A DNA stretch of 64,000 bases from an uncultured Bizionia sp. (GTDB taxonomy: Bacteria > Bacteroidota > Bacteroidia > Flavobacteriales > Flavobacteriaceae): the NCBI GenBank assembly GCA_947496215.1, contig CANMCF010000001.1, positions 310,001 to 374,000 of the forward strand, read 5' to 3'. The translations under genes were made by a program, and so were the position numbers. The notes beneath the pieces are model-generated. The model was not told the origin of the DNA and did no database searches. It saw nothing but the letters and a program-made list of their open reading frames with translations. Numbering within the stretch: position 1 is the stretch's first letter; every line of letters starts with the position of its first letter. Positions 1 through 64,000 of this stretch are shown here, piece by piece.

Positions 1-1155
1 ACTAATTGGAAAGATGCATGGAAGGCTCTTCTTTCGGAAGATGTCATTAGAATTGCCAAACAACTGGAAACTCAACCTCTATCGCTTGTCAATGGCGGTG
101 TTATGAAACGCTTTGAGAAAGTTTTTGCCAAGTTTTCAGGAACAGAATACGCAGTTTCCACGAACAATGGTACTGCTGCGATTTATTCTGCGTTATGGGC
201 AGTGGGAGTTCGTAAGGGAGATGAAGTCCTTGTTTGCGATTATGGATTCGTTGCAATGGCTGGAGCCATTACAACAATAGGAGCAGTTATGGTACCTGTG
301 GATATCGATTCTGGAACATTGACAATGGATCCTAAAGATCTAAGTAGAAAAATCACAGAAAAGACAAAGGCAGTACTCATTCATAATCCTTGGGGTGTTC
401 CAGCTGAGTTGGATGCCATTCGGTTGGTCACGGAGTTACCATTGATACTTGATGCCTCACATGCTCATGGAGCAATGTACAAAGGAGAGCATTTGTCCAA
501 ATGGGCAGACATCACATGTTATTCATTAGGAAAAGACAAATTGATTAGTGGAGGTGAATTGGGGTGTGCAGTAACTAACAATGTCAATTATAGGGACAAT
601 ATGATACTACTCGGTCACATCAATCGTACACCTCATGATTTGAAGGAGAGCAACTGGGATGGAAATGCTGTAGGCCTAAAATTCAGACCGCATGTAATGG
701 CATTGGAAATTGCCATGTCACAATTAAAGAGATTCAAAGAAAAAAAACAAAAACTTGTTGAAACTTGTAGACGCATAGAGGAGATATTTTCCAACTACGG
801 CTTTATCCCTCAATATGTCCATAATAATTCGGAACGGGTTTATTGGCGAATTGTTTTTCATGTTGATGCATCAATATGGGGGAAGATTGAAACTTCCAAA
901 ATTGAATCAGTTCTTAAAGAGGTAGGGTTGCCAATTGAGTCAAATCATTATTGGCCCTTGTTGCAGCATCAATCACATTTCAAATGGGAAGACAACAAGA
1001 GTTTGGTTCGACATATGGATTGCGTTAAATCACAAGAGACTGTGCCGGGTTTGATTACATTCCCTGCACCGGTAGATTTTAATGAAACACAATTTTCTCG
1101 AATTGAGAGTGCTCTTGAGGAAGCAAAACAATTGATTCTTGTCTCAGATATTTAA
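1..1155 (+). CDS. DegT/DnrJ/EryC1/StrS-type PLP aminotransferase (5' end outside window)
   Basis: The frame is open from base 1, and the residues before the first ATG (103) already align with the family, so the gene begins upstream and is partial here. The family makes amino sugars or amino-substituted metabolites by PLP-dependent transamination in the cytoplasm. Visible marks are the N-terminal substrate loop with STNNGTAA, the PLP-contacting Asp in DASHAHGA, and the expected Lys segment SLGKDKLISGGELG. The C-terminal domain (RFRPHV-like segment, MALEIAMSQLKRF) is also typical. It converges on the leftward biosynthetic operon and shares its terminator. It could supply an amino group to the cluster product, but opposite orientation and unknown upstream genes leave this open. 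Confidence 0.85.
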   Translation, partial: TNWKDAWKALLSEDVIRIAKQLETQPLSLVNGGVMKRFEKVFAKFSGTEYAVSTNNGTAAIYSALWAVGVRKGDEVLVCDYGFVAMAGAITTIGAVMVPVDIDSGTLTMDPKDLSRKITEKTKAVLIHNPWGVPAELDAIRLVTELPLILDASHAHGAMYKGEHLSKWADITCYSLGKDKLISGGELGCAVTNNVNYRDNMILLGHINRTPHDLKESNWDGNAVGLKFRPHVMALEIAMSQLKRFKEKKQKLVETCRRIEEIFSNYGFIPQYVHNNSERVYWRIVFHVDASIWGKIETSKIESVLKEVGLPIESNHYWPLLQHQSHFKWEDNKSLVRHMDCVKSQETVPGLITFPAPVDFNETQFSRIESALEEAKQLILVSDI

Positions 1156-1189
1156 AGAATAAATACCAATTGAAAAGTACTCAAAAACG

Positions 1190-1232
1190 AATAAGGGCCT
1201 GATGCATACATTGCATCAGGCTCTTATTTTTT
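1190..1232. terminator. Bidirectional intrinsic terminator
   Basis: A 16-nt arm (AATAAGGGCCTGATGC, 1190-1205) pairs with 1213-1228 with one mismatch around a 7-nt loop. It is followed by T-rich sequence on the + strand and by A-rich sequence upstream, so it works in both directions. It separates the convergent aminotransferase and methyltransferase genes. Confidence 0.85.
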
Positions 1233-1902
1233 ATGTTTCTTTTGTGAAAAACACTTCAAAACCAAGAGAGCCTAGACCAGATTCTTCAGTAACCAGTTTG
1301 GCAATTCCCTTTAAACCAGCTTTATCTATGAAATGCTCCATTTCCTCCATTGTGAATTTTTCTTCAATGATGGTTGGTGGCATGTTTAACTTTGCTCTGA
1401 AATCAGTGAAATCTTGGAGTGTTTCTGCAGGTGCGTCCCTACGCATATCATGAATAAGACAAACTCCACCAGGTTTTAATACGCGATATTTTTCACGCAA
1501 GGAATCGGTTGGATCTGCAAGATGATGAAGAGTTGCTCTACTCATGACGACATCGAAATGATTGTCGGGGAAGTTCATTGAAGCTGCATCACCCTTGACC
1601 ACTTCTACCTTGTCGTCCAAATTGTCGTTATGCACTTTTTCTTTACATGTGTCTACCATGTCTTGATAATAATCAAGACCGGTGAACTTGTAACCATCAT
1701 ATTCAGGGGTTGCTGCAAGTTCTCGAACTATAAGCCCGGTACCGATGCCTACATCAAGCATTTTTCCTTGTTTTCCCTCTGGTTTGAGTTCGAATTTCAA
1801 GCGTTCTAGATATATGTCGTCCCATGGTCTTCCCAGTTTTGAAATTAGTGACTCATAGTCTTCTGGTGTTTGTCGAACCTTGATGTTGTTTTTTGTTTTC
1901 AT
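1231..1902 (-). CDS. Class I SAM-dependent methyltransferase (cluster MT 1)
   Basis: A 223-aa Rossmann-fold methyltransferase. Motif I is MLDVGIGTG (about residues 48-56). An acidic residue follows in GLDYY, then GDAASMNFPDNHFDVVMSRATLHHLADP and the post-motif LKPGG. It is the last gene of the leftward biosynthetic operon, 9 bp after the citrate-synthase-like gene. It is clearly paralogous to the methyltransferase at 3110-3784, sharing the ENNIK start, the TLHHL/TIHHL, REKYRVLKPGG and RRDAPxETL blocks, and the IEEKFTMEEM tail. The substrate cannot be read from the sequence; O-methylation of a carboxyl or hydroxyl on the cluster product is a reasonable guess. Confidence 0.85.
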   Translation of the reverse strand: MKTKNNIKVRQTPEDYESLISKLGRPWDDIYLERLKFELKPEGKQGKMLDVGIGTGLIVRELAATPEYDGYKFTGLDYYQDMVDTCKEKVHNDNLDDKVEVVKGDAASMNFPDNHFDVVMSRATLHHLADPTDSLREKYRVLKPGGVCLIHDMRRDAPAETLQDFTDFRAKLNMPPTIIEEKFTMEEMEHFIDKAGLKGIAKLVTEESGLGSLGFEVFFTKET

Positions 1903-1911
1903 ATTGATTGT

Positions 1912-3069
1912 TTATAGCCAGTCCATTGGGACTTTATTAAGATAATTTCGTGCAACGTTGTTTTTTATGCCAAATGCAGGTTTGGATTGCCTTTCCTCCA
2001 TATGTGCAATCATGGTAACTGTTCTTCCTATCAATGCAATTGAAGGACCTAAGAATGGTATTTTGAAATCTAGTGAAGTCATGATGGCCCCATGCATTGC
2101 TTCTAAATTTGGATGTATATTTTTCATTGTTGCCACGTTTTCGGAAACTGTTTTGAAAAAATCAAGGCTTTCATGTGCCAATCCAACTTCATCAACTATT
2201 TCAAGTAATCTCGTAACTCTTGGATCTCTCTTGAAAAATGGATGACCAAACCCAAGTAGTTTGTTTCCATCTGTAAATTGTTCTTCGAGAAATGATTTGA
2301 CATATTCTTCCATGTCTCTGCCATTGCGATCTTGATTCATTTTCTGAAACATCATTATCACATCTTGACTTGTCCCGAGGTGCCATGGCCCTGCAGTCGT
2401 ACATCCCGCAATAATCGAGATCCCAACGGAAACTCCAGAGCCAATGCTTATGCGTGGGGCCATAATTGAAGGTGTCATGTATCCAAAACCAGCACAAAAT
2501 GAAACAAGTATTGATTCTACAAGTCTTTTCTCCTTGACATTTGCCAATTCCTTGCCCCTGAAGAATAATGCAATTCTGTCTATGTAATCACCATCCAAGC
2601 GCTTTGCTTCTTCCAAACGGATTTTTAAAACTGAAAGCTCTTCTTCTATTGGACATGCTGCTGAGAGTCCACAAATAATAGGCAATATTGCCATAAAGTA
2701 GAATCCTGAAAGTACGGTATACGATATGTCGATTTCTTCAAGATCAGGGGGACGAAGTGCACTAATCTCCTTTTGTCTGTCTATCGTGAGTCCAGCTATG
2801 GTAGCATTTAAGGAAAAATCTGTAGAACTTGCAATTTCTGGTATGATCTTAAAAAGTAGATCATCACTGTCAATTGATCGGAATGCATCATCGAAAAACC
2901 TATTCAACTCTGTTAATTGTCGAGTTGTCGGGTATTGATTGTAAAGGGCTAGAAACATACACTCTATGAGTGTTTTTTCACCAATTAGTTCGTTAAGATC
3001 TATTCCTCTTAAAATCAGTCTATCTGGATTCATTTGTGGTCCATCTATGTCTGTTCCTTGATAAAGCAT
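1912..3069 (-). CDS. Citrate-synthase-like enzyme (citrate synthase/citryl-CoA lyase superfamily)
   Basis: 385 aa covering the full length of a short bacterial citrate synthase. Citrate synthases condense acetyl-CoA or another acyl-CoA with oxaloacetate or another oxo-acid. The first catalytic His lies in GPWHLG (His230; the usual motif is HGG). The second lies in GFGHPFFKRDPR (His276). The usual catalytic Asp is replaced: the matching segment NLEAMHGA has Glu323. The C-terminal GRTVTMIAHMEER block is intact. It sits inside the polyketide operon between two paralogous methyltransferases, so a biosynthetic rather than TCA role is likely. Joining an acyl-CoA or polyketide chain to an oxo-acid is an inference by analogy with fungal alkylcitrate pathways. 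Confidence 0.85.
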   Translation of the reverse strand: MLYQGTDIDGPQMNPDRLILRGIDLNELIGEKTLIECMFLALYNQYPTTRQLTELNRFFDDAFRSIDSDDLLFKIIPEIASSTDFSLNATIAGLTIDRQKEISALRPPDLEEIDISYTVLSGFYFMAILPIICGLSAACPIEEELSVLKIRLEEAKRLDGDYIDRIALFFRGKELANVKEKRLVESILVSFCAGFGYMTPSIMAPRISIGSGVSVGISIIAGCTTAGPWHLGTSQDVIMMFQKMNQDRNGRDMEEYVKSFLEEQFTDGNKLLGFGHPFFKRDPRVTRLLEIVDEVGLAHESLDFFKTVSENVATMKNIHPNLEAMHGAIMTSLDFKIPFLGPSIALIGRTVTMIAHMEERQSKPAFGIKNNVARNYLNKVPMDWL

Positions 3070-3109
3070 GTATTTTTGGTTTAGGTATTAAAATTATCGA
3101 TTGAAGATT

Positions 3110-3784
3110 TTAATTTGCAGGTTTGTATATCATAAGTTCGTATCCAATGGATTCAGGACCTGAATTGGAGGTAGAAAGTGTAGCATGATCATCGAGACCA
3201 GCTCTATGGATAAATGATTGCATTTCTTCCATGGTGAACTTCTCCTCTATGTTTGTTGGTCCCATATCCAGATCGGCACGAATTTTTCTAAAGTATTCGA
3301 GTGTTTCTTCCGGAGCATCTCTTCTTGCATCGTGAATTATGGCAAAACCTCCAGGTTTTAGTACTCTGTACTTCTCTTTTAATGAATCAGTAGGATCTTC
3401 CAGGTGATGGATTGTAGCACGACTGATAACGACGTCGAAAGAATTGTCAGGATAATCCAGCTTGTTGGCATCTCCTTGAGCAGTGGTTATTCTGTTATTA
3501 ACACCTTCTTCTGTTATTCGATCATTGGCAACTTCAACCATATCGTCAAAATAATCGATACCTGTAAAATGGAAATCATCAAAAGCATTGTCTTTGGCCA
3601 TATAGCGAAGTATGATGCCTGTACCCATTCCAACATCAAGCATTTCACCTGTTTTCTTGGAATCCCCAAGTTCTGTCTTAATTCTGAACAATAATAGCTT
3701 ATCCCATATTTCTGTTAGTTTTGCAACCTTGTTTTCATATTCCTGTGCTGTTGGAATTGCCTTGATATTATTTTCATGTTTCAT
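3110..3784 (-). CDS. Class I SAM-dependent methyltransferase (cluster MT 2)
   Basis: A 224-aa paralogue of the methyltransferase at 1231-1902. Motif I is MLDVGMGTG, followed by GIDYFDDMV, GDANKLDYPDNSFDVVISRATIHHL, and LKPGGFAIIHDARRDAPEETL. The C-terminus also matches (IEEKFTMEEMQSFIHRAGL). The two copies flank the citrate-synthase-like gene, which points to local duplication followed by specialisation to two positions or two steps. The start at 3784 gives the same ENNIKA-type N-terminus as its paralogue. It is cytoplasmic; the substrate is unknown. Confidence 0.85.
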   Translation of the reverse strand: MKHENNIKAIPTAQEYENKVAKLTEIWDKLLLFRIKTELGDSKKTGEMLDVGMGTGIILRYMAKDNAFDDFHFTGIDYFDDMVEVANDRITEEGVNNRITTAQGDANKLDYPDNSFDVVISRATIHHLEDPTDSLKEKYRVLKPGGFAIIHDARRDAPEETLEYFRKIRADLDMGPTNIEEKFTMEEMQSFIHRAGLDDHATLSTSNSGPESIGYELMIYKPAN

Positions 3785-3824
3785 AAATATATGTGTGTTA
3801 TTTTGGGTTATTAGTTTTTATAAA

Positions 3825-4082
3825 TTAGTGGTTAGTTGCAATTTCTCTAATTTCACAATCGAAATCCAGTGATACTTCACTTTCCCTAAACGCTGTGCGA
3901 ACATCAGAGAAGGAATCTGCATTGAGTATATATATGGAGCCACCTCCAATTTTGATGTAGGCCTGCTCAAGTACTCCCGACTTTTTCATTCTATTTATGA
4001 AAGCTTGTTTTTCATACAGTCTGTCTGTACCTGAAATGATGAGTGATGATGATTTACGAGTTGTTGTAACAAAAAATTTCAT
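3825..4082 (-). CDS. Small ferredoxin-like barrel protein, muconolactone isomerase/YCII-like
   Basis: An 85-aa protein beginning MKFFVTTTRK with the block YIKIGGGSIYILNADSF (about residues 41-57). Its order of beta strands and helices resembles the dimeric alpha/beta barrel of muconolactone isomerase and YCII-like proteins. It is paralogous to the 95-aa protein at 14301-14588, which opens the same operon (shared MKF start, AY-IGGGS-Y, KAD/NAD). Small barrels of this type occur in polyketide clusters as cyclases or isomerases, but no catalytic residue can be named here. The fold is inferred from the sequence pattern. Confidence 0.65.
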   Translation of the reverse strand: MKFFVTTTRKSSSLIISGTDRLYEKQAFINRMKKSGVLEQAYIKIGGGSIYILNADSFSDVRTAFRESEVSLDFDCEIREIATNH

Positions 4083-4095
4083 TGCTGTCTTTATC

Positions 4096-4845
4096 TTATT
4101 GAATTTGGTTAGGAGTTAAAATATTGAATATGGGTTTTGTGACAAATCCTATGTTTTGAATTACCTTGCAGTTGTAATCCAGTTCTACTTCTTTTTTATA
4201 GAGAGGGAATAGCTTCTTTAATATTCCTTGTTCGGATTCGGGGGCTTGTTCTGCTACTGGAGTGTTCATAGCGTGTTCAAAAAAATCTTGACAAAAGTTG
4301 GTTTCACCAATCCAAGCACCTCCGTTGAAATAGCGAAAGTCAGAATCAAGGTTTTTTGAAATGTCATCCTCATAAATCTGAAACTCTTTAAGAGGAGGCC
4401 AGTTAATTCTGTCAGCCCCAAAAAGTAATTTGCAATCAAACTCTTGTTCGAACTTCTTTATAATATTCGCAGGATCATCAACTAATATTGCATCTCGTGA
4501 ATCTGCATAAAGCACATATTTCGTTTTAATCTCCTTAAGAGCTTCAAATAGCACGATTGGCTTGTCTCTGGAGTTTACCCATGGATTGATGCCATTTCCA
4601 TACACTTTATACTTTACACCAAGATGGTCAAGACTTTTTTCAAAAAGCCCCATCGATTGGTGTCCATTGTTGCATGTTATTATGGTTATGTCACTTGGTG
4701 TGTCCAAATTCGCAGGAGACATTTCAAAGAATGCATTCCGAATGGGAAGCCAGTTTGGTTTATAGTCGTGACTCCCATGTGCATGGATTAAGGAAGGACT
4801 TGTTTCAAACTGTGTATTGACGACTTGAAATTCGAATGGTTGCAT
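4096..4845 (-). CDS. PLOD-like glycosyltransferase domain protein
   Basis: 249 aa resembling the glycosyltransferase domain of procollagen lysyl hydroxylase (PLOD) proteins. It has a Rossmann-like start (SDITIITCNNGH), the metal/nucleotide-sugar Asp motif in KYVLYADSRDAIL, an LLFGADRINWPP segment, the acceptor-side FNGGAWIG, and SEQGILKKLFP. These match retaining or inverting GT-A enzymes that transfer a sugar from a UDP-sugar. Its start codon overlaps the stop of the oxygenase gene by one base (TAATG), implying translational coupling. In the cluster it could glycosylate the product. No signal peptide is visible. Confidence 0.7.
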   Translation of the reverse strand: MQPFEFQVVNTQFETSPSLIHAHGSHDYKPNWLPIRNAFFEMSPANLDTPSDITIITCNNGHQSMGLFEKSLDHLGVKYKVYGNGINPWVNSRDKPIVLFEALKEIKTKYVLYADSRDAILVDDPANIIKKFEQEFDCKLLFGADRINWPPLKEFQIYEDDISKNLDSDFRYFNGGAWIGETNFCQDFFEHAMNTPVAEQAPESEQGILKKLFPLYKKEVELDYNCKVIQNIGFVTKPIFNILTPNQIQ

Positions 4846-5816
4846 TAGCTTATTGTATTTAAATTTGTGTCACCCATACGAACATATACTTCTCGTACTT
4901 TACTTGTCGATTCTCGTCTCCCATGCATTATGGACATGTTATCCACCATGAGGACTTCTCCTTTGTTCCACTCGACATTTATAGTAAGAGCTTCTGCTGT
5001 TTTTCTAATAGCATCTAAAATGTCCTCAGGAATCTTTGTTCCATCCTCCATACGTACGACAAGAGGGCAGTGTTTTCCAAATTTAAGGCCTAACTCTTTC
5101 TCGGCCCAACCTGACTCAAAGGCCCATTCAACAGCTGATATGTTCAGTATGTTATTTATATAGCTCATTTCGCCGGTATCATTTAGTTGTTTGAACGGAC
5201 TTACGCTGTATTCAGTCATGAATGCGTTGTTTTCTTTGTCAAATTGAAAGGATACCTTCTGATCGTTGCAAATTTCCATGGCGTGCTCTGGACTTTCCGT
5301 CATGAAAGAACTTTGCCAAGCGCCATCTGGTAGTTGACGAATGTATTTGATTTTCTGATCTCCGAAAAAGGATTTCACATGATCAGGCAGCTTATTTGCC
5401 AAAGCATGCCCATCGCATAGTGTAGTTTGCCCTGTGTTGACTCCTGGGATTTTACAGTAGAACCAAATCGTTTCAGGAGGGACCCCCATATAGTGCATCT
5501 CTCCATGCAATGGAATTGGAAAGCCTTGAGTAGATCCAGTTGTGGTCATTATCGTTTTATCCGAGTTCACAAAAGCGCGATCTAATTGTTTAAAACGAAA
5601 CCCGCCACCTTCATAGGAGGAAAAATTATTGCACAAACGACTACTCAATCCTTGGAAGCTTTCAAGATTCATATCCCATCCTTTGAAATAAAGTGCTCGA
5701 TGAGTTTTAAATAGGGATTCCAACGTTTCTCTTTTTATTTCCAGAGGACTGGAAAAAGTACCTGGCTCAATTGTCACACCAAAGCTGTCGGATAGTTTTG
5801 TTTTTATAAATTCCAT
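4845..5816 (-). CDS. TauD/TfdA-family Fe(II)/2-oxoglutarate-dependent oxygenase (SyrP-like)
   Basis: 323 aa. The facial triad is visible as His104-x-Glu106 (LHGEMHY) and the distal His298 in DNMSIMHGRRES, where an Arg next to it would bind 2-oxoglutarate. The HxE form, rather than HxD, is seen in clavaminate-synthase- and SyrP-like members, which hydroxylate or desaturate amino-acid or natural-product intermediates. It lies between the lipase (20 bp upstream) and the glycosyltransferase (1-bp overlap). A hydroxylating or oxidative tailoring step on the polyketide product is the likely role; the substrate is unknown. Confidence 0.85.
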   Translation of the reverse strand: MEFIKTKLSDSFGVTIEPGTFSSPLEIKRETLESLFKTHRALYFKGWDMNLESFQGLSSRLCNNFSSYEGGGFRFKQLDRAFVNSDKTIMTTTGSTQGFPIPLHGEMHYMGVPPETIWFYCKIPGVNTGQTTLCDGHALANKLPDHVKSFFGDQKIKYIRQLPDGAWQSSFMTESPEHAMEICNDQKVSFQFDKENNAFMTEYSVSPFKQLNDTGEMSYINNILNISAVEWAFESGWAEKELGLKFGKHCPLVVRMEDGTKIPEDILDAIRKTAEALTINVEWNKGEVLMVDNMSIMHGRRESTSKVREVYVRMGDTNLNTIS

Positions 5817-5836
5817 AATGGTCTTGTATGAATTGA

Positions 5837-6904
5837 TTATGAATTGGTTTGATTCTTGGCCATTTCTTTTACTACAGATCCCCAGTCGGTTAAATCAAAT
5901 AATTCCATATCCGAGTTACGTGGAATACCTAAAAGTTCAAAGTATGCATCCACATGTTGATACCCCAATTGAATTCCAAAATTTATTGCGTCAGGATAGT
6001 CTTTATTGACAATTGAAGCGTCAACAGTTCCTTCAAGTTTTTCTTCTATTGTTCCAGCTTGCACATAATCTATATCTTTCACTTTGGCAATGCTACGATC
6101 CACCAATGTGTCTATGCAATCTGAACTTGGGATTTCTGGAGTATAAAGTGTTTTTATCGCTGAGAGGTCTGTCTTGTTCCAGGCATGGGGAACAACATCT
6201 TTAGTATTGTGAATTCTATGGGTCTCAGGAATTCTTGTGTTGTAATATGTCTTGAATCCTGGAGTACCTGTTGTTGGGCCTGCTGAAGGCCAAGAAGAAA
6301 TACCTTCAATTGCCTGAGTTGGATCCCACTCTATTTGATTGTCTTTCAACCATAGGGCGCATAAAGGGGATATTGCCCCGCCAAGGCTATGTCCACCTGT
6401 TATCAATGAAAACGAGTTGGCTTCAGAGCTTGTAAGAGAACTCTTCAGGTAATCGGTTAGGGAGATTGGTGAACCAATCGTTTTTCCGTTAACTCTGGCA
6501 TTGGTCTTCATACCAATAAGCACATCCAATGCAAGTTTGGAACCAGATGCTATTTGTACGGTATCTCCAGCGTTGTTCCAAGGCCATTGTAGAGTTGTAC
6601 TCACATCAAGGTCTTCAATCCAGTTCAATAAAGAATAAGGATTCGTCCCCGAGACCGAAAGGAAATAACGAGATGTGGATTTATCGAATGCCAGAAACAT
6701 GATTTGATCTGGTTTGCTTTTTGGAATTACACGATAAACGGCTGGCCCCCATACGATATCCCAATTGGATAGATGATAAGCATCTAGAAAATTTCTGGTT
6801 TTATCATAAACCTTCTGTTCAATTCCTGAACCTGATTTATCCGAAGCTTCATTTACGGAAATATTCATCAAAAACATTTCTTGTATTTCACTGTAATTGC
6901 TCAT
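5837..6904 (-). CDS. Lipase class 3-type alpha/beta hydrolase
   Basis: 355 aa with the nucleophile elbow GGHSLGGA (Ser173). An upstream oxyanion-side segment SVSGTNPYSLLNW occupies the place of the family FRGT motif, and a candidate catalytic Asp lies in HNTKDVVPHAW. No signal peptide is visible, so it is probably cytoplasmic. It is the third or fourth gene of the leftward operon, 17 bp after the ketoreductase. In this setting it may release the chain from the ACP, form an ester or lactone, or hydrolyse an intermediate. The PKS has no thioesterase domain, which makes release by this protein an attractive but unproven idea. Confidence 0.8.
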   Translation of the reverse strand: MSNYSEIQEMFLMNISVNEASDKSGSGIEQKVYDKTRNFLDAYHLSNWDIVWGPAVYRVIPKSKPDQIMFLAFDKSTSRYFLSVSGTNPYSLLNWIEDLDVSTTLQWPWNNAGDTVQIASGSKLALDVLIGMKTNARVNGKTIGSPISLTDYLKSSLTSSEANSFSLITGGHSLGGAISPLCALWLKDNQIEWDPTQAIEGISSWPSAGPTTGTPGFKTYYNTRIPETHRIHNTKDVVPHAWNKTDLSAIKTLYTPEIPSSDCIDTLVDRSIAKVKDIDYVQAGTIEEKLEGTVDASIVNKDYPDAINFGIQLGYQHVDAYFELLGIPRNSDMELFDLTDWGSVVKEMAKNQTNS

Positions 6905-6921
6905 GTTTTTTCTTTTTATGA

Positions 6922-8565
6922 TTAATTATCTCTATTTAGTGAAAGAAGATCAATGTTAAAAATCTCTTTCAATTCATTTTTTCGCTCTGGATTCCATGTT
7001 CCTTCTCCTAGAACAATTTCAACTTCTTTAGGGTCGCCATGCATTAATTCACCAATGAAGCAGCCAGTACCACTTTGTACGTCTATGGGAATGATGCCTC
7101 TTTCTATAAATTGATCGTTTACCACACTAGAGGCCATTCCAACACCGCTCCAAGGTCCCCAGTTCAATGATTTGACGACTACGTGAGGATGTTCCGATCG
7201 CATTCTCCATGCTAGTCTGTTCAGCACTTCGTTGGCAGCTGCATAATCAGATTGTCCTTTGTTTCCATATCGGCCAGCGGTAGAACTAAAAAGCACGAAC
7301 GCTTTGAGTTTGTCCCATTTAATTGTCGAGTAAAGTATGAATGCACTGTCCACCTTTGTATCGAATACCTTGTCTAAAGACGTTGTATCCTTGTTTCTCA
7401 ATAAGCGATCCTGAATTATTCCAGCACCATGTACTACGGCATCAATTTTCCCATAGTCTTCATAAATGGAATTGATTAAGTTGGAAAAGGCACTAGGATC
7501 GGATACATCGCATACGACGTAATCAACTTTATTGCCTATGCGTCTTAGTTTAGCTACATTTTGACGGATTTCCCTATCTGAAAGCGTGCGACGAATCTTA
7601 GATTCTATCAGAGAAGGGGAAATCTTGTCAGGAGATTCTTTGGCCAAACGAATGAATTCCTTTCGCAATCCAGATTCATCCAGATGTCTATACTTAATGA
7701 AATGGCCTCTCTCAAGCAGTTCGCTTCTTCCAACCAGAATCATTCGACTATTTTCATTGCTGAGCAATTTAATCGTCTCTGATGTAATGCCACGTGCTCC
7801 TCCAGTAGCAAGAACGACCCAGCCTTTGCCAGGTTTCAACCCTACTGGTTTTATCGTTCTGTTCAGTTTGGATCGGTATGTCGAAAAAACAATTCTATTT
7901 CCTCTTGGATAGCCTACTTCCGTATTTCCATTACCATAGGAAAGTTCATCAAGGATACAACTCGCCATTTTTTTCATAGGTAGCGAAAGATCAAAGTCAA
8001 TTGTTTTTGCTAGAATGCTATTCCATTCATATTCAAGTGATTTAAGTAAGCCTTGTCCTCCTCCAGAAATCGGTAACCCAGCTTGAGCTGATAGATCCCT
8101 GCCATAGTAACCTCCCAACAACGAGCAGGTTATTAATCCCTTGAATTGATGAGATTGATCAATTTCAAAATCATCATATGTCGATCGCAAAATGTGAAAA
8201 ATGCTTTTACATTGCATTTGGACTTCATTTTTCCAGGACCTTATGTCCTTTGGGAAGTCCATCGCTTTCAACCCTGCGAGATGTATAACGCCATTAACGG
8301 GACCGAAGATGTTACGGGCTTTCTTTATTTCTAGTGATATGGCCTCTTCACTTGTATATTTTGACGCTTCTATTATGTAAGCGAATGCGCCACGATAGAT
8401 TAGCTCATCAGCCAATATGTTTGCAACCCCCATCTCATCTTCTGTTATCAAATATAGGCCACTAAAATTTTTATTGGTTCTCCGTTGAGGAAGTGCTTCT
8501 TCCTCATGTCGCATTAGATAGCGTATGTCCGTAGAGGATTGATATATTTGCTGTTCTTTGGACAT
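6922..8565 (-). CDS. Stand-alone polyketide ketoreductase (KR)
   Basis: 547 aa laid out like a modular KR with two Rossmann halves. A structural half spans about residues 35-230 (HLAGLKAMDF, LLGGYYGR). The catalytic half starts with the NADPH-binding TGGARGI (254-260) and continues with the Ser/Tyr/Asn set in FSSTAGRYGNKGQSDYAAAN (Tyr441, Asn445) and LNWGPWSGVGM. The closest style is the KR of PUFA synthase-like and other iterative type I systems. It begins 2 bp after the PKS stop, so the two are co-translated. It should reduce beta-keto groups on the ACP-bound chain made by the neighbouring KS-AT-ACP protein, which has no KR of its own. Confidence 0.88.
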   Translation of the reverse strand: MSKEQQIYQSSTDIRYLMRHEEEALPQRRTNKNFSGLYLITEDEMGVANILADELIYRGAFAYIIEASKYTSEEAISLEIKKARNIFGPVNGVIHLAGLKAMDFPKDIRSWKNEVQMQCKSIFHILRSTYDDFEIDQSHQFKGLITCSLLGGYYGRDLSAQAGLPISGGGQGLLKSLEYEWNSILAKTIDFDLSLPMKKMASCILDELSYGNGNTEVGYPRGNRIVFSTYRSKLNRTIKPVGLKPGKGWVVLATGGARGITSETIKLLSNENSRMILVGRSELLERGHFIKYRHLDESGLRKEFIRLAKESPDKISPSLIESKIRRTLSDREIRQNVAKLRRIGNKVDYVVCDVSDPSAFSNLINSIYEDYGKIDAVVHGAGIIQDRLLRNKDTTSLDKVFDTKVDSAFILYSTIKWDKLKAFVLFSSTAGRYGNKGQSDYAAANEVLNRLAWRMRSEHPHVVVKSLNWGPWSGVGMASSVVNDQFIERGIIPIDVQSGTGCFIGELMHGDPKEVEIVLGEGTWNPERKNELKEIFNIDLLSLNRDN

Positions 8566-8567
8566 TG

Positions 8568-11500
8568 TTAAATAGCGTTTTGTCTCTGTTTTTCCATTGT
8601 TGTTTCTTCTCCCATCAGTTCAGAAGCCAAAGTATCGACAAGTAACTTGAATTGTTTTACTCTTACAAAGCGATCGGCATTCGAAACCAGTTTGGCAGTA
8701 AGTTTTTCTGGTAGCAGGGCAGAGAATTTCTGAAATATTTCTACACGTTTAATCGAATCGACACCTAGATCAGCTTCAAGATCTAATTCATCTACTATCA
8801 TATCTTCTGGGTATCCCGTCTTGTCACTGATCAATGCAATGAGGGCATTTCGGATTTCTTCAGCAGAATTTAGTGATTTTTCAGGTTTCACAGATTGCTC
8901 CACCACCGTGTCTTGAGATGGTTTCGTGATTGGATCAACTGTAGTTGAGTGTATGGTTTGATTGTATTCTGGGGCTGGTACTTGGGTACTCCTGTTGTCA
9001 ATAGATGGTGGAGGGGAGAAGAGCGGTGCTTTTATAGGAGTAGATGGCACAGCATTGTATTGTTCGGGCATTGCACTCCCAGGAATGTTTGCTCCACCAA
9101 GAAACATTTTCATGATCTGTTCTTGAGTTCTCAAAAACTGTCTCATTGTTTCTTGATATGCGTGGTAGGCTACCATGGTAGGGTCGTACGTGGAAGGAAC
9201 GGGTGAGGGAGTGTTTTTAGGCTTTTGCTCTGTATTTCGTTGTATGAAACTTCCATTTTTAGGAGTATTGTCGTTCATAATTTCTTTTTCTTTTGGGTTG
9301 TTCTGATTAGAGGTTAAAATTGGTTGTGGAAGGGTTTTGATTAGTGCAGGATTTACTGGTTTGGCACCATGTCCGTTAATCATCCAACTTGTCGGTTTGG
9401 GAGGAGCAATGGCATAATCTACTGCTAGTTTATGTAAAGGGATTGTCTTTACATTCCGGTTGTCGAAAAGCTTTTCTAGATTTATGGCTAAACCTTGTGT
9501 CCAAAGTTTGGCTATCGTTGAAATGAAAGTAGAAACACCAGACTCAGAACCATCAACGGATAATGCAAGATGCTCTTTCTCGTTTAGAATCCGCCCTACG
9601 AGGTTTGTTAGTATTCTACCTGGTCCGAGTTCTACGAAAATCGTTGTATTGGATTTTTGCATTTCTTCAACTTGTGAAACAAATTCTACAGGTTGCAACA
9701 AGTGTTTTTTTATGAGCTTTCGAATATCATTGGGCTCAGTAGGGAAAAGCTTTCCTGTACTATTGCTGAATATGGGTTTTTTAGGCGAATTGAATTCTAG
9801 GGTATCTATGAAATCATTTAAGGGTTTCCTTGCGTCATTCATCATTGGAGAATGAAAGGCTGCTGATATAGAAAGTTCAATACACTTTATGTCTTTAGCT
9901 TTCAATAGCTCAATTGCCTTGTCGATGGATACAATAGGGCCAGATACCACTACCTGATTTGGACCATTGTGGTTGGCTATGACAAGATCTAAGTCAGAGT
10001 CTTGAATGAATGCTTCAACGTCTTGTTTTGATGCAATTACCACTGCCATAGTACCGGAGTTGTTCCCTGCCTTGGCCATGACACTTCCTCTAAATTCTGC
10101 GAGACGAATAAAATCACGACGGTTAATTACCCCAGCTACATGTAAAGCTGTTATTTCCCCAAAACTGTGACCAGCAAAATAATCAGCATATATGCCTAGT
10201 CTGGTGAACAAGTCAAAGAATGCGGTGGAAATCAAACCAATTGCAGGTTGGGCTATGTGTGTATCATTGAGCTTTTCTTCTTGTTGTTTGGTCCCATTTT
10301 CCTCAAAGGAGAGAGGAGGGAAGATGTAATTGGAAAAACGCTGTCCATACTTGGAGGAAAGCTCTGTGTTTGTAGCTTCTAGGTTTTTTCTGAATTCAGG
10401 AAAGTACAATGACATTTCTCTTCCCATTTGTAGGTGTTGAGAGCCTTGCCCTGAAAAAAGGAAAGCTACTTTTCCCGTGGTATCATTTTCCTTCACACCA
10501 AAAGTTATTCTTGGTGGGGTTTGACTACTATTGGATTTAAGAAATGTAATGGCCTTATCAAGCATCGAAAGCACTTCTTCCATATTTTTTACTACGATTG
10601 AAAGCCTATGTGACACTTTCTTTGATGCATTTTTGTGTACTAGACTCCAAGAGAGGTCTCTTAGATTGATCGCAAGAGGAGAAGAAAATTGCTCCTTGAT
10701 TCCATATATTTCCTTCAACAACAACTCACGTGAATCTGCAGAAAAAACAAGAACTTCTGCTGGCCATTTATCACCACCATTTATTAAGGAACATTCGTAG
10801 CCTTTATCTTCTTCGAGCACGGCATGGAAATTTGTCCCGCCAAAACCAAATGCACTAACGCCTGCTCGTCTAGGGTTCTTTTCCGACCTCAACCATGGCA
10901 TTGGTTTGTCATGGAAGAAAACAGGGGAATCTGACTGAAGAATCTGTTCAAGTGGTTCTGTGATGTTTCCTTGGGGAGGAAGTACCTTGTAGTGAAGTGC
11001 TAGTGCCGTTTTAGCCAAACTTACAAGCCCCGCAGCCATTTTCGTATGACCGATAATACTCTTTATGGAGCCTAGAGCGATTGATTTAGGTTCTGCTCCA
11101 TATTGTTTCAAAGTTGTTAGAATAGTATTGAGTTCTTCACTATCACCAACTACGGTACCAGTACCGTGCCCTTCATAGAGGCTAATGGAATCTGGTAAAA
11201 AACCAGCTTCTGAATACGCCCGATGCAAGGATAGTTGTTGCCCTTCTGAACGTGGAGCTGTCAAGCCCATTCCACGACCATCACTAGATCCAGAAATACC
11301 TTTTATGACAGCATATATCCTATCTCCATCTTTCTTGGCGTCCGACAGTCTTTTCAATATCGTTACAGCACCACCTTCACTAATGACGATTCCATTTGCT
11401 TTTTTGTCGAAAGGTCGACTTTTCCCAGTTGGGGATAGGGCTCCAGTTTTACTAAAGGCCATATACCCAAATGGTGTTTGCCCTACATCTATACCACCTA

Positions 11501-14225
11501 CAACTACAATATTGCTACGACCGGTTGTCAATTCACGTACGCCTAGGTCGAGCGCAAGCAATGATGAGGCACATGCTGCATCCACGGCATAATTACGTCC
11601 ACTAAAGTTCATTCTATTGGCAATGCGACCTGGAACCACATTCCCCAGAATTCCAGGAAAGGTTTCTTCCGTCCATGATTGCGTACGATCTTTAATGTCT
11701 TTTGTATCAGAGGAAAAAAACGGAGCACAACTTCGCACCACAAGGGAATTTGCGAGATATCCTCCGGAATCTGATGTAGCGAAGACGACACTCGTGTTTT
11801 CTCCATCCATCGTATCTTTATCCATCCCAGCATCTTCGAGGGCCATATCTACACTTTCCAGAGCCAATAACTGACATGTGGTTATGTTTGGTATCGATTT
11901 TGGGGGAATTCCGTATTTAAGAGGATCAAATTCTACATCGTCTATGAAACCTCCCCATTTTGAGGATATTTTGTCTTCGGCAGTTGGGTCTTCATCATAA
12001 AGAAGCTTCCAGTCCCACCTGTCTGATGGTATTTCTTTGAGATGCTTCTTTTTTGAGAGTATCGTTTCCCAAAACTCTTCTGTTTTATTTGAACCGGGAA
12101 CCATTAAACTAACTCCAACGATAGCAATGTCAGTTGGAGATTCCTTTGTTTCCTTTTTCATTGTTTTATTTTTTATGAGGCCTAGAATTATTTTATTGGA
12201 GTTTACACTTACTTCTGTATGAAGTTCCTGTAAAGTTTGTCTTCGAGATAAAAGGCTAGCAGCTTCACCAGCCATGAACATACCTTCTTTTTCCACATAG
12301 GGAATAGATGTCTTTTTATAAATACCTTCAGATTCCCTTTTCACGCCTTTACTTGCAATCTTCAACCTTCCAAGAAGCAACTTGTCCAGTGACAGTGTAA
12401 TTTCTTCCTGAGCTTTCCCTTTTGAAAGGAGGTTTTTTCGTTTAGACTTGAATTCCTTGGAAAAAGGGGAGACTATGCATCTGTTTGCATGGCCTGGTCC
12501 ACTGTGTAGCAATGTTGTTTTTGAAGATTCTATTATGGCATTTTGAAAAGTCTCGGTTATGGCTCCAGCTTTAACGATTTCTTCGCAAGACAGATAGGCC
12601 GTTCCCATGAGAACGCCTATTTTCATTCCTCTTGCGGTTAATGCGGATGCAAGCAAAGAAACGGCAGCTGCAGAATATGCATCATGAATTCCACCTGCAA
12701 ACAATATGCTGTACTTGTTACTTTTTTCTTTAGGTATTTCGGAGATGATGGTAGAAATCATTTGTTCCCACAAGGGGAATGAATTGAAAGGTCCAACATG
12801 TCCTCCACATTCACGCCCTTCGAATATAAATCGAGTTGCCCCTTCTTTTATGAACGTTTTCAGCAAAGAAGGCACAGGAACATGCAGGTAGGTCTTTATT
12901 CCTTCTTTTTCAAGTGAAGTTGCTTGATCAGGCCGCCCTCCTGCAATTATGGCAAAGGGAGGTTTTACAGCAACAATTTGTTTAATTTGCTCTTGTCTTA
13001 ATTCAAATGGAACAAACCCTAGTATACCAACTCCCCAGGATTTCCCCTTCATTTTCGATGATGTGTTTAAAAGCAGGTCATTCAGTTCATCACCTTTTAA
13101 AAGTGCAAGGGCAATAAATGGTAAAGCACCAGAATCGTAAATGTTGGAGGCGAATTCGGGTGAATCACTGACCCGTGTCATTGGGCCTTGAACTATGGGA
13201 TAGGTTGTTTTGTGCTCTATGGCAAGAGGACTCCCGGATTTTAGGGCGGTTGTGACATTAACATTTTCAATAGACTTTGCCATCGATTCATGCAAGGCTT
13301 CTATAAAGCCGTTTAATGTCGTGTGTTTTTTTTGATAGTGGACAGAAAGTGCAATCATTTGACCGATGGGCCATATGGTACTTTTGGGATTTCCCCAGTA
13401 GAAACTCTTCTTGATTCTAGAGAGGTTAAGAACAGTCCGTTCTTCAAAACCCTTGGCAAGTGAACTATTCTTAAAGTCAATCAAGCAGTCTTTAGCATAT
13501 GTAGCCCAAGGTTGATTGATTATATTATATTGTGATTCGTTTTCTGATTCTAGAACTTCAAACTCACGCCCTTCCAATTTGGACAATAGTTCTTTAGTTG
13601 ATTTGGAGATTGGAGAGCTCGGAAACAACAATACTTGATCATCGAGTACGAATCCCTTGATTTTGGTTAATTTTGTCAATGCCGCAGTATGCATGCCAAT
13701 CCCTCCTTTTAAATAAATAGGGAGACAGTCTAGGTTCTTGATTTGTTGGAGAAAGAGAAAAGTCGGTGTTTTACTGGTATAGCCTCCAGATTCTGCAGTA
13801 ACGGCAACATAACCGGTAAGAGGAATTCCATGTTCTCCACAATATACTTCGACAGTTTGAATTTCTGAAGGTGAATGTACCTCTAGAAAAAACTTGTACT
13901 GAGTATGTTTTTTTAGTAAAGTCAGCTTTGAAAGATCAGAGAGATGATCGAGTACAAAGAAGACGTTCTTGTTTTGTTTTGGAAACTCTTCAAGGTTGAT
14001 GAGTTCCATGAAATGAGAAATTGAAACATTAAAACCTAAATTTGAGTGTTCTGGGTAATACTCCCGAAGCGAAGCCATATTATGGCGAACATCTACCCAG
14101 TTTTCAGGAATTATGTTTTTTAAGTCCAGAACACCGGTTTCTCCAGAGTTTGCAGCACCGGTTAATAATCTTATTCCCTTCAAGTTTCCAGGGGAATAAA
14201 CCCAAATATCAGTTTTCTTTAGCAT
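8568..14225 (-). CDS. Iterative-type type I polyketide synthase: (ER-like)2-KS-AT-ACP
   Basis: 1885 aa. Residues 1-230 resemble a degenerate TIM barrel (LPIYLKGGIGMHTAAL). Residues 340-620 are a nitronate-monooxygenase/PfaD-like flavin barrel (PIVQGPMTRVSD, EGRECGGHVGP at 469-479, GTAYLSCEE). The KS spans 695-1135 with Cys885 (DAACASS), His1020 (EGHGTGT) and His1060 (IIGHT). The AT spans 1250-1560 with Ser1354 (GHSFGE) and an AAFHSP motif pointing to malonyl-CoA. A Pro/Gln-rich linker (1600-1770) leads to one ACP with Ser1824 (LGVDSIKRVE). No dehydratase, methyltransferase or thioesterase domain is visible. The ketoreductase is the next gene. The design resembles PUFA/PfaA- and PfaD-type systems fused in an unusual order; the product is unknown. 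Confidence 0.9.
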   Translation of the reverse strand: MLKKTDIWVYSPGNLKGIRLLTGAANSGETGVLDLKNIIPENWVDVRHNMASLREYYPEHSNLGFNVSISHFMELINLEEFPKQNKNVFFVLDHLSDLSKLTLLKKHTQYKFFLEVHSPSEIQTVEVYCGEHGIPLTGYVAVTAESGGYTSKTPTFLFLQQIKNLDCLPIYLKGGIGMHTAALTKLTKIKGFVLDDQVLLFPSSPISKSTKELLSKLEGREFEVLESENESQYNIINQPWATYAKDCLIDFKNSSLAKGFEERTVLNLSRIKKSFYWGNPKSTIWPIGQMIALSVHYQKKHTTLNGFIEALHESMAKSIENVNVTTALKSGSPLAIEHKTTYPIVQGPMTRVSDSPEFASNIYDSGALPFIALALLKGDELNDLLLNTSSKMKGKSWGVGILGFVPFELRQEQIKQIVAVKPPFAIIAGGRPDQATSLEKEGIKTYLHVPVPSLLKTFIKEGATRFIFEGRECGGHVGPFNSFPLWEQMISTIISEIPKEKSNKYSILFAGGIHDAYSAAAVSLLASALTARGMKIGVLMGTAYLSCEEIVKAGAITETFQNAIIESSKTTLLHSGPGHANRCIVSPFSKEFKSKRKNLLSKGKAQEEITLSLDKLLLGRLKIASKGVKRESEGIYKKTSIPYVEKEGMFMAGEAASLLSRRQTLQELHTEVSVNSNKIILGLIKNKTMKKETKESPTDIAIVGVSLMVPGSNKTEEFWETILSKKKHLKEIPSDRWDWKLLYDEDPTAEDKISSKWGGFIDDVEFDPLKYGIPPKSIPNITTCQLLALESVDMALEDAGMDKDTMDGENTSVVFATSDSGGYLANSLVVRSCAPFFSSDTKDIKDRTQSWTEETFPGILGNVVPGRIANRMNFSGRNYAVDAACASSLLALDLGVRELTTGRSNIVVVGGIDVGQTPFGYMAFSKTGALSPTGKSRPFDKKANGIVISEGGAVTILKRLSDAKKDGDRIYAVIKGISGSSDGRGMGLTAPRSEGQQLSLHRAYSEAGFLPDSISLYEGHGTGTVVGDSEELNTILTTLKQYGAEPKSIALGSIKSIIGHTKMAAGLVSLAKTALALHYKVLPPQGNITEPLEQILQSDSPVFFHDKPMPWLRSEKNPRRAGVSAFGFGGTNFHAVLEEDKGYECSLINGGDKWPAEVLVFSADSRELLLKEIYGIKEQFSSPLAINLRDLSWSLVHKNASKKVSHRLSIVVKNMEEVLSMLDKAITFLKSNSSQTPPRITFGVKENDTTGKVAFLFSGQGSQHLQMGREMSLYFPEFRKNLEATNTELSSKYGQRFSNYIFPPLSFEENGTKQQEEKLNDTHIAQPAIGLISTAFFDLFTRLGIYADYFAGHSFGEITALHVAGVINRRDFIRLAEFRGSVMAKAGNNSGTMAVVIASKQDVEAFIQDSDLDLVIANHNGPNQVVVSGPIVSIDKAIELLKAKDIKCIELSISAAFHSPMMNDARKPLNDFIDTLEFNSPKKPIFSNSTGKLFPTEPNDIRKLIKKHLLQPVEFVSQVEEMQKSNTTIFVELGPGRILTNLVGRILNEKEHLALSVDGSESGVSTFISTIAKLWTQGLAINLEKLFDNRNVKTIPLHKLAVDYAIAPPKPTSWMINGHGAKPVNPALIKTLPQPILTSNQNNPKEKEIMNDNTPKNGSFIQRNTEQKPKNTPSPVPSTYDPTMVAYHAYQETMRQFLRTQEQIMKMFLGGANIPGSAMPEQYNAVPSTPIKAPLFSPPPSIDNRSTQVPAPEYNQTIHSTTVDPITKPSQDTVVEQSVKPEKSLNSAEEIRNALIALISDKTGYPEDMIVDELDLEADLGVDSIKRVEIFQKFSALLPEKLTAKLVSNADRFVRVKQFKLLVDTLASELMGEETTMEKQRQNAI

Positions 14226-14245
14226 TCTACCTTTTTTTAATTTAA

Positions 14246-14278
14246 CAAGCCCGAAAGAATGGTCTTCTGTCGGGCTTG
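14246..14278 (-). terminator. Hairpin between the 95-aa gene and the PKS
   Basis: Perfect 9-bp arms CAAGCCCGA (14246-14254) and TCGGGCTTG (14270-14278) with a 15-nt loop. On the minus strand only a modest T/A stretch follows. It therefore probably acts as a partial terminator or attenuator that lowers PKS expression relative to the upstream small gene, or as an mRNA end stabiliser. Confidence 0.55.
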
Positions 14279-14300
14279 ACTCTTAAAATAATTTTAAAAA

Positions 14301-14588
14301 TTAGTTAGAGTAATTTGCAACTCCATCCAAGAAATCGTGTGCATCCGCAACAGGAATTACTTCGTGATTTTGAGATTGGAACAATGGATTAGAACGAATT
14401 AGAACAGCAAGTTGCTTTGCTGTATCAGCCTTTACTACATAGGCAGATCCTCCACCGATAAATGCATAGGCAACTTCAATAACTCTATCGTCTTGAAGTT
14501 TACGTAGTGCATTGGCATTTGAGCTAGCAGATGATGCAGAAACATCATGACCAGCTCCATTTGGACGAGAAACAACTAAAAATTTCAT
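14301..14588 (-). CDS. Small ferredoxin-like barrel protein, first gene of biosynthetic operon
   Basis: A 95-aa protein starting MKFLVVSRPNGAGHD, with AYAFIGGGSAYVVKADT (about residues 42-58) and NHEVIPVAD. It is a paralogue of the 85-aa protein at 3825-4082 and has the muconolactone isomerase/YCII-like pattern. It is the promoter-proximal gene of the leftward operon and is separated from the PKS by a hairpin, so it may be produced in excess. In this context it could be a polyketide cyclase or isomerase, or a protective binding protein; no active site is evident. Confidence 0.7.
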   Translation of the reverse strand: MKFLVVSRPNGAGHDVSASSASSNANALRKLQDDRVIEVAYAFIGGGSAYVVKADTAKQLAVLIRSNPLFQSQNHEVIPVADAHDFLDGVANYSN

Positions 14589-15172
14589 GGTTTTTAATTT
14601 TTATGATTAATATTATAATAATGGCATTATTGCCACTATCACTACAAATCTATTTAATTATAGTTTCAGGAACAATACGTATAAATACCTGTTTTGTATA
14701 AAAGAATGGCCAAGTCGACATAACTCCGATTGGGAAATCCAAACCTATGTTAGGGTGCTTAATTCAACTATATTAGGGAATAAGAAGAGTTTGAGGTTTT
14801 GGAGTCTTTTAGAAGTGTAGGATTATACATAGCATTAAATTATAGCCTACATATTAGATCGGATCAATTTTTTTCAACCTCTTTTTGATCGAGAGTTATA
14901 TTTCCTTGTCTTCTCCCAAAAGGCTTTTTTCAAAGGTTTCATGAAGTAAATGGAATACTCTGCTCAGAAAAGGGAGATAGGAGCGAGGTGGGGTTTGTGC
15001 GAATGGTGAAAATTAACTTATAAAAATAATTATATTAAATTTATCTGTCACTAATATAAATAGAGAGCAAAACATAATATATGCAAAATCAAGTACATCA
15101 AAATTTTGAACTAATATATAGAGGCCAATAAGGGCAAAACATAAAGGGAATTTGTAGGATCTATGCTATCCT
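14589..15172. other. Intergenic region with promoter and one repeat copy
   Basis: This 584-bp gap holds the operon promoter near 14650. It also has a degenerate copy of the dispersed repeat tail module (14950-15006: ATGGAATACTCT, then GATAGGAGCGAGGTGGG). I see no coding potential or RNA gene in the rest. Confidence 0.5.
14645..14675 (-). promoter_or_regulatory. Predicted promoter of the biosynthetic operon
   Basis: On the minus strand TTG (14673-14675) is followed by 20 bp and TAGATTTG (14645-14652), an exact match to the Bacteroidetes TTG-N17-23-TAnnTTTG consensus. It lies about 57 bp before the start of the 95-aa gene. No other strong candidate was seen between 14589 and 15172. Confidence 0.6.
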
Positions 15173-16111
15173 TTATAATTCCATCTTGTTTTTAGATGCT
15201 TTTAACATATTGTACCTTATTTGTTTTATTGTAAGTGTACTCCCATCATGGCTCCAACCAGGAGGGCCAAAAACATACATGAATTTATGATACCAATTGT
15301 TTGATTTTGATATGTCTTCCCAAATGTTTCTGTATTCATGAGTTAAAATAACATAAAGATTGTAAGAGTTTGGGGGGGTGGAAACCCCGTATTCTATATC
15401 AATGGAATTGTCCAGTTCTTTCCAAGTTCCAAAAAGTCTATCGAAAACATTGAGGATACCCCCATGGTTTTTGTCCATATATTCGATATTTCGTGCATGG
15501 TGTACTTGATGCATGGTATGGGTATTGATAAATTTTTCTAGAATCCCCATTTTTTTAATGTACTTTGTGTGTAATTGGAATTGCCACAGGGCTTCAATAC
15601 CCATACAAACAACGAGCATCTCTGGAGGAAATCCAATTATTACGATCCAAACATAAAAAAAGGGTTTGTAAAAAATAGTGAACCAACCATTTCGTACTGC
15701 CGTACCCAAATTAAAGTTGTCTGAAGAATGATGAACGATATGTGCTGCCCATAGAAAGCGGATCATATGATTTTGTCGATGAAACCAATAGTAGGAATAA
15801 TCATCCAAAAGCATGCATATCAACCAAACATACCAAGCATATCCAAAAGAATCCCAACCCATAATATTTGTGCGAATCCCATTTACCATTGGATTGAATA
15901 TGTCATAGGCAAAATTAAATACCAATATTACGGTTGCTGTCTTTATTAATGCGCCTAGTATTACGGATCCGACACCAAGTGATAAACTCGATATTAGATC
16001 TCTCCATTTGTATAGTTGTTTGTCTTCAAAAACTTTACTATAGGTAAGCTCAATTGCTATAAAACCCAAAAAACATGGAATTCCATAAACTAAGGGGTTA
16101 GTCAAATCCAT
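15173..16111 (-). CDS. Sterol desaturase/fatty acid hydroxylase superfamily membrane protein
   Basis: 312 aa with several membrane-spanning segments and the His-box set of the diiron superfamily: HRQNH, then HIVHHSSD, and near the C-terminus HTMHQVHHARN. Such enzymes hydroxylate or desaturate lipids at the membrane. The segment WDSFGYAWYVWLICMLLDDYSYYWFHR is typical of bacterial members. It is transcribed in the same direction as the biosynthetic operon but sits about 580 bp upstream of that operon's promoter, so it is probably expressed separately. A contribution to lipid tailoring is possible but unsupported. Confidence 0.85.
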   Translation of the reverse strand: MDLTNPLVYGIPCFLGFIAIELTYSKVFEDKQLYKWRDLISSLSLGVGSVILGALIKTATVILVFNFAYDIFNPMVNGIRTNIMGWDSFGYAWYVWLICMLLDDYSYYWFHRQNHMIRFLWAAHIVHHSSDNFNLGTAVRNGWFTIFYKPFFYVWIVIIGFPPEMLVVCMGIEALWQFQLHTKYIKKMGILEKFINTHTMHQVHHARNIEYMDKNHGGILNVFDRLFGTWKELDNSIDIEYGVSTPPNSYNLYVILTHEYRNIWEDISKSNNWYHKFMYVFGPPGWSHDGSTLTIKQIRYNMLKASKNKMEL

Positions 16112-16478
16112 TTATTGTCAATTTTAAATAAGGGGGTTTGTATAGATGGGATGATTGGGATAAATTTTTATTTTCAGCAAGATACGTTTTATTTCCTTGT
16201 AACTCCAACTTATAATTTTTTATATTCTCGAATATGCTTTCCAAAGTCAATGGAACTTGATTTCACACGTTTTGTCAATCTAATAACATAGTAAATAATC
16301 TAAATGGTGAATTCACGATTACTATTTAAAATATTATGAAACAGGTATTTGTACGTGGATTTGAATTGCTTACAATTTGTAATTTTAACATGTTTAAAAA
16401 TCAGAATCCTAAACAAGAGCAATTCAATTACAGCATTCGATTTTTGCAACAACTCACAAATTAAAACCATCCATAGCT
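16112..16478. other. Divergent intergenic region
   Basis: 367 bp between the diverging hydroxylase and DJ-1/PfpI genes, presumably carrying both promoters. A short rightward frame from ATG 16336 to a TAA near 16464 (about 42 codons, starting MKQVFVRGFELL) is the only coding-like stretch. It has no recognisable similarity and may be chance. Confidence 0.35.
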
Positions 16479-17165
16479 ATGAAAAACAATGTAAAAATGT
16501 CTTATGCACCCTTTCTTATTGTCATCCCTGTCTATGATGGAGTTGACCTAATGGATATTGCAGCTCCTCGTGAAATATTCGGTTGGCTTACAGTAGACGA
16601 ATCATTCCATAGAGATGTGAAAGTAGTCTATGTTGGTGGAAATGAAGAATCTTTTACTACCAACAACGGTGTGAAAATTGCCATTGAAGCTACATTTAAC
16701 GATGCCAATGTCCAACGTCCCAACCTGATTTGGGTGCCAGGGGGGAGTCCAGATGCCTTGGAAGCAATAATTGACAATCCAGATTCTCCCTATACTGCAT
16801 TTGTAAAAAGTGCAGGATCACAAGCCGATTGGGTATGTTCTGTTTGTGAAGGAGCAGTACTGCTTGCCAATACGGGATTGCTTAATGGACATAGAATAAC
16901 AACTCACTGGGCGTTTGTCAATTGCTTTGGGAATTATCCAGAAGTTACTGTTGTGAATGGGCATCCACGTTATGTGAAATCTGGGAATAGAGTTACAGGA
17001 GGAGGGATTTCTTCTGCATTGGATGAAGCTTTTTATCTAGTCGAGTTAATTGCTGGAAAAGATAGCGCCATCAAAGTGCAACAAACTATGCAATACTATC
17101 CCAAGCCTCCTGTTGAGAGTGTAATACCTAATGCAGGATCCTGTCCAGTCCTGGATCTTGATTAA
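16479..17165 (+). CDS. DJ-1/PfpI family protein (isonitrile hydratase-like)
   Basis: 228 aa. The family nucleophile elbow is present as WVCSVCEGAVLLANTGLL, with the second Cys the likely nucleophile. WVPGGSPDALEA precedes it, and RITTHWAFVNCFG and SGGxSSALDEAFYLVE-like segments follow. Members act as isonitrile hydratases, glyoxalases or deglycases, or regulators; without an AraC domain this one is probably an enzyme. A second possible start lies at 16497 (MSYAPFLIVIPVYDG), which would remove a Lys/Asn-rich leader. It stands alone, convergent with the SLC12-like permease gene. Confidence 0.8.
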   Translation: MKNNVKMSYAPFLIVIPVYDGVDLMDIAAPREIFGWLTVDESFHRDVKVVYVGGNEESFTTNNGVKIAIEATFNDANVQRPNLIWVPGGSPDALEAIIDNPDSPYTAFVKSAGSQADWVCSVCEGAVLLANTGLLNGHRITTHWAFVNCFGNYPEVTVVNGHPRYVKSGNRVTGGGISSALDEAFYLVELIAGKDSAIKVQQTMQYYPKPPVESVIPNAGSCPVLDLD

Positions 17166-17338
17166 ATTATCATGTTAAAGATTGTTATGGTGCAAATTGT
17201 TTCAAAACGCATTTGGAATGCATATAATATGTTTTTGGAGCTAGTGTCAATTGCAAGATAATGACAATATGCATGAAATATCTGCTTCTTTCTTTTGTTT
17301 TCATTTCGAAAATAGTATTCGCTGGTATTTAAAAAGGC

Positions 17339-19561
17339 TTACTCCTTTGTCAAACTAAATATTATGGGAATGTCATTCTCCATTCCATTGTTCTGTGTAA
17401 ATACAACAACATTTAAACTATTTACAATACGCTCCATTGTCTGTATGCGTTTTTCAATGGTACTATTGTCTCTCGCCAATCCACAAAAAACAATGTCTGC
17501 GTTTTTGCTATTCTTTATGAGTATGCCAACTATGTCCTCTCCATCTTTTATTAGTACATGAATTTCAGCATCAATACGTGCCTCGTTGATTGAATATCGA
17601 ATAAGGCTCTCCAAAGCTATCTTTTCTTTTTCGGAATTTGCGACCGAAAAGATATTTATTGCAGTCTTCTTCCATTTTCTATTCAATCTTATCAAGTAAG
17701 AGAGCAGGAACATTAAATCCCCATTTTTATCTTCGCCACGCCACCATATGTCAATACGTTTATTGTGACGTTCTGCAAAGGAGGTATTGTAATGGGCAAT
17801 CAGGATGTTTTTACCTGACGCCGAAAGGTCATTGACGATTTGCAATTCTTGAATCTTACCTTCCATGGTGCTGGACCATCCAAATACCACGGTATTGGTT
17901 TTTATGCCTGCTAGTCCATGTGAGGCAGCCACTTGGTATATGCCATGTTTTAAATCATTAACCACATTTACTTCAGTCAATGCCTGTAACCCTTCCTTTG
18001 CCAATTCTAGCTGCATTTCAAAGGCTATTTCGTTTTGTCTTGTCAATTCTTGTCTATCATCGAAAGTAACTAGTTTTGAAATAGTCAACAAGCCACTATT
18101 TTGGCCAAGCATTTCTATTAATTTAATCAGTGGCATCTTTTCTTTTATTTCATTTACAAATAGAATGATGATTGGTCGCCAGTTTCTGGCATGAACATTT
18201 TTGGAGTTTAACCTAAGTAAAGCATATCTACCCATATGCATCCAAATTCCGGTAAACGCATCACCCCATTGTTGTTCCAATTTTTTACTTATCAAATAGA
18301 TGAGAATAATGGTCTCGAGACCAAGAGCGAATACAAATGCCAATGGATTGATTAACCACATAACAAGCATGGCTGCTATTGCCCCTATGAGGGATACATA
18401 CCAAGGCACATGTATTTTTGGTCTATAAGAAGGTTCTTTAATGAGTTGTTCCACCGCAGCACTGACATTGATCGCTACATAAAGTGTTAAAAACAGTACG
18501 GAGACATATTGTGCAATCGTGTTCAACCCTCCAAGAAAAACAGCAGCTATAGCAATAATACCACTTATCCATGTGGATATGGCTGGCTGACCAGATTTGG
18601 ATAACTTGGATAAAAATTTAGGCATGAGACCATCTATGGACAATGCTTGAAGAATTCTTGGCCCACCTAAAATGCTTCCAAATGCGGAAGATAGGACAGC
18701 TCCCAAAACCGCAGGATAAACAAGCCATGGTCCAAAAACTGCAAGACGTGTCCAAATAGTGACACCAGCACCAGGTTCTGTCATCTGCTCCAACGTCAAT
18801 GCACCAGTTATGGCCAACAGAAGTGGGATGATAAGATATATCACTGCTCCAGAGACCACAGCACCAAGTGTACCTTTAGGAATTGACTTTTGAGGATTCT
18901 TCAAATCTCCACTCAAACCAATTCCAGCCGTAAATCCCGTTACTGCAGGAAAAAAAACAGCGAATACATACCAAAAACCCTCAGGAGCAGTTTGATAAGT
19001 TGCCTCTGTAACAGGTGCGTGCATATCTTGGGATAGCACACCTATCATCAACGCTATGATAGAAGAGGCTACTATGATCATAATAGGGATTTGTGATTTT
19101 AAAACCAGTTTAGCGCTTTTGCCGGATAGTGCAGTGACCAAAATTATAAAAATAATTGTAAAGCCTTGCAAAGCATAGGCAGGCAAGGCTGTATTACTTT
19201 CCGGCCACAATATCAGAATGGCTTCAGATAGACCATAGCAATAGAATGTAACGCTTAGAGTCCTACATAGATAAAGTGGAATTCCAATAGCCCCACCAGG
19301 CTCCAAACCAAGGCTACGAGAGATCATATAATATTCTCCTCCTACACCAATTTTAATGTTGGTTGCGATGGCCGAAGCACTTAAACCAGTTATAAACGTA
19401 ATAGAACTAGCCATTAGTACAATAGCAAAAGTCTTGATTAGCCCCACATTGCCAACAACCCATCCAAACCTCAAGTACATGATCAAGCCAAGTATGGTCA
19501 ATATACTAGGAGTGTATACTCCTAGAAAGGTTCCGAATTTATGTGGTTTGCTCTTGTTCAT
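17339..19561 (-). CDS. SLC12-like (cation-chloride cotransporter type) APC permease
   Basis: 740 aa. The N-terminal 420 residues contain about 12 hydrophobic segments beginning KFGTFLGVYTPSILTILGLIMYLRFGWVVGNVGL, the hallmark start of NKCC/KCC-like transporters. SSAFGSILGGPRILQALS lies in the middle. The C-terminal 300 residues are soluble, in the style of the SLC12 regulatory domain (INIFSVANSEKEKIALE). It likely moves amino acids or ions with Cl- or Na+ across the inner membrane; the substrate is not predictable. It is monocistronic on the minus strand, convergent with the DJ-1/PfpI gene. Confidence 0.85.
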   Translation of the reverse strand: MNKSKPHKFGTFLGVYTPSILTILGLIMYLRFGWVVGNVGLIKTFAIVLMASSITFITGLSASAIATNIKIGVGGEYYMISRSLGLEPGGAIGIPLYLCRTLSVTFYCYGLSEAILILWPESNTALPAYALQGFTIIFIILVTALSGKSAKLVLKSQIPIMIIVASSIIALMIGVLSQDMHAPVTEATYQTAPEGFWYVFAVFFPAVTGFTAGIGLSGDLKNPQKSIPKGTLGAVVSGAVIYLIIPLLLAITGALTLEQMTEPGAGVTIWTRLAVFGPWLVYPAVLGAVLSSAFGSILGGPRILQALSIDGLMPKFLSKLSKSGQPAISTWISGIIAIAAVFLGGLNTIAQYVSVLFLTLYVAINVSAAVEQLIKEPSYRPKIHVPWYVSLIGAIAAMLVMWLINPLAFVFALGLETIILIYLISKKLEQQWGDAFTGIWMHMGRYALLRLNSKNVHARNWRPIIILFVNEIKEKMPLIKLIEMLGQNSGLLTISKLVTFDDRQELTRQNEIAFEMQLELAKEGLQALTEVNVVNDLKHGIYQVAASHGLAGIKTNTVVFGWSSTMEGKIQELQIVNDLSASGKNILIAHYNTSFAERHNKRIDIWWRGEDKNGDLMFLLSYLIRLNRKWKKTAINIFSVANSEKEKIALESLIRYSINEARIDAEIHVLIKDGEDIVGILIKNSKNADIVFCGLARDNSTIEKRIQTMERIVNSLNVVVFTQNNGMENDIPIIFSLTKE

Positions 19562-19814
19562 GTTAACCTAAACCATAACAGTATGTTGGTTAATCTAATA
19601 GACTGTTAATGTTAAAGATAATCTAAATTTCATATGGCTGAGCTAAAAACAATCGTGTTCTTCTTCTTCCATATATTAGTATGTGATGACTTTATTTTGA
19701 TGCAATACTTCAATGATCATAGTTAAATAAATGATAAAAAGTTCAAATGCATTTATTTGAGGCATCACGTTTTTTACATTTGAACTTATCCATTCAATTA
19801 AATCAATCATAAAA

Positions 19815-20942
19815 ATGAAGCAATTAATCCTATTAGTCACATGTTGTTTGTTAAGTATAACGGTTTTAGCACAAGAAGATGACTCTCAAATAACCATAGG
19901 TGTCAATCATACCATAAAATCGACAATTTTAAACCAAGATAGGACCATTCAAATTTATGTGCCTGATGACTATGAATCTTCAGAAAAGTCATATCCAGTA
20001 TTGTATATATTAGATGGCCAATGGTATTTTTTAAGTGGTATAGCCATTCAGAAGGCATTGCGTACGCCAGGTGCCATACCAGAAATGATTGTTGTTGGCA
20101 TCAATAATAGCAATCCATTGAGGCGAACGTTGTTTGGAGAGGAACAGGAAAAATTCACCAATTTTTTAAAGAATGATGTCATAGACTACATTGACAGAAA
20201 CTATAGAACAACCGAAGAACGCGTAATCTATGGTTGGGAAGCTGCAGCTTACTACATAAGTGAGTTGATTTTAAAAGAAAATGAATTGTTTTCTGGAGCC
20301 ATCATCAGTGATGGAGGCTATGCTTCTGAAGAATTGGTAAAGGGATTTTCTTCAAAGAAGGAAATTTATCTATTCATTGCAAACTCAAGAAAAGACATTT
20401 ATTATATCGATTCAACCGATGCGTTTTATGAGATATTGAAAGACAACAATCCCAAGAATCTTGTTTGGAAATATGATTTGTTCAATGAGGAAGTTCATGA
20501 AACCTTAGCACACATAGCTATTTACAAGGGGTTAAAATATTATTATCATAATTATGACTCACTAGTCTTTGAGAGTATTCAACAATACATAGATTTAGGA
20601 GGGATGGACTATTTGACTACTTTTTTCAAAGAACGGGCAAAACGATTTGGGGGTGACGGGACTATAGATGACAGTACAAAAAACTCTTTGATTTGGTTGG
20701 CTTGGAATCGAGATGATTTCAAATATTTCAGTTTCTTCATGAAAGAATTCAAAGATGTTCTATCAACCAGAAGGTATGCTTCCGCATATTGGCAAAACAG
20801 ATTAGGGCAGTTTTATTTAAAACATGACGATTACAAAAATGCCATCAAGCACTTTGAAGCTGGTATTGAAAAATATCCAAATACAAACTTTGATAAGGAA
20901 ATGAAACAAGGCTTAATCAAAGCAAAAAGCAAAATTCAATAG
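19815..20942 (+). CDS. Esterase-fold protein (esterase D/IroE-like) with missing nucleophile
   Basis: 375 aa with a signal peptide (ends TVLAQ, about residue 20). The fold is the alpha/beta hydrolase of the putative esterase family: YPVLYILDGQWYF, GAIPEMIVVGINN, NDVIDYIDRNYRT, and the His region EEVHETLAHIAIYKGLKYYY. Where the family has GHSxGG, this protein reads GWEAAA (residues 140-145), so the serine nucleophile is replaced by Glu142. The C-terminus carries a TPR-like segment (KNAIKHFEAGIEKYPNTN). It is probably a secreted or periplasmic binding or scaffolding pseudo-enzyme rather than an active esterase. Confidence 0.8.
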   Translation: MKQLILLVTCCLLSITVLAQEDDSQITIGVNHTIKSTILNQDRTIQIYVPDDYESSEKSYPVLYILDGQWYFLSGIAIQKALRTPGAIPEMIVVGINNSNPLRRTLFGEEQEKFTNFLKNDVIDYIDRNYRTTEERVIYGWEAAAYYISELILKENELFSGAIISDGGYASEELVKGFSSKKEIYLFIANSRKDIYYIDSTDAFYEILKDNNPKNLVWKYDLFNEEVHETLAHIAIYKGLKYYYHNYDSLVFESIQQYIDLGGMDYLTTFFKERAKRFGGDGTIDDSTKNSLIWLAWNRDDFKYFSFFMKEFKDVLSTRRYASAYWQNRLGQFYLKHDDYKNAIKHFEAGIEKYPNTNFDKEMKQGLIKAKSKIQ

Positions 20943-20960
20943 CAGTTGACTGAAAGTTTT

Positions 20961-21007
20961 TTCACAGGATGACGTAGGATGGAAGTATGTTGCGTGTGAC
21001 ATGGAAT
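20961..21007. repeat. Diverged copy of the dispersed repeat tail module
   Basis: GATGACGTAGGATGGAAGT followed by a GTGTG and ATGGAAT segment matches the tail of the repeat family seen at 42741, 51091, 51982 and 54376, with substitutions. It lies directly after the esterase-like gene. Confidence 0.5.
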
Positions 21008-21118
21008 CAAAGACATAGACAATGGTTGTGAGCCATCTATCGCTTTTCGAGTTGCATTCATATTGTGGTGTTTTTTTTATAGTTTTGTTAAACGTGGTAT
21101 TCCATAATTCTTTTATAA

Positions 21119-22201
21119 ATGAATAATGACATCTTATTATTTTATGGTTGGTGGCAATTTGCTGTTTGCCTGTTTGCATTTGTGGCTCTTATGGCCATAT
21201 GGTGGCACATTGGTAAGAAACAAAATGACTTCGGACAGGTATGGTTGGCTTTATCGGTGTTATGTTGGAGTCTTTCTGGCGTAGTTGAAATATATTTTGC
21301 AAATATAGATGTTGACCATTCAATGACATTGGATGGTTGGCGAAGTATACTGTCCTTATTGAATAGCTTGTTCATTCTATTGGCATTGCCATGGTTCAGA
21401 TATTTACCCGAATCTATTTCACACATCATCAAATCTAAATACTGGGTTTACATAGTTGGTATGCCCTTTGTATTTTCAATATTGCCAACATTGAGTAAAA
21501 TGATATCAGGTAAAGTAATGACCATGATGGCAGAACTAGACGTCTACTATGCAATCTTTACCTTGGGCTTCCTCGGTTTTGTATTGTGGGAGTCTTTTGT
21601 CAAGCGCCGTTTAAAGGCTTTGGCTTGGTTGTCATTAGTGTGTGTTATCATTGTTTTGGTAGCCCAAATCTATAAGCTGTCCGGTTACTCCATAAACTTG
21701 ACATTGTTTTCAGCTATTTTTAAAACGTCACTTATCATGTTGTTCTTTGCCTTGGCTTTAAGTTGGGTCAAGGAATTATCAGAAAACATTATTCCTGACA
21801 CCAAAGATTTGCACATCTATTTTGAAAAACACAAAAATGATTCCGGCAAATATGAACATTATGTCTTTTTAAAAGGTTTGCCTGGCAACAACAAGAGAAA
21901 GGTAAAGTTAACTCCCGGGTCTTATGAATTGTTTTTAAAGTTTGCTCTTAGAAGAAAGTCAGGAGACGATTGGTTGGAAATAAAACCGAAAAGCTATAAA
22001 CCGGCAGAGAATAACTTTGACATAAACGATTACAATGAGGTTAAGCGTTTGCTAACTTCCTTGTTGGATGGAATGTTTGGAAAAGAGAATTGGACCGATG
22101 CACATCACTTCAATCCGCTTAAAAGCACGCTTTTCGAAATGTCAGAAAAGAGAGATCGTAAAATTCGTTTGATTCTACCAATCGGAAACATTTTCAATTA
22201 A
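21119..22201 (+). CDS. Multi-pass membrane protein with cytoplasmic C-terminal domain, unknown function
   Basis: 360 aa. The first 225 residues hold about seven hydrophobic segments (for example WWQFAVCLFAFVALMAIWW). The last 130 residues are soluble and charged (DLHIYFEKHKNDSGKYEHYVF, then a stretch on gene-order-independent beta-rich sequence ending IRLILPIGNIFN). The layout resembles 7TM sensors with an intracellular module, but I recognise no family. It is followed by a clear terminator and precedes the alanine symporter, which has its own upstream region. Confidence 0.7.
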   Translation: MNNDILLFYGWWQFAVCLFAFVALMAIWWHIGKKQNDFGQVWLALSVLCWSLSGVVEIYFANIDVDHSMTLDGWRSILSLLNSLFILLALPWFRYLPESISHIIKSKYWVYIVGMPFVFSILPTLSKMISGKVMTMMAELDVYYAIFTLGFLGFVLWESFVKRRLKALAWLSLVCVIIVLVAQIYKLSGYSINLTLFSAIFKTSLIMLFFALALSWVKELSENIIPDTKDLHIYFEKHKNDSGKYEHYVFLKGLPGNNKRKVKLTPGSYELFLKFALRRKSGDDWLEIKPKSYKPAENNFDINDYNEVKRLLTSLLDGMFGKENWTDAHHFNPLKSTLFEMSEKRDRKIRLILPIGNIFN

Positions 22202-22221
22202 ATAAGGCCTTTGCACACCTT

Positions 22222-22250
22222 TTGTCAGTTATTCAATTACTGACAATTTT
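22222..22250 (+). terminator. Intrinsic terminator
   Basis: Perfect 8-bp arms TTGTCAGT (22222-22229) and ACTGACAA (22239-22246) followed by TTTTATTTT, ending the 7TM-protein transcript. Confidence 0.7.
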
Positions 22251-22321
22251 ATTTTCTTTCTGATTTTCAGTGATTTAAAAACTTAAAATGAACACATTGC
22301 AGTATAATTAAAAATAGCGTT

Positions 22322-23947
22322 ATGTCCTTTAAGCAAAAGATCACTTATGTATTATTTATTGGTTTACCTATCATCAGTCAAGCACAATCTGTAGGATTGG
22401 ACGAACAGATTAACAATGCGTTCATGCCATTCGCCACTTGGTGGGAAGGGTTTATTCTCTCTACCGTAAATGTCGTTGGCCACCAAATACCCGTAGTTTT
22501 GATTCTATTATTGCTAGGAGCCTTGTTTTTTACGATTTATTTTGGGTTTGTCAACATCAAACATTTTCCAACAGCCATTCAGGTAGTGAGGGGTAAGTAT
22601 GATGAAATAGAAACTAAAGTCTCCACGACCAATATCAATGTACATGAGATTGAAGGAGATATTGTCGATACCATCAAGGATGAGTCACATTATGGAGAAG
22701 TCAATCATTTTCAGGCATTGGCAACTGCGGTTTCTGGAACTGTAGGCTTGGGGAATATTGCCATGGTTGCCGTAGCTATTTCCATTGGCGGCCCTGGAGC
22801 AACCTTTTGGATGGTTGTAGCAGGTTTGTTGGGAATGTCCACTAAATTTGTAGAATGCACATTGGGTGTTAGATATAGAGATATTGACAAAGAAGGGAAT
22901 GTCTATGGGGGGCCAATGTATTATTTGTCAAGAGGATTGAAAGAAAAGGGATTGGTCAAGTTGGGCAAGTTCTTGGCCGCCCTATTTGCGATATTGTGCG
23001 TAGGAGCTTCCTTTGGAGGTGGAAACGCATTTCAAACCAATCAAGCAGCTGCACAAATAATAAGTAGATTTGGTTTGGAAGGAACATCTACTGGAAGCAT
23101 GATAGGTGTTGTCTTTGCCATTCTTGTGGGCATTGTCATCATTGGAGGAATTAAGCGCATAGCTAAAGTTACAGAGAAAGTTGTCCCTTTCATGGCAATA
23201 TTATATGTGGCTGCAGCCCTATTCATACTCTTTTCAAACTTTGGATTTATTGATGATGCCGTCAGTTTGATTTTCAAAGAAGCCTTTACACCTAGAGCTA
23301 CCATCACCGGTGGTTTCATCGGAGTAATGATTCAAGGGTTTAGACGTGCTGCCTTTTCCAATGAGGCTGGAGCCGGTTCGGCAGCCATTGCGCATTCAGC
23401 AGTTAACACCAAGTATGCCGCTTCTGAAGGATTGGTTGGGCTGTTGGAACCGTTCATCGATACGGTTGTAATTTGTTCCATGACAGCAATTATCATTGTC
23501 ATGTTCAATATGGATGGAGCATTCGCTTACGGAGATGTAATTAATGGTCAAGTCTTGATGGCAGATGGAAGTAGGGTAGGTGGAGTTAATTTGACGTCTT
23601 TGGCATTCGACAATGCAATACCTGGATCCTCTTATGTCTTGGTGATAGCTGTTTGTTTATTTGCGTTTTCAACCATATTGTCTTGGTCGTATTATGGGCT
23701 ACAGTCATGGAAGTACTTATTTGGTAGAGGAAAATTTACCGATCTAGCGTTTAAGGTACTATTTTTGGTTTTTACCGTTTTGGGCGCAGCAATTACATTA
23801 GATGCAGTAATTAAATTCTCCGATGCCATGATCTTGGCATTGGTCTTTCCCAATATGATTGGGTTATTGTTTTTATTTCCAAAGGTTCGTCATGAGTTTA
23901 CGCGTTTTATCGATGCCATTAAAGTCTTTAAAGTAGATACGTTGTGA
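22322..23947 (+). CDS. Alanine/glycine:cation symporter (AGCS family)
   Basis: 541 aa with 10-11 membrane segments. The family signature is clear: VSGTVGLGNIAMVAVAISIGGPGATFWMVVAG, FVECTLGVRYR, GGPMYYLSRGL, NEAGAGSAAIAHSAVNTK and FSTILSWSYYGLQSW. It should import alanine or glycine with Na+. The leader ends SQAQS and is followed by an extended first loop, common in Bacteroidetes members. It is convergent with the Fur-family gene; the two stop codons are only 6 bp apart. Confidence 0.92.
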   Translation: MSFKQKITYVLFIGLPIISQAQSVGLDEQINNAFMPFATWWEGFILSTVNVVGHQIPVVLILLLLGALFFTIYFGFVNIKHFPTAIQVVRGKYDEIETKVSTTNINVHEIEGDIVDTIKDESHYGEVNHFQALATAVSGTVGLGNIAMVAVAISIGGPGATFWMVVAGLLGMSTKFVECTLGVRYRDIDKEGNVYGGPMYYLSRGLKEKGLVKLGKFLAALFAILCVGASFGGGNAFQTNQAAAQIISRFGLEGTSTGSMIGVVFAILVGIVIIGGIKRIAKVTEKVVPFMAILYVAAALFILFSNFGFIDDAVSLIFKEAFTPRATITGGFIGVMIQGFRRAAFSNEAGAGSAAIAHSAVNTKYAASEGLVGLLEPFIDTVVICSMTAIIIVMFNMDGAFAYGDVINGQVLMADGSRVGGVNLTSLAFDNAIPGSSYVLVIAVCLFAFSTILSWSYYGLQSWKYLFGRGKFTDLAFKVLFLVFTVLGAAITLDAVIKFSDAMILALVFPNMIGLLFLFPKVRHEFTRFIDAIKVFKVDTL

Positions 23948-23953
23948 CACACA

Positions 23954-24334
23954 TTAAACAAAGCACTCTTCACATTTTCCTTGCAGTAGTACTTGAGAGG
24001 TATCTACTTTACGATTGGGGATTTTGGGAATAAGAACATTGGTAGGCAAACAATCTACCTTCCCACAATCCGAACATTGAAAATGAGGATGAGCATCTTG
24101 ATGTCCAGAAGCGGAACATTCTTTGCATTTTGCATACCATTTATGTCCATTTTTTCCAAGAAAGGAATGCAATACCTTATCCTCTTCAAGTTTATCCAAA
24201 ATGCGATAAATAGTGGTTTTATTCATCTCCAAGCTAAGACGTTCTATCAAGATAATTGCAGAAATGGCACTTGAACTCTTATCAAACTCATCAAGCAACA
24301 ATCTAACTGATTTTGTTTTTCTTAAAATACCCAT
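23954..24334 (-). CDS. Fur/Zur-family metalloregulator
   Basis: 126 aa from ATG 24334. A longer frame to 24364 would run into the operator box, so the shorter start is preferred. The winged helix is NKTTIYRILDKLEEDKVL. The dimerisation half has Cys pairs CKEC (70/73) and CSDC (87/90), plus Cys95, and CEEC (121/124), with a His-rich HQDAHPHF. It reads away from a pair of TGCAACT-n-AGTTGCA palindromes that also occur upstream of MerC-folE. It is therefore most likely a zinc-responsive (Zur-type) repressor that controls itself. Metal specificity is inferred from the regulon, not shown directly. Confidence 0.85.
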   Translation of the reverse strand: MGILRKTKSVRLLLDEFDKSSSAISAIILIERLSLEMNKTTIYRILDKLEEDKVLHSFLGKNGHKWYAKCKECSASGHQDAHPHFQCSDCGKVDCLPTNVLIPKIPNRKVDTSQVLLQGKCEECFV

Positions 24335-24356
24335 AATGCAAATATAACATATATTA

Positions 24357-24415
24357 TATTGCAACTTAGTTGCATAAACAAATATTTTAACTATATTTAC
24401 AACTAAGTTGCATTA
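24357..24415. promoter_or_regulatory. Zur-type operator pair 1 with divergent promoters
   Basis: Two 15-bp palindromes lie 38 bp apart centre to centre: TGCAACTTAGTTGCA (24360-24374) and TACAACTAAGTTGCA (24398-24412). For rightward transcription the left box contains the -33 TTG (24370-24372), and TATATTTA (24392-24399) is the -7, so the right box covers the start point. Leftward, TATATTTG lies between the left box and the regulator start. The same geometry recurs at 27879 and 28305. Confidence 0.8.
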
Positions 24416-24522
24416 AAGAGGTGCTTTAGCAATGAAGCTCATTCTTATTTTGCATTGTTGGTTAAAATGAAAATTGAGCCTTTTGAAAATTTAAAAATGG
24501 ATTCAAAGGGCCAATTTTTTAA
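24404..24522 (+). ncRNA. Candidate Zur-controlled short transcript A
   Basis: The rightward promoter of operator pair 1 reads into about 115 nt that end in a strong hairpin. Arms 24470-24487 and 24502-24514 pair through a GCC/GGC core, followed by T6. No ordinary gene is present. A 22-codon frame from ATG 24468 (MKIEPFENLKMDSKGQFFNKLN) runs through the hairpin. The start of this unit is repeated in candidate B at 27925-28087. It could be a small RNA, a micro-protein gene, or a decayed gene. Confidence 0.5.
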
Positions 24523-24942
24523 CAAATTGAATTGATACTGTACCTATGAAGTTCTGAAGTTGTCAATTACTGTCGAACTCAAGAAGCAAGACAGATCTAA
24601 TAAGTGATAACAGTAAAAGTCATACCATTTCTGCCGTTGATATTGGTAAGGGCTTTTGCTGTTTGTCATCTTCAGCCAAGGTATTAAAAAAGAAAAGAGA
24701 ACTCCTTTAAGTTTACAGAGATTCATTTTGGAAATGGAAAGTAGAAACTACTGATGACATTTCAAACAATTCTACTATGAGTACATATTGCATAGACAGA
24801 TCGACAAGAAGAATACTTAAACAAGAAATCAATTTTGGCAACAGAAAAATGTTGCTAGAACTAATGGATTTGGAATTACAACAAGACATTGGAAAGAACA
24901 CCATATTTAAAGCTAAGCAGCCTTGCAGATACTTTGAGCTCA
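24523..24942. other. Intergenic region without recognisable gene
   Basis: About 420 bp between candidate transcript A and the stop of the MetR-like gene. The part up to about 24610 shows loose similarity to the sequence following the second Zur-controlled unit (near 28110-28150). A 67-codon rightward frame (24777-24980) overlaps the end of the convergent regulator gene and shows no family features. I see nothing else. Confidence 0.4.
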
Positions 24943-25833
24943 TCATGCTTCTAAAAAATACTCTTCAAAACTTGAGATGAAGTCATGTATATGTTTTTTA
25001 TTGCGATGTTCTTTTTTTACAACTAGACAATGCTTTCGCTTCAAGCCATTTTCCCCAATACGTTTAAAAACTAGCTCCTTTGATAATTTAAAAGAACTTA
25101 ATTGCCATTTTGGAGCACACATAATACCCATGTTGGCATTTATCATTGACAATGTGATTTCCGTAAAGGGAATCGCGGAAATCTTGATTGGATGTATTCT
25201 ATTCGGCTTTAAAAAATGCTCATAGACGGCTACACCTTCTAAAGGAAAAGAGTTAATTAACAAATGTACGTTTCCAAAATGACTGGCATCAAGATAATCC
25301 AGATGATTTAATGCATTCTCTTTATGGATGATTGCAAAAATCTCATCTTTGAAAACAGGGATGCAGGAAAGTTCATCAGATTCCGGGTTTGATGTCACGA
25401 TGGCAATGTCTATGTCGTTGGACAATACTTGTGATATTGTTTGATGTGTTGCGCCAAGAGTAACATCTATTTCAATTTCAGGGTAGAGGATTCCCATTTT
25501 TTGAATAAATGATGGAATGGAATGAAAAAACGATTGGCATTCTGCACTCAATTTAATAGAGCCTTTTGATCCTTCCTTAATATGTTTTATGGCCATAAAG
25601 CCTTCATCAATGGAGCTGAATAGTTTATTGGCCAATTTATACAGTTCGGCACCTTCTGGAGTCAATTCCCATTTGTTTCTTGTTCTGTGAAAAACTTTAA
25701 ATTCCAATCGCTCTTCCAACTCTCGTAATTGATGACTTAAGGCAGACTGCGTCAAAAAGAGTCGCTCAGTAGAATTTGCAATGCTGCCTTCTTCTGCTAT
25801 GGTTTTTATTAACCTGAAATATTTAAGTTCCAT
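24943..25833 (-). CDS. MetR-like LysR-family transcriptional regulator
   Basis: 296 aa from ATG 25833; a GTG two codons earlier is less likely. The N-terminal winged HTH (MELKYFRLIKTIAEEGSIANSTERLFLTQSALSHQLRELEERL) and the effector domain (LSAECQSFFHSIPSFIQ, GELD-like NDIDIAIVTS, HFLKPNRIHP) follow the layout of MetR, including ECQS where MetR has ECHS. The divergent intergenic region contains a MetR-type TGAAATTATTTCA palindrome. It probably activates the adjacent racemase gene or methionine-related genes in response to a metabolite such as homocysteine; the co-inducer is inferred from family. Confidence 0.82.
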   Translation of the reverse strand: MELKYFRLIKTIAEEGSIANSTERLFLTQSALSHQLRELEERLEFKVFHRTRNKWELTPEGAELYKLANKLFSSIDEGFMAIKHIKEGSKGSIKLSAECQSFFHSIPSFIQKMGILYPEIEIDVTLGATHQTISQVLSNDIDIAIVTSNPESDELSCIPVFKDEIFAIIHKENALNHLDYLDASHFGNVHLLINSFPLEGVAVYEHFLKPNRIHPIKISAIPFTEITLSMINANMGIMCAPKWQLSSFKLSKELVFKRIGENGLKRKHCLVVKKEHRNKKHIHDFISSFEEYFLEA

Positions 25834-25863
25834 AATCACAAAGATAAGTTAGTTGCTTCTAAG

Positions 25864-25890
25864 TCATAGTTGAAATTATTTCAGCTATGA
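25864..25890. promoter_or_regulatory. MetR-like operator between divergent genes
   Basis: A 27-bp near-perfect palindrome: arms TCATAGTTGAAAT (25864-25876) and ATTTCAGCTATGA (25878-25890), with one mismatched pair. Its core TGAAATTATTTCA fits the TGAA-N5-TTCA rule known for enterobacterial MetR. It lies 31 bp upstream of the regulator start and about 150 bp from the racemase start. Confidence 0.7.
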
Positions 25891-26040
25891 TTTTATTTAT
25901 CTCAACTTCAAAGATTTTCAACACCAAACCTTAGCAATAACTTTGTGGAAGTTAAATAAGCTTCAAAAGTTTGCCGCCCATTGGCATATGAAAGAAATAG
26001 GACAGGAAATTTAAAAATAATGATTCACAACCAAAATGGC

Positions 26041-26742
26041 ATGAGTACAAAAACAATAGGATTGATAGGAGGGATGAGTTGGGAATCATCAAAACTGTAT
26101 TATGAGTACTTGAATACCAAAGCAAAAGATATAATGGGAAGTTCTCATTCTGCAAGATGCGTTATGGTTTCAGTCGATTTTGCAGACATAGAACGATTGA
26201 CTTTCAAAGGGGATTGGGAAGCCATAGGGGAGCTCATGAAACAAGCAGCGCTACAGTTAGAAAGGGCTGGGGCAGATATTGTTTTGCTTTGCACCAATAC
26301 CATACATCTCGTCAGTGAATATATTTCAGAAAACATAAACATTCCTTTTCTGCATATTGCTTCAAGTACAGGTTGGTCCATCAAAAAATCAGGTTTAAAA
26401 AAAATAGCCCTTTTGGGAACAAAATTTACAATGGAAAAAGATTTTTATACTAGGACATTGGAGAATGATTTTGGTCTTGAAATTCTTACTCCCAAAGAAA
26501 ACAAGAGGCAAGTAGTCCATGACATCATCTATAACGAGTTAGTGAAAGGGCAGTTTACAAATGTCTTAAAACAAGCAATTGTAGCTATTGTAAAAGAACT
26601 ACAAGACCAAGGTGCAGAGGGTGTTGTTCTTGCTTGTACGGAACTCCCCATGCTAATTTCAAAATTAGATGTGGAAATTCCAATATTTGATACAGGAAAA
26701 ATCCATGCTCACAAAGCCATCGAATGGAGTTTGGACAATTAA
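26041..26742 (+). CDS. Aspartate/glutamate racemase family protein
   Basis: 233 aa from ATG 26041, the start that places TIGLIGGMSWESSKLYYEYLN at the N-terminus as in the family; ATG 26020 would add seven residues. The two catalytic cysteines are in LLCTNTIH and VLACTELPM. Family members racemise aspartate or glutamate without cofactor. It is divergent from the MetR-like regulator and shares its operator region, so it is probably under that regulator's control. The likely product is D-Asp or D-Glu, although several members with this signature act on other substrates. Confidence 0.85.
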   Translation: MSTKTIGLIGGMSWESSKLYYEYLNTKAKDIMGSSHSARCVMVSVDFADIERLTFKGDWEAIGELMKQAALQLERAGADIVLLCTNTIHLVSEYISENINIPFLHIASSTGWSIKKSGLKKIALLGTKFTMEKDFYTRTLENDFGLEILTPKENKRQVVHDIIYNELVKGQFTNVLKQAIVAIVKELQDQGAEGVVLACTELPMLISKLDVEIPIFDTGKIHAHKAIEWSLDN

Positions 26743-26805
26743 TACATGAGATATAGTCAATAAAGGAACAAATGCGATACATATCAATCTTTAATCAAGA
26801 GCATT

Positions 26806-27669
26806 ATGAAAACTATCAAAATTACAATGCTATTATCAATGGCTAGAGTATTCTTTTCCATCATTCCAGTTATTTCATTTTCGCAAGAGGAAAAATTGAA
26901 AGATCATTTGCTCTTTTATAGTTCTTTTGACGGAAAATCATCTGCTGATGTATCTGTTGGAGATGAAAAGATTTATACCGCCGAAAACTATAAAGAAGCA
27001 GCCAATGCCAAAGCAGGTTTAAACGACTCCAATGTCGTTTTGTCCAAGGGCAAAGGTATTATCGGAGACGCCATTCACTTTAAAGAGGCAAAAACATCCG
27101 CTATTTTTTATAAGGCACATAAAAATGTAGGGTATAGCAGTACATCCTGGAACGGCACCATATCTTTTTGGTTGCGTTTAGACCCCAACAAAGAACTAGC
27201 TCCCCACTATTGTGATCCAATATGCATTACAGATTCTAAATGGAGTGATGCTGGTCTATGGGTGGATTTCACAGATCATGACCCAAGAAAGTTTAGATTT
27301 GGAGCGATGGGGGATATCGCTGTATGGGATCCTAATGATGATAGCGACGAGGCAGATTGGAACAAGCGCACTGTCACTGTAGAGATTTCCCCTTTTCAGC
27401 CTGAAACTTGGACACATGTCGTTATGGTTTTTTCGAAAGTAAATACGAATCATCCCATATTTAGACTATACCTAAATGGTACATTTCAGGGCGTAATAGA
27501 AAATGTAAATGACCCATTTACATGGGAACCAGAAAACGGAAAAATCATGTTGGGGCTTGGGTACATTGGTTTTATGGATGAGCTTGCTATTTTTAACAAA
27601 TCATTAGATTCCAATGAAGTTAAATATGTCTTTGAATTAGAAAAAGGCATAAGGACTTTGCTCAAATAA
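26806..27669 (+). CDS. Secreted LamG/concanavalin-like domain protein
   Basis: 287 aa with an N-terminal signal peptide (cleavage probably after VISFSQ). The rest is a single beta-sandwich of LamG type: LLFYSSFDGKSSADVSVGD, GTISFWLRLDPNKELAPHYCDPICI, WTHVVMVFSKVNTNHPIFRLYLNG and FMDELAIFNKSLDSNEV. These domains bind carbohydrates or proteins at the cell surface or in the periplasm. No catalytic partner domain and no sorting signal are visible. It lies 63 bp after the racemase gene, with no sign of functional linkage. Confidence 0.75.
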   Translation: MKTIKITMLLSMARVFFSIIPVISFSQEEKLKDHLLFYSSFDGKSSADVSVGDEKIYTAENYKEAANAKAGLNDSNVVLSKGKGIIGDAIHFKEAKTSAIFYKAHKNVGYSSTSWNGTISFWLRLDPNKELAPHYCDPICITDSKWSDAGLWVDFTDHDPRKFRFGAMGDIAVWDPNDDSDEADWNKRTVTVEISPFQPETWTHVVMVFSKVNTNHPIFRLYLNGTFQGVIENVNDPFTWEPENGKIMLGLGYIGFMDELAIFNKSLDSNEVKYVFELEKGIRTLLK

Positions 27670-27878
27670 TGTATGGGCAATGACAATTTTGCTTCTTTTT
27701 TTACAATGAGACATTGAAAAATTATAGAGATTCATATAACAAGTGTGCTTGGGAATTTGCTTGTATTTAATCTGAATATATACTCCTAATGCTTATTTAA
27801 ACACAATCTACTTCTAGAAATGTTTTAAGTAATTCTTCCTTTCTTATAATTCCTATAACACATATAATTTAATTTTAA

Positions 27879-27932
27879 TGCAACTAAGTTGCGTAAGTGG
27901 ATATTTAAAAGTATATTCGCAACATAGTTGCA
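27879..27932 (+). promoter_or_regulatory. Zur-type operator pair 2 and promoter
   Basis: Palindromes TGCAACTAAGTTGCG (27879-27893) and CGCAACATAGTTGCA (27918-27932) are 39 bp apart centre to centre. The left box supplies the -33 TTG (27889-27891). TATATTCG (27912-27919) is the -7, 20 bp away, so the right box covers the transcription start. The nearest ordinary downstream gene is over 400 bp away. Confidence 0.75.
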
Positions 27933-28087
27933 TTAACAGCATGTTATTCTAACTATAAACATTGTCAACATTTTTTGGGTTAAAAAATGGAAATTGAGCC
28001 TTTTGAGTCTGTTACAAAGGATTTTCAAACCTCATAGCCGGTTAATCTATGAGACGAAAAAACAGATTCTAAAGGCCATTTTTTTCT
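27925..28087 (+). ncRNA. Candidate Zur-controlled short transcript B
   Basis: From the promoter of operator pair 2 about 160 nt lead to a long hairpin: arm 27991-28013 pairs with 28061-28079, followed by T7. An inner stem is CTCATAG/CTATGAG (28031-28037/28047-28053). The segment GGTTAAAAAATGGAAATTG and what follows (27978-28006) repeats candidate A (24460-24486). A frame from ATG 27987 starts MEIEPFE, like MKIEPFE in A, but is broken by TAG 28035 and TGA 28050, both within the inner stem. It then continues in frame as TDSKGHFF, like MDSKGQFF in A. It is either a structured small RNA or the remains of a small gene. Confidence 0.5.
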
Positions 28088-28304
28088 TAATGAATGTTTT
28101 AATAGTGTCGATAGGACAGTAGTGAAATTAAAGCACAAGATAATCTTAGATGCATAAAGTACTAATGTCTAAATGATCTATATGCCATTAACATTCTACC
28201 AATTAAATAACCAGTAATTATTCATTTTTACTGTCATTAAAGAACTCTTTACGAAAAGCTACCACTGTTTTTTGCTTTCCAATGACATACTTAAACAAAA
28301 ATAT

Positions 28305-28357
28305 TACAACTTAGTTGCATTAATGAATATTATCTTTACATTTGCAACTAAGTTGCA
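28305..28357 (+). promoter_or_regulatory. Zur-type operator pair 3 and promoter of MerC-folE operon
   Basis: Palindromes TACAACTTAGTTGCA (28305-28319) and TGCAACTAAGTTGCA (28343-28357), 38 bp apart. The -33 TTG (28315-28317) lies inside the left box. TACATTTG (28337-28344) is a perfect -7, 19 bp away. The MerC start follows at 28370. Confidence 0.82.
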
Positions 28358-28369
28358 TTAAATAAATCT

Positions 28370-28774
28370 ATGATATTAACAAATCAAAAACCTGACAATA
28401 TAGGTGCTATTGCAAGTACTTTATGCCTTATACATTGTGTAGCCACTCCTTTTATCTTCATAGTTCAAAGTTGCTCAATAACATGTTGTGGTACAACTCC
28501 CACTTGGTGGAGTCTAATAGACTGTTTTTTCTTGACAATTTCTTTTTTTGCTATTTATCGTACTATACGAACAACGGCCAAGATTTGGATGAAATCTTCT
28601 TTGTGGTCAAGCTGGTTTCTATTGCTTTTAATTATAGCAAACGAAAAAACTAATTGGTTTGCCTTGAATGAAAACCTAATATATTTTCCAGCGCTAGCAT
28701 TGATAGCGTTACACCTATACAATAAAAAATATTGTCAGTGCAACAAAACAAAATGCTGTACAAATGAAGGATAA
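28370..28774 (+). CDS. MerC-like small membrane protein, Zur-controlled
   Basis: 134 aa with about four hydrophobic segments. The first contains the MerC-type pair TLCLIHCVATPFIF, followed by further cysteines (QSCSITCCG). The C-terminus is Cys-rich (KYCQCNKTKCCTNEG). MerC proteins carry Hg(II) or other soft metals across the inner membrane. With two Zur-type boxes in its promoter, this member is more likely involved in zinc uptake or sensing under zinc limitation. The folE start codon lies inside its 3' end (11-bp overlap), so the two are translationally coupled. Confidence 0.8.
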   Translation: MILTNQKPDNIGAIASTLCLIHCVATPFIFIVQSCSITCCGTTPTWWSLIDCFFLTISFFAIYRTIRTTAKIWMKSSLWSSWFLLLLIIANEKTNWFALNENLIYFPALALIALHLYNKKYCQCNKTKCCTNEG

Positions 28775-29420
28775 AGAGCAAATTATGACAATAGGGGACA
28801 ATCATTTTTCGACAAGTATAAAAACACCTTTGCGAGCAGATGCATTCGAAAAGTCTGATGATGAAAAAATAAAAAGCATTCAACATCATTTTAAAATGAT
28901 AATGCATGAAATGGGGTTAGATCTAACAGATGATAGTTTGTCTGGAACACCTTACCGTGTTGCAAAAATGTATGTGAAGGAGCTGTTCTTTGGATTGAAT
29001 CCAGTGAATAATCCAAAACTTTCAACATTTGAAAACATATATGGTTATAAAAAAATGCTTGTGGAACAAAATATAACAATAGATTCTGCTTGTGAACATC
29101 ATTTCTTGCCTATAATAGGGCATGCGAATGTGGCATACATACCTAAAGAGAAGGTGATTGGTTTGTCGAAAATTAACCGCTTAGTTAATTACTATGCACG
29201 TCGTCCTCAAGTTCAAGAAAGGTTGGTTCTTCAAATTTTAAATGATTTACAACACACATTGGATACAAAAGATGTCATTGTCTCGGTAACTGCAAAACAC
29301 CTTTGTGTGTCCTCAAGAGGCATAAAAGACCAAAGTAGCTTTACTACAACTTTAGAATACGGAGGTTGCTTTTCTGAAACTGCAACTCGCAATGAATTCT
29401 TGAAAATAATAACACAATAG
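28764..29420 (+). CDS. folE: GTP cyclohydrolase I (type IA)
   Basis: 218 aa. It converts GTP to 7,8-dihydroneopterin triphosphate, the first step to folate and related pterins and deazapurines. The zinc ligands of the E. coli enzyme are present at the same numbering: Cys110 and His113 in SACEHHF, and Cys181 in AKHLCVSSRG. The GLSKINRLVNYYARRPQVQERL block is canonical. This is the zinc-dependent IA type, not the zinc-independent FolE2 that Zur usually controls, yet it is in a Zur-type operon. A second, zinc-scavenging copy of a housekeeping enzyme is one explanation. It overlaps MerC by 11 bp. Confidence 0.93.
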   Translation: MKDKEQIMTIGDNHFSTSIKTPLRADAFEKSDDEKIKSIQHHFKMIMHEMGLDLTDDSLSGTPYRVAKMYVKELFFGLNPVNNPKLSTFENIYGYKKMLVEQNITIDSACEHHFLPIIGHANVAYIPKEKVIGLSKINRLVNYYARRPQVQERLVLQILNDLQHTLDTKDVIVSVTAKHLCVSSRGIKDQSSFTTTLEYGGCFSETATRNEFLKIITQ

Positions 29421-29432
29421 AAAATATAAAAA

Positions 29433-29900
29433 ATGATAACTAAGGAACAAGTATTAGAAACTCAAAACAATTGGGGTAGGGATGTGGTGAAAATAGGAAC
29501 CCTAAAAGGCAATAGGATTGAATGCGAGAAGTTTACAAACGCATTCCTTGATAAATCCTATGCCTTTGAAAAAGGGGCTGTTTCATTTAAACCAACCAAA
29601 TGCAAAATAGAGCAGTTTAGACCAACCAAACCAGAAGCCTTGTCATATTTCATTGCAGGGAAAAATCGTGCATGCAAAGAGGACAAAGGCTTTGCTATTC
29701 AACCTTGGACTAAGGTAAGATTTGAAAATTCAAGCCTCATTTTAGAGGAAAACCGTGCCATAGCAATGGGAAATTACTTTTTTACCGATTTAGATGGCAA
29801 CGAAGCAAAGGTAGAATACACATTTGGTTATAAATTAATCAATGGGGGCTTAAAAATTGATGTGCACCATTCTTCATTCCCTTACAATCCAAATGTATGA
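29433..29900 (+). CDS. NTF2/SnoaL-like small protein in zinc operon
   Basis: 155 aa. The order of motifs (AFEKGAVSFKPTKCKIEQFRPT, ALSYFIAGKNRACKEDKGFAIQPWTKVRFENS, AMGNYFFTDLDGNEAKVEYTFGYKL, HHSSFPY) matches a cone-shaped NTF2-like fold. Such proteins are often labelled phosphoribosyl-AMP cyclohydrolase in databases, but the HisI active-site pattern is not visible. It follows folE by 12 bp and its stop overlaps the next start (ATGA). Co-regulation with MerC and folE suggests a role during zinc shortage; the reaction is unknown. Confidence 0.7.
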   Translation: MITKEQVLETQNNWGRDVVKIGTLKGNRIECEKFTNAFLDKSYAFEKGAVSFKPTKCKIEQFRPTKPEALSYFIAGKNRACKEDKGFAIQPWTKVRFENSSLILEENRAIAMGNYFFTDLDGNEAKVEYTFGYKLINGGLKIDVHHSSFPYNPNV

Positions 29901-30406
29901 GTCCAATGCACAAATACCTTTATCTCATATGCCCTACAGACTACTTGGAACATACTATAAACAAAACATTTAAGTATGAGAATTATTTTTATACATCACT
30001 TGGCAATTCTTTTGTCCATGATGACAAAACAATGGAGTATATAAGGCAAATGATTAAAAAACATGGTATTGGGGAAATCTATTTTGTGCTTTCCATGGAC
30101 AATAAAATTGTTTTGTCTGCATTAGACAACCATGAGTTTTCTAATATTGGAGGTAGAGGGTTAAATAATTTCTATAATGAGATTGCAAGGCAAAACGAAA
30201 ACTCAAAAATGTCATCTCAAAGAGATAATCATCAGTTTTCAGTTCTTTCCTATTTTTTGAACAAAAAAATAAAAGAATTGAAATTACAACTGACCAATTC
30301 ATCAAATATACCTACAATAGGAGGAAAAATCTATAATAGAAATCATGGTGCATTCACTAATGTATACTCGGATTTGGTTTGTTTGGAAAAGTATCATTTG
30401 AATTAG
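29897..30406 (+). CDS. Unknown 169-aa protein, last gene of zinc operon
   Basis: Its start overlaps the previous stop by four bases (ATGA); a second Met at codon 4 is also possible. It begins HKYLYLICPTDYLEHTINKTF and contains KKHGIGEIYFVLSMDNKIVLSALD, giving an alternating beta/alpha pattern with a possible Rossmann-like half. No family is recognised with confidence. One Cys in YLICPTD and one near the C-terminus are the only obvious metal-ligand candidates. Position alone links it to the zinc-limitation response. Confidence 0.7.
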   Translation: MSPMHKYLYLICPTDYLEHTINKTFKYENYFYTSLGNSFVHDDKTMEYIRQMIKKHGIGEIYFVLSMDNKIVLSALDNHEFSNIGGRGLNNFYNEIARQNENSKMSSQRDNHQFSVLSYFLNKKIKELKLQLTNSSNIPTIGGKIYNRNHGAFTNVYSDLVCLEKYHLN

Positions 30407-30588
30407 GAATAGCCAACTTGTTTGAATAGGTTATTCTTAATAAGAGCAAAAAGGGTATTCTTTATTTTTGGTATAGGCAAATGTTGGATGATTATTCGTG
30501 GATTCTTATTGTTTTAATAAAGAACTCTTGAATGCTTTGCATTTGTGTGTATAATTTTTTTCTTAATTTTGAGTGAACACTTCTTAAT

Positions 30589-31317
30589 ATGGAATGTGCA
30601 ACAATATATTACGATAAACCACATTACTTTCCGATGCACTTGCACCCGGATAGACATACCTTTTCCTATATAATTGATGGTGGTGCCAACCTTCTTCACA
30701 ATAGATCAGTATACAAATTGGAAAAAGGGGATTTAATAATCATACCACCTTATGTGGCGCATCAAACATTAATAGAAACCTTTTTTCACTATAAGGTAAT
30801 CAGAGTTCCAAAATTACATTCATTTGTTGGTTTAGAGAACAATGAGCTTGGCTTGACCATATTAAAAAACAACCTCCCATACAAAGATCAATACGATCAA
30901 TGGTTTGAAGCGGTTAGAATCAACACAAGCGGAAAGCACAAAATTCCTACGACATTCAAGCAGTTTTTGGCGAGCGAAGATGATAGTCCATCTTCTTTTA
31001 AAGTTATTTTAAAGAAAGCTCTAGTTCACATGGAAGGCAATTTTCATAAAAAAATATCTGTAGATGAGCTATCAGACATCACACACTTGAGTGATAGTCA
31101 TTTTCAGCGTGTTTTTAAAGCAAACATAGGAATTTCGCCAACGCGTTACCTACAAAACCTACGCATAGAAAAAGCAAAGGAGCTTATTAAAGCTAGAAAT
31201 GCATTTACTGACATTGCCTATGATACGGGTTTTTTCGATCAAAGTCATTTCAATAAATACTTCAAAATTAATGTTGGCATGATTCCAAAGCGATATGCAG
31301 ATATCGTTAAAAGATGA
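30589..31317 (+). CDS. AraC-family transcriptional regulator with cupin sensor domain
   Basis: 242 aa. The N-terminal cupin (HYFPMHLHPDRHTFSYIIDGG, then YKLEKGDLIIIPPYVAHQT) holds the His residues usual for a small-ligand pocket. The C-terminal double HTH starts at about residue 140 (FHKKISVDELSDITHLSDSHFQRVFKANIGISPTRYLQNLRIEKA) and ends FFDQSHFNKYFKINVGMIPKRY. It lies 59 bp upstream of the dialkylglycine decarboxylase-type gene on the same strand and is its most likely regulator. The effector is unknown. Confidence 0.88.
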   Translation: MECATIYYDKPHYFPMHLHPDRHTFSYIIDGGANLLHNRSVYKLEKGDLIIIPPYVAHQTLIETFFHYKVIRVPKLHSFVGLENNELGLTILKNNLPYKDQYDQWFEAVRINTSGKHKIPTTFKQFLASEDDSPSSFKVILKKALVHMEGNFHKKISVDELSDITHLSDSHFQRVFKANIGISPTRYLQNLRIEKAKELIKARNAFTDIAYDTGFFDQSHFNKYFKINVGMIPKRYADIVKR

Positions 31318-31375
31318 TAGAATTTTACAATTTTTAGATGTATTAATACTTGAACTTGCATAGAAAATAAAAATC

Positions 31376-32674
31376 ATGCAAGAATCAAATTCTCAGGAAG
31401 TAAAAGAAGCCCAAGAAACATTAATACGCTATTGCGGAGAGTTTTCACCATTAATAGTTGAAAAAGCTTTTGGAAGTTATATATATGACAAAAAAGGGAA
31501 TCCCATTCTTGACTTTACATCTGGTCAAATGTGTTCTGTCTTTGGGCATAACCACCCAAGATTCGTGGAAATTTTAGCGAATGCAGGCAAAGAAGCCATT
31601 CATTTGTTGAGCTCTATTCTATCACCTCCAGTGATTGACCTTTCTAGACGATTATCAAGTGAACTACCAGAAAGTTTGTCTAAATGCATGTTTCTCAATA
31701 CAGGCTCAGAATCCAATGAGGCCGCAATAAGGATGGCCAAATTAGTTACAGGAGGTTTTGAAATCATAGGCTTGTCTGGTTCATGGCATGGTATGACAGC
31801 TGGTGTGCAATCCTATACCTATTCCAAGACAAGAAAAGGCTATGGGCCAGCAATGTCTGGCAGTTTAATGATTCCTGCACCATATGAATATAGGTGTCCA
31901 ATTGCACATTGCAAAGGAACTTGTGACAATACTTGCTTAGAAGTTGGAATGCAAATGGCAGATCAGCAATCTGTGGGTGAATATGCTGCATTAATAGCAG
32001 AACCCTTATTGAGTGCTGCTGGTATGATAGAGTTAAAGCCAAGTTATGTAATGCGACTAAAAGAACTTTGTGATGAAAGAGGACTACTTCTAATATTTGA
32101 CGAGGCACAAACAGCTCTAGGTAGACTTGGTAAAACCTTCGCCTTTGAAAATTACGATGTAGCTCCAGATTTCTTGACACTCTCCAAAACATTAGGAGGA
32201 GGGATGCCCTTAGCGGCAATGGTTACCAGTAAAGAAATTGAAGAAGAATGCCATGAAAAAGGCTTTGCATACATAACATCCCATGTTTCGGATCCCTTCT
32301 GTGCCTCATTCGGTGTTGTCGCTTTCGAAATACTCCATGAACAAGAATTAGCAAAAGCTGCCATGGAGAGAGGTGCTTATTTGAAAGAGCAATTATTAAA
32401 AATACAAGAAGAACACGAGTGCATAGGTGATGTTAGAGGAAAAGGACTCTTAATTGGTGTGGAAATAGTTAAAGATAGGGAAACTAAAGTACCAGACGAT
32501 AAGTTAGGGCAGCAAATTTGTAGTCGTTGCTTAGAATTAGGTCTAAACATGAACATTGTCAGAATGAAAGGATATGGAAGTGTGTTTAGAATTGCGCCAC
32601 CATTGACGATAAGCAAAGACGAAATAGATATTGGCATATCCATAATCAATGAAGCAATCCGTGATTGTTCTTAA
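31376..32674 (+). CDS. Class III PLP aminotransferase, dialkylglycine decarboxylase type
   Basis: 432 aa. The PLP Lys is in TLSKTLGGGMPLAA, the Asp for the pyridine ring in LLIFDEAQTALGRLG, and the cofactor phosphate loop in LNTGSESNEAAIRMAK. The start FGSYIYDKKGNPILDFTSGQMCSVFGHNHP and the DVRGKGLLIGVEIVKD block are those of 2,2-dialkylglycine decarboxylase, which decarboxylates and then transaminates 2-aminoisobutyrate-like substrates. It is preceded by the AraC gene. A role in degrading unusual amino acids is likely; other class III substrates remain possible. Confidence 0.85.
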   Translation: MQESNSQEVKEAQETLIRYCGEFSPLIVEKAFGSYIYDKKGNPILDFTSGQMCSVFGHNHPRFVEILANAGKEAIHLLSSILSPPVIDLSRRLSSELPESLSKCMFLNTGSESNEAAIRMAKLVTGGFEIIGLSGSWHGMTAGVQSYTYSKTRKGYGPAMSGSLMIPAPYEYRCPIAHCKGTCDNTCLEVGMQMADQQSVGEYAALIAEPLLSAAGMIELKPSYVMRLKELCDERGLLLIFDEAQTALGRLGKTFAFENYDVAPDFLTLSKTLGGGMPLAAMVTSKEIEEECHEKGFAYITSHVSDPFCASFGVVAFEILHEQELAKAAMERGAYLKEQLLKIQEEHECIGDVRGKGLLIGVEIVKDRETKVPDDKLGQQICSRCLELGLNMNIVRMKGYGSVFRIAPPLTISKDEIDIGISIINEAIRDCS

Positions 32675-32736
32675 TAGTTACTGATATTCAATTTCAATGT
32701 TCTCTGACAACTCAAAATATACCTTCGTTCTAATTC

Positions 32737-32920
32737 TACATATTCACTTTACCAGATTTGAGCTTACACATACAAGTAGAACAAACGCCTCCTTCACAAG
32801 AGTAAGGAGACTCTTTTCCAGCTTCAATAATTGTTCTTAAAGTAGTTTTCCCTTTTTGTATAGATGCGTGAATAGTTTCTCCATCATGATATGCCGTTAG
32901 TTTTGCATTTTGAAAAGCTT
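32737..32920 (-). pseudogene. Fragment of a plant-type 2Fe-2S ferredoxin domain (reductase C-terminus)
   Basis: The minus-strand frame reads AKLTAYHDGETIHASIQKG, then SPYSCEGGVCSTCMCKLKSG, which contains the four cluster cysteines in the CxxxxCxxC arrangement of PaaE/Hcr-type reductases. It ends at a premature TAG (32737). The end of the normal domain and its fourth-cysteine tail are missing, and the flavin/NAD domains that should precede it are absent. Upstream, the frame runs into a copy of the dispersed repeat at about 32954. It is a broken remnant at the edge of the AT-rich region. Confidence 0.75.
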
Positions 32921-32953
32921 CAATTAATGAAACACCAAAAAGGGAAACATCAA

Positions 32954-32988
32954 TTACGAAGGAGGGAAGTCTAATGTGTTTGGAATGG
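32954..32988. repeat. Dispersed repeat tail at the ferredoxin remnant junction
   Basis: TTACGAAGGAGGGAAGT and the following TAATGTGTTTGGAATGG match the tail module of the repeat family (42741, 51982). Only the tail is present, abutting the truncated ferredoxin frame. Confidence 0.6.
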
Positions 32989-33003
32989 TAAAAACAATCT
33001 TAT

Positions 33004-33098
33004 ATAACTTTTGTTACAATATGGTATCGTCTTACTTTTATATAATTCCTATGTGTATCAAAAGTTACTTATAAAAACTTCAAATGGTCATAGCTTTG
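33004..33098 (+). promoter_or_regulatory. Promoter with two Crp/Fnr-type sites before the sulfur transporter pair
   Basis: ATAACTTTTGTTAC (33004-33017) and GTATCAAAAGTTAC (33055-33068) resemble the palindrome found upstream of the other two sulfur genes. The second site is centred 29.5 bp before TAGCTTTG (33091-33098), a TAnnTTTG -7 element. This places it near -41.5, the position used by class II Crp/Fnr activators. Confidence 0.75.
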
Positions 33099-33116
33099 TA
33101 TTTATAAAAAATAATT

Positions 33117-33674
33117 ATGGATTTAATAAATCAACCTATACCTTGGTATATAGCAGGGCCGTTAATTGCTATCACAATGTTACTGCTACTTTTAGTAGGT
33201 AAGAATTTTGGAATGTCATCAAATTTGAGAACTATGTGTACTGCATTAGGTGCAGATAAGACCTGTGACTTCTTCTGTTTTGATTGGAAGGGACAACGGT
33301 GGAACTTGCTGGTAATGTTTGGAACAGTTATAGGCGGTTTTATTGCTGTTCATTATTTATCTGGAGGCAATACTCCAGAAATTAATCCCGAAGCAATAAA
33401 TAACTTAAAATCATTAGGGTTTGAAAGTGCAGGAAGTAGCTATCTCCCTTTAGAATTATTTGGCACATCTGTTTTTAGTTCTGTTAAGGGCATTTTTATT
33501 TTATTAACAGGTGGTCTTTTAGTTGGTTTTGGAGCAAGGTACGCAGGGGGGTGTACTTCTGGACATGCAATATCTGGTCTAAGCAATTTACAGTTACCAT
33601 CACTAACTGCTGTAATTGGTTTTTTTATCGGAGGCTTAGCAATGGTTCATTTAATATTCCCTTTAATTTTTTAG
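33117..33674 (+). CDS. YeeE/YedE-type sulfur transporter, N-terminal-half protein
   Basis: 185 aa with four to five membrane segments. The signature ARYAGGCTSGHAISGLSNLQLPS carries the Cys that passes thiosulfate or persulfide sulfur in YeeE-like proteins. It is followed after 2 bp by a second half-size YeeE protein with its own Cys motif. The pair resembles the split YeeE arrangement common next to persulfide-metabolism genes. It sits in the inner membrane. The upstream operator suggests activation by the Crp/Fnr protein encoded next. Confidence 0.88.
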   Translation: MDLINQPIPWYIAGPLIAITMLLLLLVGKNFGMSSNLRTMCTALGADKTCDFFCFDWKGQRWNLLVMFGTVIGGFIAVHYLSGGNTPEINPEAINNLKSLGFESAGSSYLPLELFGTSVFSSVKGIFILLTGGLLVGFGARYAGGCTSGHAISGLSNLQLPSLTAVIGFFIGGLAMVHLIFPLIF

Positions 33675-33676
33675 TT

Positions 33677-34090
33677 ATGAAAAATATACAATATATAATA
33701 ATCGGAATTTTCTTTGGTGTAATAATGCTAAAATCAGAAGCAGCTTCTTGGTTTAGAATTTATGAAATGTTTCAATTCAAGGCATTCCATATGTACGGTA
33801 TTATCGGTTCAGCATTAGTGTTAGGTGTTATTTTTGTTCAGTTGATAAAGCTATATGAAATCAAGACCTTTAATGGAGAGCAAATAACATTTTTAGATAA
33901 AAGCAAAAGCGTTTCTCGATACTTATTTGGTGGAATCATATTTGGTTTAGGTTGGGCATTGGCAGGAGCTTGCCCTGGCCCAATGTTTACACTTTTAGGA
34001 GCTGGTTTTTTTCCTATTATAATTGTTGTTTCAGGGGCATTGTTAGGGACATGGCTCTATGGTTTACTAAAGAATAAACTACCGCATTAA
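33677..34090 (+). CDS. YeeE/YedE-type sulfur transporter, second half (DUF6691-like)
   Basis: 137 aa from ATG 33677; a longer frame upstream lies inside the preceding gene. It has four hydrophobic segments and the conserved Cys in GLGWALAGACPGPMFTLLGAG. It begins 2 bp after its partner and would complete a two-chain sulfur (thiosulfate or sulfane sulfur) import or export channel. The next gene, a Crp/Fnr regulator, starts 49 bp later. Confidence 0.85.
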   Translation: MKNIQYIIIGIFFGVIMLKSEAASWFRIYEMFQFKAFHMYGIIGSALVLGVIFVQLIKLYEIKTFNGEQITFLDKSKSVSRYLFGGIIFGLGWALAGACPGPMFTLLGAGFFPIIIVVSGALLGTWLYGLLKNKLPH

Positions 34091-34139
34091 TTTAAAATAA
34101 ACTTGATTGAGTTTCAAAATTTAAGAGTAAATTTATAGT

Positions 34140-34772
34140 ATGCTTCAAGAACTAAAAGAAAATTACGGATACCTCTTTGAGGATGAACTCTTACACGAAA
34201 TAAATCAAGTAGGTATACTTAAAGAAGTCGAAGAGGGAATTATAATAATAGACATTGGGCAATATATTCGCTTAATGCCTTTATTGATTAGTGGCGCTAT
34301 TAAAATATTGCGAGAAGATAATGACGGAGATGAGCTATTACTATATTTTTTAGAAAAAGGAGATACTTGTGCAATGACTTTGTCTTGCTGTTTAGGAGAT
34401 GCTAAAAGCGAAATACGAGCCATTACAGAGCTAGACACTAAGTTAATTATGATTCCTATTCAGAAGATGGAAGAATGGACAGCTAAATACAAAAGTTGGC
34501 GTAATTTTGTTTTTGACAGCTACCATAGTCGGTTATTGGAAATGTTTACTATAATAGATAGCATTGCCTTTATGAAAATGGACGAGCGTTTATTAAAATA
34601 TCTTCGAGACAAAATAAATGTAACTAAAGAAGATGTAATTAAAAATACACATCAAGAAATTGCTTACGAGTTACACACTTCACGAGTAGTAATATCTAGG
34701 TTGTTAAAAACCTTAGAAAATCAAGGGAAAATAGAGCTTCATCGAAATTATATTAAAATCATTTCACTTTAA
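34140..34772 (+). CDS. Crp/Fnr-family regulator of the sulfur module
   Basis: 210 aa. A cyclic-nucleotide-binding-fold sensor (residues 1-130) with KGDTCAMTLSCCLGD replaces the cAMP-binding Arg region. The three nearby cysteines are candidate redox or persulfide sensors. A C-terminal winged HTH follows (THQEIAYELHTSRVVISRLLKTLENQGKI). The surrounding genes share a GTAAC-N4-GTTAC-like site at a fixed distance from the -7 element, which I take to be its binding site. No such site was seen before its own start, so it is probably expressed from the upstream transporter promoter. Confidence 0.88.
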   Translation: MLQELKENYGYLFEDELLHEINQVGILKEVEEGIIIIDIGQYIRLMPLLISGAIKILREDNDGDELLLYFLEKGDTCAMTLSCCLGDAKSEIRAITELDTKLIMIPIQKMEEWTAKYKSWRNFVFDSYHSRLLEMFTIIDSIAFMKMDERLLKYLRDKINVTKEDVIKNTHQEIAYELHTSRVVISRLLKTLENQGKIELHRNYIKIISL

Positions 34773-34779
34773 TGGGAGT

Positions 34780-34823
34780 GTAACTTTTGTTACTGCATAG
34801 CTTTTAACTTCATAGTATTTTTA
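34780..34823 (+). promoter_or_regulatory. Promoter with Crp/Fnr-type site before TauE/SafE gene
   Basis: GTAACTTTTGTTAC (34780-34793) is a perfect GTAAC/GTTAC palindrome. Its centre is 29.5 bp before TATTTTTA (34816-34823), a near-match to TAnnTTTG, giving the same geometry as at 33055 and 35665. Confidence 0.75.
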
Positions 34824-34845
34824 CAGTCAACAAGTAAAAGATATT

Positions 34846-35646
34846 ATGGCGTTAATTGAGTTTTTAGGATATACAAGTGCATTGATTATTGGGGTTTCGT
34901 TAGGATTAATTGGAGGAGGAGGTTCTATATTAGCTGTACCAGTACTTGCTTATCTTTTTTATATAGATGAAAAAACAGCAACGGCTTATTCTTTATTCAT
35001 TGTTGGCTTCAGTGCTTTAGTTGGCGGATTAAAACAATACCTAAAAGGCTACGTAGATTGGAAAACAGCAGTAGTTTTTGGTATTCCTGCTATTATTGGC
35101 GTATCAATTATTAGAAAATTTGTAATTCCAATTTTGCCAAACACATTTTTTAGTATAAATGATTTTGAATTTACACGCCGTATGGCAATGTTTGGCTTGT
35201 TTGCTGTGCTAATGATTCCTGCGGGATTATCAATGTTAAAAAGCGAAAAAACTGCATCTAAATCAGATGTAGTTAAATATAACTATCCGTTAATTCTTAT
35301 AGAAGGAATCTTAGTTGGAGCTATTACGGGGTTAATAGGAGCTGGAGGAGGCTTCTTAATCATTCCTGCATTAGTGATATTAGCAAACATTGAAATAAAA
35401 AGAGCTATTGGTACATCATTAATAATTATAGCTGTTAAATCGCTCTCTGGTTTTTTTATAGGAGATGCTTTTTCAATGGATATTGATTGGGCATTTTTAT
35501 TCACGTTTACAGTTGTTTCTCTTATTGGGATATTTATAGGAAGCCATTTAAGTAGCTACATAAAGGGACAAAAGCTTAAAAAGGGTTTCGGTTACTTCAT
35601 ATTCGTGATGGCTGTATTTATTTTTTATATGGAATTTTTCATCTAA
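34846..35646 (+). CDS. TauE/SafE-family sulfite/organosulfur exporter
   Basis: 266 aa with about eight membrane segments arranged as two repeats. Each opens with the family Gly-rich turn (SLGLIGGGGSILAVPVLAY and ITGLIGAGGGFLIIPALVI). Such proteins export sulfite or other sulfur anions. Persulfide dioxygenase, encoded next, produces sulfite, so this protein likely removes it. It has its own promoter with a Crp/Fnr-type site. Confidence 0.9.
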   Translation: MALIEFLGYTSALIIGVSLGLIGGGGSILAVPVLAYLFYIDEKTATAYSLFIVGFSALVGGLKQYLKGYVDWKTAVVFGIPAIIGVSIIRKFVIPILPNTFFSINDFEFTRRMAMFGLFAVLMIPAGLSMLKSEKTASKSDVVKYNYPLILIEGILVGAITGLIGAGGGFLIIPALVILANIEIKRAIGTSLIIIAVKSLSGFFIGDAFSMDIDWAFLFTFTVVSLIGIFIGSHLSSYIKGQKLKKGFGYFIFVMAVFIFYMEFFI

Positions 35647-35664
35647 AGTCAACACTTTTCATCT

Positions 35665-35708
35665 GTAACCAATGTTACTGTGCAATAGATTTATCAATAG
35701 TACCTTTG
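35665..35708 (+). promoter_or_regulatory. Promoter with Crp/Fnr-type site before persulfide dioxygenase gene
   Basis: GTAACCAATGTTAC (35665-35678) is centred 29.5 bp before TACCTTTG (35701-35708), a perfect TAnnTTTG element. The gene start follows at 35731. Confidence 0.8.
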
Positions 35709-35730
35709 GTTGTATCAAATAATTCATATT

Positions 35731-37140
35731 ATGAAAATAGAACAAATATATACAGGGTGTTTAGCACAAGGAGCTTATTATATTGAAAGTAATGGTGAGG
35801 TGGCGATTATTGACCCATTGCGAGAAGTTAAGCCATATATAAAACGAGCTAAAGAAGATAATAGTACTATAAAGTATATTTTTGAAACACATTTTCACGC
35901 TGATTTTGTTAGTGGACATACGACTCTCTCTAAGGAAACTGGGGCTTCAATTATATACGGTCCAAATGCAGAAACTACTTTTGACAGTCTTATAGCAAAA
36001 GACGGGCAAGAATTTAAACTAGGAGAAGTTACCATTACAGCTTTGCACACTCCTGGTCATACAATGGAAAGCACAACGTATGTTTTACGTGATAAAGATG
36101 GAAAAGACCACGCTATCTTTAGTGGAGACACATTGTTTCTGGGAGATGTTGGTAGACCAGATTTAGCTCAGAAAACAGGAAGTATAACCGTAGAAGATTT
36201 AGCAGGGTATCTATATGATAGCTTGCGGAATAAAATAATGCCTTTGGCTGATGATGTTTTTGTATATCCTGCACACGGAGCTGGTTCAGCTTGTGGTAAG
36301 AATATGATGAAAGAAACGGTAGATACTTTGGGTAATCAGAAAAAGGTAAACTATGCCTTGCGTTCAGATATGACAAAAAAAGAATTTATTGATGAAGTAA
36401 CTGATGGGCTGTTACCTCCTCCTCAATATTTTCCATTAAATGTAAAAATGAATAAGGAAGGGTATCGTGATATTGATCTTATTTTAAAGATAGGAACAAA
36501 AGCCCATTCCATTGTTGAGTTTGAAAATATAGCAAATCAAACTGACGCAATAATTTTAGATGTAAGACATCAAGATGATTTTGCTAAAGGACATATACCT
36601 AGCTCTATATTTATTGGTTTAGATGGCAGTTTTGCACCTTGGGTTGGCGCATTGATAGGAGATGTCAAACAATCTATTTTATTAGTAATGCCAGAGGGAC
36701 GCGAGGAGGAAACAGTCACTAGATTAGCAAGAGTAGGATTTGATAATGCTTTGGGGTATTTAAAAGGAGGTTTTGAATCTTGGAAAAAAGGAGGTAAAGA
36801 ATATGATACAGTTGATTCAATAACCGCAGAAAACTTTAAACAGGCCTCTCAGAAAGACAGTCTTCAAGTATTTGATGTTCGTAAAGAGTCAGAGTATTTG
36901 TCTGAAAGTGTTTTAAACGCAACCAATACTCCTTTGAGTTTCATAAATGAACACTTGGCTACATACCCTACGAATGAAAACTTTTATGTACACTGTGCTG
37001 GAGGATATAGAAGTATGGTAGCCTCATCCATTTTGAAAAGAAGAGGTATTCACAATCTAATTGATATACAAGGTGGCTTCAAAGCTATAAAAGAGGCTGG
37101 AGTTAAGGTTTCTGAATTTGTGTGTCCTTCAACATTATAA
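35731..37140 (+). CDS. Persulfide dioxygenase-rhodanese fusion (metallo-beta-lactamase fold)
   Basis: 469 aa from ATG 35731, which fits the promoter and homologue start MKIEQIYTGCLAQGAYYIE. The MBL domain has THFHADFVSGH (His54, His56, Asp58, His63), TPGHTMES and FSGDTLFLGDVGRPDLA, as in ETHE1-like mono-iron persulfide dioxygenases. Two rhodanese domains follow. The first (about 255-345) lacks the catalytic Cys (MPEGREEE). The second has the active loop VHCAGGYRS. It would oxidise glutathione or protein persulfide to sulfite and exchange sulfur with thiosulfate, as in CstB-type enzymes. Confidence 0.92.
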   Translation: MKIEQIYTGCLAQGAYYIESNGEVAIIDPLREVKPYIKRAKEDNSTIKYIFETHFHADFVSGHTTLSKETGASIIYGPNAETTFDSLIAKDGQEFKLGEVTITALHTPGHTMESTTYVLRDKDGKDHAIFSGDTLFLGDVGRPDLAQKTGSITVEDLAGYLYDSLRNKIMPLADDVFVYPAHGAGSACGKNMMKETVDTLGNQKKVNYALRSDMTKKEFIDEVTDGLLPPPQYFPLNVKMNKEGYRDIDLILKIGTKAHSIVEFENIANQTDAIILDVRHQDDFAKGHIPSSIFIGLDGSFAPWVGALIGDVKQSILLVMPEGREEETVTRLARVGFDNALGYLKGGFESWKKGGKEYDTVDSITAENFKQASQKDSLQVFDVRKESEYLSESVLNATNTPLSFINEHLATYPTNENFYVHCAGGYRSMVASSILKRRGIHNLIDIQGGFKAIKEAGVKVSEFVCPSTL

Positions 37141-37163
37141 TTAATTTTAAATTATGGAATAGT

Positions 37164-37268
37164 ATGAAAATGTTAGATTCAAGTAAATTTCATCAAGTTA
37201 TTAAAGGGCATTCAATTGTTATTGATGCAATTGGGTTACAAAACCTATTGATCACAGCTGTTTTTTAG
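37164..37268 (+). pseudogene. Possible truncated rhodanese-like N-terminus
   Basis: A 34-codon frame (start MKMLDSSKFHQVIKG, then HSIVIDAIG) begins 23 bp after the persulfide dioxygenase gene. It resembles the first strand-helix-strand of a rhodanese domain (which usually continues IDVRTPEEF). It stops inside the 3' end of the convergent serine hydrolase gene. It is likely the stump of a further sulfur-module gene lost by rearrangement; the similarity is short, so this is tentative. Confidence 0.35.
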
Positions 37269-39188
37269 AATATCTATCTCTTTTAAATTGTTCCATACAT
37301 TATGAGCAAAGTCTTTAGGTGAAACCCTAAATACTATGATTGACTTACCATTGTTTTCGCAAATAATTTGATCAACGTTAAAATTTAGAACCAATGGTTT
37401 TCGGGTAATGAAAGTATCGTAAATGCTTGCATTGCCACTATGGCTACCATCGTTGTTTTTTGTGATTTCCACTTTGATCTTTGGCAATACAAGATCCTTT
37501 TCTTTGTTAACGCCACTCAATAAACCATCATAGTACTTTTTTATGTAATCTTCTAATTGCGTTGTTGTTAATGCTGCATCAACATTAACTTTCCATGCAA
37601 AGGCATAGGTCCAAAAATTAGGACTAGCAGTATCGTTCCAGCCTTTTGGAAACCTTGCGTCTTCAAAACCTTTAAGTTTAATGTCTGGTGCAAAATGCAA
37701 TGGAATTGCAAATAGTTCCTTTCCCCAAGTACCATCTGTTTTTAAGAGGTCAGTACTATAAGCAACACCTAACTTTTTGAGCATTTCAATAGCATTATTG
37801 TTTTTTGGGTTTAATTCTACAGACTTTTTATAATTGAAGATTGCTTCCTCATTCTTACCAAGTGTCATTAGTGCTTCGGCATAACTATCATAAGGGTTGT
37901 CTCTTTCTGGAAACACTTCTGTACTTAATTTAAATATTTTAGCAGCGTCTTTGGCATTTCCAGCATGTAAGAACCTGTAACCTGCTATAATGAGGTCTTG
38001 TTCGCTTATATGATAATCTCTAGAGTCTTTATGTTCTTTATAAAATTGAATGCCTTTGTCCATGCCTTCTTTTTCAATGGTTTCAACCATGAACCTAGCT
38101 AAAGGCATTAATGGCAAATCATAGGGTTTGTCATATAATATTCCTGTAATTGCTGTTGTTATGGAAGTTCTAAATGAATGACTTGTATTGTTTAAAAGTA
38201 TAATTGAAGCATTGCGAGACGGTATTCTGGTATACAATGAACGAAAACCGCCAATAGAACCGCTATGTCCTATGGTTTCTACCTTTTCTGAGGTATTGCC
38301 GATAGGTTTATCTCTAAGTTCCCAGCCATAGCCATAATGTGCATCAGAATCAAGAATATGTTTTTCAAACATTAGGGTTATGTACTTTCTTGGTAACAAT
38401 ACCTCTGTGTTCAATGCTTGATCCCATAGAAACAGATCTTCAACTGTAGAATAGATAGCTCCTGCAGCATAGGCAGTAGACTCATCGGAATTATCATTGT
38501 CATAGTATTCTCCAAAACTTCTATTATAGCCAGACGCCATCTTTTTAATAAGTGGCCTGTGTTTATAAAAACCAGAGTTTTTCATCTTGAGAGGATCAAA
38601 TATCCTTTCTTGCAATAGGTCTTCATAAGATTTTTCTGTAACAGTCTCAATAATGTATCCCAGTAATGTATAACCGCTGTTACTGTAACCGAAACGACTT
38701 CCAGGTGCAAACTGGAGTTTGATACTTGAAATCTGATTAACCATATCTACCGGTTTATTGTATTTTTTATCATCGACACCACGATCAAAACCAGCAGAGT
38801 GGGTGAGTAGGTGATGAATGGTAATTTTGTCACCATTGGCTTTAGGATAATCTTTTAGATATGTCGAAATAGGTTTATGTAAATCTAACTTGCCTTCTGC
38901 TACCAATTGCATTGTTAGCATGGCTGTAAAAGATTTGGTCATCGAAGCAATTTGAAATTTGGTGTCTATGGTATTGGGAATATCCCATTCCATATTTGCT
39001 ATCCCAAAAGCATTTCTATAAATAATTTCATTATGATCTACTACTAGAATTGTACCATGATACATGTCATAATCTGCATATAAACCAACAAGTTCATTTA
39101 TTTTGTTAGCTTTAATGGTTTTATCTTGAGTTTGTGCGCAAGATAAATTCAGAATTAAAATTAATAGGGTGAAAAGTACTTTTTCCAT
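37245..39188 (-). CDS. Serine hydrolase (beta-lactamase/class C-type) lipoprotein with TPR repeats
   Basis: 647 aa. The signal peptide has a lipobox ending LSC (Cys17), so it is probably lipid-anchored. The hydrolase domain has Ser82-x-x-Lys85 (SMTK), Tyr168-Ser-Asn170 and HSGSIGGF as the third motif. TPR-like helices follow (about 400-470: YDSYAEALMTLGKNEEAIFNYKKSVELNPKN), and then an extra C-terminal beta-rich domain. Such Bacteroidetes enzymes act as esterases or D-amino-peptidases. It is monocistronic, convergent with the sulfur module. Confidence 0.87.
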   Translation of the reverse strand: MEKVLFTLLILILNLSCAQTQDKTIKANKINELVGLYADYDMYHGTILVVDHNEIIYRNAFGIANMEWDIPNTIDTKFQIASMTKSFTAMLTMQLVAEGKLDLHKPISTYLKDYPKANGDKITIHHLLTHSAGFDRGVDDKKYNKPVDMVNQISSIKLQFAPGSRFGYSNSGYTLLGYIIETVTEKSYEDLLQERIFDPLKMKNSGFYKHRPLIKKMASGYNRSFGEYYDNDNSDESTAYAAGAIYSTVEDLFLWDQALNTEVLLPRKYITLMFEKHILDSDAHYGYGWELRDKPIGNTSEKVETIGHSGSIGGFRSLYTRIPSRNASIILLNNTSHSFRTSITTAITGILYDKPYDLPLMPLARFMVETIEKEGMDKGIQFYKEHKDSRDYHISEQDLIIAGYRFLHAGNAKDAAKIFKLSTEVFPERDNPYDSYAEALMTLGKNEEAIFNYKKSVELNPKNNNAIEMLKKLGVAYSTDLLKTDGTWGKELFAIPLHFAPDIKLKGFEDARFPKGWNDTASPNFWTYAFAWKVNVDAALTTTQLEDYIKKYYDGLLSGVNKEKDLVLPKIKVEITKNNDGSHSGNASIYDTFITRKPLVLNFNVDQIICENNGKSIIVFRVSPKDFAHNVWNNLKEIDILKNSCDQ

Positions 39189-39545
39189 AGTTGTTTAGAA
39201 ATTATAATTACCAAACAACAATGTTATTGACTAAAATCGTTACAGTATAATCTAACGTGTCAAAAAAGTGTCAAAAGAATGTCAATAACAATAAAGCTTA
39301 TTAATTTAATGACCCAAGTTCCAATTATCCTCATGAAAACAAATGCTCCTGGGATATGATATTTCACATAATAGAAAATTATAGCTATCATTTAGTTAAT
39401 ATAACAACCATTGTAAGCCTCTGAAATTTAGGGTGGCTATTGGATTTTGTTCGGTTGTGAACGTTCGTTTCCTAGGCTTGGGAGGTGTTTAATAAGCATT
39501 ATTAGTATATATTTGTGTTCAGATTTTTATAAATAATACAGGCCT
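39189..39545. other. Divergent intergenic region with a repeat copy
   Basis: 357 bp between diverging genes. It holds the dispersed repeat module at 39296-39386 and otherwise AT-rich sequence in which both promoters must lie. No further gene was seen. Confidence 0.45.
39296..39386. repeat. Dispersed repeat, TTTAATGACCCAAGT module (copy 1)
   Basis: The stretch from GCTTATTAATTTAATGACC through CTGGGATAT to AAAATTATAGCTA closely matches 50911-50996 and, more loosely, 54147-54230 and 62306-62385. Confidence 0.75.
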
Positions 39546-41126
39546 ATGTACATTAAACTCAAAAAAAAATATCCTGAAGTTTTATTCTTAACATGTATAT
39601 TTTTATTTATTTCTTGTCAAAATGATGATGATATTAATCCTGTAGTAGACACTTCTTTCCCTTGTAATGATTCTGTATGTGATATGTTGTTAGCAGAAGA
39701 AATTGTACTAAATCCCACAGGGTATGCCCCTTTGTCAGCAATAATTTCTCTTGAGACTAGCGAAAATATCCAAGTTGACATTAGTATAGCAGGGGCTAAT
39801 GGGGCGGATTCTGATGTGGTACATAGTTTTTCTGAAATTGGAACAACCTTGGAAATTCCAATTCACGGACTCTATCCAGCGTCTGAAAATACAGTAACAC
39901 TTAGCTTTTTTAATACTAACGGCTTAAAGATAGGAGAAAGGACCTATTTGATTAACACAGATGCGTTGATTTTAGACATGCCACAAATAAGTATCGATGT
40001 GGCAGAGCGAAATCTAATGGAAAAAGGAATGACTTTGGTTAATTATTTTGGTTACGATCAGAGTTTAACCTTGTTTAGGCCATTTATATTTGATTCTTAT
40101 GGTGATATTCGATGGTATCTCAATTTTGAAAATCATCCTATTTTAAGTGCCTTGGACTATGACAACGGACCAGAACGATTAGCTAACGGAAACTTTTATT
40201 TTGGAGATCAGTCAACAAATGCCATATATGAAATAGACCTTTTTGGAACTATTTTGAATACTTGGGAAATTGCCGGATACAAGTTTCATCATGAAGTCTT
40301 CGAAAAGCCGAATGGCAATTTTTTAGTTACCGTTGATAAAGATGGTGAAAACACGATAGAAGATTATATCATTGAGATAGATAGAGATAGTAAAGAAATA
40401 ATAGTAGTATGGAATTTAAATGAGTCTTTAGACAATACAAGAACTACTTTAACGAGTAACATAGAAGATTGGATTCATGTAAATGCCATTAATTATGATG
40501 AATTTGATGATACTATTATTGTTTCTGGTCGTACACAAGGCGTTATAAAGCTAAATAATAACAATGAAGTAGTTTGGATCATGGGATCGCATAGCGGTTG
40601 GAACACCTCAGGAAATGGTATGGCACTCAATCAATTTTTATTACAACCTTTAGATGCTTCAGGTATCGCCATTAGTAATCAAGCAGTTTTAAATGGCAAT
40701 GAAAATCACCCTGATTTTGAGTGGAATTGGTTTCAACATGCTACAAAAGTACTTCCCAACGGGAATATTATTCTCTTTGACAATGGTGGGGCAGACCGCA
40801 ATTTCACAACCACAAATTTATATAGTCGTGCCGTAGAATTTAAGATAGAAAATGGTACTATTCAACAAGTCTGGGACTATGGAAAAGAACGCGGATTAGA
40901 AATTTATTCGCGAATCGTATCAGATGTAGATCATTTAGAAAGTCAAAATCATATTTTAATGTCTTCTGGTGCTATTGTTTCGGGGACACAACCAGTAGGT
41001 AAATCAATCGAAATAGCTATTTCAGACAATAGCGTGATTTTTGAAGCAACAATAACACCACCTACCGCACATGTTAATCAAATAACATTTCATAGAACAG
41101 AACGCTTGTCACTTTATACCAATTAG
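39546..41126 (+). CDS. Arylsulfotransferase (ASST)-like lipoprotein
   Basis: 526 aa with a lipoprotein signal (FLFISC followed by NDDD). A beta-sandwich N-terminus is followed by a beta-propeller typical of ASST: LANGNFYFGDQSTNAIYEIDLFG, KFHHEVFEKPNGNFLVTVDKDG, DWIHVNAINYDEFDDTIIVSGR and FQHATKVLPNGNIILFDNGG. These carry the His residues used for sulfate transfer in the family. Classical ASSTs move sulfate between phenols in the periplasm; here it is anchored to a membrane. A link to the nearby sulfur module is possible but weak, as it has a separate promoter and faces away from the serine hydrolase. Confidence 0.85.
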   Translation: MYIKLKKKYPEVLFLTCIFLFISCQNDDDINPVVDTSFPCNDSVCDMLLAEEIVLNPTGYAPLSAIISLETSENIQVDISIAGANGADSDVVHSFSEIGTTLEIPIHGLYPASENTVTLSFFNTNGLKIGERTYLINTDALILDMPQISIDVAERNLMEKGMTLVNYFGYDQSLTLFRPFIFDSYGDIRWYLNFENHPILSALDYDNGPERLANGNFYFGDQSTNAIYEIDLFGTILNTWEIAGYKFHHEVFEKPNGNFLVTVDKDGENTIEDYIIEIDRDSKEIIVVWNLNESLDNTRTTLTSNIEDWIHVNAINYDEFDDTIIVSGRTQGVIKLNNNNEVVWIMGSHSGWNTSGNGMALNQFLLQPLDASGIAISNQAVLNGNENHPDFEWNWFQHATKVLPNGNIILFDNGGADRNFTTTNLYSRAVEFKIENGTIQQVWDYGKERGLEIYSRIVSDVDHLESQNHILMSSGAIVSGTQPVGKSIEIAISDNSVIFEATITPPTAHVNQITFHRTERLSLYTN

Positions 41127-41566
41127 AGTAATGAATTTGCTGTAGGAGAAATTAAGGACTACATCAAGTAAAAAATGTTCCCAGATTATACTTTGAAATA
41201 TTTAGATTTTGGTACAACTAATCTTCCTGATTTAGTTTTTTATACTAGATTCTAATAAAGTTGTTTATTTAGAGGTGAAACCTTGCCAAAATAATACAAA
41301 AGAAACATTTTCAAGTATTTTACTATCGGGCGTATAGACAGCGGCAACTATATATAATGGCTAATTATAGCTTTTAAATGAATAATCAGCTATGAATCTT
41401 TACTCAAATTTTCTTTGATTTTTTTTCTTCTCAAATGTTTCTTTAATAATGTAATGATACCCTTTAGACTTCACGAGTACCTATTTATTAAATAGGAGAT
41501 GGCTAGTAAATATGCTTTGCCCAAAGTGACGATAGGAGCGAAGTGGGGCTCTTTACAACAAATAAC
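41127..41566. other. Intergenic region with repeat modules
   Basis: About 440 bp with three repeat-family pieces: GCGGCAACTATATATAATG near 41340, the CTCAAATTTTCTTTGATTTT stretch near 41403, and the CGATAGGAGCGAAGTGGGG tail at 41514-41550. No gene was seen. Confidence 0.5.
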
Positions 41567-41611
41567 GTAACCAGTTACATTAAATTTACATATATTTGCG
41601 TAACTAGTTAC
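41567..41611 (+). promoter_or_regulatory. Promoter flanked by two MarR-type operators
   Basis: Two 12-bp palindromes, GTAACCAGTTAC (41567-41578) and GTAACTAGTTAC (41600-41611), are 33 bp apart (about three helical turns) and bracket TATATTTG (41591-41598), a perfect -7 element. The MarR-family start follows at 41618, so autoregulation is likely. Confidence 0.78.
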
Positions 41612-41617
41612 ATATTT

Positions 41618-42115
41618 ATGAAAAGAGATTATTTGCAAACATTAGAAACAGCAGGTTACACGGCTCGTATAAAACGTATAAGCGATAGCATAATGTACGA
41701 TTCAAGAAAAGTCTATGCAACATTAAATCTAAACATAGAACCAAATTGGCACTTAATTTTTCTCTTATTGAAGCAAGAAAAGAAAATGACAGTAACTCAA
41801 ATAGCAGAAGTTTTAGGCTTTTCCCATCCAGCAATTATTAAAATTGTTAAGAAAATGAAGCTTGAGAAGTATTTAGAAAGCGAAACCGACACTAAGGATT
41901 CAAGAAAACAATTGATAAAACTGACAAAAAAATCTCTATTAGAACTTCCTAAGCTAGAAGAAGAGTGGGAGAAGATAAAAAAAGTATTAGATACTATTAT
42001 TGACGAGGATATTATAATGCTGTTAAAAAAATTAGAAGAAAAATTAGCGCATAAAAGCCTATTTCAAACTTATATGGATTATTACAAAATAGAAGATAAC
42101 TCAAATACTCTTTAA
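41618..42115 (+). CDS. MarR-family transcriptional regulator
   Basis: 165 aa from ATG 41618, chosen because the longer frame to 41543 would read through the operators. The winged HTH is KKMTVTQIAEVLGFSHPAIIKIVKKMKLEKYLESETDTKDSRKQLIKLT, with long helices either side for dimerisation. It is followed after 4 bp by a GNAT acetyltransferase gene, and the two form an operon. The ligand is unknown; a stress or xenobiotic signal is usual for the family. Confidence 0.87.
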   Translation: MKRDYLQTLETAGYTARIKRISDSIMYDSRKVYATLNLNIEPNWHLIFLLLKQEKKMTVTQIAEVLGFSHPAIIKIVKKMKLEKYLESETDTKDSRKQLIKLTKKSLLELPKLEEEWEKIKKVLDTIIDEDIIMLLKKLEEKLAHKSLFQTYMDYYKIEDNSNTL

Positions 42116-42119
42116 CACA

Positions 42120-42551
42120 ATGGAAAATTTGAAATTCAAATTATTAAATCTAAGAGATATAAACTCAATAGTTGAATTAGGAATTATACTTAGTCCTGAA
42201 CTTAGTTTAGTAGAAGTAAAGGAATCATTTACTCAAATGTTAAACTTTGATAGTTATCGTTGTTTTGGGCTAATAGAAGGCTCCCAGGTAATAGGCATAT
42301 CTAGTGGTTGGATTACTCATAAATTATATTCTGGTAGACAAGTCGAGGTGGATAATGTTATTATTAATCCATCTATCCAGTCTAAAGGGTATGGAAAATT
42401 CTTTTTTCAAAAGATTGAAGAATGGGCAATTAATAATGAATGCAAGACAATCGAGTTGAATACTTACATTACAAATAGTAGGTCGCATAAGTTCTATTTC
42501 AATTTGGGCTACTCAATTATTGCATATCATTTTCAGAAAAAAATAGATTGA
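42120..42551 (+). CDS. GNAT-family N-acetyltransferase
   Basis: 143 aa. The acetyl-CoA-binding segment is VDNVIINPSIQSKGYGKFFFQKIEEWA (motif A: Q-x-x-G-x-G), followed by CKTIELNTYITNSRSHKFYFNLGY (motif B). It follows the MarR gene by 4 bp and is probably co-regulated with it. The substrate cannot be deduced; small-molecule detoxification is plausible from the context. Confidence 0.87.
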   Translation: MENLKFKLLNLRDINSIVELGIILSPELSLVEVKESFTQMLNFDSYRCFGLIEGSQVIGISSGWITHKLYSGRQVEVDNVIINPSIQSKGYGKFFFQKIEEWAINNECKTIELNTYITNSRSHKFYFNLGYSIIAYHFQKKID

Positions 42552-42960
42552 TTTAGTTAGTACAGAATATTAAAATTAAACGAGGAGTAAAACACAAATG
42601 TTCAATGTCCCTAGTAATACAGTTTCTTTAGGAGCTCTATGCATTGTAGGATATTTCACACAATACTACATTGTGGCTATCATTTTTTTTATAAATGGAT
42701 CTTAGTCGTAAATGTCATAATTTTTACAGCGCACCATCTGAATGGAACACTCTTTATGCGACGACGTAGGAGGGAAGTGTAATGTGTGTGTGGAATGAAA
42801 TTTAAAACGTTTAAGCCTTTAATTATCTCAATAATATGATTGACACTTTAAATGTTTTAGAATAAACATCTATAAGAAGCTTAGTATAAGTTTGAACTTT
42901 TAGTATATGAGTTTGGTTGATATTATTGCTATATTAGAGAGCCATTAATCTTTTATAAGT
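42552..42960. other. Intergenic region with dispersed repeat
   Basis: About 410 bp. TAGTAATACAGTTTCTTTAGG (near 42613) matches the long repeat at 53510. The GGATATTTCAC/GTGGCTATCAT part and the complete tail module (42741-42798) follow. The last 160 bp presumably contain the RND operon promoter. No gene was seen. Confidence 0.5.
42741..42798. repeat. Dispersed repeat tail module (copy)
   Basis: AATGGAACACTCTTTATGCG, then ACGACGTAGGAGGGAAGTGT and a GTGTGTGTGGAATG end. It is almost identical to 51982-52039 and similar to 51091-51150 and 54376-54437. Confidence 0.8.
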
Positions 42961-45294
42961 ATGAAAAACACACTTTCATTAACATCCCTCATTTTTTTAT
43001 TTCAATTTAGTTTTGCTCAAGACATAACAATAGGAATATTAACAGACAAAGATTCACCACAAGTTCACCCCTTATTAGAGCAATTAAAAACAGAAATTAG
43101 AGCTGTTGTTGGGCAAGATAAAGAAGTTAAATTTATAAAGTCACTAGAAAACAATTACAATTTAGAAAAGGCGAAAGCGAATTACCAATCCTTAGTAAAT
43201 GGTAATGCAGATATTATCTTGTCTTTTGGTGTAGTAGATAATATTGCGCTGTATCAGCAAAAAACATATGCAAAGCCAACAATTGTTTTTGGATCCATAA
43301 ATTCAGATTTTATTAATCTTCCGCCTGAGCAAAAAACAAGTCAGGTAAATAATATCACTTATATTATTACGCCTTTATCCTATAAAAAGGATTTAGATGC
43401 CTTTAAAACGCTTTACGATTACAAAAACGTTGGAATTATTATAGACGACTATGTAATTAATGCATTGCCATTACAATCGATTTTAGACCCTTATTTTGCT
43501 AAAGAAGGAAAGCAATATAAGTTAATCCCCTTATCAAAAAGAGGAATAGAGACAGCTGATTTAAATGGATTAGATGCAGTTTATCTTACTGGAGGTTTTG
43601 AGCTAAGCGATAATCAATTTAAAGATTTAACATCAGCAATTAACACGAGAAAACTACCATCGTTCTCAGCAAGTAGAATAGCAGACGTCGAGCGTGGTAT
43701 TTTGGCAACCAATCAACCGCAAACAAACTTAGATCAGTTTTTTAGACGCATTGCGTTAAATGTTGAAGCTATTTCTAGCGGAACAAATGCTTCAGAATTA
43801 CCACTGTTTTTAGAGTATAAAAATAAATTAACCATAAACTTTAACATAGCAAAGCAAATTGATTTTCCGTTACGTTATGCTATGTTAGGTTCTGCAGATT
43901 TTATTGGTGGTAATACCGAACCCAATACACAAGGGGCGATGTCTATTTTAGATATTATGAGTGGTGTTTTAGATAGAAACCTCGGTTTGTCATCTGCTAA
44001 AAAAGGTGTTGAATTAACCGAGCAAGATGTTAAAACAGCAAAAAGTGGTTACCTACCAAATGTAACGGCTAGTGTTAATGGGGTGTATTTAGATCCTAGA
44101 GTTGCAGAAATTTCTAACGGGGCAAATCCAGAAATTTCAACTTCTGGAGCTATTGTTGCCGAACAACTTATTTATTCTGAAAGTGCTTCAGCTAACATTG
44201 ATATTCAAGAAGAATTACAGAAAGTACAACAAGCAAACTATAATGCTAGTGAGTTGGATGCTTTACTAAATGCTTCTGTAGCCTACTTTAATGCTTTAAT
44301 ATTAAAGACAAATACAACCATTCAAAATCAAAACTTACAGTTAACAAAACGTAATTTAGAATTAGCAGAGCAAAACTTTGAAGGTGGTGCGTCTGGAAAA
44401 TCAGATGTGTTACGTTTTAGAAGCCAATTAGCCCAAAACACACAAAACCTTATTGATGCAGGTAATCAGTTAAGGCAAGCCTATTTTACTATCAATCAGT
44501 TAATGAACACGTCTATTAATAAAGAGATTGATATTGAGGATGCCATACTTTCCGAAGGAGTTTTTAAAAATTACAAGTATGAAGATTTCTACGATATTTT
44601 GGACAATCCAAAATTGCAACCAGCGCTTATTGAGTTTTTAGTTGAGGAAGCGAAAAAAAATGCGCCGGAACTTAAGAATATAGATTACAACTTAAATGTA
44701 ACAAAGCGTACTTTCAGGTTAAATGATACAGGTCGCTTCATACCTACGGTTGCCTTGCAAGGGCAGTATAATTTAGCCTTGTCTCAATCTGGGAAAGGTT
44801 CAACCATTCCTACAGGTTTTCCAACTGCTCCAGATGGCACTTATAATATTGGTTTGAATGTTTCGTTACCAATTTTCAATCAAAATCAAAGAAATATCAA
44901 CCTACAAACGGCTAAAATTCAAGAAGAGCAATTAGGTTTTGAAAAGGAAAACATTGAGTTGAATATCGAGAAAAATGTCAACGATATTATTCTAGATTTA
45001 ATTAGCCAGATTGCTAATATCGAAATTTCTAAAGTAGCTGAAGGCACTGCAAAAGAGAGTTTAGATTTAACACAAAATTCCTATAAACAAGGTGCAGTGC
45101 CAGTTATTCAACTTATTGATGCGCAAACTAATTATTTACAGGCGCAATTAGGAAGAGCAACTGCAAACTATAACTATTTACTAACATCAATGCAGTTAGA
45201 GCGTGCCATTGGGTATTTCTTTTTAGTACATACCGAAGCCGAAAATCAACAATTCATCCAAAATGTTAACGCTTATATTTTAAGCAAAAACTAA
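42961..45294 (+). CDS. Fusion of ABC-type substrate-binding domain and TolC outer-membrane factor
   Basis: 777 aa with a signal peptide ending FAQ. Residues 20-310 look like a periplasmic binding protein (ITIGILTDKDSPQVHPLLEQL, ADIILSFGVVDNIALYQ, KPTIVFGSINSDF, NVGIIIDDYVI). From about 330 the sequence is a TolC-type outer-membrane factor with long heptad-rich helices (LNLTKRNLELAEQNFEGGASGKSDVLRFRSQLAQNTQNL; TAKESLDLTQNSYKQGAVPVIQLIDAQTNYLQAQ). It opens an RND efflux operon (14 bp before the adaptor gene). The joined binding domain is unusual for an exit duct and may sense or capture substrate in the periplasm. Confidence 0.85.
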   Translation: MKNTLSLTSLIFLFQFSFAQDITIGILTDKDSPQVHPLLEQLKTEIRAVVGQDKEVKFIKSLENNYNLEKAKANYQSLVNGNADIILSFGVVDNIALYQQKTYAKPTIVFGSINSDFINLPPEQKTSQVNNITYIITPLSYKKDLDAFKTLYDYKNVGIIIDDYVINALPLQSILDPYFAKEGKQYKLIPLSKRGIETADLNGLDAVYLTGGFELSDNQFKDLTSAINTRKLPSFSASRIADVERGILATNQPQTNLDQFFRRIALNVEAISSGTNASELPLFLEYKNKLTINFNIAKQIDFPLRYAMLGSADFIGGNTEPNTQGAMSILDIMSGVLDRNLGLSSAKKGVELTEQDVKTAKSGYLPNVTASVNGVYLDPRVAEISNGANPEISTSGAIVAEQLIYSESASANIDIQEELQKVQQANYNASELDALLNASVAYFNALILKTNTTIQNQNLQLTKRNLELAEQNFEGGASGKSDVLRFRSQLAQNTQNLIDAGNQLRQAYFTINQLMNTSINKEIDIEDAILSEGVFKNYKYEDFYDILDNPKLQPALIEFLVEEAKKNAPELKNIDYNLNVTKRTFRLNDTGRFIPTVALQGQYNLALSQSGKGSTIPTGFPTAPDGTYNIGLNVSLPIFNQNQRNINLQTAKIQEEQLGFEKENIELNIEKNVNDIILDLISQIANIEISKVAEGTAKESLDLTQNSYKQGAVPVIQLIDAQTNYLQAQLGRATANYNYLLTSMQLERAIGYFFLVHTEAENQQFIQNVNAYILSKN

Positions 45295-45307
45295 TTCAAC
45301 GACCATT

Positions 45308-46399
45308 ATGAAAATTAGAAACTATGCACTAATCACTATATTAAGTTTAATCTCTTTTGTGTCTTGCAAAGAAGAAGAAAAGGTAAAAGAAACAATATTG
45401 CGACCAGTTAAATTTGCTGTAGTTGGCGATGTAAATACGCAGAAAACAAGAACTTTTAGCGGTGTTGCAAAAGCAGGTGATGAAATTGAATTAAGTTTTA
45501 GAGGTAGTGGTATTGTCACTAAAGTAAATGTTAGTAAAGGTCAACAAGTAAAAAAAGGAGACGTTATCGCAAAGCTAGATAATGTTGAAGCTAGTTTGGC
45601 GTACGAGCAAAGTGTTTCAGCTTTAAAAAGTGCGCAATCTTCAATGAATACTTCTAAATCTAACTTAAATCGTGTGAAGTCCTTATATGAAAAAGGAAGT
45701 AACTCGTTAAGTGATTATGAAAGTGCAAAAAACTCATATCAAACGGCATTAGACCAATATGAATCGGCAAAACGTAATAAAAGTATTCAAGCAACACAAC
45801 TAAGCTATGGTGTGATTAAAGCACCAAAATCTGGATTAATTGCAGATACAGATGGTGGTGTTGGTGAGCGTGTTTCTGCAGGTCACAAATTTGCGATCTT
45901 AAATGCAGGTAAAGAAATGAAAATTGAAGTCGGTTTACCTGAAAACGTTGTCAATAAAGTCACTGTTGGCATGAAAACGAAACTAGAATTTTCCGCTTTA
46001 GGCCAAAAAGAATTAATAGGAACTGTCATAGAGGTAGCACCAATTATAGATGCAGACGCTGCAACATACAAAACATTTATAAGTATGGACACACCTTTAG
46101 AGGCTATTAAACCAGGAATGGCTTCTAGTGTAACTTTTGATTTTTCTGATCCTAATGAAACTGCAGATAAATCATTAGTTATACCAGTAAAAGCAGTAGG
46201 GGAAGATGGAAAAGGCCGTTTCGTGTTTATTATTACAAGTAAAAGTGAAACTACTGGAACTGTAAATAAGCGTTACCTTGAATTAGGTGAACTCACTACA
46301 GATGGTTTTAAAGTAAAAAGCGGATTAGTAAACGGAGATAAAATTGCAACTGCTGGTTTACAGACGCTACTTGACGGTCAAGATGTAAGATTAAAATAA
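45308..46399 (+). CDS. RND efflux periplasmic adaptor (HlyD/membrane fusion protein), lipoprotein
   Basis: 363 aa with a lipobox in SFVSC (about Cys21). Layout: lipoyl half (GSGIVTKVNVSKGQQVKKGDVIAKLDN), an alpha-hairpin coiled coil (about 95-160: SYESALKSAQSSMNTSKSNLNR-like), second lipoyl half (GVIKAPKSGLIADTDGGVGERVSAGHKFAIL) and beta-barrel/membrane-proximal domains. It connects the inner-membrane pump to the TolC-type protein encoded upstream. Genes either side are 13 and 24 bp away. Confidence 0.92.
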   Translation: MKIRNYALITILSLISFVSCKEEEKVKETILRPVKFAVVGDVNTQKTRTFSGVAKAGDEIELSFRGSGIVTKVNVSKGQQVKKGDVIAKLDNVEASLAYEQSVSALKSAQSSMNTSKSNLNRVKSLYEKGSNSLSDYESAKNSYQTALDQYESAKRNKSIQATQLSYGVIKAPKSGLIADTDGGVGERVSAGHKFAILNAGKEMKIEVGLPENVVNKVTVGMKTKLEFSALGQKELIGTVIEVAPIIDADAATYKTFISMDTPLEAIKPGMASSVTFDFSDPNETADKSLVIPVKAVGEDGKGRFVFIITSKSETTGTVNKRYLELGELTTDGFKVKSGLVNGDKIATAGLQTLLDGQDVRLK

Positions 46400-46423
46400 T
46401 AACTGCTAACCAAAAAATCGAGT

Positions 46424-49400
46424 ATGAATCTTACCGAATTTTCAATAAATCGCAATCGTGTTGTTTTAAGTATTCTAGCTGTAGTTATGGTTATGGGAGC
46501 CATTTTTTACGCGTCACTATCTAGAGATAGCATGCCTCCATATACCATTAGAGTCGCTTCTATTGTGTCTTCATTTCCTGGAGCAAGTCCAGAACGTGTA
46601 GAAGAGTTAGTAAGTGATAAAATTGAAAAAATAGCACAAGAATTACCAGAACTAAAAGTGGTAAAAAGCACGTCACGTACAGGATTGTCCGTAGTCAATG
46701 TAGAATTGAAAATGGAAGTTACACCTGAAGAATTACAGCCAGTTTGGGATCGTTTACGGCGTAAGTTAAGCTCAGTACAAGGCTTACCCAATAATGTACA
46801 TCCACAGCTAAAAGATGATGGCATTGGTGAAGTTTTTGGTATTGCAATAGGTTTGATTTCTGATGGATTTGCCTATACTGAAATGAAAGATTACGCAGAT
46901 GATTTAAGAGACGATTTAATTAAATTAGAAGATGCTGCAAAGGTAGAATTGAATGGTGAACAGGCAGAACGTGTTTTTGTAGAGTTTGAAAATACCAGAT
47001 TGAAAACCTATGGTTTAACAGCCAATAAGTTGCAAAATATTATTTCAGGAACCAATATTCTAAGCTCTGGAGGAACGATTAATGTAGAAGTAGAGCGTAT
47101 TATCTTAGAACCAACAGGAAACTTTAATGATGTAGAATCTATACGTGAAATGTTGATTCCAGTTGGTCAAAACGGACAAGTAGTAGCATTAAAAGATATT
47201 ACTACCATTAAAAAAGGATACATTAATCCACCAACACAAAAAGTACGTATTAATGGTAAAGATGCTGTTTCATTACATGTATCGCTTAAAAAAGGAGCAA
47301 ACATCATCAAACTAGGAGAGGAGATTGATGTTGTTTTAGCAGAATGGAAAGACAAGTTGCCAGTTGGTTTAGAAGTCTCTCGTTTAGCATCTATTGATCG
47401 CTATATCGATTTAAAAATTAGTGATTTTATTGGTAATTTACTACAAGCAATAGCCATTGTATTGGCAGTGATGTTATTTTTTTTGGGAATAAGAACAGGT
47501 CTTGTAATTGCAAGTTTAATTCCAATTGTGACCATTACGACATTAATGATTATGGGATTAATTGATGTTGGATTGAATCAAATTTCTTTAGCAGCATTAA
47601 TTATGGCGTTAGGTATGATGGTTGATAACGCCATTGTGGTTGCCGAATCTGTTATGGTAAAAATGGAGGCTGGTATTCCTGTTAAAAAAGCTGCGATAGA
47701 TTCCTGTTCAGAATTGTTTACGCCATTATTGATTTCAACACTAACAACATCTGCAGCGTTTTTAGCCTTCTTTATGGCAGAATCTATAATGGGTGATATT
47801 ATGGGACCAATTTTCGTAGTAATTACCATCGCATTATTGTCATCTTGGGTAATTGCTTTAAGTGTTATTACGTTATTCTGTGTGTTTTTCTTAAAAGTAA
47901 AACCAAAAGAAGAAGGTAAAGTGAGCTTTTTAGACAAACTCATTAATGATTTGAAAAACAAGTATAAAGATCTTATTCTACTAGCTTTATCGTGGAAAAA
48001 ATCAGTTTTAGCATTAATTGTTTTTATGTTCTTTTTATCCATTTATGGTTTCGGATTCTTAAGTTTTGTGTTTTTTCCAGATAGTGACCGTAATATGATT
48101 ACTGTAGATGTAAACTTACCTGAAGGCACTAACATTGAAAGTACTACAACAATTGTTAAATCACTTGAAAGCTTTATACAAACAGAGTTAAAAGTAGCGG
48201 ATGGCAAACCAGATGGTATTTTAGATTGGTCAGCTTATATAGGCGAAGGACCTTCAGGCTATGATTTAGGATATAACGCAGATGAAGCTAATTCAAACTA
48301 TGCGCACATTTTAATAAACACATCTTCCTTCTTGGTGAATAACCTAATGGTTGAAAAATTAGATGCTTTTGGTTTTGAAAATTTTCCGAATGCAGATATT
48401 AAAGTAGGATTACTTGGTTCTGGTGGTGGTGGGACACCAGTAGAAATTGAAGTTTCTGGAGACGATCCAGATAAATTAGCAAGTATAGCTGAAGCTATTA
48501 AAGCACAGTTGTTTACTATTTCTGGAACAAAAAACATTAAAGATGATTGGGGGCCTAAAGGCAAGAAATTTGTTATAGACATAGACCCAAACAAAGCGCA
48601 AACTGCTGGTGTAACGAATCAAGATATTGCGACTTCACTACAAACTGTTTTAGATGGTTTTCAAGCAGGAGAATATAGAGAAGGAGATAAATCTATCCCT
48701 ATTGTAATGAAGAGCAACCAAAGTAAGCAACAATCATTATCGTCTTTAGAAACCTTAAACATATATGCACAAAGTTCAGGTAAAAGCGTGCCTTTATTAC
48801 AAGTAGCTTCAATTGTTCCAAAATGGCAATACTCTAAGATTAAGCGTGTAGATTTGACACGAACAATTAAAGTGTCAAGTGAATTAACAACGACTGGAAA
48901 TGCTTCAGAAGTAACGCAAGCCATTACACCTTGGATAGAAGAACAAAAAGAAATTTGGGGAAAAGGTTATAGTTACGAATTAGGAGGAGATGCTAAAAGT
49001 TCAGCAGAAAATATGGGAGCAGTTGCAAAGTATTTGCCACTTTCAGCTTTTATTATTGTTATGCTTCTAATTATTCAGTTTAACTCATTTAGAAAAATGA
49101 TAATGATTGTTTGTACAATTCCTCTTGGTGTTATCGGTATGGTTTTAGGCTTATTACTATTTGGTGTACCATTTGGTTTCATGGCGTTTTTAGGTGTTAT
49201 TTCATTAGCTGGAATTGTAATTAACAATGCAATCGTATTAGTAGATAGAATTGAGATTGAAGAAAACGAAGTAAAAAGAAAACCACAAGATGCTATTATC
49301 GCTGCTTGTTTACAACGTTTTAGACCTATTCTATTAGCAACATTCACAACAGTATTAGGTTTAGTGCCACTTTACTTAGGTGGAGGCGAAATGTGGGAGC

Positions 49401-49534
49401 CAATGGCTGTTACCATTATGATTGGTTTATTATTTGGAACCGTAATTACACTATTGTTTATTCCTGCTTTTTATAGTGTAATGTACAAGGTCGATTACAA
49501 AGGATATGAATTTAACGAAGAGTTATTAGACTAA
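46424..49534 (+). CDS. RND-family efflux transporter permease
   Basis: 1036 aa, the standard length for hydrophobe/amphiphile exporters. It has an N-terminal membrane helix, then a large periplasmic loop (FPGASPERVEELVSDKIE). TM segments 2-6 include GMMVDNAIVVAESVM, which carries the proton-relay Asp motif. A second large loop follows, and a C-terminal set contains GIVINNAIVLVDRIE (Asn in place of the Asp) and FTTVLGLVPLYLGGG. It forms the proton-driven inner-membrane pump of the tripartite system with the two preceding genes. The substrate is unknown. Confidence 0.94.
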   Translation: MNLTEFSINRNRVVLSILAVVMVMGAIFYASLSRDSMPPYTIRVASIVSSFPGASPERVEELVSDKIEKIAQELPELKVVKSTSRTGLSVVNVELKMEVTPEELQPVWDRLRRKLSSVQGLPNNVHPQLKDDGIGEVFGIAIGLISDGFAYTEMKDYADDLRDDLIKLEDAAKVELNGEQAERVFVEFENTRLKTYGLTANKLQNIISGTNILSSGGTINVEVERIILEPTGNFNDVESIREMLIPVGQNGQVVALKDITTIKKGYINPPTQKVRINGKDAVSLHVSLKKGANIIKLGEEIDVVLAEWKDKLPVGLEVSRLASIDRYIDLKISDFIGNLLQAIAIVLAVMLFFLGIRTGLVIASLIPIVTITTLMIMGLIDVGLNQISLAALIMALGMMVDNAIVVAESVMVKMEAGIPVKKAAIDSCSELFTPLLISTLTTSAAFLAFFMAESIMGDIMGPIFVVITIALLSSWVIALSVITLFCVFFLKVKPKEEGKVSFLDKLINDLKNKYKDLILLALSWKKSVLALIVFMFFLSIYGFGFLSFVFFPDSDRNMITVDVNLPEGTNIESTTTIVKSLESFIQTELKVADGKPDGILDWSAYIGEGPSGYDLGYNADEANSNYAHILINTSSFLVNNLMVEKLDAFGFENFPNADIKVGLLGSGGGGTPVEIEVSGDDPDKLASIAEAIKAQLFTISGTKNIKDDWGPKGKKFVIDIDPNKAQTAGVTNQDIATSLQTVLDGFQAGEYREGDKSIPIVMKSNQSKQQSLSSLETLNIYAQSSGKSVPLLQVASIVPKWQYSKIKRVDLTRTIKVSSELTTTGNASEVTQAITPWIEEQKEIWGKGYSYELGGDAKSSAENMGAVAKYLPLSAFIIVMLLIIQFNSFRKMIMIVCTIPLGVIGMVLGLLLFGVPFGFMAFLGVISLAGIVINNAIVLVDRIEIEENEVKRKPQDAIIAACLQRFRPILLATFTTVLGLVPLYLGGGEMWEPMAVTIMIGLLFGTVITLLFIPAFYSVMYKVDYKGYEFNEELLD

Positions 49535-49536
49535 GA

Positions 49537-50199
49537 ATGCTAGAGAAATTATTTCCATATCGGTTTGAAGTTTTCTTTTTTAGCCAGATAGCTATACTAT
49601 TTGGTTCGCTTGTATTTCCTATAACTTTCTTTGAAACATTTTTGTCGCCAATACTTTTTTTGATTAATCTATTTGTAGGAATTGCATTGTTATCAAAGCA
49701 GAAAAAAACAATGTGGTTTTTAGTCGCTTTACTTGTAATAAGCGCAGTATTACTTGGTTCGGAATTTATAAAAATTATTGATGAATCTTCAGTTGGACTT
49801 ATTAAAATGCTTACGTATTTTTTGTTTTACATTGTGGTAACAATAGAAATTATAAAACAAGTTTGGCAAGCTAAAAAAATAAATAAAAACGTCATTTTCG
49901 GATTGATAAGTGGCTATATTTCATTGGGATTAATTGGTTTTTTTATATGTTTAAGTATTGAAATGGCTTTTCCTAATTCGTTCTCGGGCTTAATTGAAGG
50001 TATTTCAATTACGGAAAATTTAATGTATTACAGTTACATCACATTATTAACTATAGGATATGGAGACATTTTGCCTGTTAGCGCTTTAGCACACAAGGCA
50101 GCTATTTTAATAGGTTTAATGGGACAAATATATTTGGTAGTATTAACCGCAATTGTGGTAGGTAAGTATATAAATCAAACAACAATTAAAAATGAATAA
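49537..50199 (+). CDS. Ion channel family protein with K+ selectivity filter
   Basis: 220 aa with about six hydrophobic segments. The last pair brackets the pore loop YYSYITLLTIGYGDILPVS, whose TIGYGD is the K+ channel filter. The four earlier helices look like an attached membrane domain of unknown role rather than a charged voltage sensor. It starts 2 bp after the RND permease stop, so it is co-transcribed and overlaps the PsiE-like gene by 8 bp. It may balance membrane potential during proton-driven efflux; this is inference from the operon. Confidence 0.82.
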   Translation: MLEKLFPYRFEVFFFSQIAILFGSLVFPITFFETFLSPILFLINLFVGIALLSKQKKTMWFLVALLVISAVLLGSEFIKIIDESSVGLIKMLTYFLFYIVVTIEIIKQVWQAKKINKNVIFGLISGYISLGLIGFFICLSIEMAFPNSFSGLIEGISITENLMYYSYITLLTIGYGDILPVSALAHKAAILIGLMGQIYLVVLTAIVVGKYINQTTIKNE

Positions 50200-50638
50200 A
50201 ATTGATAAAAGAATTTTAAATATAGTAGAGAAAATAGAGAAAGTAATTATAGTTGTTTTATTATTCTCTTTACTGTTAGTTGTTATTTATACAGCTATCG
50301 TTTTCCTTGGTTTACTTTTTGGAGGCATACTAAGTGGTATAGAAAACTCTTTCGCTAGTGACAATAATATTTTGCAGCATCTTCATTCTGTCTTTGGAGG
50401 CTTTTTATCAGTACTTATTGGCATAGAGTTACTACATACTATTAAAATGTATTTAAAGGAAGATGTGGTACACGTTGAAATCGTTTTATTAGTTGCCTTA
50501 ATTGGCGTGTCAAGACACGTTATTGATTTGGATATAACGCATTTAAAACCAATGACACTTTTTGGAATTAGTTCATTAATAATAGTACTTTCAGGAGGTT
50601 ATTATTTAATAAAAAAGGGAATGAGACAGAAGAAATAA
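50192..50638 (+). CDS. PsiE-like phosphate-starvation-inducible membrane protein
   Basis: 148 aa with four membrane segments. It has the PsiE-type block LHSVFGGFLSVLIGIELLHTIKMYLKEDVVHVEIVLLVALIGVSRHVIDLD. It overlaps the ion channel gene by 8 bp and ends the RND operon. The function of PsiE proteins is not known beyond phosphate or carbon-starvation induction in E. coli; here its position suggests a membrane accessory to the operon. Confidence 0.8.
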   Translation: MNKIDKRILNIVEKIEKVIIVVLLFSLLLVVIYTAIVFLGLLFGGILSGIENSFASDNNILQHLHSVFGGFLSVLIGIELLHTIKMYLKEDVVHVEIVLLVALIGVSRHVIDLDITHLKPMTLFGISSLIIVLSGGYYLIKKGMRQKK

Positions 50639-50669
50639 ATACCATTGCTATGCGTATTCAGGTCTTTTT

Positions 50670-50698
50670 CGTTTTTGAGTATTCTAAGCTCAAAAACG
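50670..50698 (+). terminator. Inverted repeat at the end of the RND operon
   Basis: Perfect 10-bp arms CGTTTTTGAG (50670-50679) and CTCAAAAACG (50689-50698), 31 bp after the PsiE stop. Only a short T-run (TTTCATTAATT) follows, so termination efficiency is uncertain. A second small hairpin AAAACTAC/GTAGTTTT lies at 50746-50765. Confidence 0.55.
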
Positions 50699-50910
50699 TT
50701 TCATTAATTCCAAAGTAGAACCTCATATTTTAGGAATTAAATAGAAAAACTACGTTGGTAGTTTTGAGAATAAAAAAATCTCCTATTTAAGGAGGTGGAG
50801 GGAAATTTGCAATATCAAACTCTAGCCAAAAGAACCAAATAGCGTGTAAATAAACTTTTGCCTTAGAATATAAAGTATTATAATGTTTTAAAAACTCTGC
50901 GAAACAAACC

Positions 50911-50996
50911 GCTTATTAGTTTAATGACCCAAGTTCCAATTATTCTATTGAAAACAAATGCTTTTGGGATATTTCAATAATATAGAATTATAGCTA
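50911..50996. repeat. Dispersed repeat, TTTAATGACCCAAGT module (copy 2)
   Basis: Near-identical to 39296-39386 over its length (GCTTATTAGTTTAATGACC, AAAACAAATGC, TGGGATAT, GAATTATAGCTA). Confidence 0.78.
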
Positions 50997-51090
50997 CACA
51001 TCTAAATTATTCTAACGAAGACACAATTAGCTTGTACATAATTACTACTTTTTCTTATTTTTTTATTCTCAAATGTTTATCTACACTGTT

Positions 51091-51150
51091 AATGGAACAC
51101 TCTTTTTACGAAACGACGATAGGAGAGTAGTGGAATGTGTGTGGAATGGG
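51091..51150. repeat. Dispersed repeat tail module (copy)
   Basis: AATGGAACACTCTTTTTACG, then ACGACGATAGGAGAGTAGTG and GTGTGTGGAATGGG. It follows a CTCAAATGTTTAT stretch equivalent to that preceding the copies at 41403 and 54331. Confidence 0.78.
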
Positions 51151-51252
51151 AATAATCACTAAATACATAAAATAAGACTCTATAGTTTTGTGATATTCAA
51201 TCTAATAGATTAAATTGCATCAATAGTATGATTATTTAAACAAAAAAAAGAA

Positions 51253-51510
51253 ATGTCAACAATTAGAAAAACAATAACATTTACAGAAAAACAAGATGAG
51301 TGGATAAAATCACGAATTACAATTGGGGAATTCACCAATGATAGCGAATATCTTCGCGATTTAGTAAGACGAGATCAAGCAAAAAACGCTAAATTCTCAG
51401 CACTTAAAGCAGCCATAACAGAAGGTATGGATAGTGGTATTAGTGATAAATCTGTTCCAGATATTATGAAAGAAGTTGAAGAGCGTATGCAAGCAGATGG
51501 GCGTTTATAA
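51253..51510 (+). CDS. parD: ParD-type ribbon-helix-helix antitoxin
   Basis: 85 aa. The N-terminal RHH (TIRKTITFTEKQDEWIKSRITIGEFTNDSEYLRDLVRRDQ) is typical of ParD. The C-terminal part (DSGISDKSVPDIMKEVEERM) would wrap around the toxin. It overlaps the toxin gene by 14 bp. ParD neutralises ParE and represses the operon. The pair is bounded on both sides by copies of the dispersed repeat and may stabilise this accessory region. Confidence 0.9.
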   Translation: MSTIRKTITFTEKQDEWIKSRITIGEFTNDSEYLRDLVRRDQAKNAKFSALKAAITEGMDSGISDKSVPDIMKEVEERMQADGRL

Positions 51511-51787
51511 AGTATCCAAAAAAGCAGAAATTGATTTATCCAGGATGTATGAATACGGAATTGAAACATTTGGATTAAAACAAGCAAAAGGATATTTGTT
51601 AGGTATTCACAATCTTTTTCAAATATTAGCGAATAACACAAATCTTGGACGAGATGCATCAGAGTTTGCATTTTCACTAAAACGATTTTCTTATAAATCT
51701 CACACTATTTTTTATTTAACTACAGATATTGGCATTTTGATTATTCGTGTATTAAACCAAAGTATGGATTATGATAATAATTTATAG
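51497..51787 (+). CDS. parE: ParE/RelE-superfamily toxin
   Basis: 96 aa from ATG 51497, which gives MGVYKVSKKAEIDLSRMYEYGIETFG, the family N-terminus; a start at 51476 would add seven residues deep in parD. Conserved features include QAKGYLLGIHNLFQILANN, LGRDASEF and a C-terminal FYLTTDIGILIIRVLNQSMD. ParE toxins poison DNA gyrase. It is co-translated with the antitoxin through a 14-bp overlap. Confidence 0.88.
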   Translation: MGVYKVSKKAEIDLSRMYEYGIETFGLKQAKGYLLGIHNLFQILANNTNLGRDASEFAFSLKRFSYKSHTIFYLTTDIGILIIRVLNQSMDYDNNL

Positions 51788-51981
51788 TTAGAGTTTTTAT
51801 ATACGAGATTACAATAAAACCAACGTTTCTAATGTTACAAAGACATTTTACATAATGACTAATTATAATATTAAAAAGTATTATAATGTTCTGCGTTATG
51901 TTACTTTGCTTGGGTAAAGCAAAGTTATATTGCAATAATTTTCTTCAAAAAAATCTTTTCTAAAAGTTTCTTCTACGATTG

Positions 51982-52039
51982 TAATGGAACACTTTTTACA
52001 CGACGACGTAGGAGGGAAGTGTAATGTGTGTGGAATGGA
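51982..52039. repeat. Dispersed repeat tail module (copy)
   Basis: TAATGGAACACTTTTTACAC, then CGACGACGTAGGAGGGAAGT and a GTGTGTGGAATGG end. This is the best match to 42741-42798. Confidence 0.8.
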
Positions 52040-52429
52040 TTAGTATGCCAAAATGCTATTAGACTGTCATTTAATGATTTTCTAACACTTTTTGTCAGTA
52101 AATATTTAGTAAAAACGCATAAAAAATGCCATAATGTCTTAAACAAGACATTTGGCACGAATTTTGTATTAAATTCAGCTATTGTTTGTTACAATTAAAA
52201 CAATTAAATATTTCTAATTCTAGAGGCTTAGGACCTTTATTTATTAGTGATTTATAAGTTTTAAAAGTTTATTTTAAAGATAATTTTCGACGTTATCAGT
52301 GAGCAAATATAAAAATAAATTGTTAATAACAATGTTAAAATAAATATAAATTAAAAATATCATATCCTAGAAAGTAAATTTTAAAATATCGAGAAACATA
52401 AAAAAGCAATAAGTGCTTTTATTAAATAA

Positions 52430-52451
52430 GTATTAACAATAGTGTTAATAC
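52430..52451. promoter_or_regulatory. Perfect palindrome upstream of the 305-aa gene
   Basis: GTATTAACA (52430-52438), ATAG, then TGTTAATAC (52443-52451). It ends 28 bp before the start at 52480, and related TGTTAAT/ATGTTAA half-sites occur at about 52320-52337. It is a likely repressor site; the protein that binds it is unknown. Confidence 0.5.
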
Positions 52452-52479
52452 ATAACAATTTTAAAATATATATAGAGAT

Positions 52480-53397
52480 ATGAATATATCAGAATATTAT
52501 AAGTTAGGATATCAACAACAAAAATTAGACTTTGTTGATATCAAATTAAATACAGACAACTTATTGTTTGTAGATCCAAGGTTGATAGAAAGCTTGGGAA
52601 CACCTTTAGCAACAAAAATGCAAAAGCATTTAGAAGTTTTTTGGGGTGAATTACTAAAAAATGTAAAACAAAAATCATTTGGGCAAGCAGATTATTTATT
52701 ATCTGGTTTGGGAGAGCCAAATGAAACAAGATTAGGTTATGCATTTAGTAAAGATTACGGAAACTCCGTTGGAAATAAATTAAGGCAAAGAATAGCTAAT
52801 ACAATTTATAACAATATAGCAGTAAAAACAGGCGTTTTAAGTCATTTTGCTGATATAGAATTGTATTTTGAAGATATTAGTTCTGATAGAATTTCTGATA
52901 TTACTACTAAAATTATTAAATCTGTTTTGATTGAGTTTACTCAAGAACAATGTAGAATTCATAAAATACCAATGAAAACTTTTGTTCAAAAAGACATTTT
53001 TGATATTAATACTCTGAAATGGGTTAGCAAAAAAGTTGAACTTCCAGAATACTTTGGTAAGCCAATAATTTTTGTTCCTAAAAATATTGTTAGACTTGAA
53101 AATACTGCTGGTAAAAATGTAAGTTGTTTTTATAGATATGCAATAAGACAGTTTGTTAGTAATGACACTGAAATGTTAAAAGACGTTAGTGCTACTGGAA
53201 AAGATGGGAAAATACTTATCAGAGATGTTAAGTCTAAATATCCTTTATCTAAAGAATCATTAGCTAATTGGACAATACATTTTGGTAAATTATTAGTTGA
53301 TTATAAGACAGACCATTTAAGTGGTAGATTAAGAGTTTTAACTGACGAAGAAATAATCGAAATCATATATGATGATGGTTATTCTGATGTAGGCTAG
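52480..53397 (+). CDS. Unknown 305-aa protein of defence-island type
   Basis: The protein opens YYKLGYQQQKLDFVDIKLNTDNLLFVDPRLIESLG and has a distinctive ISSDRISDITTKIIKSVLIEFTQEQC block (about residues 128-153) with KPIIFVPKNIV further on. I associate this motif set with uncharacterised proteins found in bacterial accessory regions but cannot name the family or activity. It is monocistronic, with a palindrome just upstream and a strong terminator just downstream. Base composition is as AT-rich as its neighbours. It lies immediately left of the direct repeat that bounds the defence-like locus. Confidence 0.75.
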   Translation: MNISEYYKLGYQQQKLDFVDIKLNTDNLLFVDPRLIESLGTPLATKMQKHLEVFWGELLKNVKQKSFGQADYLLSGLGEPNETRLGYAFSKDYGNSVGNKLRQRIANTIYNNIAVKTGVLSHFADIELYFEDISSDRISDITTKIIKSVLIEFTQEQCRIHKIPMKTFVQKDIFDINTLKWVSKKVELPEYFGKPIIFVPKNIVRLENTAGKNVSCFYRYAIRQFVSNDTEMLKDVSATGKDGKILIRDVKSKYPLSKESLANWTIHFGKLLVDYKTDHLSGRLRVLTDEEIIEIIYDDGYSDVG

Positions 53398-53418
53398 AAA
53401 CTAATTTAGATTATATAA

Positions 53419-53448
53419 AGGCAGGTGTTTTTCACCTGCCTTTTTTTT
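53419..53448 (+). terminator. Strong intrinsic terminator
   Basis: Perfect 9-bp GC-rich arms AGGCAGGTG (53419-53427) and CACCTGCCT (53433-53441) with a T5 loop and an 8-T run, 21 bp after the 305-aa gene. Confidence 0.92.
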
Positions 53449-54298
53449 GGCCTCATAGAATTTTGGTCAAAACAATAGGAGATATGAGTGTCCTTATTTT
53501 AGGGGTTTAGTAATACAGTTTCTTAAGAGTTTTAATTATACAAGGGATTTCAAAGTAATCTTAATCAGTTACAATGTTTCCTAAAATATAGCGCAACGAC
53601 CCGTAATTGTTTCCAAAGTTTTGTGCAGTCTTGATTTTTTTGTTTCTTTTTTTATCAAGAAAAAAAGATAAGAATGAAAAGATTGAGAGTTCAAAAGTTT
53701 AAATGCTATTTTGCATAATATTAAAGGTTACAATTTAAAAAAGTTTAATTGAAAGACGAAACGAGCAAGTGTATAGAAATTTTAAAGCGTTGGATTGTGC
53801 GGTAGGAAAATTTTATACTCTTGCGTGAAATTTACTAAATGTTAATGAGATTTTTTTACAACGAGAACATCAATGCAAGTTCTGAATTTAATTAGAAGCT
53901 AAAAGGTTTTGCTTTTTTTGGCGTTGGCAAGCGATGGATAATTGTGTTTAAAAAAATTACTGCGATAGCATAATTATTTTTAAAAAGCAATCGAGCGTTT
54001 GCGAGCGGCAATTTTACATAATGTCTAATTATAGCTACAAATGTTTTCCTTATAAATCTAAAATTTCCAAATCCACGAGAATCACATATTTGAAAAATGT
54101 TGAACCATTGTACAGAATATTAAATTTATTCGATAACTAAAAAACCAAATGTTTAATGATCCAAGTTCTATAGTTTATTAGAGTGTACAAAACTTTCTGG
54201 GATATTTTACATAATATAGAATTATAGCTTACGAATGGATAAACCACATAAACAACAAATATTGACATTTGTACTATAATGTATGGTATTATGTAACT
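53449..54298. repeat. Long imperfect direct repeat, left copy
   Basis: About 850 bp collinear with 61629-62427. Shared landmarks are GGCCTCATA at the start, CAAAGTTTT and CTTGATTTTTTTGTTTC (53615-53646), and GCGTTGGCAAGCGATGGATA (53920). The near-identical 120 bp to CTAATTATAGCTACAAATG (54040) and the TTTAATGAtCCAAGT module (54147-54230) follow. It contains no open gene. The two copies enclose the DUF3800-HEPN-nuclease locus. Confidence 0.85.
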
Positions 54299-54375
54299 TT
54301 GCTTTGGTAAAAGCGAAGTTCTTATCTCAAATTTTCTTTGATTTTTTTCTTCTCAAAAAGTTTCTTCTAGAATTG

Positions 54376-54437
54376 TAATGGAATACTCTTTGCCCAAGCG
54401 ACGATAGGAGTGAAGTGGGAATGTGTATGGAATGGGA
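54376..54437. repeat. Dispersed repeat tail module (copy)
   Basis: GTAATGGAATACTCTTTGCC, then AGCGACGATAGGAGTGAAGT and ATGTGTATGGAATGGG. It is preceded by CTCAAATTTTCTTTGATTTT (54331). It lies between the left long repeat and the DUF3800 gene, with about 160 bp of AT-rich presumptive promoter sequence after it. Confidence 0.78.
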
Positions 54438-54599
54438 ATATTCTCTATAATTTTCAATTAATTACGGAATTCCATAAATATTTACTTGTTAAAAAAGTAT
54501 CTTTATACTCTCCCTATTTTTAAATTTAATTAATAATACAGAATGCTTTAATTCCATTAATAGCTGTAGCTATACCCTGTATTTTAAAACGGATAAATA

Positions 54600-55670
54600 A
54601 TGAAAAATAATATATACTTTGATGAATCAGGAAATACTGGACAAGATATGCTCAATGAAGACCAAAAAGTATTTGTATTAGCATCTGTTGATTTTAATGA
54701 AGATGAACAAAAAATATTAACCGACATATTTGATACTGGTCACGAAATTCACTTTAAAAACTTAAAAAAAAGTAGTAAGGGTAGAAAGAAAATTCTTGAA
54801 TTTTTAAATCATTCTTTGATTGATGAAAGCCATATAATGGTATATACTGCTCATAAAGAATTTAATGTCGCCGGTCAGATAACTGACATACTTATAGAAA
54901 CAGTAATGCATCATAATGGACTTGATTTATATCAACACGGGAGAAATATAGCATATGCTAATTGGATATTTTATTTTGGTAATTTTTACTGGAATAAAGC
55001 ATTATACACACGTTTTATTACTGAATTTATAAGTATGATTAGACTAAAGACAGAAGAGTCTATAAATACATTTTATACTACAACTGAAGAACTTTTAGAT
55101 TCAGTTAAAGAAAAAAATGTAGTTCAACCTATTGTAGAAAGTAAGAAACATATATCTGATATTATGCAATCTATAGATAAATATAGTATTGATGTTACTT
55201 TTTCAACATTTCTTGTTCTTTGTGATAAATGGTATAAACAAACTAAGAATAAAATTGACGTTCGTTTCGATGAGTCGAAACAAATTCGCCACTACAATTA
55301 TTTTTTAGAACACTCTCAAAAAATTGCAGAAAAGACTCCCGAAACTGTTGAGATAGGTTTTGATAGTCGAAAAATGACTTTTCCACCTCAAATCAATTCG
55401 ATTGAAATGGTTGATTCTAAAGAAGAATTTGGGGTTCAATGCGCAGATTTAATTGCTAGTGCAATAGCATTTATGTATAATAATGAAGATGGTCGTTTTG
55501 CTCCATTCTCAAAACAGATACAACAATCCAAACTCTTACAATTATCAAATTCACATACCTTATGGCCAACAGATGATGTATCTGCTGAAGCATTGGATAT
55601 GGAAAATGGAGAAGGCATAAACCCAGTAGATTTTATGGCGGATACTTTTATTAATATAAGAAAAGAATAA
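54600..55670 (+). CDS. DUF3800 protein (RNase H-like fold), first gene of defence-like operon
   Basis: 356 aa. The start NNIYFDESGNTG carries the Asp-Glu-Ser-Gly that marks DUF3800, followed by FVLASVDFNEDEQ and a KNLKKSSKGRKKILEFL basic segment. The C-terminal GVQCADLIASAIAF supplies the second conserved Asp. DUF3800 proteins are predicted metal-dependent nucleases of RNase H type and are frequent in defence islands; no activity is proved for this one. It is 2 bp from the HEPN gene, so the genes are co-transcribed. Confidence 0.82.
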   Translation: MKNNIYFDESGNTGQDMLNEDQKVFVLASVDFNEDEQKILTDIFDTGHEIHFKNLKKSSKGRKKILEFLNHSLIDESHIMVYTAHKEFNVAGQITDILIETVMHHNGLDLYQHGRNIAYANWIFYFGNFYWNKALYTRFITEFISMIRLKTEESINTFYTTTEELLDSVKEKNVVQPIVESKKHISDIMQSIDKYSIDVTFSTFLVLCDKWYKQTKNKIDVRFDESKQIRHYNYFLEHSQKIAEKTPETVEIGFDSRKMTFPPQINSIEMVDSKEEFGVQCADLIASAIAFMYNNEDGRFAPFSKQIQQSKLLQLSNSHTLWPTDDVSAEALDMENGEGINPVDFMADTFINIRKE

Positions 55671-55672
55671 AT

Positions 55673-56635
55673 ATGTATATAGATTTTAATAAATTCAATT
55701 ATGATACCCTTCCAAGAACAGACCAAAATCGCTTTGAGGAAAGAGATAAAGAAGCATATAAAATTGTTTTAAATGAATGGTATGCAAATAATATTAATGA
55801 ATGCGTAAATAGAAAATGGGAAATTGAGGAAATACAATATTTAAAAGAAATAGGTGATTTTATTAATCTAATTCGGGAAGCAGAGAGTTTATACGAACTA
55901 GGTTTTTATACTAGTTGTATAGCTCTTACAGGAATATCAGCTGAGGATTTCTCTAAATATCTTTCTATTAAAGCTAATAGAAATGAACATATAACTGGTA
56001 CACGTAGAAATAATAGCACATATGATGTTAGTCAATATGATAGATTAAAATATCAATTGGATGAACACATAATAAGTCAGTCAGATTACGATGAGCTTGA
56101 TGCTATTAGAATGATTCGCAATGATTGTTTGCACTACAATACTGATTTTAAGCAAAAAGATATCGAATCGTTGAAAACAGATTCAATAAATTCTTTGAAC
56201 AGCCTTAAAAAAGTATTAAAAAACATTATTGGTACTATGCCAGATGCAAATGATTTTAGTGAAATATTTTCAAATCTCTTTAACAATAACAACAACAGAG
56301 GAATGGAAGATATTATTTGGAAACAAAAAAATATTTTATCCCACTTGTTTAATTTCCCTATTACCCAAGACCCTAATGTATCTGAAGTTTATAAGGCAAA
56401 TTTTTACAACGTTCTTGATGTTGATGATGATGAAATATGTTTACAGGAAACTGAAATAAACCCACAAATTGGCTCAAAACTATTTGTTTTTATTGACATT
56501 GATGAAGAATCCTCAAATAGTATTAATAAACAATCAATTAATAAAGGTGATAATGTTTTTGCAACTGTATACTCTAAGGTAGCAGAAGATGGTCAGACAC
56601 GTTTATGGCATATTGATAAAATAATTAAACTATAA
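55673..56635 (+). CDS. HEPN-like domain protein, second gene of defence-like operon
   Basis: 320 aa. A helical region (about residues 60-190) contains FYTSCIALTGISAEDFSKYL and, later, IRMIRNDCLHYNTD. Arg149-Asn-Asp-Cys-Leu-His154 fits the R-x4-6-H motif of HEPN ribonucleases and of DUF4145-type domains. A C-terminal beta-rich part (QTRLWHIDKIIKL at the end) looks like a small OB/SH3-type barrel. It may be an RNase effector or an RNA-binding partner of the large ATPase encoded 39 bp later. The HEPN call rests on the motif and helical pattern. Confidence 0.7.
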   Translation: MYIDFNKFNYDTLPRTDQNRFEERDKEAYKIVLNEWYANNINECVNRKWEIEEIQYLKEIGDFINLIREAESLYELGFYTSCIALTGISAEDFSKYLSIKANRNEHITGTRRNNSTYDVSQYDRLKYQLDEHIISQSDYDELDAIRMIRNDCLHYNTDFKQKDIESLKTDSINSLNSLKKVLKNIIGTMPDANDFSEIFSNLFNNNNNRGMEDIIWKQKNILSHLFNFPITQDPNVSEVYKANFYNVLDVDDDEICLQETEINPQIGSKLFVFIDIDEESSNSINKQSINKGDNVFATVYSKVAEDGQTRLWHIDKIIKL

Positions 56636-56674
56636 AATATATTTGTCCTTAGTACCTGTTAAAATATCTAGATA

Positions 56675-59600
56675 ATGTCAAAATCTAAAAGAAGAAAACA
56701 AAAAACAAAAAAACAGAAACCTGCTACCAATATTACCTATTCCATAGATGAGAATTTGAATATAGCACTCAATAATTTAGCAATTAAGAGAACAGGAGGT
56801 GCTGTAAATTTTCGAGGAGTAGGGTTTCAATTACTCTATTCTTGTTTTACTCTTTTAAATGAATTAGATAGTTCAAATTCTTCAAAATCTATACGTTTTG
56901 AAGGTATCGAAGATTTGGATATTATAGAGATAGATAATAATCAATACATACAGCTTAAATCATCTATCAATACTATAGATGCGGGAAGTTTCTGGAATAT
57001 GGGAGTTTTGAAAAACTTCTTAGAAGCATTCAAAGTTAATCCCAATTGTAATTTAAAACTTGTCTATAATTTTAAGCCATCTAAAGGAAACTTTAATGAC
57101 TTAGTAATTAAAAACATAACAGATAAAACTGTTACTTTTTGGAAACAAAAGTTTGAAGATGCATCTTTGGATATTTCTGATATTAATTTTGATTTCTTTA
57201 TTAGAAATATTGAGTTTATAAATGTTTCAGAATCCTATTTATTAGAAAATTGTAAAAATCAATTACTTAAAAAATTCAACATAAACTTAGGCACAGAAAA
57301 TCAATATTTAAAAGCTCTTTTTTATAGTTCATTTAATTGCTCAAAAGACCGTACATCAATAACGTATTTAGATTTAAAAAGAATATTTCAAACAGTAACA
57401 GATTCTTTTTCAAAAAGTCCAACCAATACAGCAATTGAAAATAATTGGATACAAAAAATAGATTTTGATAGTAATGATAATTCAATAGTGAGGGATGACT
57501 ATTACGAAGGAAAAGCAGCAAGACCAATTCATATAGTTCAAAATTTACCAGTAAAAAGAGATGAGTGGCATAATCAAATTTTAAAAGCCATAAATGAGTA
57601 TAGTGTAATAGTAATTAAATCTTCAAGCGGTCAAGGAAAATCAACTTTAGCTTGGCAAACAAGTTTTGAATTAAAACAAAAAGGTTACTCTGTTTATGAA
57701 TTAAAATATTGCAATGACAACAGCAATGTTGCTGGTTTGTTTGATTTTATAAAATCTCGAATACAAATTGGCGAATTGCCAATTATTGTTATTGATGGAC
57801 TGAATAATATCTTATCAAAATATCACGAATTAATAGATGTCACACATAATTTACCCGTTAAATTTTTAATAACTACTCGTCAAGTAGATTGGTATCGATA
57901 TGGATTAGATTTATCTAAAACAAGTATCAAAATTATAGATATAAGTTTATCTATAAACGAAGCTAAGAAGATATTTTTAGAACTAAAAAAGAGAGGTAAA
58001 ATACATTTAGAGATTTCAAACTGGCAATCTGTATGGGAAAAAATTGAATCAAAAGGTTTATTAATTGAATATGTATATCTATTAACCAAAGGTGAAATGA
58101 TATCTAATCGATTGAACACGCAGATTAAAGAATTAAACTCTGAGAATGATGCCAATTCAAAAGTTGAAATTCTTCGTATTATTTCTATTGCTGATGTTTT
58201 AAATTTAAAAATTAAATCAATAAGACTTATAAATCATATCCAAGAAAATATTGGATTTACAACAGATAGAGGAGAGGCTTTAAAACAATTAGAAAAAGAA
58301 TTCTACTTAAGATTTGATGAAGAGTTTATTGAAGGGCTTCATCCTGTAAGGTCACAACATTTAGTAGATATCTTAAACAATTTCGTTCCTATTACAGAAA
58401 CTTTATTATCTCTATATAAGATAATTACAGAGGATTTTATTTATGATTACTTTATTGCAATCTCCCCACTTGTAAAAAGTGAATTAAAAGATACATTTTA
58501 TGATGATTTAGCTAAGCTTGTTTCAAAACAAAAATATTCTGAAATGGTTTATGCAATTGACGGTTTAATGCATAGTGAACCGTTACAGTATTGGAAAGAT
58601 AATATTAAGGTTTTTGATGACATTTTTAATAATGGAGGTATAGAGCTATTTATAACTGAAACTGTACCATTCACTAAACTAAATACAGTTGAGACTCTCA
58701 TAAAGAGTTTAGAGAAAAAACAAACTGGATTGAACTTTCTATCAGAAAAAAAAGAAGAACTTACTAAATATAGTATAGATAATTCTGATATTGTAAAATT
58801 TTCAAAAAAACTATCTTATCAAATAAATTCTTCTTTACAAACACAAAGAATCGAATCATATGAAGGCCTAGGTTTTCTTGCTAAATGGTTTGAACAGTTA
58901 ACTGTACCAATACCTTTTAATATAGAATTGGATGAAAATGAATTATTTGAAATTTTAAAAAAAGAAAGTATCAATGAAGTTTCAGAATTATTTGCTTTTT
59001 ATAATATATCTAAACCTAAGAAATATTTAAAATTTGTAAAGAAGCACAAAAGACTAATCATAAGCATATTAAAAAAACAAACTAATTCTTTGTTTATAAA
59101 AGAAAAAGGCAAAAATATACATATAGAATATTTATTAGATAAAGATGCTGATAAGACTAATGAATATAGTGTTAACAGAATACAAACGATTTTCGGTCTG
59201 TTACCCTTTTATGAAAAGTATTGCACTAAAGCTATAATTCTTCCTTTTCCAAATGAAGAAATTTATGAAGTAGTTTTACAGAACTCAATCAAAGCAATGC
59301 CTAAAAACAACATTCCAAGTGTTTTTGATGTACATATCAATCAAATTTGGATTAATACTATTTTAGACAATTATCGTTCATCCTCTTCATACGAATGGCA
59401 AAATCAATATAAAGAAATTAGAGAAGAGTCTCTAAACTTTGTAAAATTATGTATTCGTTATTTTGAAGCTTCTATGGAATCAAATTCATCAAGAATTAAA
59501 TCATATTCAAAGAAATTGGTAGAACAGGCAATTATATTGTCTAATCTATTAACATTAAAAAAAGAGTATCCAAGACAGTCTAGGAAATATTTTGATAAAG

Positions 59601-60649
59601 GACAGTTTATTGAAGAAGAGAAAGTAATAAACAACTGGTGTTTTTCATTAAGAAATACTTTAAATCAATTTGCGGATATAATAGTTCCTAAAGAAGTAAA
59701 TGATAGAAATCGTGCTTTTATAAATTTGAAAGCAGTTTTTTACAAGTTAACTTCTATGCAACAATCTTTGGATAAGATAATAGAATCTTCATTTAAATAT
59801 TTTGACTTATCAGCACTAAAAAAGCAGGAACAAATATCGTATGAAAGACTGTTCATTACAACTTCATACTATATATCTTATTTTATAAATTCAAATCGAA
59901 AAAAAATGTTTAATTCTACTATAACTGTTAAAAATTGGTGGGAACAGTTTAATCAAAGTAGATTAAAAGAAATCCATCATATAATTAATGAATTTGAGAC
60001 CGAATCTTATTTTTCATTTCATCTACCAAATAGAATTATAGAAACAGAAACTTTAAGTGAAATAGTAATAGGTATAAGCGATATAGATATTGAAGATATA
60101 GAGAATGAACTACTTTATTTAAGTGAAGGATTAGTAAATCTATCAGATACTAATATAGACTTTTTTAATTTTGTAAATATTGAGGATAGAGAAGCTATTG
60201 GATTTGGTTTTAGAATTCAAAAGAGTTTTTTTGAAAGATTTAAAAGCTTTCTGGAAACTGGAGAATTTGAAGAAAGTGATTATGGTAACCCTATCCCAAT
60301 AAATGTAGACGATAAATTGTTAAATTCATTAAATGGTATAACTTTAAAAGAAATACCTGTAAATAAAAATGCAGAATCTTTTTCTCAAATGATGTATAGT
60401 ATATGGAAATTATCAGAGCATAGAAAAAGGCTTAATAAAAAAAATGATATAGAAAATGAATGGTTAAACGAAATTGAAAAAAAATATGTTAGATATATAA
60501 AGAAGCACCTCAATGAAATAGTTATTAAAGATGAATTTAAAGAGTATATTGAAAATTTTATAAAAGGAAACTCTACTTTTTCAAATGATGATATAATAGA
60601 AAGTCTAACCAATTATCTCTCAGTTGACAATACATCTATAGTCACTTAA
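56675..60649 (+). CDS. Cap4-like nuclease/STAND-type P-loop NTPase, candidate anti-phage protein
   Basis: 1324 aa. After a Lys-rich start, residues 40-200 resemble the DUF4297/Cap4 dsDNA-nuclease fold: GGAVNFRGVGFQLLY, IRFEGIEDLDII (Asp82), YIQLKSS (Gln93-x-Lys95), i.e. a PD-(D/E)xK-type core. The NTPase follows: Walker A SSSGQGKST (316-324, Lys322), Walker B LPIIVIDGLNN (Asp374) and LITTRQVDW (Arg402 as a likely sensor). A winged-helix-like region (480-560) ends with LHPVRSQHLVDIL. The remaining 750 residues are helical and could form a repeat sensor, as in Avs-type STAND proteins. Nuclease, switch and sensor in one chain, beside DUF3800 and HEPN genes, argues for a defence system. Exact relation to known Avs types is unresolved. 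Confidence 0.8.
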   Translation: MSKSKRRKQKTKKQKPATNITYSIDENLNIALNNLAIKRTGGAVNFRGVGFQLLYSCFTLLNELDSSNSSKSIRFEGIEDLDIIEIDNNQYIQLKSSINTIDAGSFWNMGVLKNFLEAFKVNPNCNLKLVYNFKPSKGNFNDLVIKNITDKTVTFWKQKFEDASLDISDINFDFFIRNIEFINVSESYLLENCKNQLLKKFNINLGTENQYLKALFYSSFNCSKDRTSITYLDLKRIFQTVTDSFSKSPTNTAIENNWIQKIDFDSNDNSIVRDDYYEGKAARPIHIVQNLPVKRDEWHNQILKAINEYSVIVIKSSSGQGKSTLAWQTSFELKQKGYSVYELKYCNDNSNVAGLFDFIKSRIQIGELPIIVIDGLNNILSKYHELIDVTHNLPVKFLITTRQVDWYRYGLDLSKTSIKIIDISLSINEAKKIFLELKKRGKIHLEISNWQSVWEKIESKGLLIEYVYLLTKGEMISNRLNTQIKELNSENDANSKVEILRIISIADVLNLKIKSIRLINHIQENIGFTTDRGEALKQLEKEFYLRFDEEFIEGLHPVRSQHLVDILNNFVPITETLLSLYKIITEDFIYDYFIAISPLVKSELKDTFYDDLAKLVSKQKYSEMVYAIDGLMHSEPLQYWKDNIKVFDDIFNNGGIELFITETVPFTKLNTVETLIKSLEKKQTGLNFLSEKKEELTKYSIDNSDIVKFSKKLSYQINSSLQTQRIESYEGLGFLAKWFEQLTVPIPFNIELDENELFEILKKESINEVSELFAFYNISKPKKYLKFVKKHKRLIISILKKQTNSLFIKEKGKNIHIEYLLDKDADKTNEYSVNRIQTIFGLLPFYEKYCTKAIILPFPNEEIYEVVLQNSIKAMPKNNIPSVFDVHINQIWINTILDNYRSSSSYEWQNQYKEIREESLNFVKLCIRYFEASMESNSSRIKSYSKKLVEQAIILSNLLTLKKEYPRQSRKYFDKGQFIEEEKVINNWCFSLRNTLNQFADIIVPKEVNDRNRAFINLKAVFYKLTSMQQSLDKIIESSFKYFDLSALKKQEQISYERLFITTSYYISYFINSNRKKMFNSTITVKNWWEQFNQSRLKEIHHIINEFETESYFSFHLPNRIIETETLSEIVIGISDIDIEDIENELLYLSEGLVNLSDTNIDFFNFVNIEDREAIGFGFRIQKSFFERFKSFLETGEFEESDYGNPIPINVDDKLLNSLNGITLKEIPVNKNAESFSQMMYSIWKLSEHRKRLNKKNDIENEWLNEIEKKYVRYIKKHLNEIVIKDEFKEYIENFIKGNSTFSNDDIIESLTNYLSVDNTSIVT

Positions 60650-60840
60650 ACTTTCCCCGTTCCGTAATTAACCCGTTTCTTAAAATCAATTACTTCATCC
60701 TTTAATTTCTTATTAGCATTTTCAATTAGTTCGTTTTGAAGTTTCATAATGCGTAATAAGTCGTGAATTGCATTTAAGTTATCTAATTGCGTATGAACTA
60801 TCTGTTCTAGTTGTGCTTTTGTATATCTTGAACTTGGCAT
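60646..60840 (-). CDS. Small coiled-coil protein
   Basis: 64 aa, read leftward and overlapping the 3' end of the large nuclease gene by 4 bp. Residues 5-60 are a charged heptad-like helix (AQLEQIVHTQLDNLNAIHDLLRIMKLQNELIENANKKL). It shares a 137-bp divergent promoter region with the HTH gene, which has inverted TTCCGAT/ATCGGAA motifs. No family is recognised. Its convergent position could also let its transcript act against the end of the large gene. Confidence 0.5.
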   Translation of the reverse strand: MPSSRYTKAQLEQIVHTQLDNLNAIHDLLRIMKLQNELIENANKKLKDEVIDFKKRVNYGTGKV

Positions 60841-60862
60841 TGTTCTTGTTTTAAGATTAAAT

Positions 60863-60933
60863 ATTCCGATTATCAGAACAAATATACATAAATACGGATA
60901 AAATAAAAATCAATAGTTCATAAAATCGGAATA
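60863..60933. promoter_or_regulatory. Divergent operator region of the HTH gene
   Basis: Inverted copies ATTCCGATTAT (60863-60873) and AAATCGGAATA (60923-60933), with a third related site AATACGGATA (60891-60900), lie between the small coiled-coil gene and the HTH gene. They are likely binding sites for the 73-aa HTH protein (autoregulation). Confidence 0.6.
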
Positions 60934-60977
60934 ATTTATCTTATTATGTAAATTTATGTTCTTAAAAACAGACAATA

Positions 60978-61199
60978 ATGACCGAATTAGGTTTATTCCT
61001 ATCAAGAAAATCAGTTAATCGTTCCGATGTTTCCAGAAAAACAGGGATTAGTAAAACTAGACTTAGTGAACTAGCAAATAATGAACGTACTAAGCTTAGA
61101 GCAGATGAATTATATCTAATTGCTTTAGCAATTGATGTAGACCCTTGTGAAGTATTTAAACAAGTTTGTAAAAACCTTAAATTAAAAGAAGAAATCTAA
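60978..61199 (+). CDS. Xre/Cro-type HTH regulator
   Basis: 73 aa forming a single helix-turn-helix domain: RSDVSRKTGISKTRLSELANNERTKLRADELYLIALAIDVDPCEVF. Its stop overlaps the next start (TAATG), so it is coupled to the 138-aa gene. The three CGGA-core sites upstream are its probable operators. Such short regulators often control toxin or defence genes. Whether it also controls the large nuclease operon is unknown. Confidence 0.85.
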   Translation: MTELGLFLSRKSVNRSDVSRKTGISKTRLSELANNERTKLRADELYLIALAIDVDPCEVFKQVCKNLKLKEEI

Positions 61200-61615
61200 T
61201 GTTTTCTTTAATTATAGATTTCCTAAAATCTGAATTAATAAGTTTTGACTTAGAATTAACCGCAAAACCCGATGGGAGGGAAGAGGTTGATTTTTTAATT
61301 GGAGACAACCAATTATATCTACAATCCGTTGATTTAGATACAACACAACGCAGTATTAAAATTTCCAAACAAGATTTAGGAGAATTAAGAGATAACTTGT
61401 TTATCTCTTTAGTTTTAATAATGGAGAAACAACCAAGAGTTGTTTATTTAATTCCATCAAAACTATTATCACAGTCTAATAGCAATGTCTTTATAGAAAA
61501 CGAAGTCAGTTTAATACCCAGTTTATCCAATTGGGAAATTAAAATATCTAGTAATACTATTCCAGAACTAAGCAAATTAGCATTGGAAAATATGATTGAC
61601 AAACTAAAAACTTAA
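61199..61615 (+). CDS. Unknown 138-aa protein coupled to HTH gene, possibly a degenerate PD-(D/E)xK fold
   Basis: It begins at the TAATG overlap with the HTH stop. The order of strands and helices (FDLELTAKPDGREEVDFLIGDNQLYLQSVDLD, DLGELRDNLFISLVLIMEKQPRVVYLIPSKLL) resembles DUF4365-like nuclease folds. However, where a catalytic Q-x-K would be expected the sequence reads LQSVD, so the Lys is missing. It may be an inactive nuclease-fold partner of the HTH protein or a small toxin. No database family is claimed. Confidence 0.6.
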   Translation: MFSLIIDFLKSELISFDLELTAKPDGREEVDFLIGDNQLYLQSVDLDTTQRSIKISKQDLGELRDNLFISLVLIMEKQPRVVYLIPSKLLSQSNSNVFIENEVSLIPSLSNWEIKISSNTIPELSKLALENMIDKLKT

Positions 61616-61628
61616 TCGTAGTTAAAAC

Positions 61629-62427
61629 GGCCTCATAAAACTTTGGTAAAACAATAGGAGAATGAGCGTACATATTTTAGAGGGCTAGCAATCCATTTTA
61701 TTAATTGCTATAGTGTTTAAGACTAGTTCAAAGGAATCTTAAAGTGTAACAATGTTTTATAAAATATAGCGATTGAGCCGTACATTGTTTCCAAAGTTTT
61801 ATGCAGCCTTGATTTTTTTGTTTCTTTTTTTATCAAGAAAAAAAGATATAATTAAACCTTAAAGAGTTCAAAAGTTAAATTTCTATTTTACATAATATTG
61901 AAAGTACTAAACAAAAGAAGTTCAATCGAAGCTATACATATAACAAGTGTATAGAAATTTTTGAAAGGATTTATGCGGTTGGAAAATTTTATACTCTTGT
62001 GGCAAACTAACGAAAAGCTTGTGAAAAAAATATATCGAGAATATCCTCGTCAACGTAAAGTTTAATTGAATCTAAAAGTTAGCTTTTTTTGGCGTTGGCA
62101 AGCGATGGATAATTGTGTTTAAAAAAATTACTGCGACAGCATAATTATTTTTAAAAAGCAATCGAGCGTTTGCGAGCGGCAATTTTACATAATGTCTAAT
62201 TATAGCTACAAATGTATAGTTCGAATGTTTCTTAGAATCGCTTATTTAAAAAATGATGAATAATTATACAGAATACTCTAATTAAACGAAAAGCTAAAAA
62301 CAGATGTTTAATGACCCAAGTACTACAGTTTATTGTGTGTACAGAACTTTCTGGGATATTTTACATAATATAGAATTATAGTTATCTAATGGATGAAATA
62401 CATTTGTACTATAATTAATATTATGTA
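61629..62427. repeat. Long imperfect direct repeat, right copy
   Basis: About 800 bp collinear with 53449-54298, in the same orientation. The best-preserved part is 62086-62213 (GGCGTTGGCAAGCGATGGAT through AATTATAGCTACAAATG). The TTTAATGACCCAAGT module is at 62306-62385 and TTTGTACTATAATTAATATTATGTAA closes it. No open gene lies inside. Confidence 0.85.
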
Positions 62428-62533
62428 AAATAGAATTTATTTGAACCCTATTTATGATACCTTTTGATAAACTATTCGATGACCAGTTTTTTAGATACTC
62501 GAATAGGTCAAGGCCAAAGTAGCTTTCAATTAA

Positions 62534-62566
62534 AAAGCACAAATAACATTGCATTATTTGTGCTTT
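62534..62566. terminator. Bidirectional terminator hairpin
   Basis: Perfect 13-bp arms AAAGCACAAATAA (62534-62546) and TTATTTGTGCTTT (62554-62566) with a 7-nt loop, downstream of the leftward T9SS gene. The stretch between it and the right long repeat (62428-62533) shows no gene. Confidence 0.8.
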
Positions 62567-62626
62567 AAAGAGGAAACAATCCTACTGCTATCAAACAGTA
62601 AACCATTATCGGTGTTTCAGTCAGGT

Positions 62627-64000
62627 TTACTTTTTAACAACTCTCTTGATTCCAATAACATTGTTGTTGTCTCCATATAGTTTAATGAAATACACGCCTT
62701 GGGATATTGCCGATGGACGAATATCATAAGATTCGACTTGGTCGGAAAATGTCTTGTCATATACCAAAGTTCCTTTTATGTCATATATTCGCAAAGTCTT
62801 GATCTTGGAGAAACCATTGTTACCATTGGAAACCTCTATGGTCAATTCCGAGCTAAAAGGATTTGGATAAATTAAAATATTGGTTGTTTGTTCCGAAATC
62901 GCATCCACACCCAAAGTCGACGAATTGAAAGAATACGTATAAACTAGCGTTGGCGGATTGCTGGAGCTTCCTTCATAGGAATCCACCACACGTTTGGCAT
63001 CCTCGTTCGTCAGACTGGTTCCAGTACCCTCAATCATAAAAACACAGCTGTTGCCCTGTTCCCATTGTGGGCCATCCACAATCTTTTGCAAAAGGGATTT
63101 TATTTCTGGTGTGCGTTGATCCGGCCCTGTCAATCCCGAACTAGCCCATGCTGGTGGCGTCCAATTCACAAAAGCGACAACACCGTTTTCTTCCACGCGG
63201 TCTCTACCTGTGAGATTGTTTACGGCATTGTTTTCAAAAGGAACCGAATTGCCACTGTTCTCTGCAAAGATGTTCAAATTTGCAGCGACGCTGTCGGATT
63301 CATCCGATCTGAATTGTATGTATGCGCTCTCAATGACGGCACCAGCTGGGATATTCAAATTTTGAAATCGGAATCCGATCTTTTGGTTTCCATTTGGCAC
63401 TCCACTAACGAAATCGTAGCTATCATACACCATTTCCAAATCACTGCTATCGAAATACACGGCCCCAGTTTCGGTTTCCTCCACGTCATTTTCCCCACTC
63501 GCAACGAGTACGGAATCCGTATCGGTGAACATACCTACGTTTATGTAGATCTTTGCATTGCCGGTATTGTTGTTTACATCGGTGGCAATGGCCTCTACGC
63601 AATGGCTGCCATTTGCATACGAATGTGTGAAGCCGTATGGCGCAGTGGTGTCTGTGTCCGTCAATACGTCATCCACGTAAAAGGCTACACTGGCAATGCC
63701 ATCACCGTTGTTTGTAACATTTATGGGCAATGTCACGTTAGCCCCATCATTGAAGGTGGCTGATGTTCCGTTTGTAAAGACGATTTCAGGATTGTTCAAT
63801 GGTGCTACCGGTAAAATGATTACCACATCTCCTTCCGAAGGATTCCATACATCCAAATTTGCAGGCAAGGTAAAGGGATCATTGTTGGAAACCTCTCCTA
63901 CCGAAGCTGCATTGTCCACTTTTATGGTTCTCAACTCTATTTTGGACGCTTCGACGAATATGAGTTTGAATTGATTGAAAGACCCTGAGTTCCTAGTCCA
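62627..64000 (-). CDS. T9SS-exported multidomain protein, C-terminal part (N-terminus outside window)
   Basis: The minus-strand frame stays open to base 64000 (reads WTRNSGSFNQFKLIFVEASKIE before the first possible internal start), so the protein is partial. Visible domains from N to C are a bacterial Ig-like repeat (NVTNNGDGIASVAFYVDDVLTDTDTTAPYGFTHSY) and a DNRLRE-type beta-sandwich (FRFQNLNIPAGAVIESAYIQFRSDESDS, PAWASSGLTGPDQRTPEIKSLLQKIVD). A type A sorting domain ends it (IYPNPFSSELTIEVS, then QGVYFIKLYGDNN and VVKK). It is secreted to the surface by the type IX system. GC content is visibly higher than in the preceding 30 kb. Confidence 0.85.
   Translation of the reverse strand, partial: WTRNSGSFNQFKLIFVEASKIELRTIKVDNAASVGEVSNNDPFTLPANLDVWNPSEGDVVIILPVAPLNNPEIVFTNGTSATFNDGANVTLPINVTNNGDGIASVAFYVDDVLTDTDTTAPYGFTHSYANGSHCVEAIATDVNNNTGNAKIYINVGMFTDTDSVLVASGENDVEETETGAVYFDSSDLEMVYDSYDFVSGVPNGNQKIGFRFQNLNIPAGAVIESAYIQFRSDESDSVAANLNIFAENSGNSVPFENNAVNNLTGRDRVEENGVVAFVNWTPPAWASSGLTGPDQRTPEIKSLLQKIVDGPQWEQGNSCVFMIEGTGTSLTNEDAKRVVDSYEGSSSNPPTLVYTYSFNSSTLGVDAISEQTTNILIYPNPFSSELTIEVSNGNNGFSKIKTLRIYDIKGTLVYDKTFSDQVESYDIRPSAISQGVYFIKLYGDNNNVIGIKRVVKK

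Follow-up and report, generated by a model that had tools for sequence, protein, structure and literature searches.

The window analysed here, a 64,000-nucleotide stretch of a contig from an uncultured Bizionia sp., contains between positions 1231 and 14588 an operon whose genes all lie on the minus strand and are closely spaced. Pfam and NCBIfam annotation of this operon, together with the end of a neighbouring one, gives the following features.

1..1155, plus strand: DegT/DnrJ-type aminotransferase (PF01041, 1.6e-53), last gene of the left operon; the gene starts left of the window (C1:309989-311155)
1231..1902, minus strand: MT1, BolS/AfcT-type class I methyltransferase (Methyltransf_11, 4.7e-27)
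1912..3069, minus strand: AfcS/BolR-type citrate-synthase-like enzyme (PF00285, 4.4e-28; also tree clade, fold and active-site survey)
3110..3784, minus strand: MT2, BolS/AfcT-type class I methyltransferase (plasmid matches to methyltransferases of citrate-synthase clusters)
3825..4082, minus strand: small protein of 85 aa, no Pfam match above cut-off
4096..4845, minus strand: PLOD-like glycosyltransferase, conserved core (GT_PLOD, 44.1 bits, cut-off 27)
4845..5816, minus strand: TauD-family Fe(II)/2-oxoglutarate oxygenase, conserved core (PF02668, 1.1e-27)
5837..6904, minus strand: class 3 lipase, outside the conserved core (PF01764, 1.5e-12)
6922..8565, minus strand: separate ketoreductase, KR (PF08659, 7.3e-38)
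8568..14225, minus strand: PfaDA-like synthase, ER(NMO/FabK-like)-KS-AT-ACP (Pfam and NCBIfam domains)
14301..14588, minus strand: small protein of 95 aa, faintly muconolactone-isomerase-like (PF02426, 14.5 bits, below the cut-off of 26.7)

The minus-strand operon and a convergent operon at G000:C1:301258-311155, which lies mostly left of the window (the window begins at C1:310001), together form a cluster of about 23.3 kb. The left operon encodes a PfaBC-like AT-DH-PPTase protein, a stand-alone ACP, two GT28/MurG-like glycosyltransferases, a YdjC-like deacetylase, a Gfo/Idh/MocA oxidoreductase and the DegT aminotransferase. An earlier, sequence-only reading had listed the genes of the minus-strand operon, and the family matches uphold that list: the separate KR, the lipase, the 2-oxoglutarate oxygenase and the glycosyltransferase are all present, and the citrate-synthase-family protein at 1912-3069 does sit between two class I methyltransferases. 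The extent given there falls short, since it covers one operon and thus half of the cluster. In the family-model search, the two small proteins (3825-4082 and 14301-14588) matched no family above cut-off.

A fatty acid hydroxylase gene adjoins the window's operon. When a genus-mate was compared for an empty site, the flanking hydroxylase gene was the only match. The G+C content is 0.37-0.40 in the cluster and 0.33 in its flanks, which hints at acquisition. A match to the Por secretion tail domain agrees with placement of the genome in Bacteroidota.

The combined domain set (ER, KS, AT, ACP, KR, AT, DH and PPTase) is that of a polyunsaturated fatty acid (PUFA)-synthase-like secondary lipid synthase, with a PfaDA and a PfaBC-PPTase component. 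The ER2-KS-AT-ACP architecture read earlier stands, and what was labelled a polyketide synthase is a lipid synthase of this kind. The KS, AT, ACP and KR domains all preserve their catalytic motifs. The PfaA NCBIfam model scores the synthase at 798.6 bits, under its cut-off of 1010.1. For the BC protein, the Pfam search returned no DH match; its DH is assigned from motifs that align with the SC52 protein, whose own DH is matched by Pfam. The same ER-KS-AT-ACP arrangement with an AT-DH-PPTase partner is found in Renibacterium-like synthases and in the clade VI synthases of Aquimarina and Flavobacterium; a published passage on clade VI ties these genes to PKS-NRPS lines and does not mention citrate synthase. 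A Streptomyces relative (L104) shares the chassis together with an ACP, a hydrolase, a glycosyltransferase and a methyltransferase, and its incomplete annotation contains no citrate synthase.

Fatty acids with a citrate-derived head are already known from Burkholderia. According to the published accounts, the citrate-derived, O-methylated head of bolagladin and AFC-BC11 depends on BolR and AfcS, and BolS/AfcT O-methylate the citrate/malic portion, with a methyl ether demonstrated for BolS (PMC7756342, PMC12186527). The methyl esters suggested by the sequence-only reading are accordingly not borne out for these homologues. In vitro, BolR forms citrate from acetyl-CoA plus oxaloacetate and releases CoA, thus carrying out the hydrolysis, and in vivo deletion of bolR abolishes the head (PMC7756342, PMC12186527). 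Because BolR makes citrate in vitro yet is needed for the head, ordinary citrate-synthase activity is not a clean refuter of a bacterial alkylcitrate-like pathway, as had been supposed. The bolagladin work also invokes an acyl-CoA synthetase, and the AFC-BC11 authors prefer late-stage maturation of the head (PMC7756342, PMC12186527). In the afc product, the citrate unit forms the omega end, and the acyl carboxyl is left free for amide formation.

In locus L004, which is assigned to the afc cluster by gene order and family rather than by accession (as are all afc names used for it, including AfcF), a citrate-synthase-like enzyme from the window enzyme's clade is likewise encoded next to a TauD-family gene and a methyltransferase related to MT1 and MT2. 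The two clusters differ in what surrounds this pair. In afc, the head is coupled to a peptide assembly that lacks condensation domains, and the cluster includes an adenylation enzyme, a fatty acyl-AMP ligase, KAS III-like enzymes and oxidoreductases. The window has no NRPS component and instead combines a PUFA-like fatty acid synthase (FAS) with glycosyltransferases and sugar genes. The bolagladin cluster of Burkholderia gladioli resembles the window in its citrate-derived fatty acid, citrate synthase homologue and O-methyltransferase; it differs in the proposed origin of its chain, from primary FAS aided by KAS III homologues, and in the attachment of that chain to an NRPS depsipeptide.

In our tree, the window's citrate-synthase-like enzyme falls in a 96/96 clade of 11 rows with afc-type enzymes (AfcS being identified by gene order, BolR not being among the rows) and with the Rhodobacterales (pfa-type) enzymes; a smaller tree supports a family clade of 16 rows at 90/81. 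The 96/96 clade joins four short citryl-CoA-lyase-like proteins at 100/100, apart from the TCA and PrpC types. The window enzyme shares only 24-30% identity with its relatives, and the tree program flagged its long branch as unsure. Bit scores set the family apart, with 365-646 bits for family ORFs versus at most 88 for other ORFs in the loci then under comparison, and 472 and 502 bits versus at most 99 in genome searches. The best NCBIfam models for the window enzyme are citryl-CoA lyase models (107.6 bits, far under the cut-off of 212) and its best PDB sequence match is the citryl-CoA lyase 6hxp. Its 385 residues are modelled as a full two-domain citrate synthase fold (pLDDT 80; best match citrate synthase 1a59, Z 34.2, rmsd 3.4 over 341 residues), unlike lyases of about 270 residues; the Foldseek and VIA-align comparisons speak to fold only. 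We therefore rejected a simple citryl-CoA lyase, given the wrong size and a score below the model cut-off. An ordinary TCA enzyme was rejected as well, since the genome carries its own TCA-type citrate synthase elsewhere (G000:C11:85172-86269) and the window enzyme lies outside the TCA clade.

Active-site positions were mapped using the residue numbers and roles of pig citrate synthase, with columns set by alignment except for Arg-421', which is a motif guess. Each of the 16 family rows keeps equivalents of His-274, His-320, Arg-329 and Arg-401. At the Asp-375 position, 15 rows have Asp and the window enzyme has Glu, which aligns with the Glu of Bacillus subtilis citrate synthase 2c6x. In the C-terminal RPAFG motif the window enzyme has Lys where 15 of 15 relatives show Arg; we take this Arg to be Arg-421', the alignment leaving the motif unpaired with the RP motif of TCA enzymes. 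Gly occupies the His-238 column in every one of the 16 rows, next to an insertion of two residues; the enzyme may therefore use a 2-oxo acid other than oxaloacetate. A His four columns earlier is found in the 12 afc-type rows and is absent from the window enzyme and the three Rhodobacterales rows. The protein of L006, the only one in the trees annotated as 'citryl-CoA lyase', has no equivalents of His-274 and Asp-375; kinship with active lyases thus rests on the NCBIfam and PDB sequence matches.

The core of the cluster recurs, in distantly related bacteria, in three Rhodobacterales records, two of them near-identical: plasmid pSC52_2, Fluviibacterium aquatile and Roseicyclus marinus (loci L003, L007 and L011, of which L003 carries generic annotation and the other two are unannotated). 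The shared core consists of the DA synthase, KR, TauD, the PLOD-like glycosyltransferase, the citrate synthase, the methyltransferase and the BC-PPTase protein, as well as the stand-alone ACP (E 3e-15), all in one gene run in Rhodobacterales. This synteny indicates that the gene linkage is not due to chance, and a chance neighbourhood was rejected on that basis. In Rhodobacterales the KR is fused to the synthase and there is a single methyltransferase, whereas the window has a separate KR and two methyltransferases; the annotated L003 operon also lacks the MurG-like glycosyltransferase, YdjC and Gfo/Idh types, all three present in the window cluster. No tblastn match was found in L003, L007 and L011 for the window's lipase and DegT, for the fatty acid hydroxylase beside the window operon, or for the afc FAD-oxidase and a 215-aa piece of the afc AMP-ligase. 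The L007 synthase ends at a contig edge.

The window synthase is 37-38% identical to those of SC52 and Roseicyclus, and its KR is 32.6% identical over 518 residues to the KR region of the SC52 protein. MT1 and MT2 share 52% identity with each other and 35-37% with the afc methyltransferase of L004, MT1 standing at 37%; MT1 shares 35-37% with the two Rhodobacterales methyltransferases compared. Among the best 15 of 51 plasmid records matching MT2, the top three are methyltransferases of citrate-synthase clusters (164, 158 and 157 bits) and the other 12 reach at most 85 bits. The PLOD-like glycosyltransferase is 38.5% identical to the SC52 protein, the sole plasmid record matching at E 1e-6, and TauD also finds its best plasmid match in SC52 (239 bits, the next at 165, among the best 15 of 80 records). 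TauD proteins of the pfa type and the afc type are just 24-28% identical, so that a common ancestry for the two is only weakly suggested.

A scan of genome contigs with two peptide patterns gave at least 19 loci. A methyltransferase and a TauD gene lie no more than two genes from the citrate synthase in 21 of 22 loci (L003-L005 and L007-L025, L025 ending inside its citrate synthase gene). Across overlapping genome samples, the full-strength enzyme occurs in one of 395 phylum genomes (by single protein at E 1e-20 and by profile), one of 299 family genomes, one of 395 order genomes (E 1e-40) and one of three genus genomes, each time the window's own. The phylum profile search brought 98 of 395 genomes past E 1e-12, the 97 besides the window's genome scoring at most 99 bits. 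Of 341 genomes sampled from the order around Roseicyclus, 111 got past E 1e-15; Roseicyclus alone reached full strength, and the other 110 scored at most 90 bits. A search of viral contigs found no relative.

Taken together, these genes probably direct the synthesis of a lipid whose acidic head resembles citrate. The general idea of a bacterial polycarboxylate lipid is thus retained as the most likely reading of lipid machinery combined with a dedicated, non-TCA citrate-synthase homologue. A citrate-derived head placed on a chain built by the dedicated PUFA-synthase-like FAS is the leading explanation, at about even odds. We favour a citryl unit that carries an O-methyl ether, lies at the chain's far end and probably serves as starter. 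Gene content, intact motifs, clade membership and conserved synteny are observed here; starter use, non-hydrolysis, step order, the sugar and each step in the window's organism are inferred.

In the favoured pathway, the citrate-synthase-like enzyme would join an acetyl thioester to oxaloacetate without setting citrate free, so that citryl remains thioester-bound, either to CoA or to the conserved stand-alone ACP. One or both BolS/AfcT-type methyltransferases would O-methylate its tertiary hydroxyl, and the (O-methyl)citryl unit would then prime the iterative ER-KS-AT-ACP / KR / AT-DH-PPTase synthase. TauD may oxidise the lipid product, and the PLOD-like glycosyltransferase, a conserved gene, may glycosylate it. 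In the window's genome, the lipase would possibly release or transfer the chain, and the MurG-like glycosyltransferases, YdjC, Gfo/Idh and DegT would attach an amino sugar. The Pfam matches of the window cluster include neither the FAD-oxidase nor the AMP-ligase family; with no match to these afc genes in the window cluster or the Rhodobacterales loci, the citrate synthase itself would have to supply citryl in activated form. Against this reading stand the low identity and long branch of the window enzyme, its Glu and Lys changes, the Gly at the His-238 column, the loss of catalytic residues in the L006 protein, the hydrolysis by BolR in vitro, the acyl-CoA synthetase invoked for bolagladin and the preference of the AFC-BC11 authors for late maturation; acceptance of a tricarboxylate starter by the KS is itself a proposal.

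The head could instead be built late. A finished chain would receive an omega-carboxylate, TauD would hydroxylate the adjacent carbon, a 2-hydroxyacid oxidase would yield an omega-2-oxo acid, the citrate-synthase-like enzyme would add acetyl-CoA to its ketone and the methyltransferase would cap the hydroxyl. L004 holds a FAD_binding_4/FAD-oxidase_C protein, presumably of the 2-hydroxyacid-dehydrogenase type, although it is equated with AfcF by gene order and family only; the invariant Gly at the His-238 column would also fit a changed keto-acid pocket. Our own arithmetic on published formulae puts the loss at C3H4O2 or C3H4O3 in the afcS and afcF mutants, which is the gap to a chain ending in CH(OH)COOH or CH2COOH, and at C3H4O2 in the bolR mutant as well. 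The AFC-BC11 authors argue for late-stage maturation, but read these masses as oxaloacetate or succinate surrogates, and BolR is described as accepting oxaloacetate. With the FAD oxidase and the window-side hydroxylase unmatched in the Rhodobacterales loci, and with pfa-type and afc-type TauD so divergent, we consider late assembly unlikely here.

Less likely still is a lyase role for the enzyme, or a different 2-oxo acid as its substrate, for instance in unusual extender supply or citryl thioester recycling, giving a product without a citrate head. The enzyme's lyase-like best matches, its grouping with short lyase-like proteins and its pocket changes (Glu, Lys and the missing His) point that way, but its two-domain length and fold, the conserved linkage with BolS/AfcT-type methyltransferases and the published BolR/AfcS phenotypes point away. 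In fungal alkylcitrate pathways, the head forms at the acyl alpha carbon. An enzyme of this kind, condensing a finished long-chain acyl thioester with oxaloacetate as in the squalestatin-type mechanism put forward earlier, seems least plausible of all and is not supported. The akc cluster of Aspergillus niger does pair a FAS with a dedicated citrate synthase; yet it includes a 2-methylcitrate dehydratase that is absent from the window cluster's Pfam matches, and the window enzyme belongs with afc-type enzymes, whose citrate unit is omega.

The citrate-headed fatty acids we found in print belong to Burkholderia peptides, with primary FAS as the presumed source of the chain. The idea that a citrate-synthase lipid pathway would lack precedent in bacteria is thus not supported; for Bacteroidota, our searches of open-licence papers returned none describing such a cluster, and they offered no description of FAS coupled to a citrate-synthase-like enzyme as in the window and Rhodobacterales. 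Here, a single compact cluster unites the head-forming pair of citrate synthase and methyltransferase with a complete FAS, ACP and PPTase of its own, which makes the question of starter versus late assembly testable with purified proteins. The products would represent a further class of lipids, polycarboxylate glycolipids that might bind iron or act as surfactants, none of which we found described for these bacteria in open-licence papers. Tentatively, we propose a tricarboxylate-primed type I PUFA-synthase-like FAS, in which a non-hydrolysing citrate synthase from the citryl-CoA-lyase side of its family, with a rebuilt keto-acid pocket lacking His at the His-238 column, would load citryl, later O-methylcitryl, on a dedicated ACP as starter to give omega-citryl, amino-sugar-decorated lipids in Bacteroidota and Rhodobacterales. 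If true, this would be the first such FAS, and its lipids may be metal-binding bolaamphiphiles.

The cluster is real and larger than the sequence-only reading had stated. The minus-strand operon described there is borne out gene by gene, but makes up only part of the cluster; a second, convergent operon lies in L031, a stretch mostly to the left of the window. When the genome was searched with a related cluster's partner protein, it yielded an AT-DH-PPTase protein of roughly 1400 amino acids, ending 4.6 kb left of the window, and the DegT aminotransferase gene of the same operon runs into the window. Both operons together occupy about 23.3 kb of contig C1, at a G+C content of 0.37-0.40 against 0.33 in the flanks:

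8568-14225, minus strand: ER-KS-AT-ACP synthase
14588-1231, minus strand, other operon members: KR, class-3 lipase, TauD oxygenase, PLOD-like glycosyltransferase, small protein
minus-strand operon: citrate-synthase-family protein (CS) between two class I methyltransferases
C1:301258-305445, convergent operon (L031): AT-DH-PPTase protein
rest of convergent operon (L031): ACP, two GT28/MurG-like glycosyltransferases, YdjC-like deacetylase, Gfo/Idh/MocA oxidoreductase, DegT aminotransferase

Small proteins at 3825-4082 and 14301-14588 are similar by eye (MKF start, IGGGS-Y motif) and are perhaps a paralogous pair. Directly upstream of the operon, 15173-16111 encodes a fatty acid hydroxylase family protein. 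It probably lies outside the cluster, because a 93% identical homologue occurs in a genus-mate without a citrate synthase match and no match was found in the related Rhodobacterales clusters of Rhodobacteraceae SC52 (L003), Fluviibacterium (L007) and Roseicyclus (L011).

What had been read as a polyketide cluster does contain the assembly machinery, with the motifs of KS, AT, ACP and KR all intact, but is better described as a dedicated lipid synthase. This description follows from the domains of the synthase, whose top NCBIfam match is PfaA (798.6 bits, under the cut-off of 1010.1) and whose NMO/FabK-like N-terminal domain is a PfaD-type ER, and from the literature, excerpts of which class such genes with secondary lipid synthases and name long alkyl chains as what these are known to make. 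In the partner protein, AT and PPTase are found by Pfam, while DH shows up only in an alignment with the SC52 protein. Relatives adjoining KAS III-like genes occur in Methylosinus and Beijerinckia, and a Streptomyces locus (L104) has the same synthase chassis in an annotation without citrate synthase. The same genome also holds a separate large PKS region (G000:C3:158000-195000; open frames of 6682, 2764 and 2245 amino acids, several KS matches).

CS is as long as a full citrate synthase and has the complete fold (model pLDDT 80; closest structure 1a59, Z 34.2, rmsd 3.4 over 341 residues). A role as the genome's TCA citrate synthase was ruled out, that enzyme being located elsewhere (G000:C11). 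In a 36-row tree, CS falls in a 96/96 clade with enzymes of afc-type (as in Burkholderia) and Rhodobacterales clusters, separate from the TCA and 2-methylcitrate types; its exact position, on a long branch, is unsure. This clade joins at 100/100 four short citryl-CoA-lyase-like proteins, of which one (L006) is annotated citryl-CoA lyase yet lacks two catalytic residues and three are unannotated. Across the loci compared, family ORFs scored 365-646 bits, and no other ORF exceeded 88.

In pig citrate synthase numbering, equivalents of His-274, His-320, Arg-329 and Arg-401 are retained over 16 family rows. Two changes are confined to the window CS among these rows: Glu at the catalytic Asp position, also seen in B. 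subtilis 2c6x, and Lys for the C-terminal Arg that we take to be the Arg-421' equivalent. The His-238 column holds Gly with an adjoining two-residue insertion in 16/16 family rows and His in 10 of 11 non-family rows; 12 afc-type rows carry His four columns before it. The kept catalytic residues, together with the Glu, Lys and Gly/insertion differences, suggest that CS is active but that its keto-acid pocket is altered.

Of 72,556 plasmid records searched with CS, 4 matched: one from Rhodobacteraceae SC52, two from Burkholderia and one from Sinorhizobium, whose protein is annotated as a citryl-CoA lyase. Scanning genome contigs with two peptide patterns gave at least 19 loci, 17 of afc type (Chromobacterium, Trinickia, Robbsia, Burkholderia) and those of Fluviibacterium and Roseicyclus of pfa type. 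Because the SC52 and Fluviibacterium clusters are nearly identical, the pfa type comprises three distinct examples, the window counted. CS occurs at full strength solely in the window's genome in both the phylum and the order sample (1/395 each). Window and Rhodobacterales have eight parts in common: the PfaDA-like synthase, KR, TauD, PLOD-like glycosyltransferase, CS, methyltransferase, AT-DH-PPTase protein and ACP. After the ACP, pfa-type clusters encode a 67-74 amino acid protein (L003 26014-26238, L011 15972-16175; 69% identical), the L003 copy of which matched no Pfam family, nor any of the window cluster's three small proteins.

In 21 of 22 loci, both a methyltransferase gene and a TauD gene are found at most two genes away from CS; the other, L025, breaks off within the CS gene. 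Bit scores argue strongly for a methyltransferase-CS link: with the methyltransferase at 3110-3784, the top three plasmid records are citrate-synthase clusters (164, 158 and 157 bits), whereas the remaining 12 of the best 15 of 51 records reach at most 85. TauD proteins of the afc and pfa settings, at 24-28% identity, point only weakly to a link.

The general idea of a bacterial polycarboxylate lipid has a Burkholderia-type precedent in bolagladin/AFC. Excerpts of PMC7756342 report that BolR forms citrate from acetyl-CoA and oxaloacetate, that bolR deletion yields product minus C3H4O2 and that BolS methylates the citrate-derived unit at its hydroxyl oxygen; excerpts of PMC12186527 report product minus C3H4O2 or C3H4O3 in afcS and afcF mutants and O-methylation of the malic portion by AfcT. 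The precedent thus has an omega-end head and a methyl ether, at odds with the methyl esters proposed earlier. The fungal-style alkylcitrate route also proposed there, in which long acyl-CoA is condensed with oxaloacetate, ranks least likely.

The citrate head may be made as a starter: CS would form a citryl thioester, a methyltransferase would cap it and the synthase would extend the capped unit. Three observations speak for this order: pfa-type clusters come with a full FAS and a conserved, stand-alone ACP of their own, the CS sequence is nearer citryl-CoA lyases than TCA enzymes, and the afc-like FAD oxidase and AMP-ligase piece have no matches in L003, L007 and L011. Acetyl may instead be added late, to the omega-2-oxo acid of a completed chain; the published mutant masses fit this too (by our arithmetic, CH(OH)COOH and CH2COOH ends would account for losses of C3H4O2 and C3H4O3), and so would the altered CS pocket. 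The sugar gene families suggest amino-sugar decoration of the product; among the NCBIfam matches for the Gfo/Idh protein, all under cut-off, are inositol 2-dehydrogenase and UDP-GlcNAc 3-dehydrogenase.

Elsewhere in the window, an RND efflux set (OEP, HlyD-type, AcrB-type; 42961-49534) lies about 28 kb from the cluster. Within 50000-62000 there is a low-G+C stretch (0.26-0.29; 54600-60649) that has the look of an acquired island, possibly an anti-phage one; it encodes a DUF3800 protein, an unassigned protein and a 1324-aa nSTAND NTPase.

Our search of open-licence papers found none describing a PUFA-like synthase joined to this type of CS. Judged by its sequences, the cluster combines the head-forming module of bolagladin/AFC with a PUFA-synthase-like FAS, a combination carried by two other groups of bacteria. 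The module was known already; by that search, its coupling to such a FAS is new.
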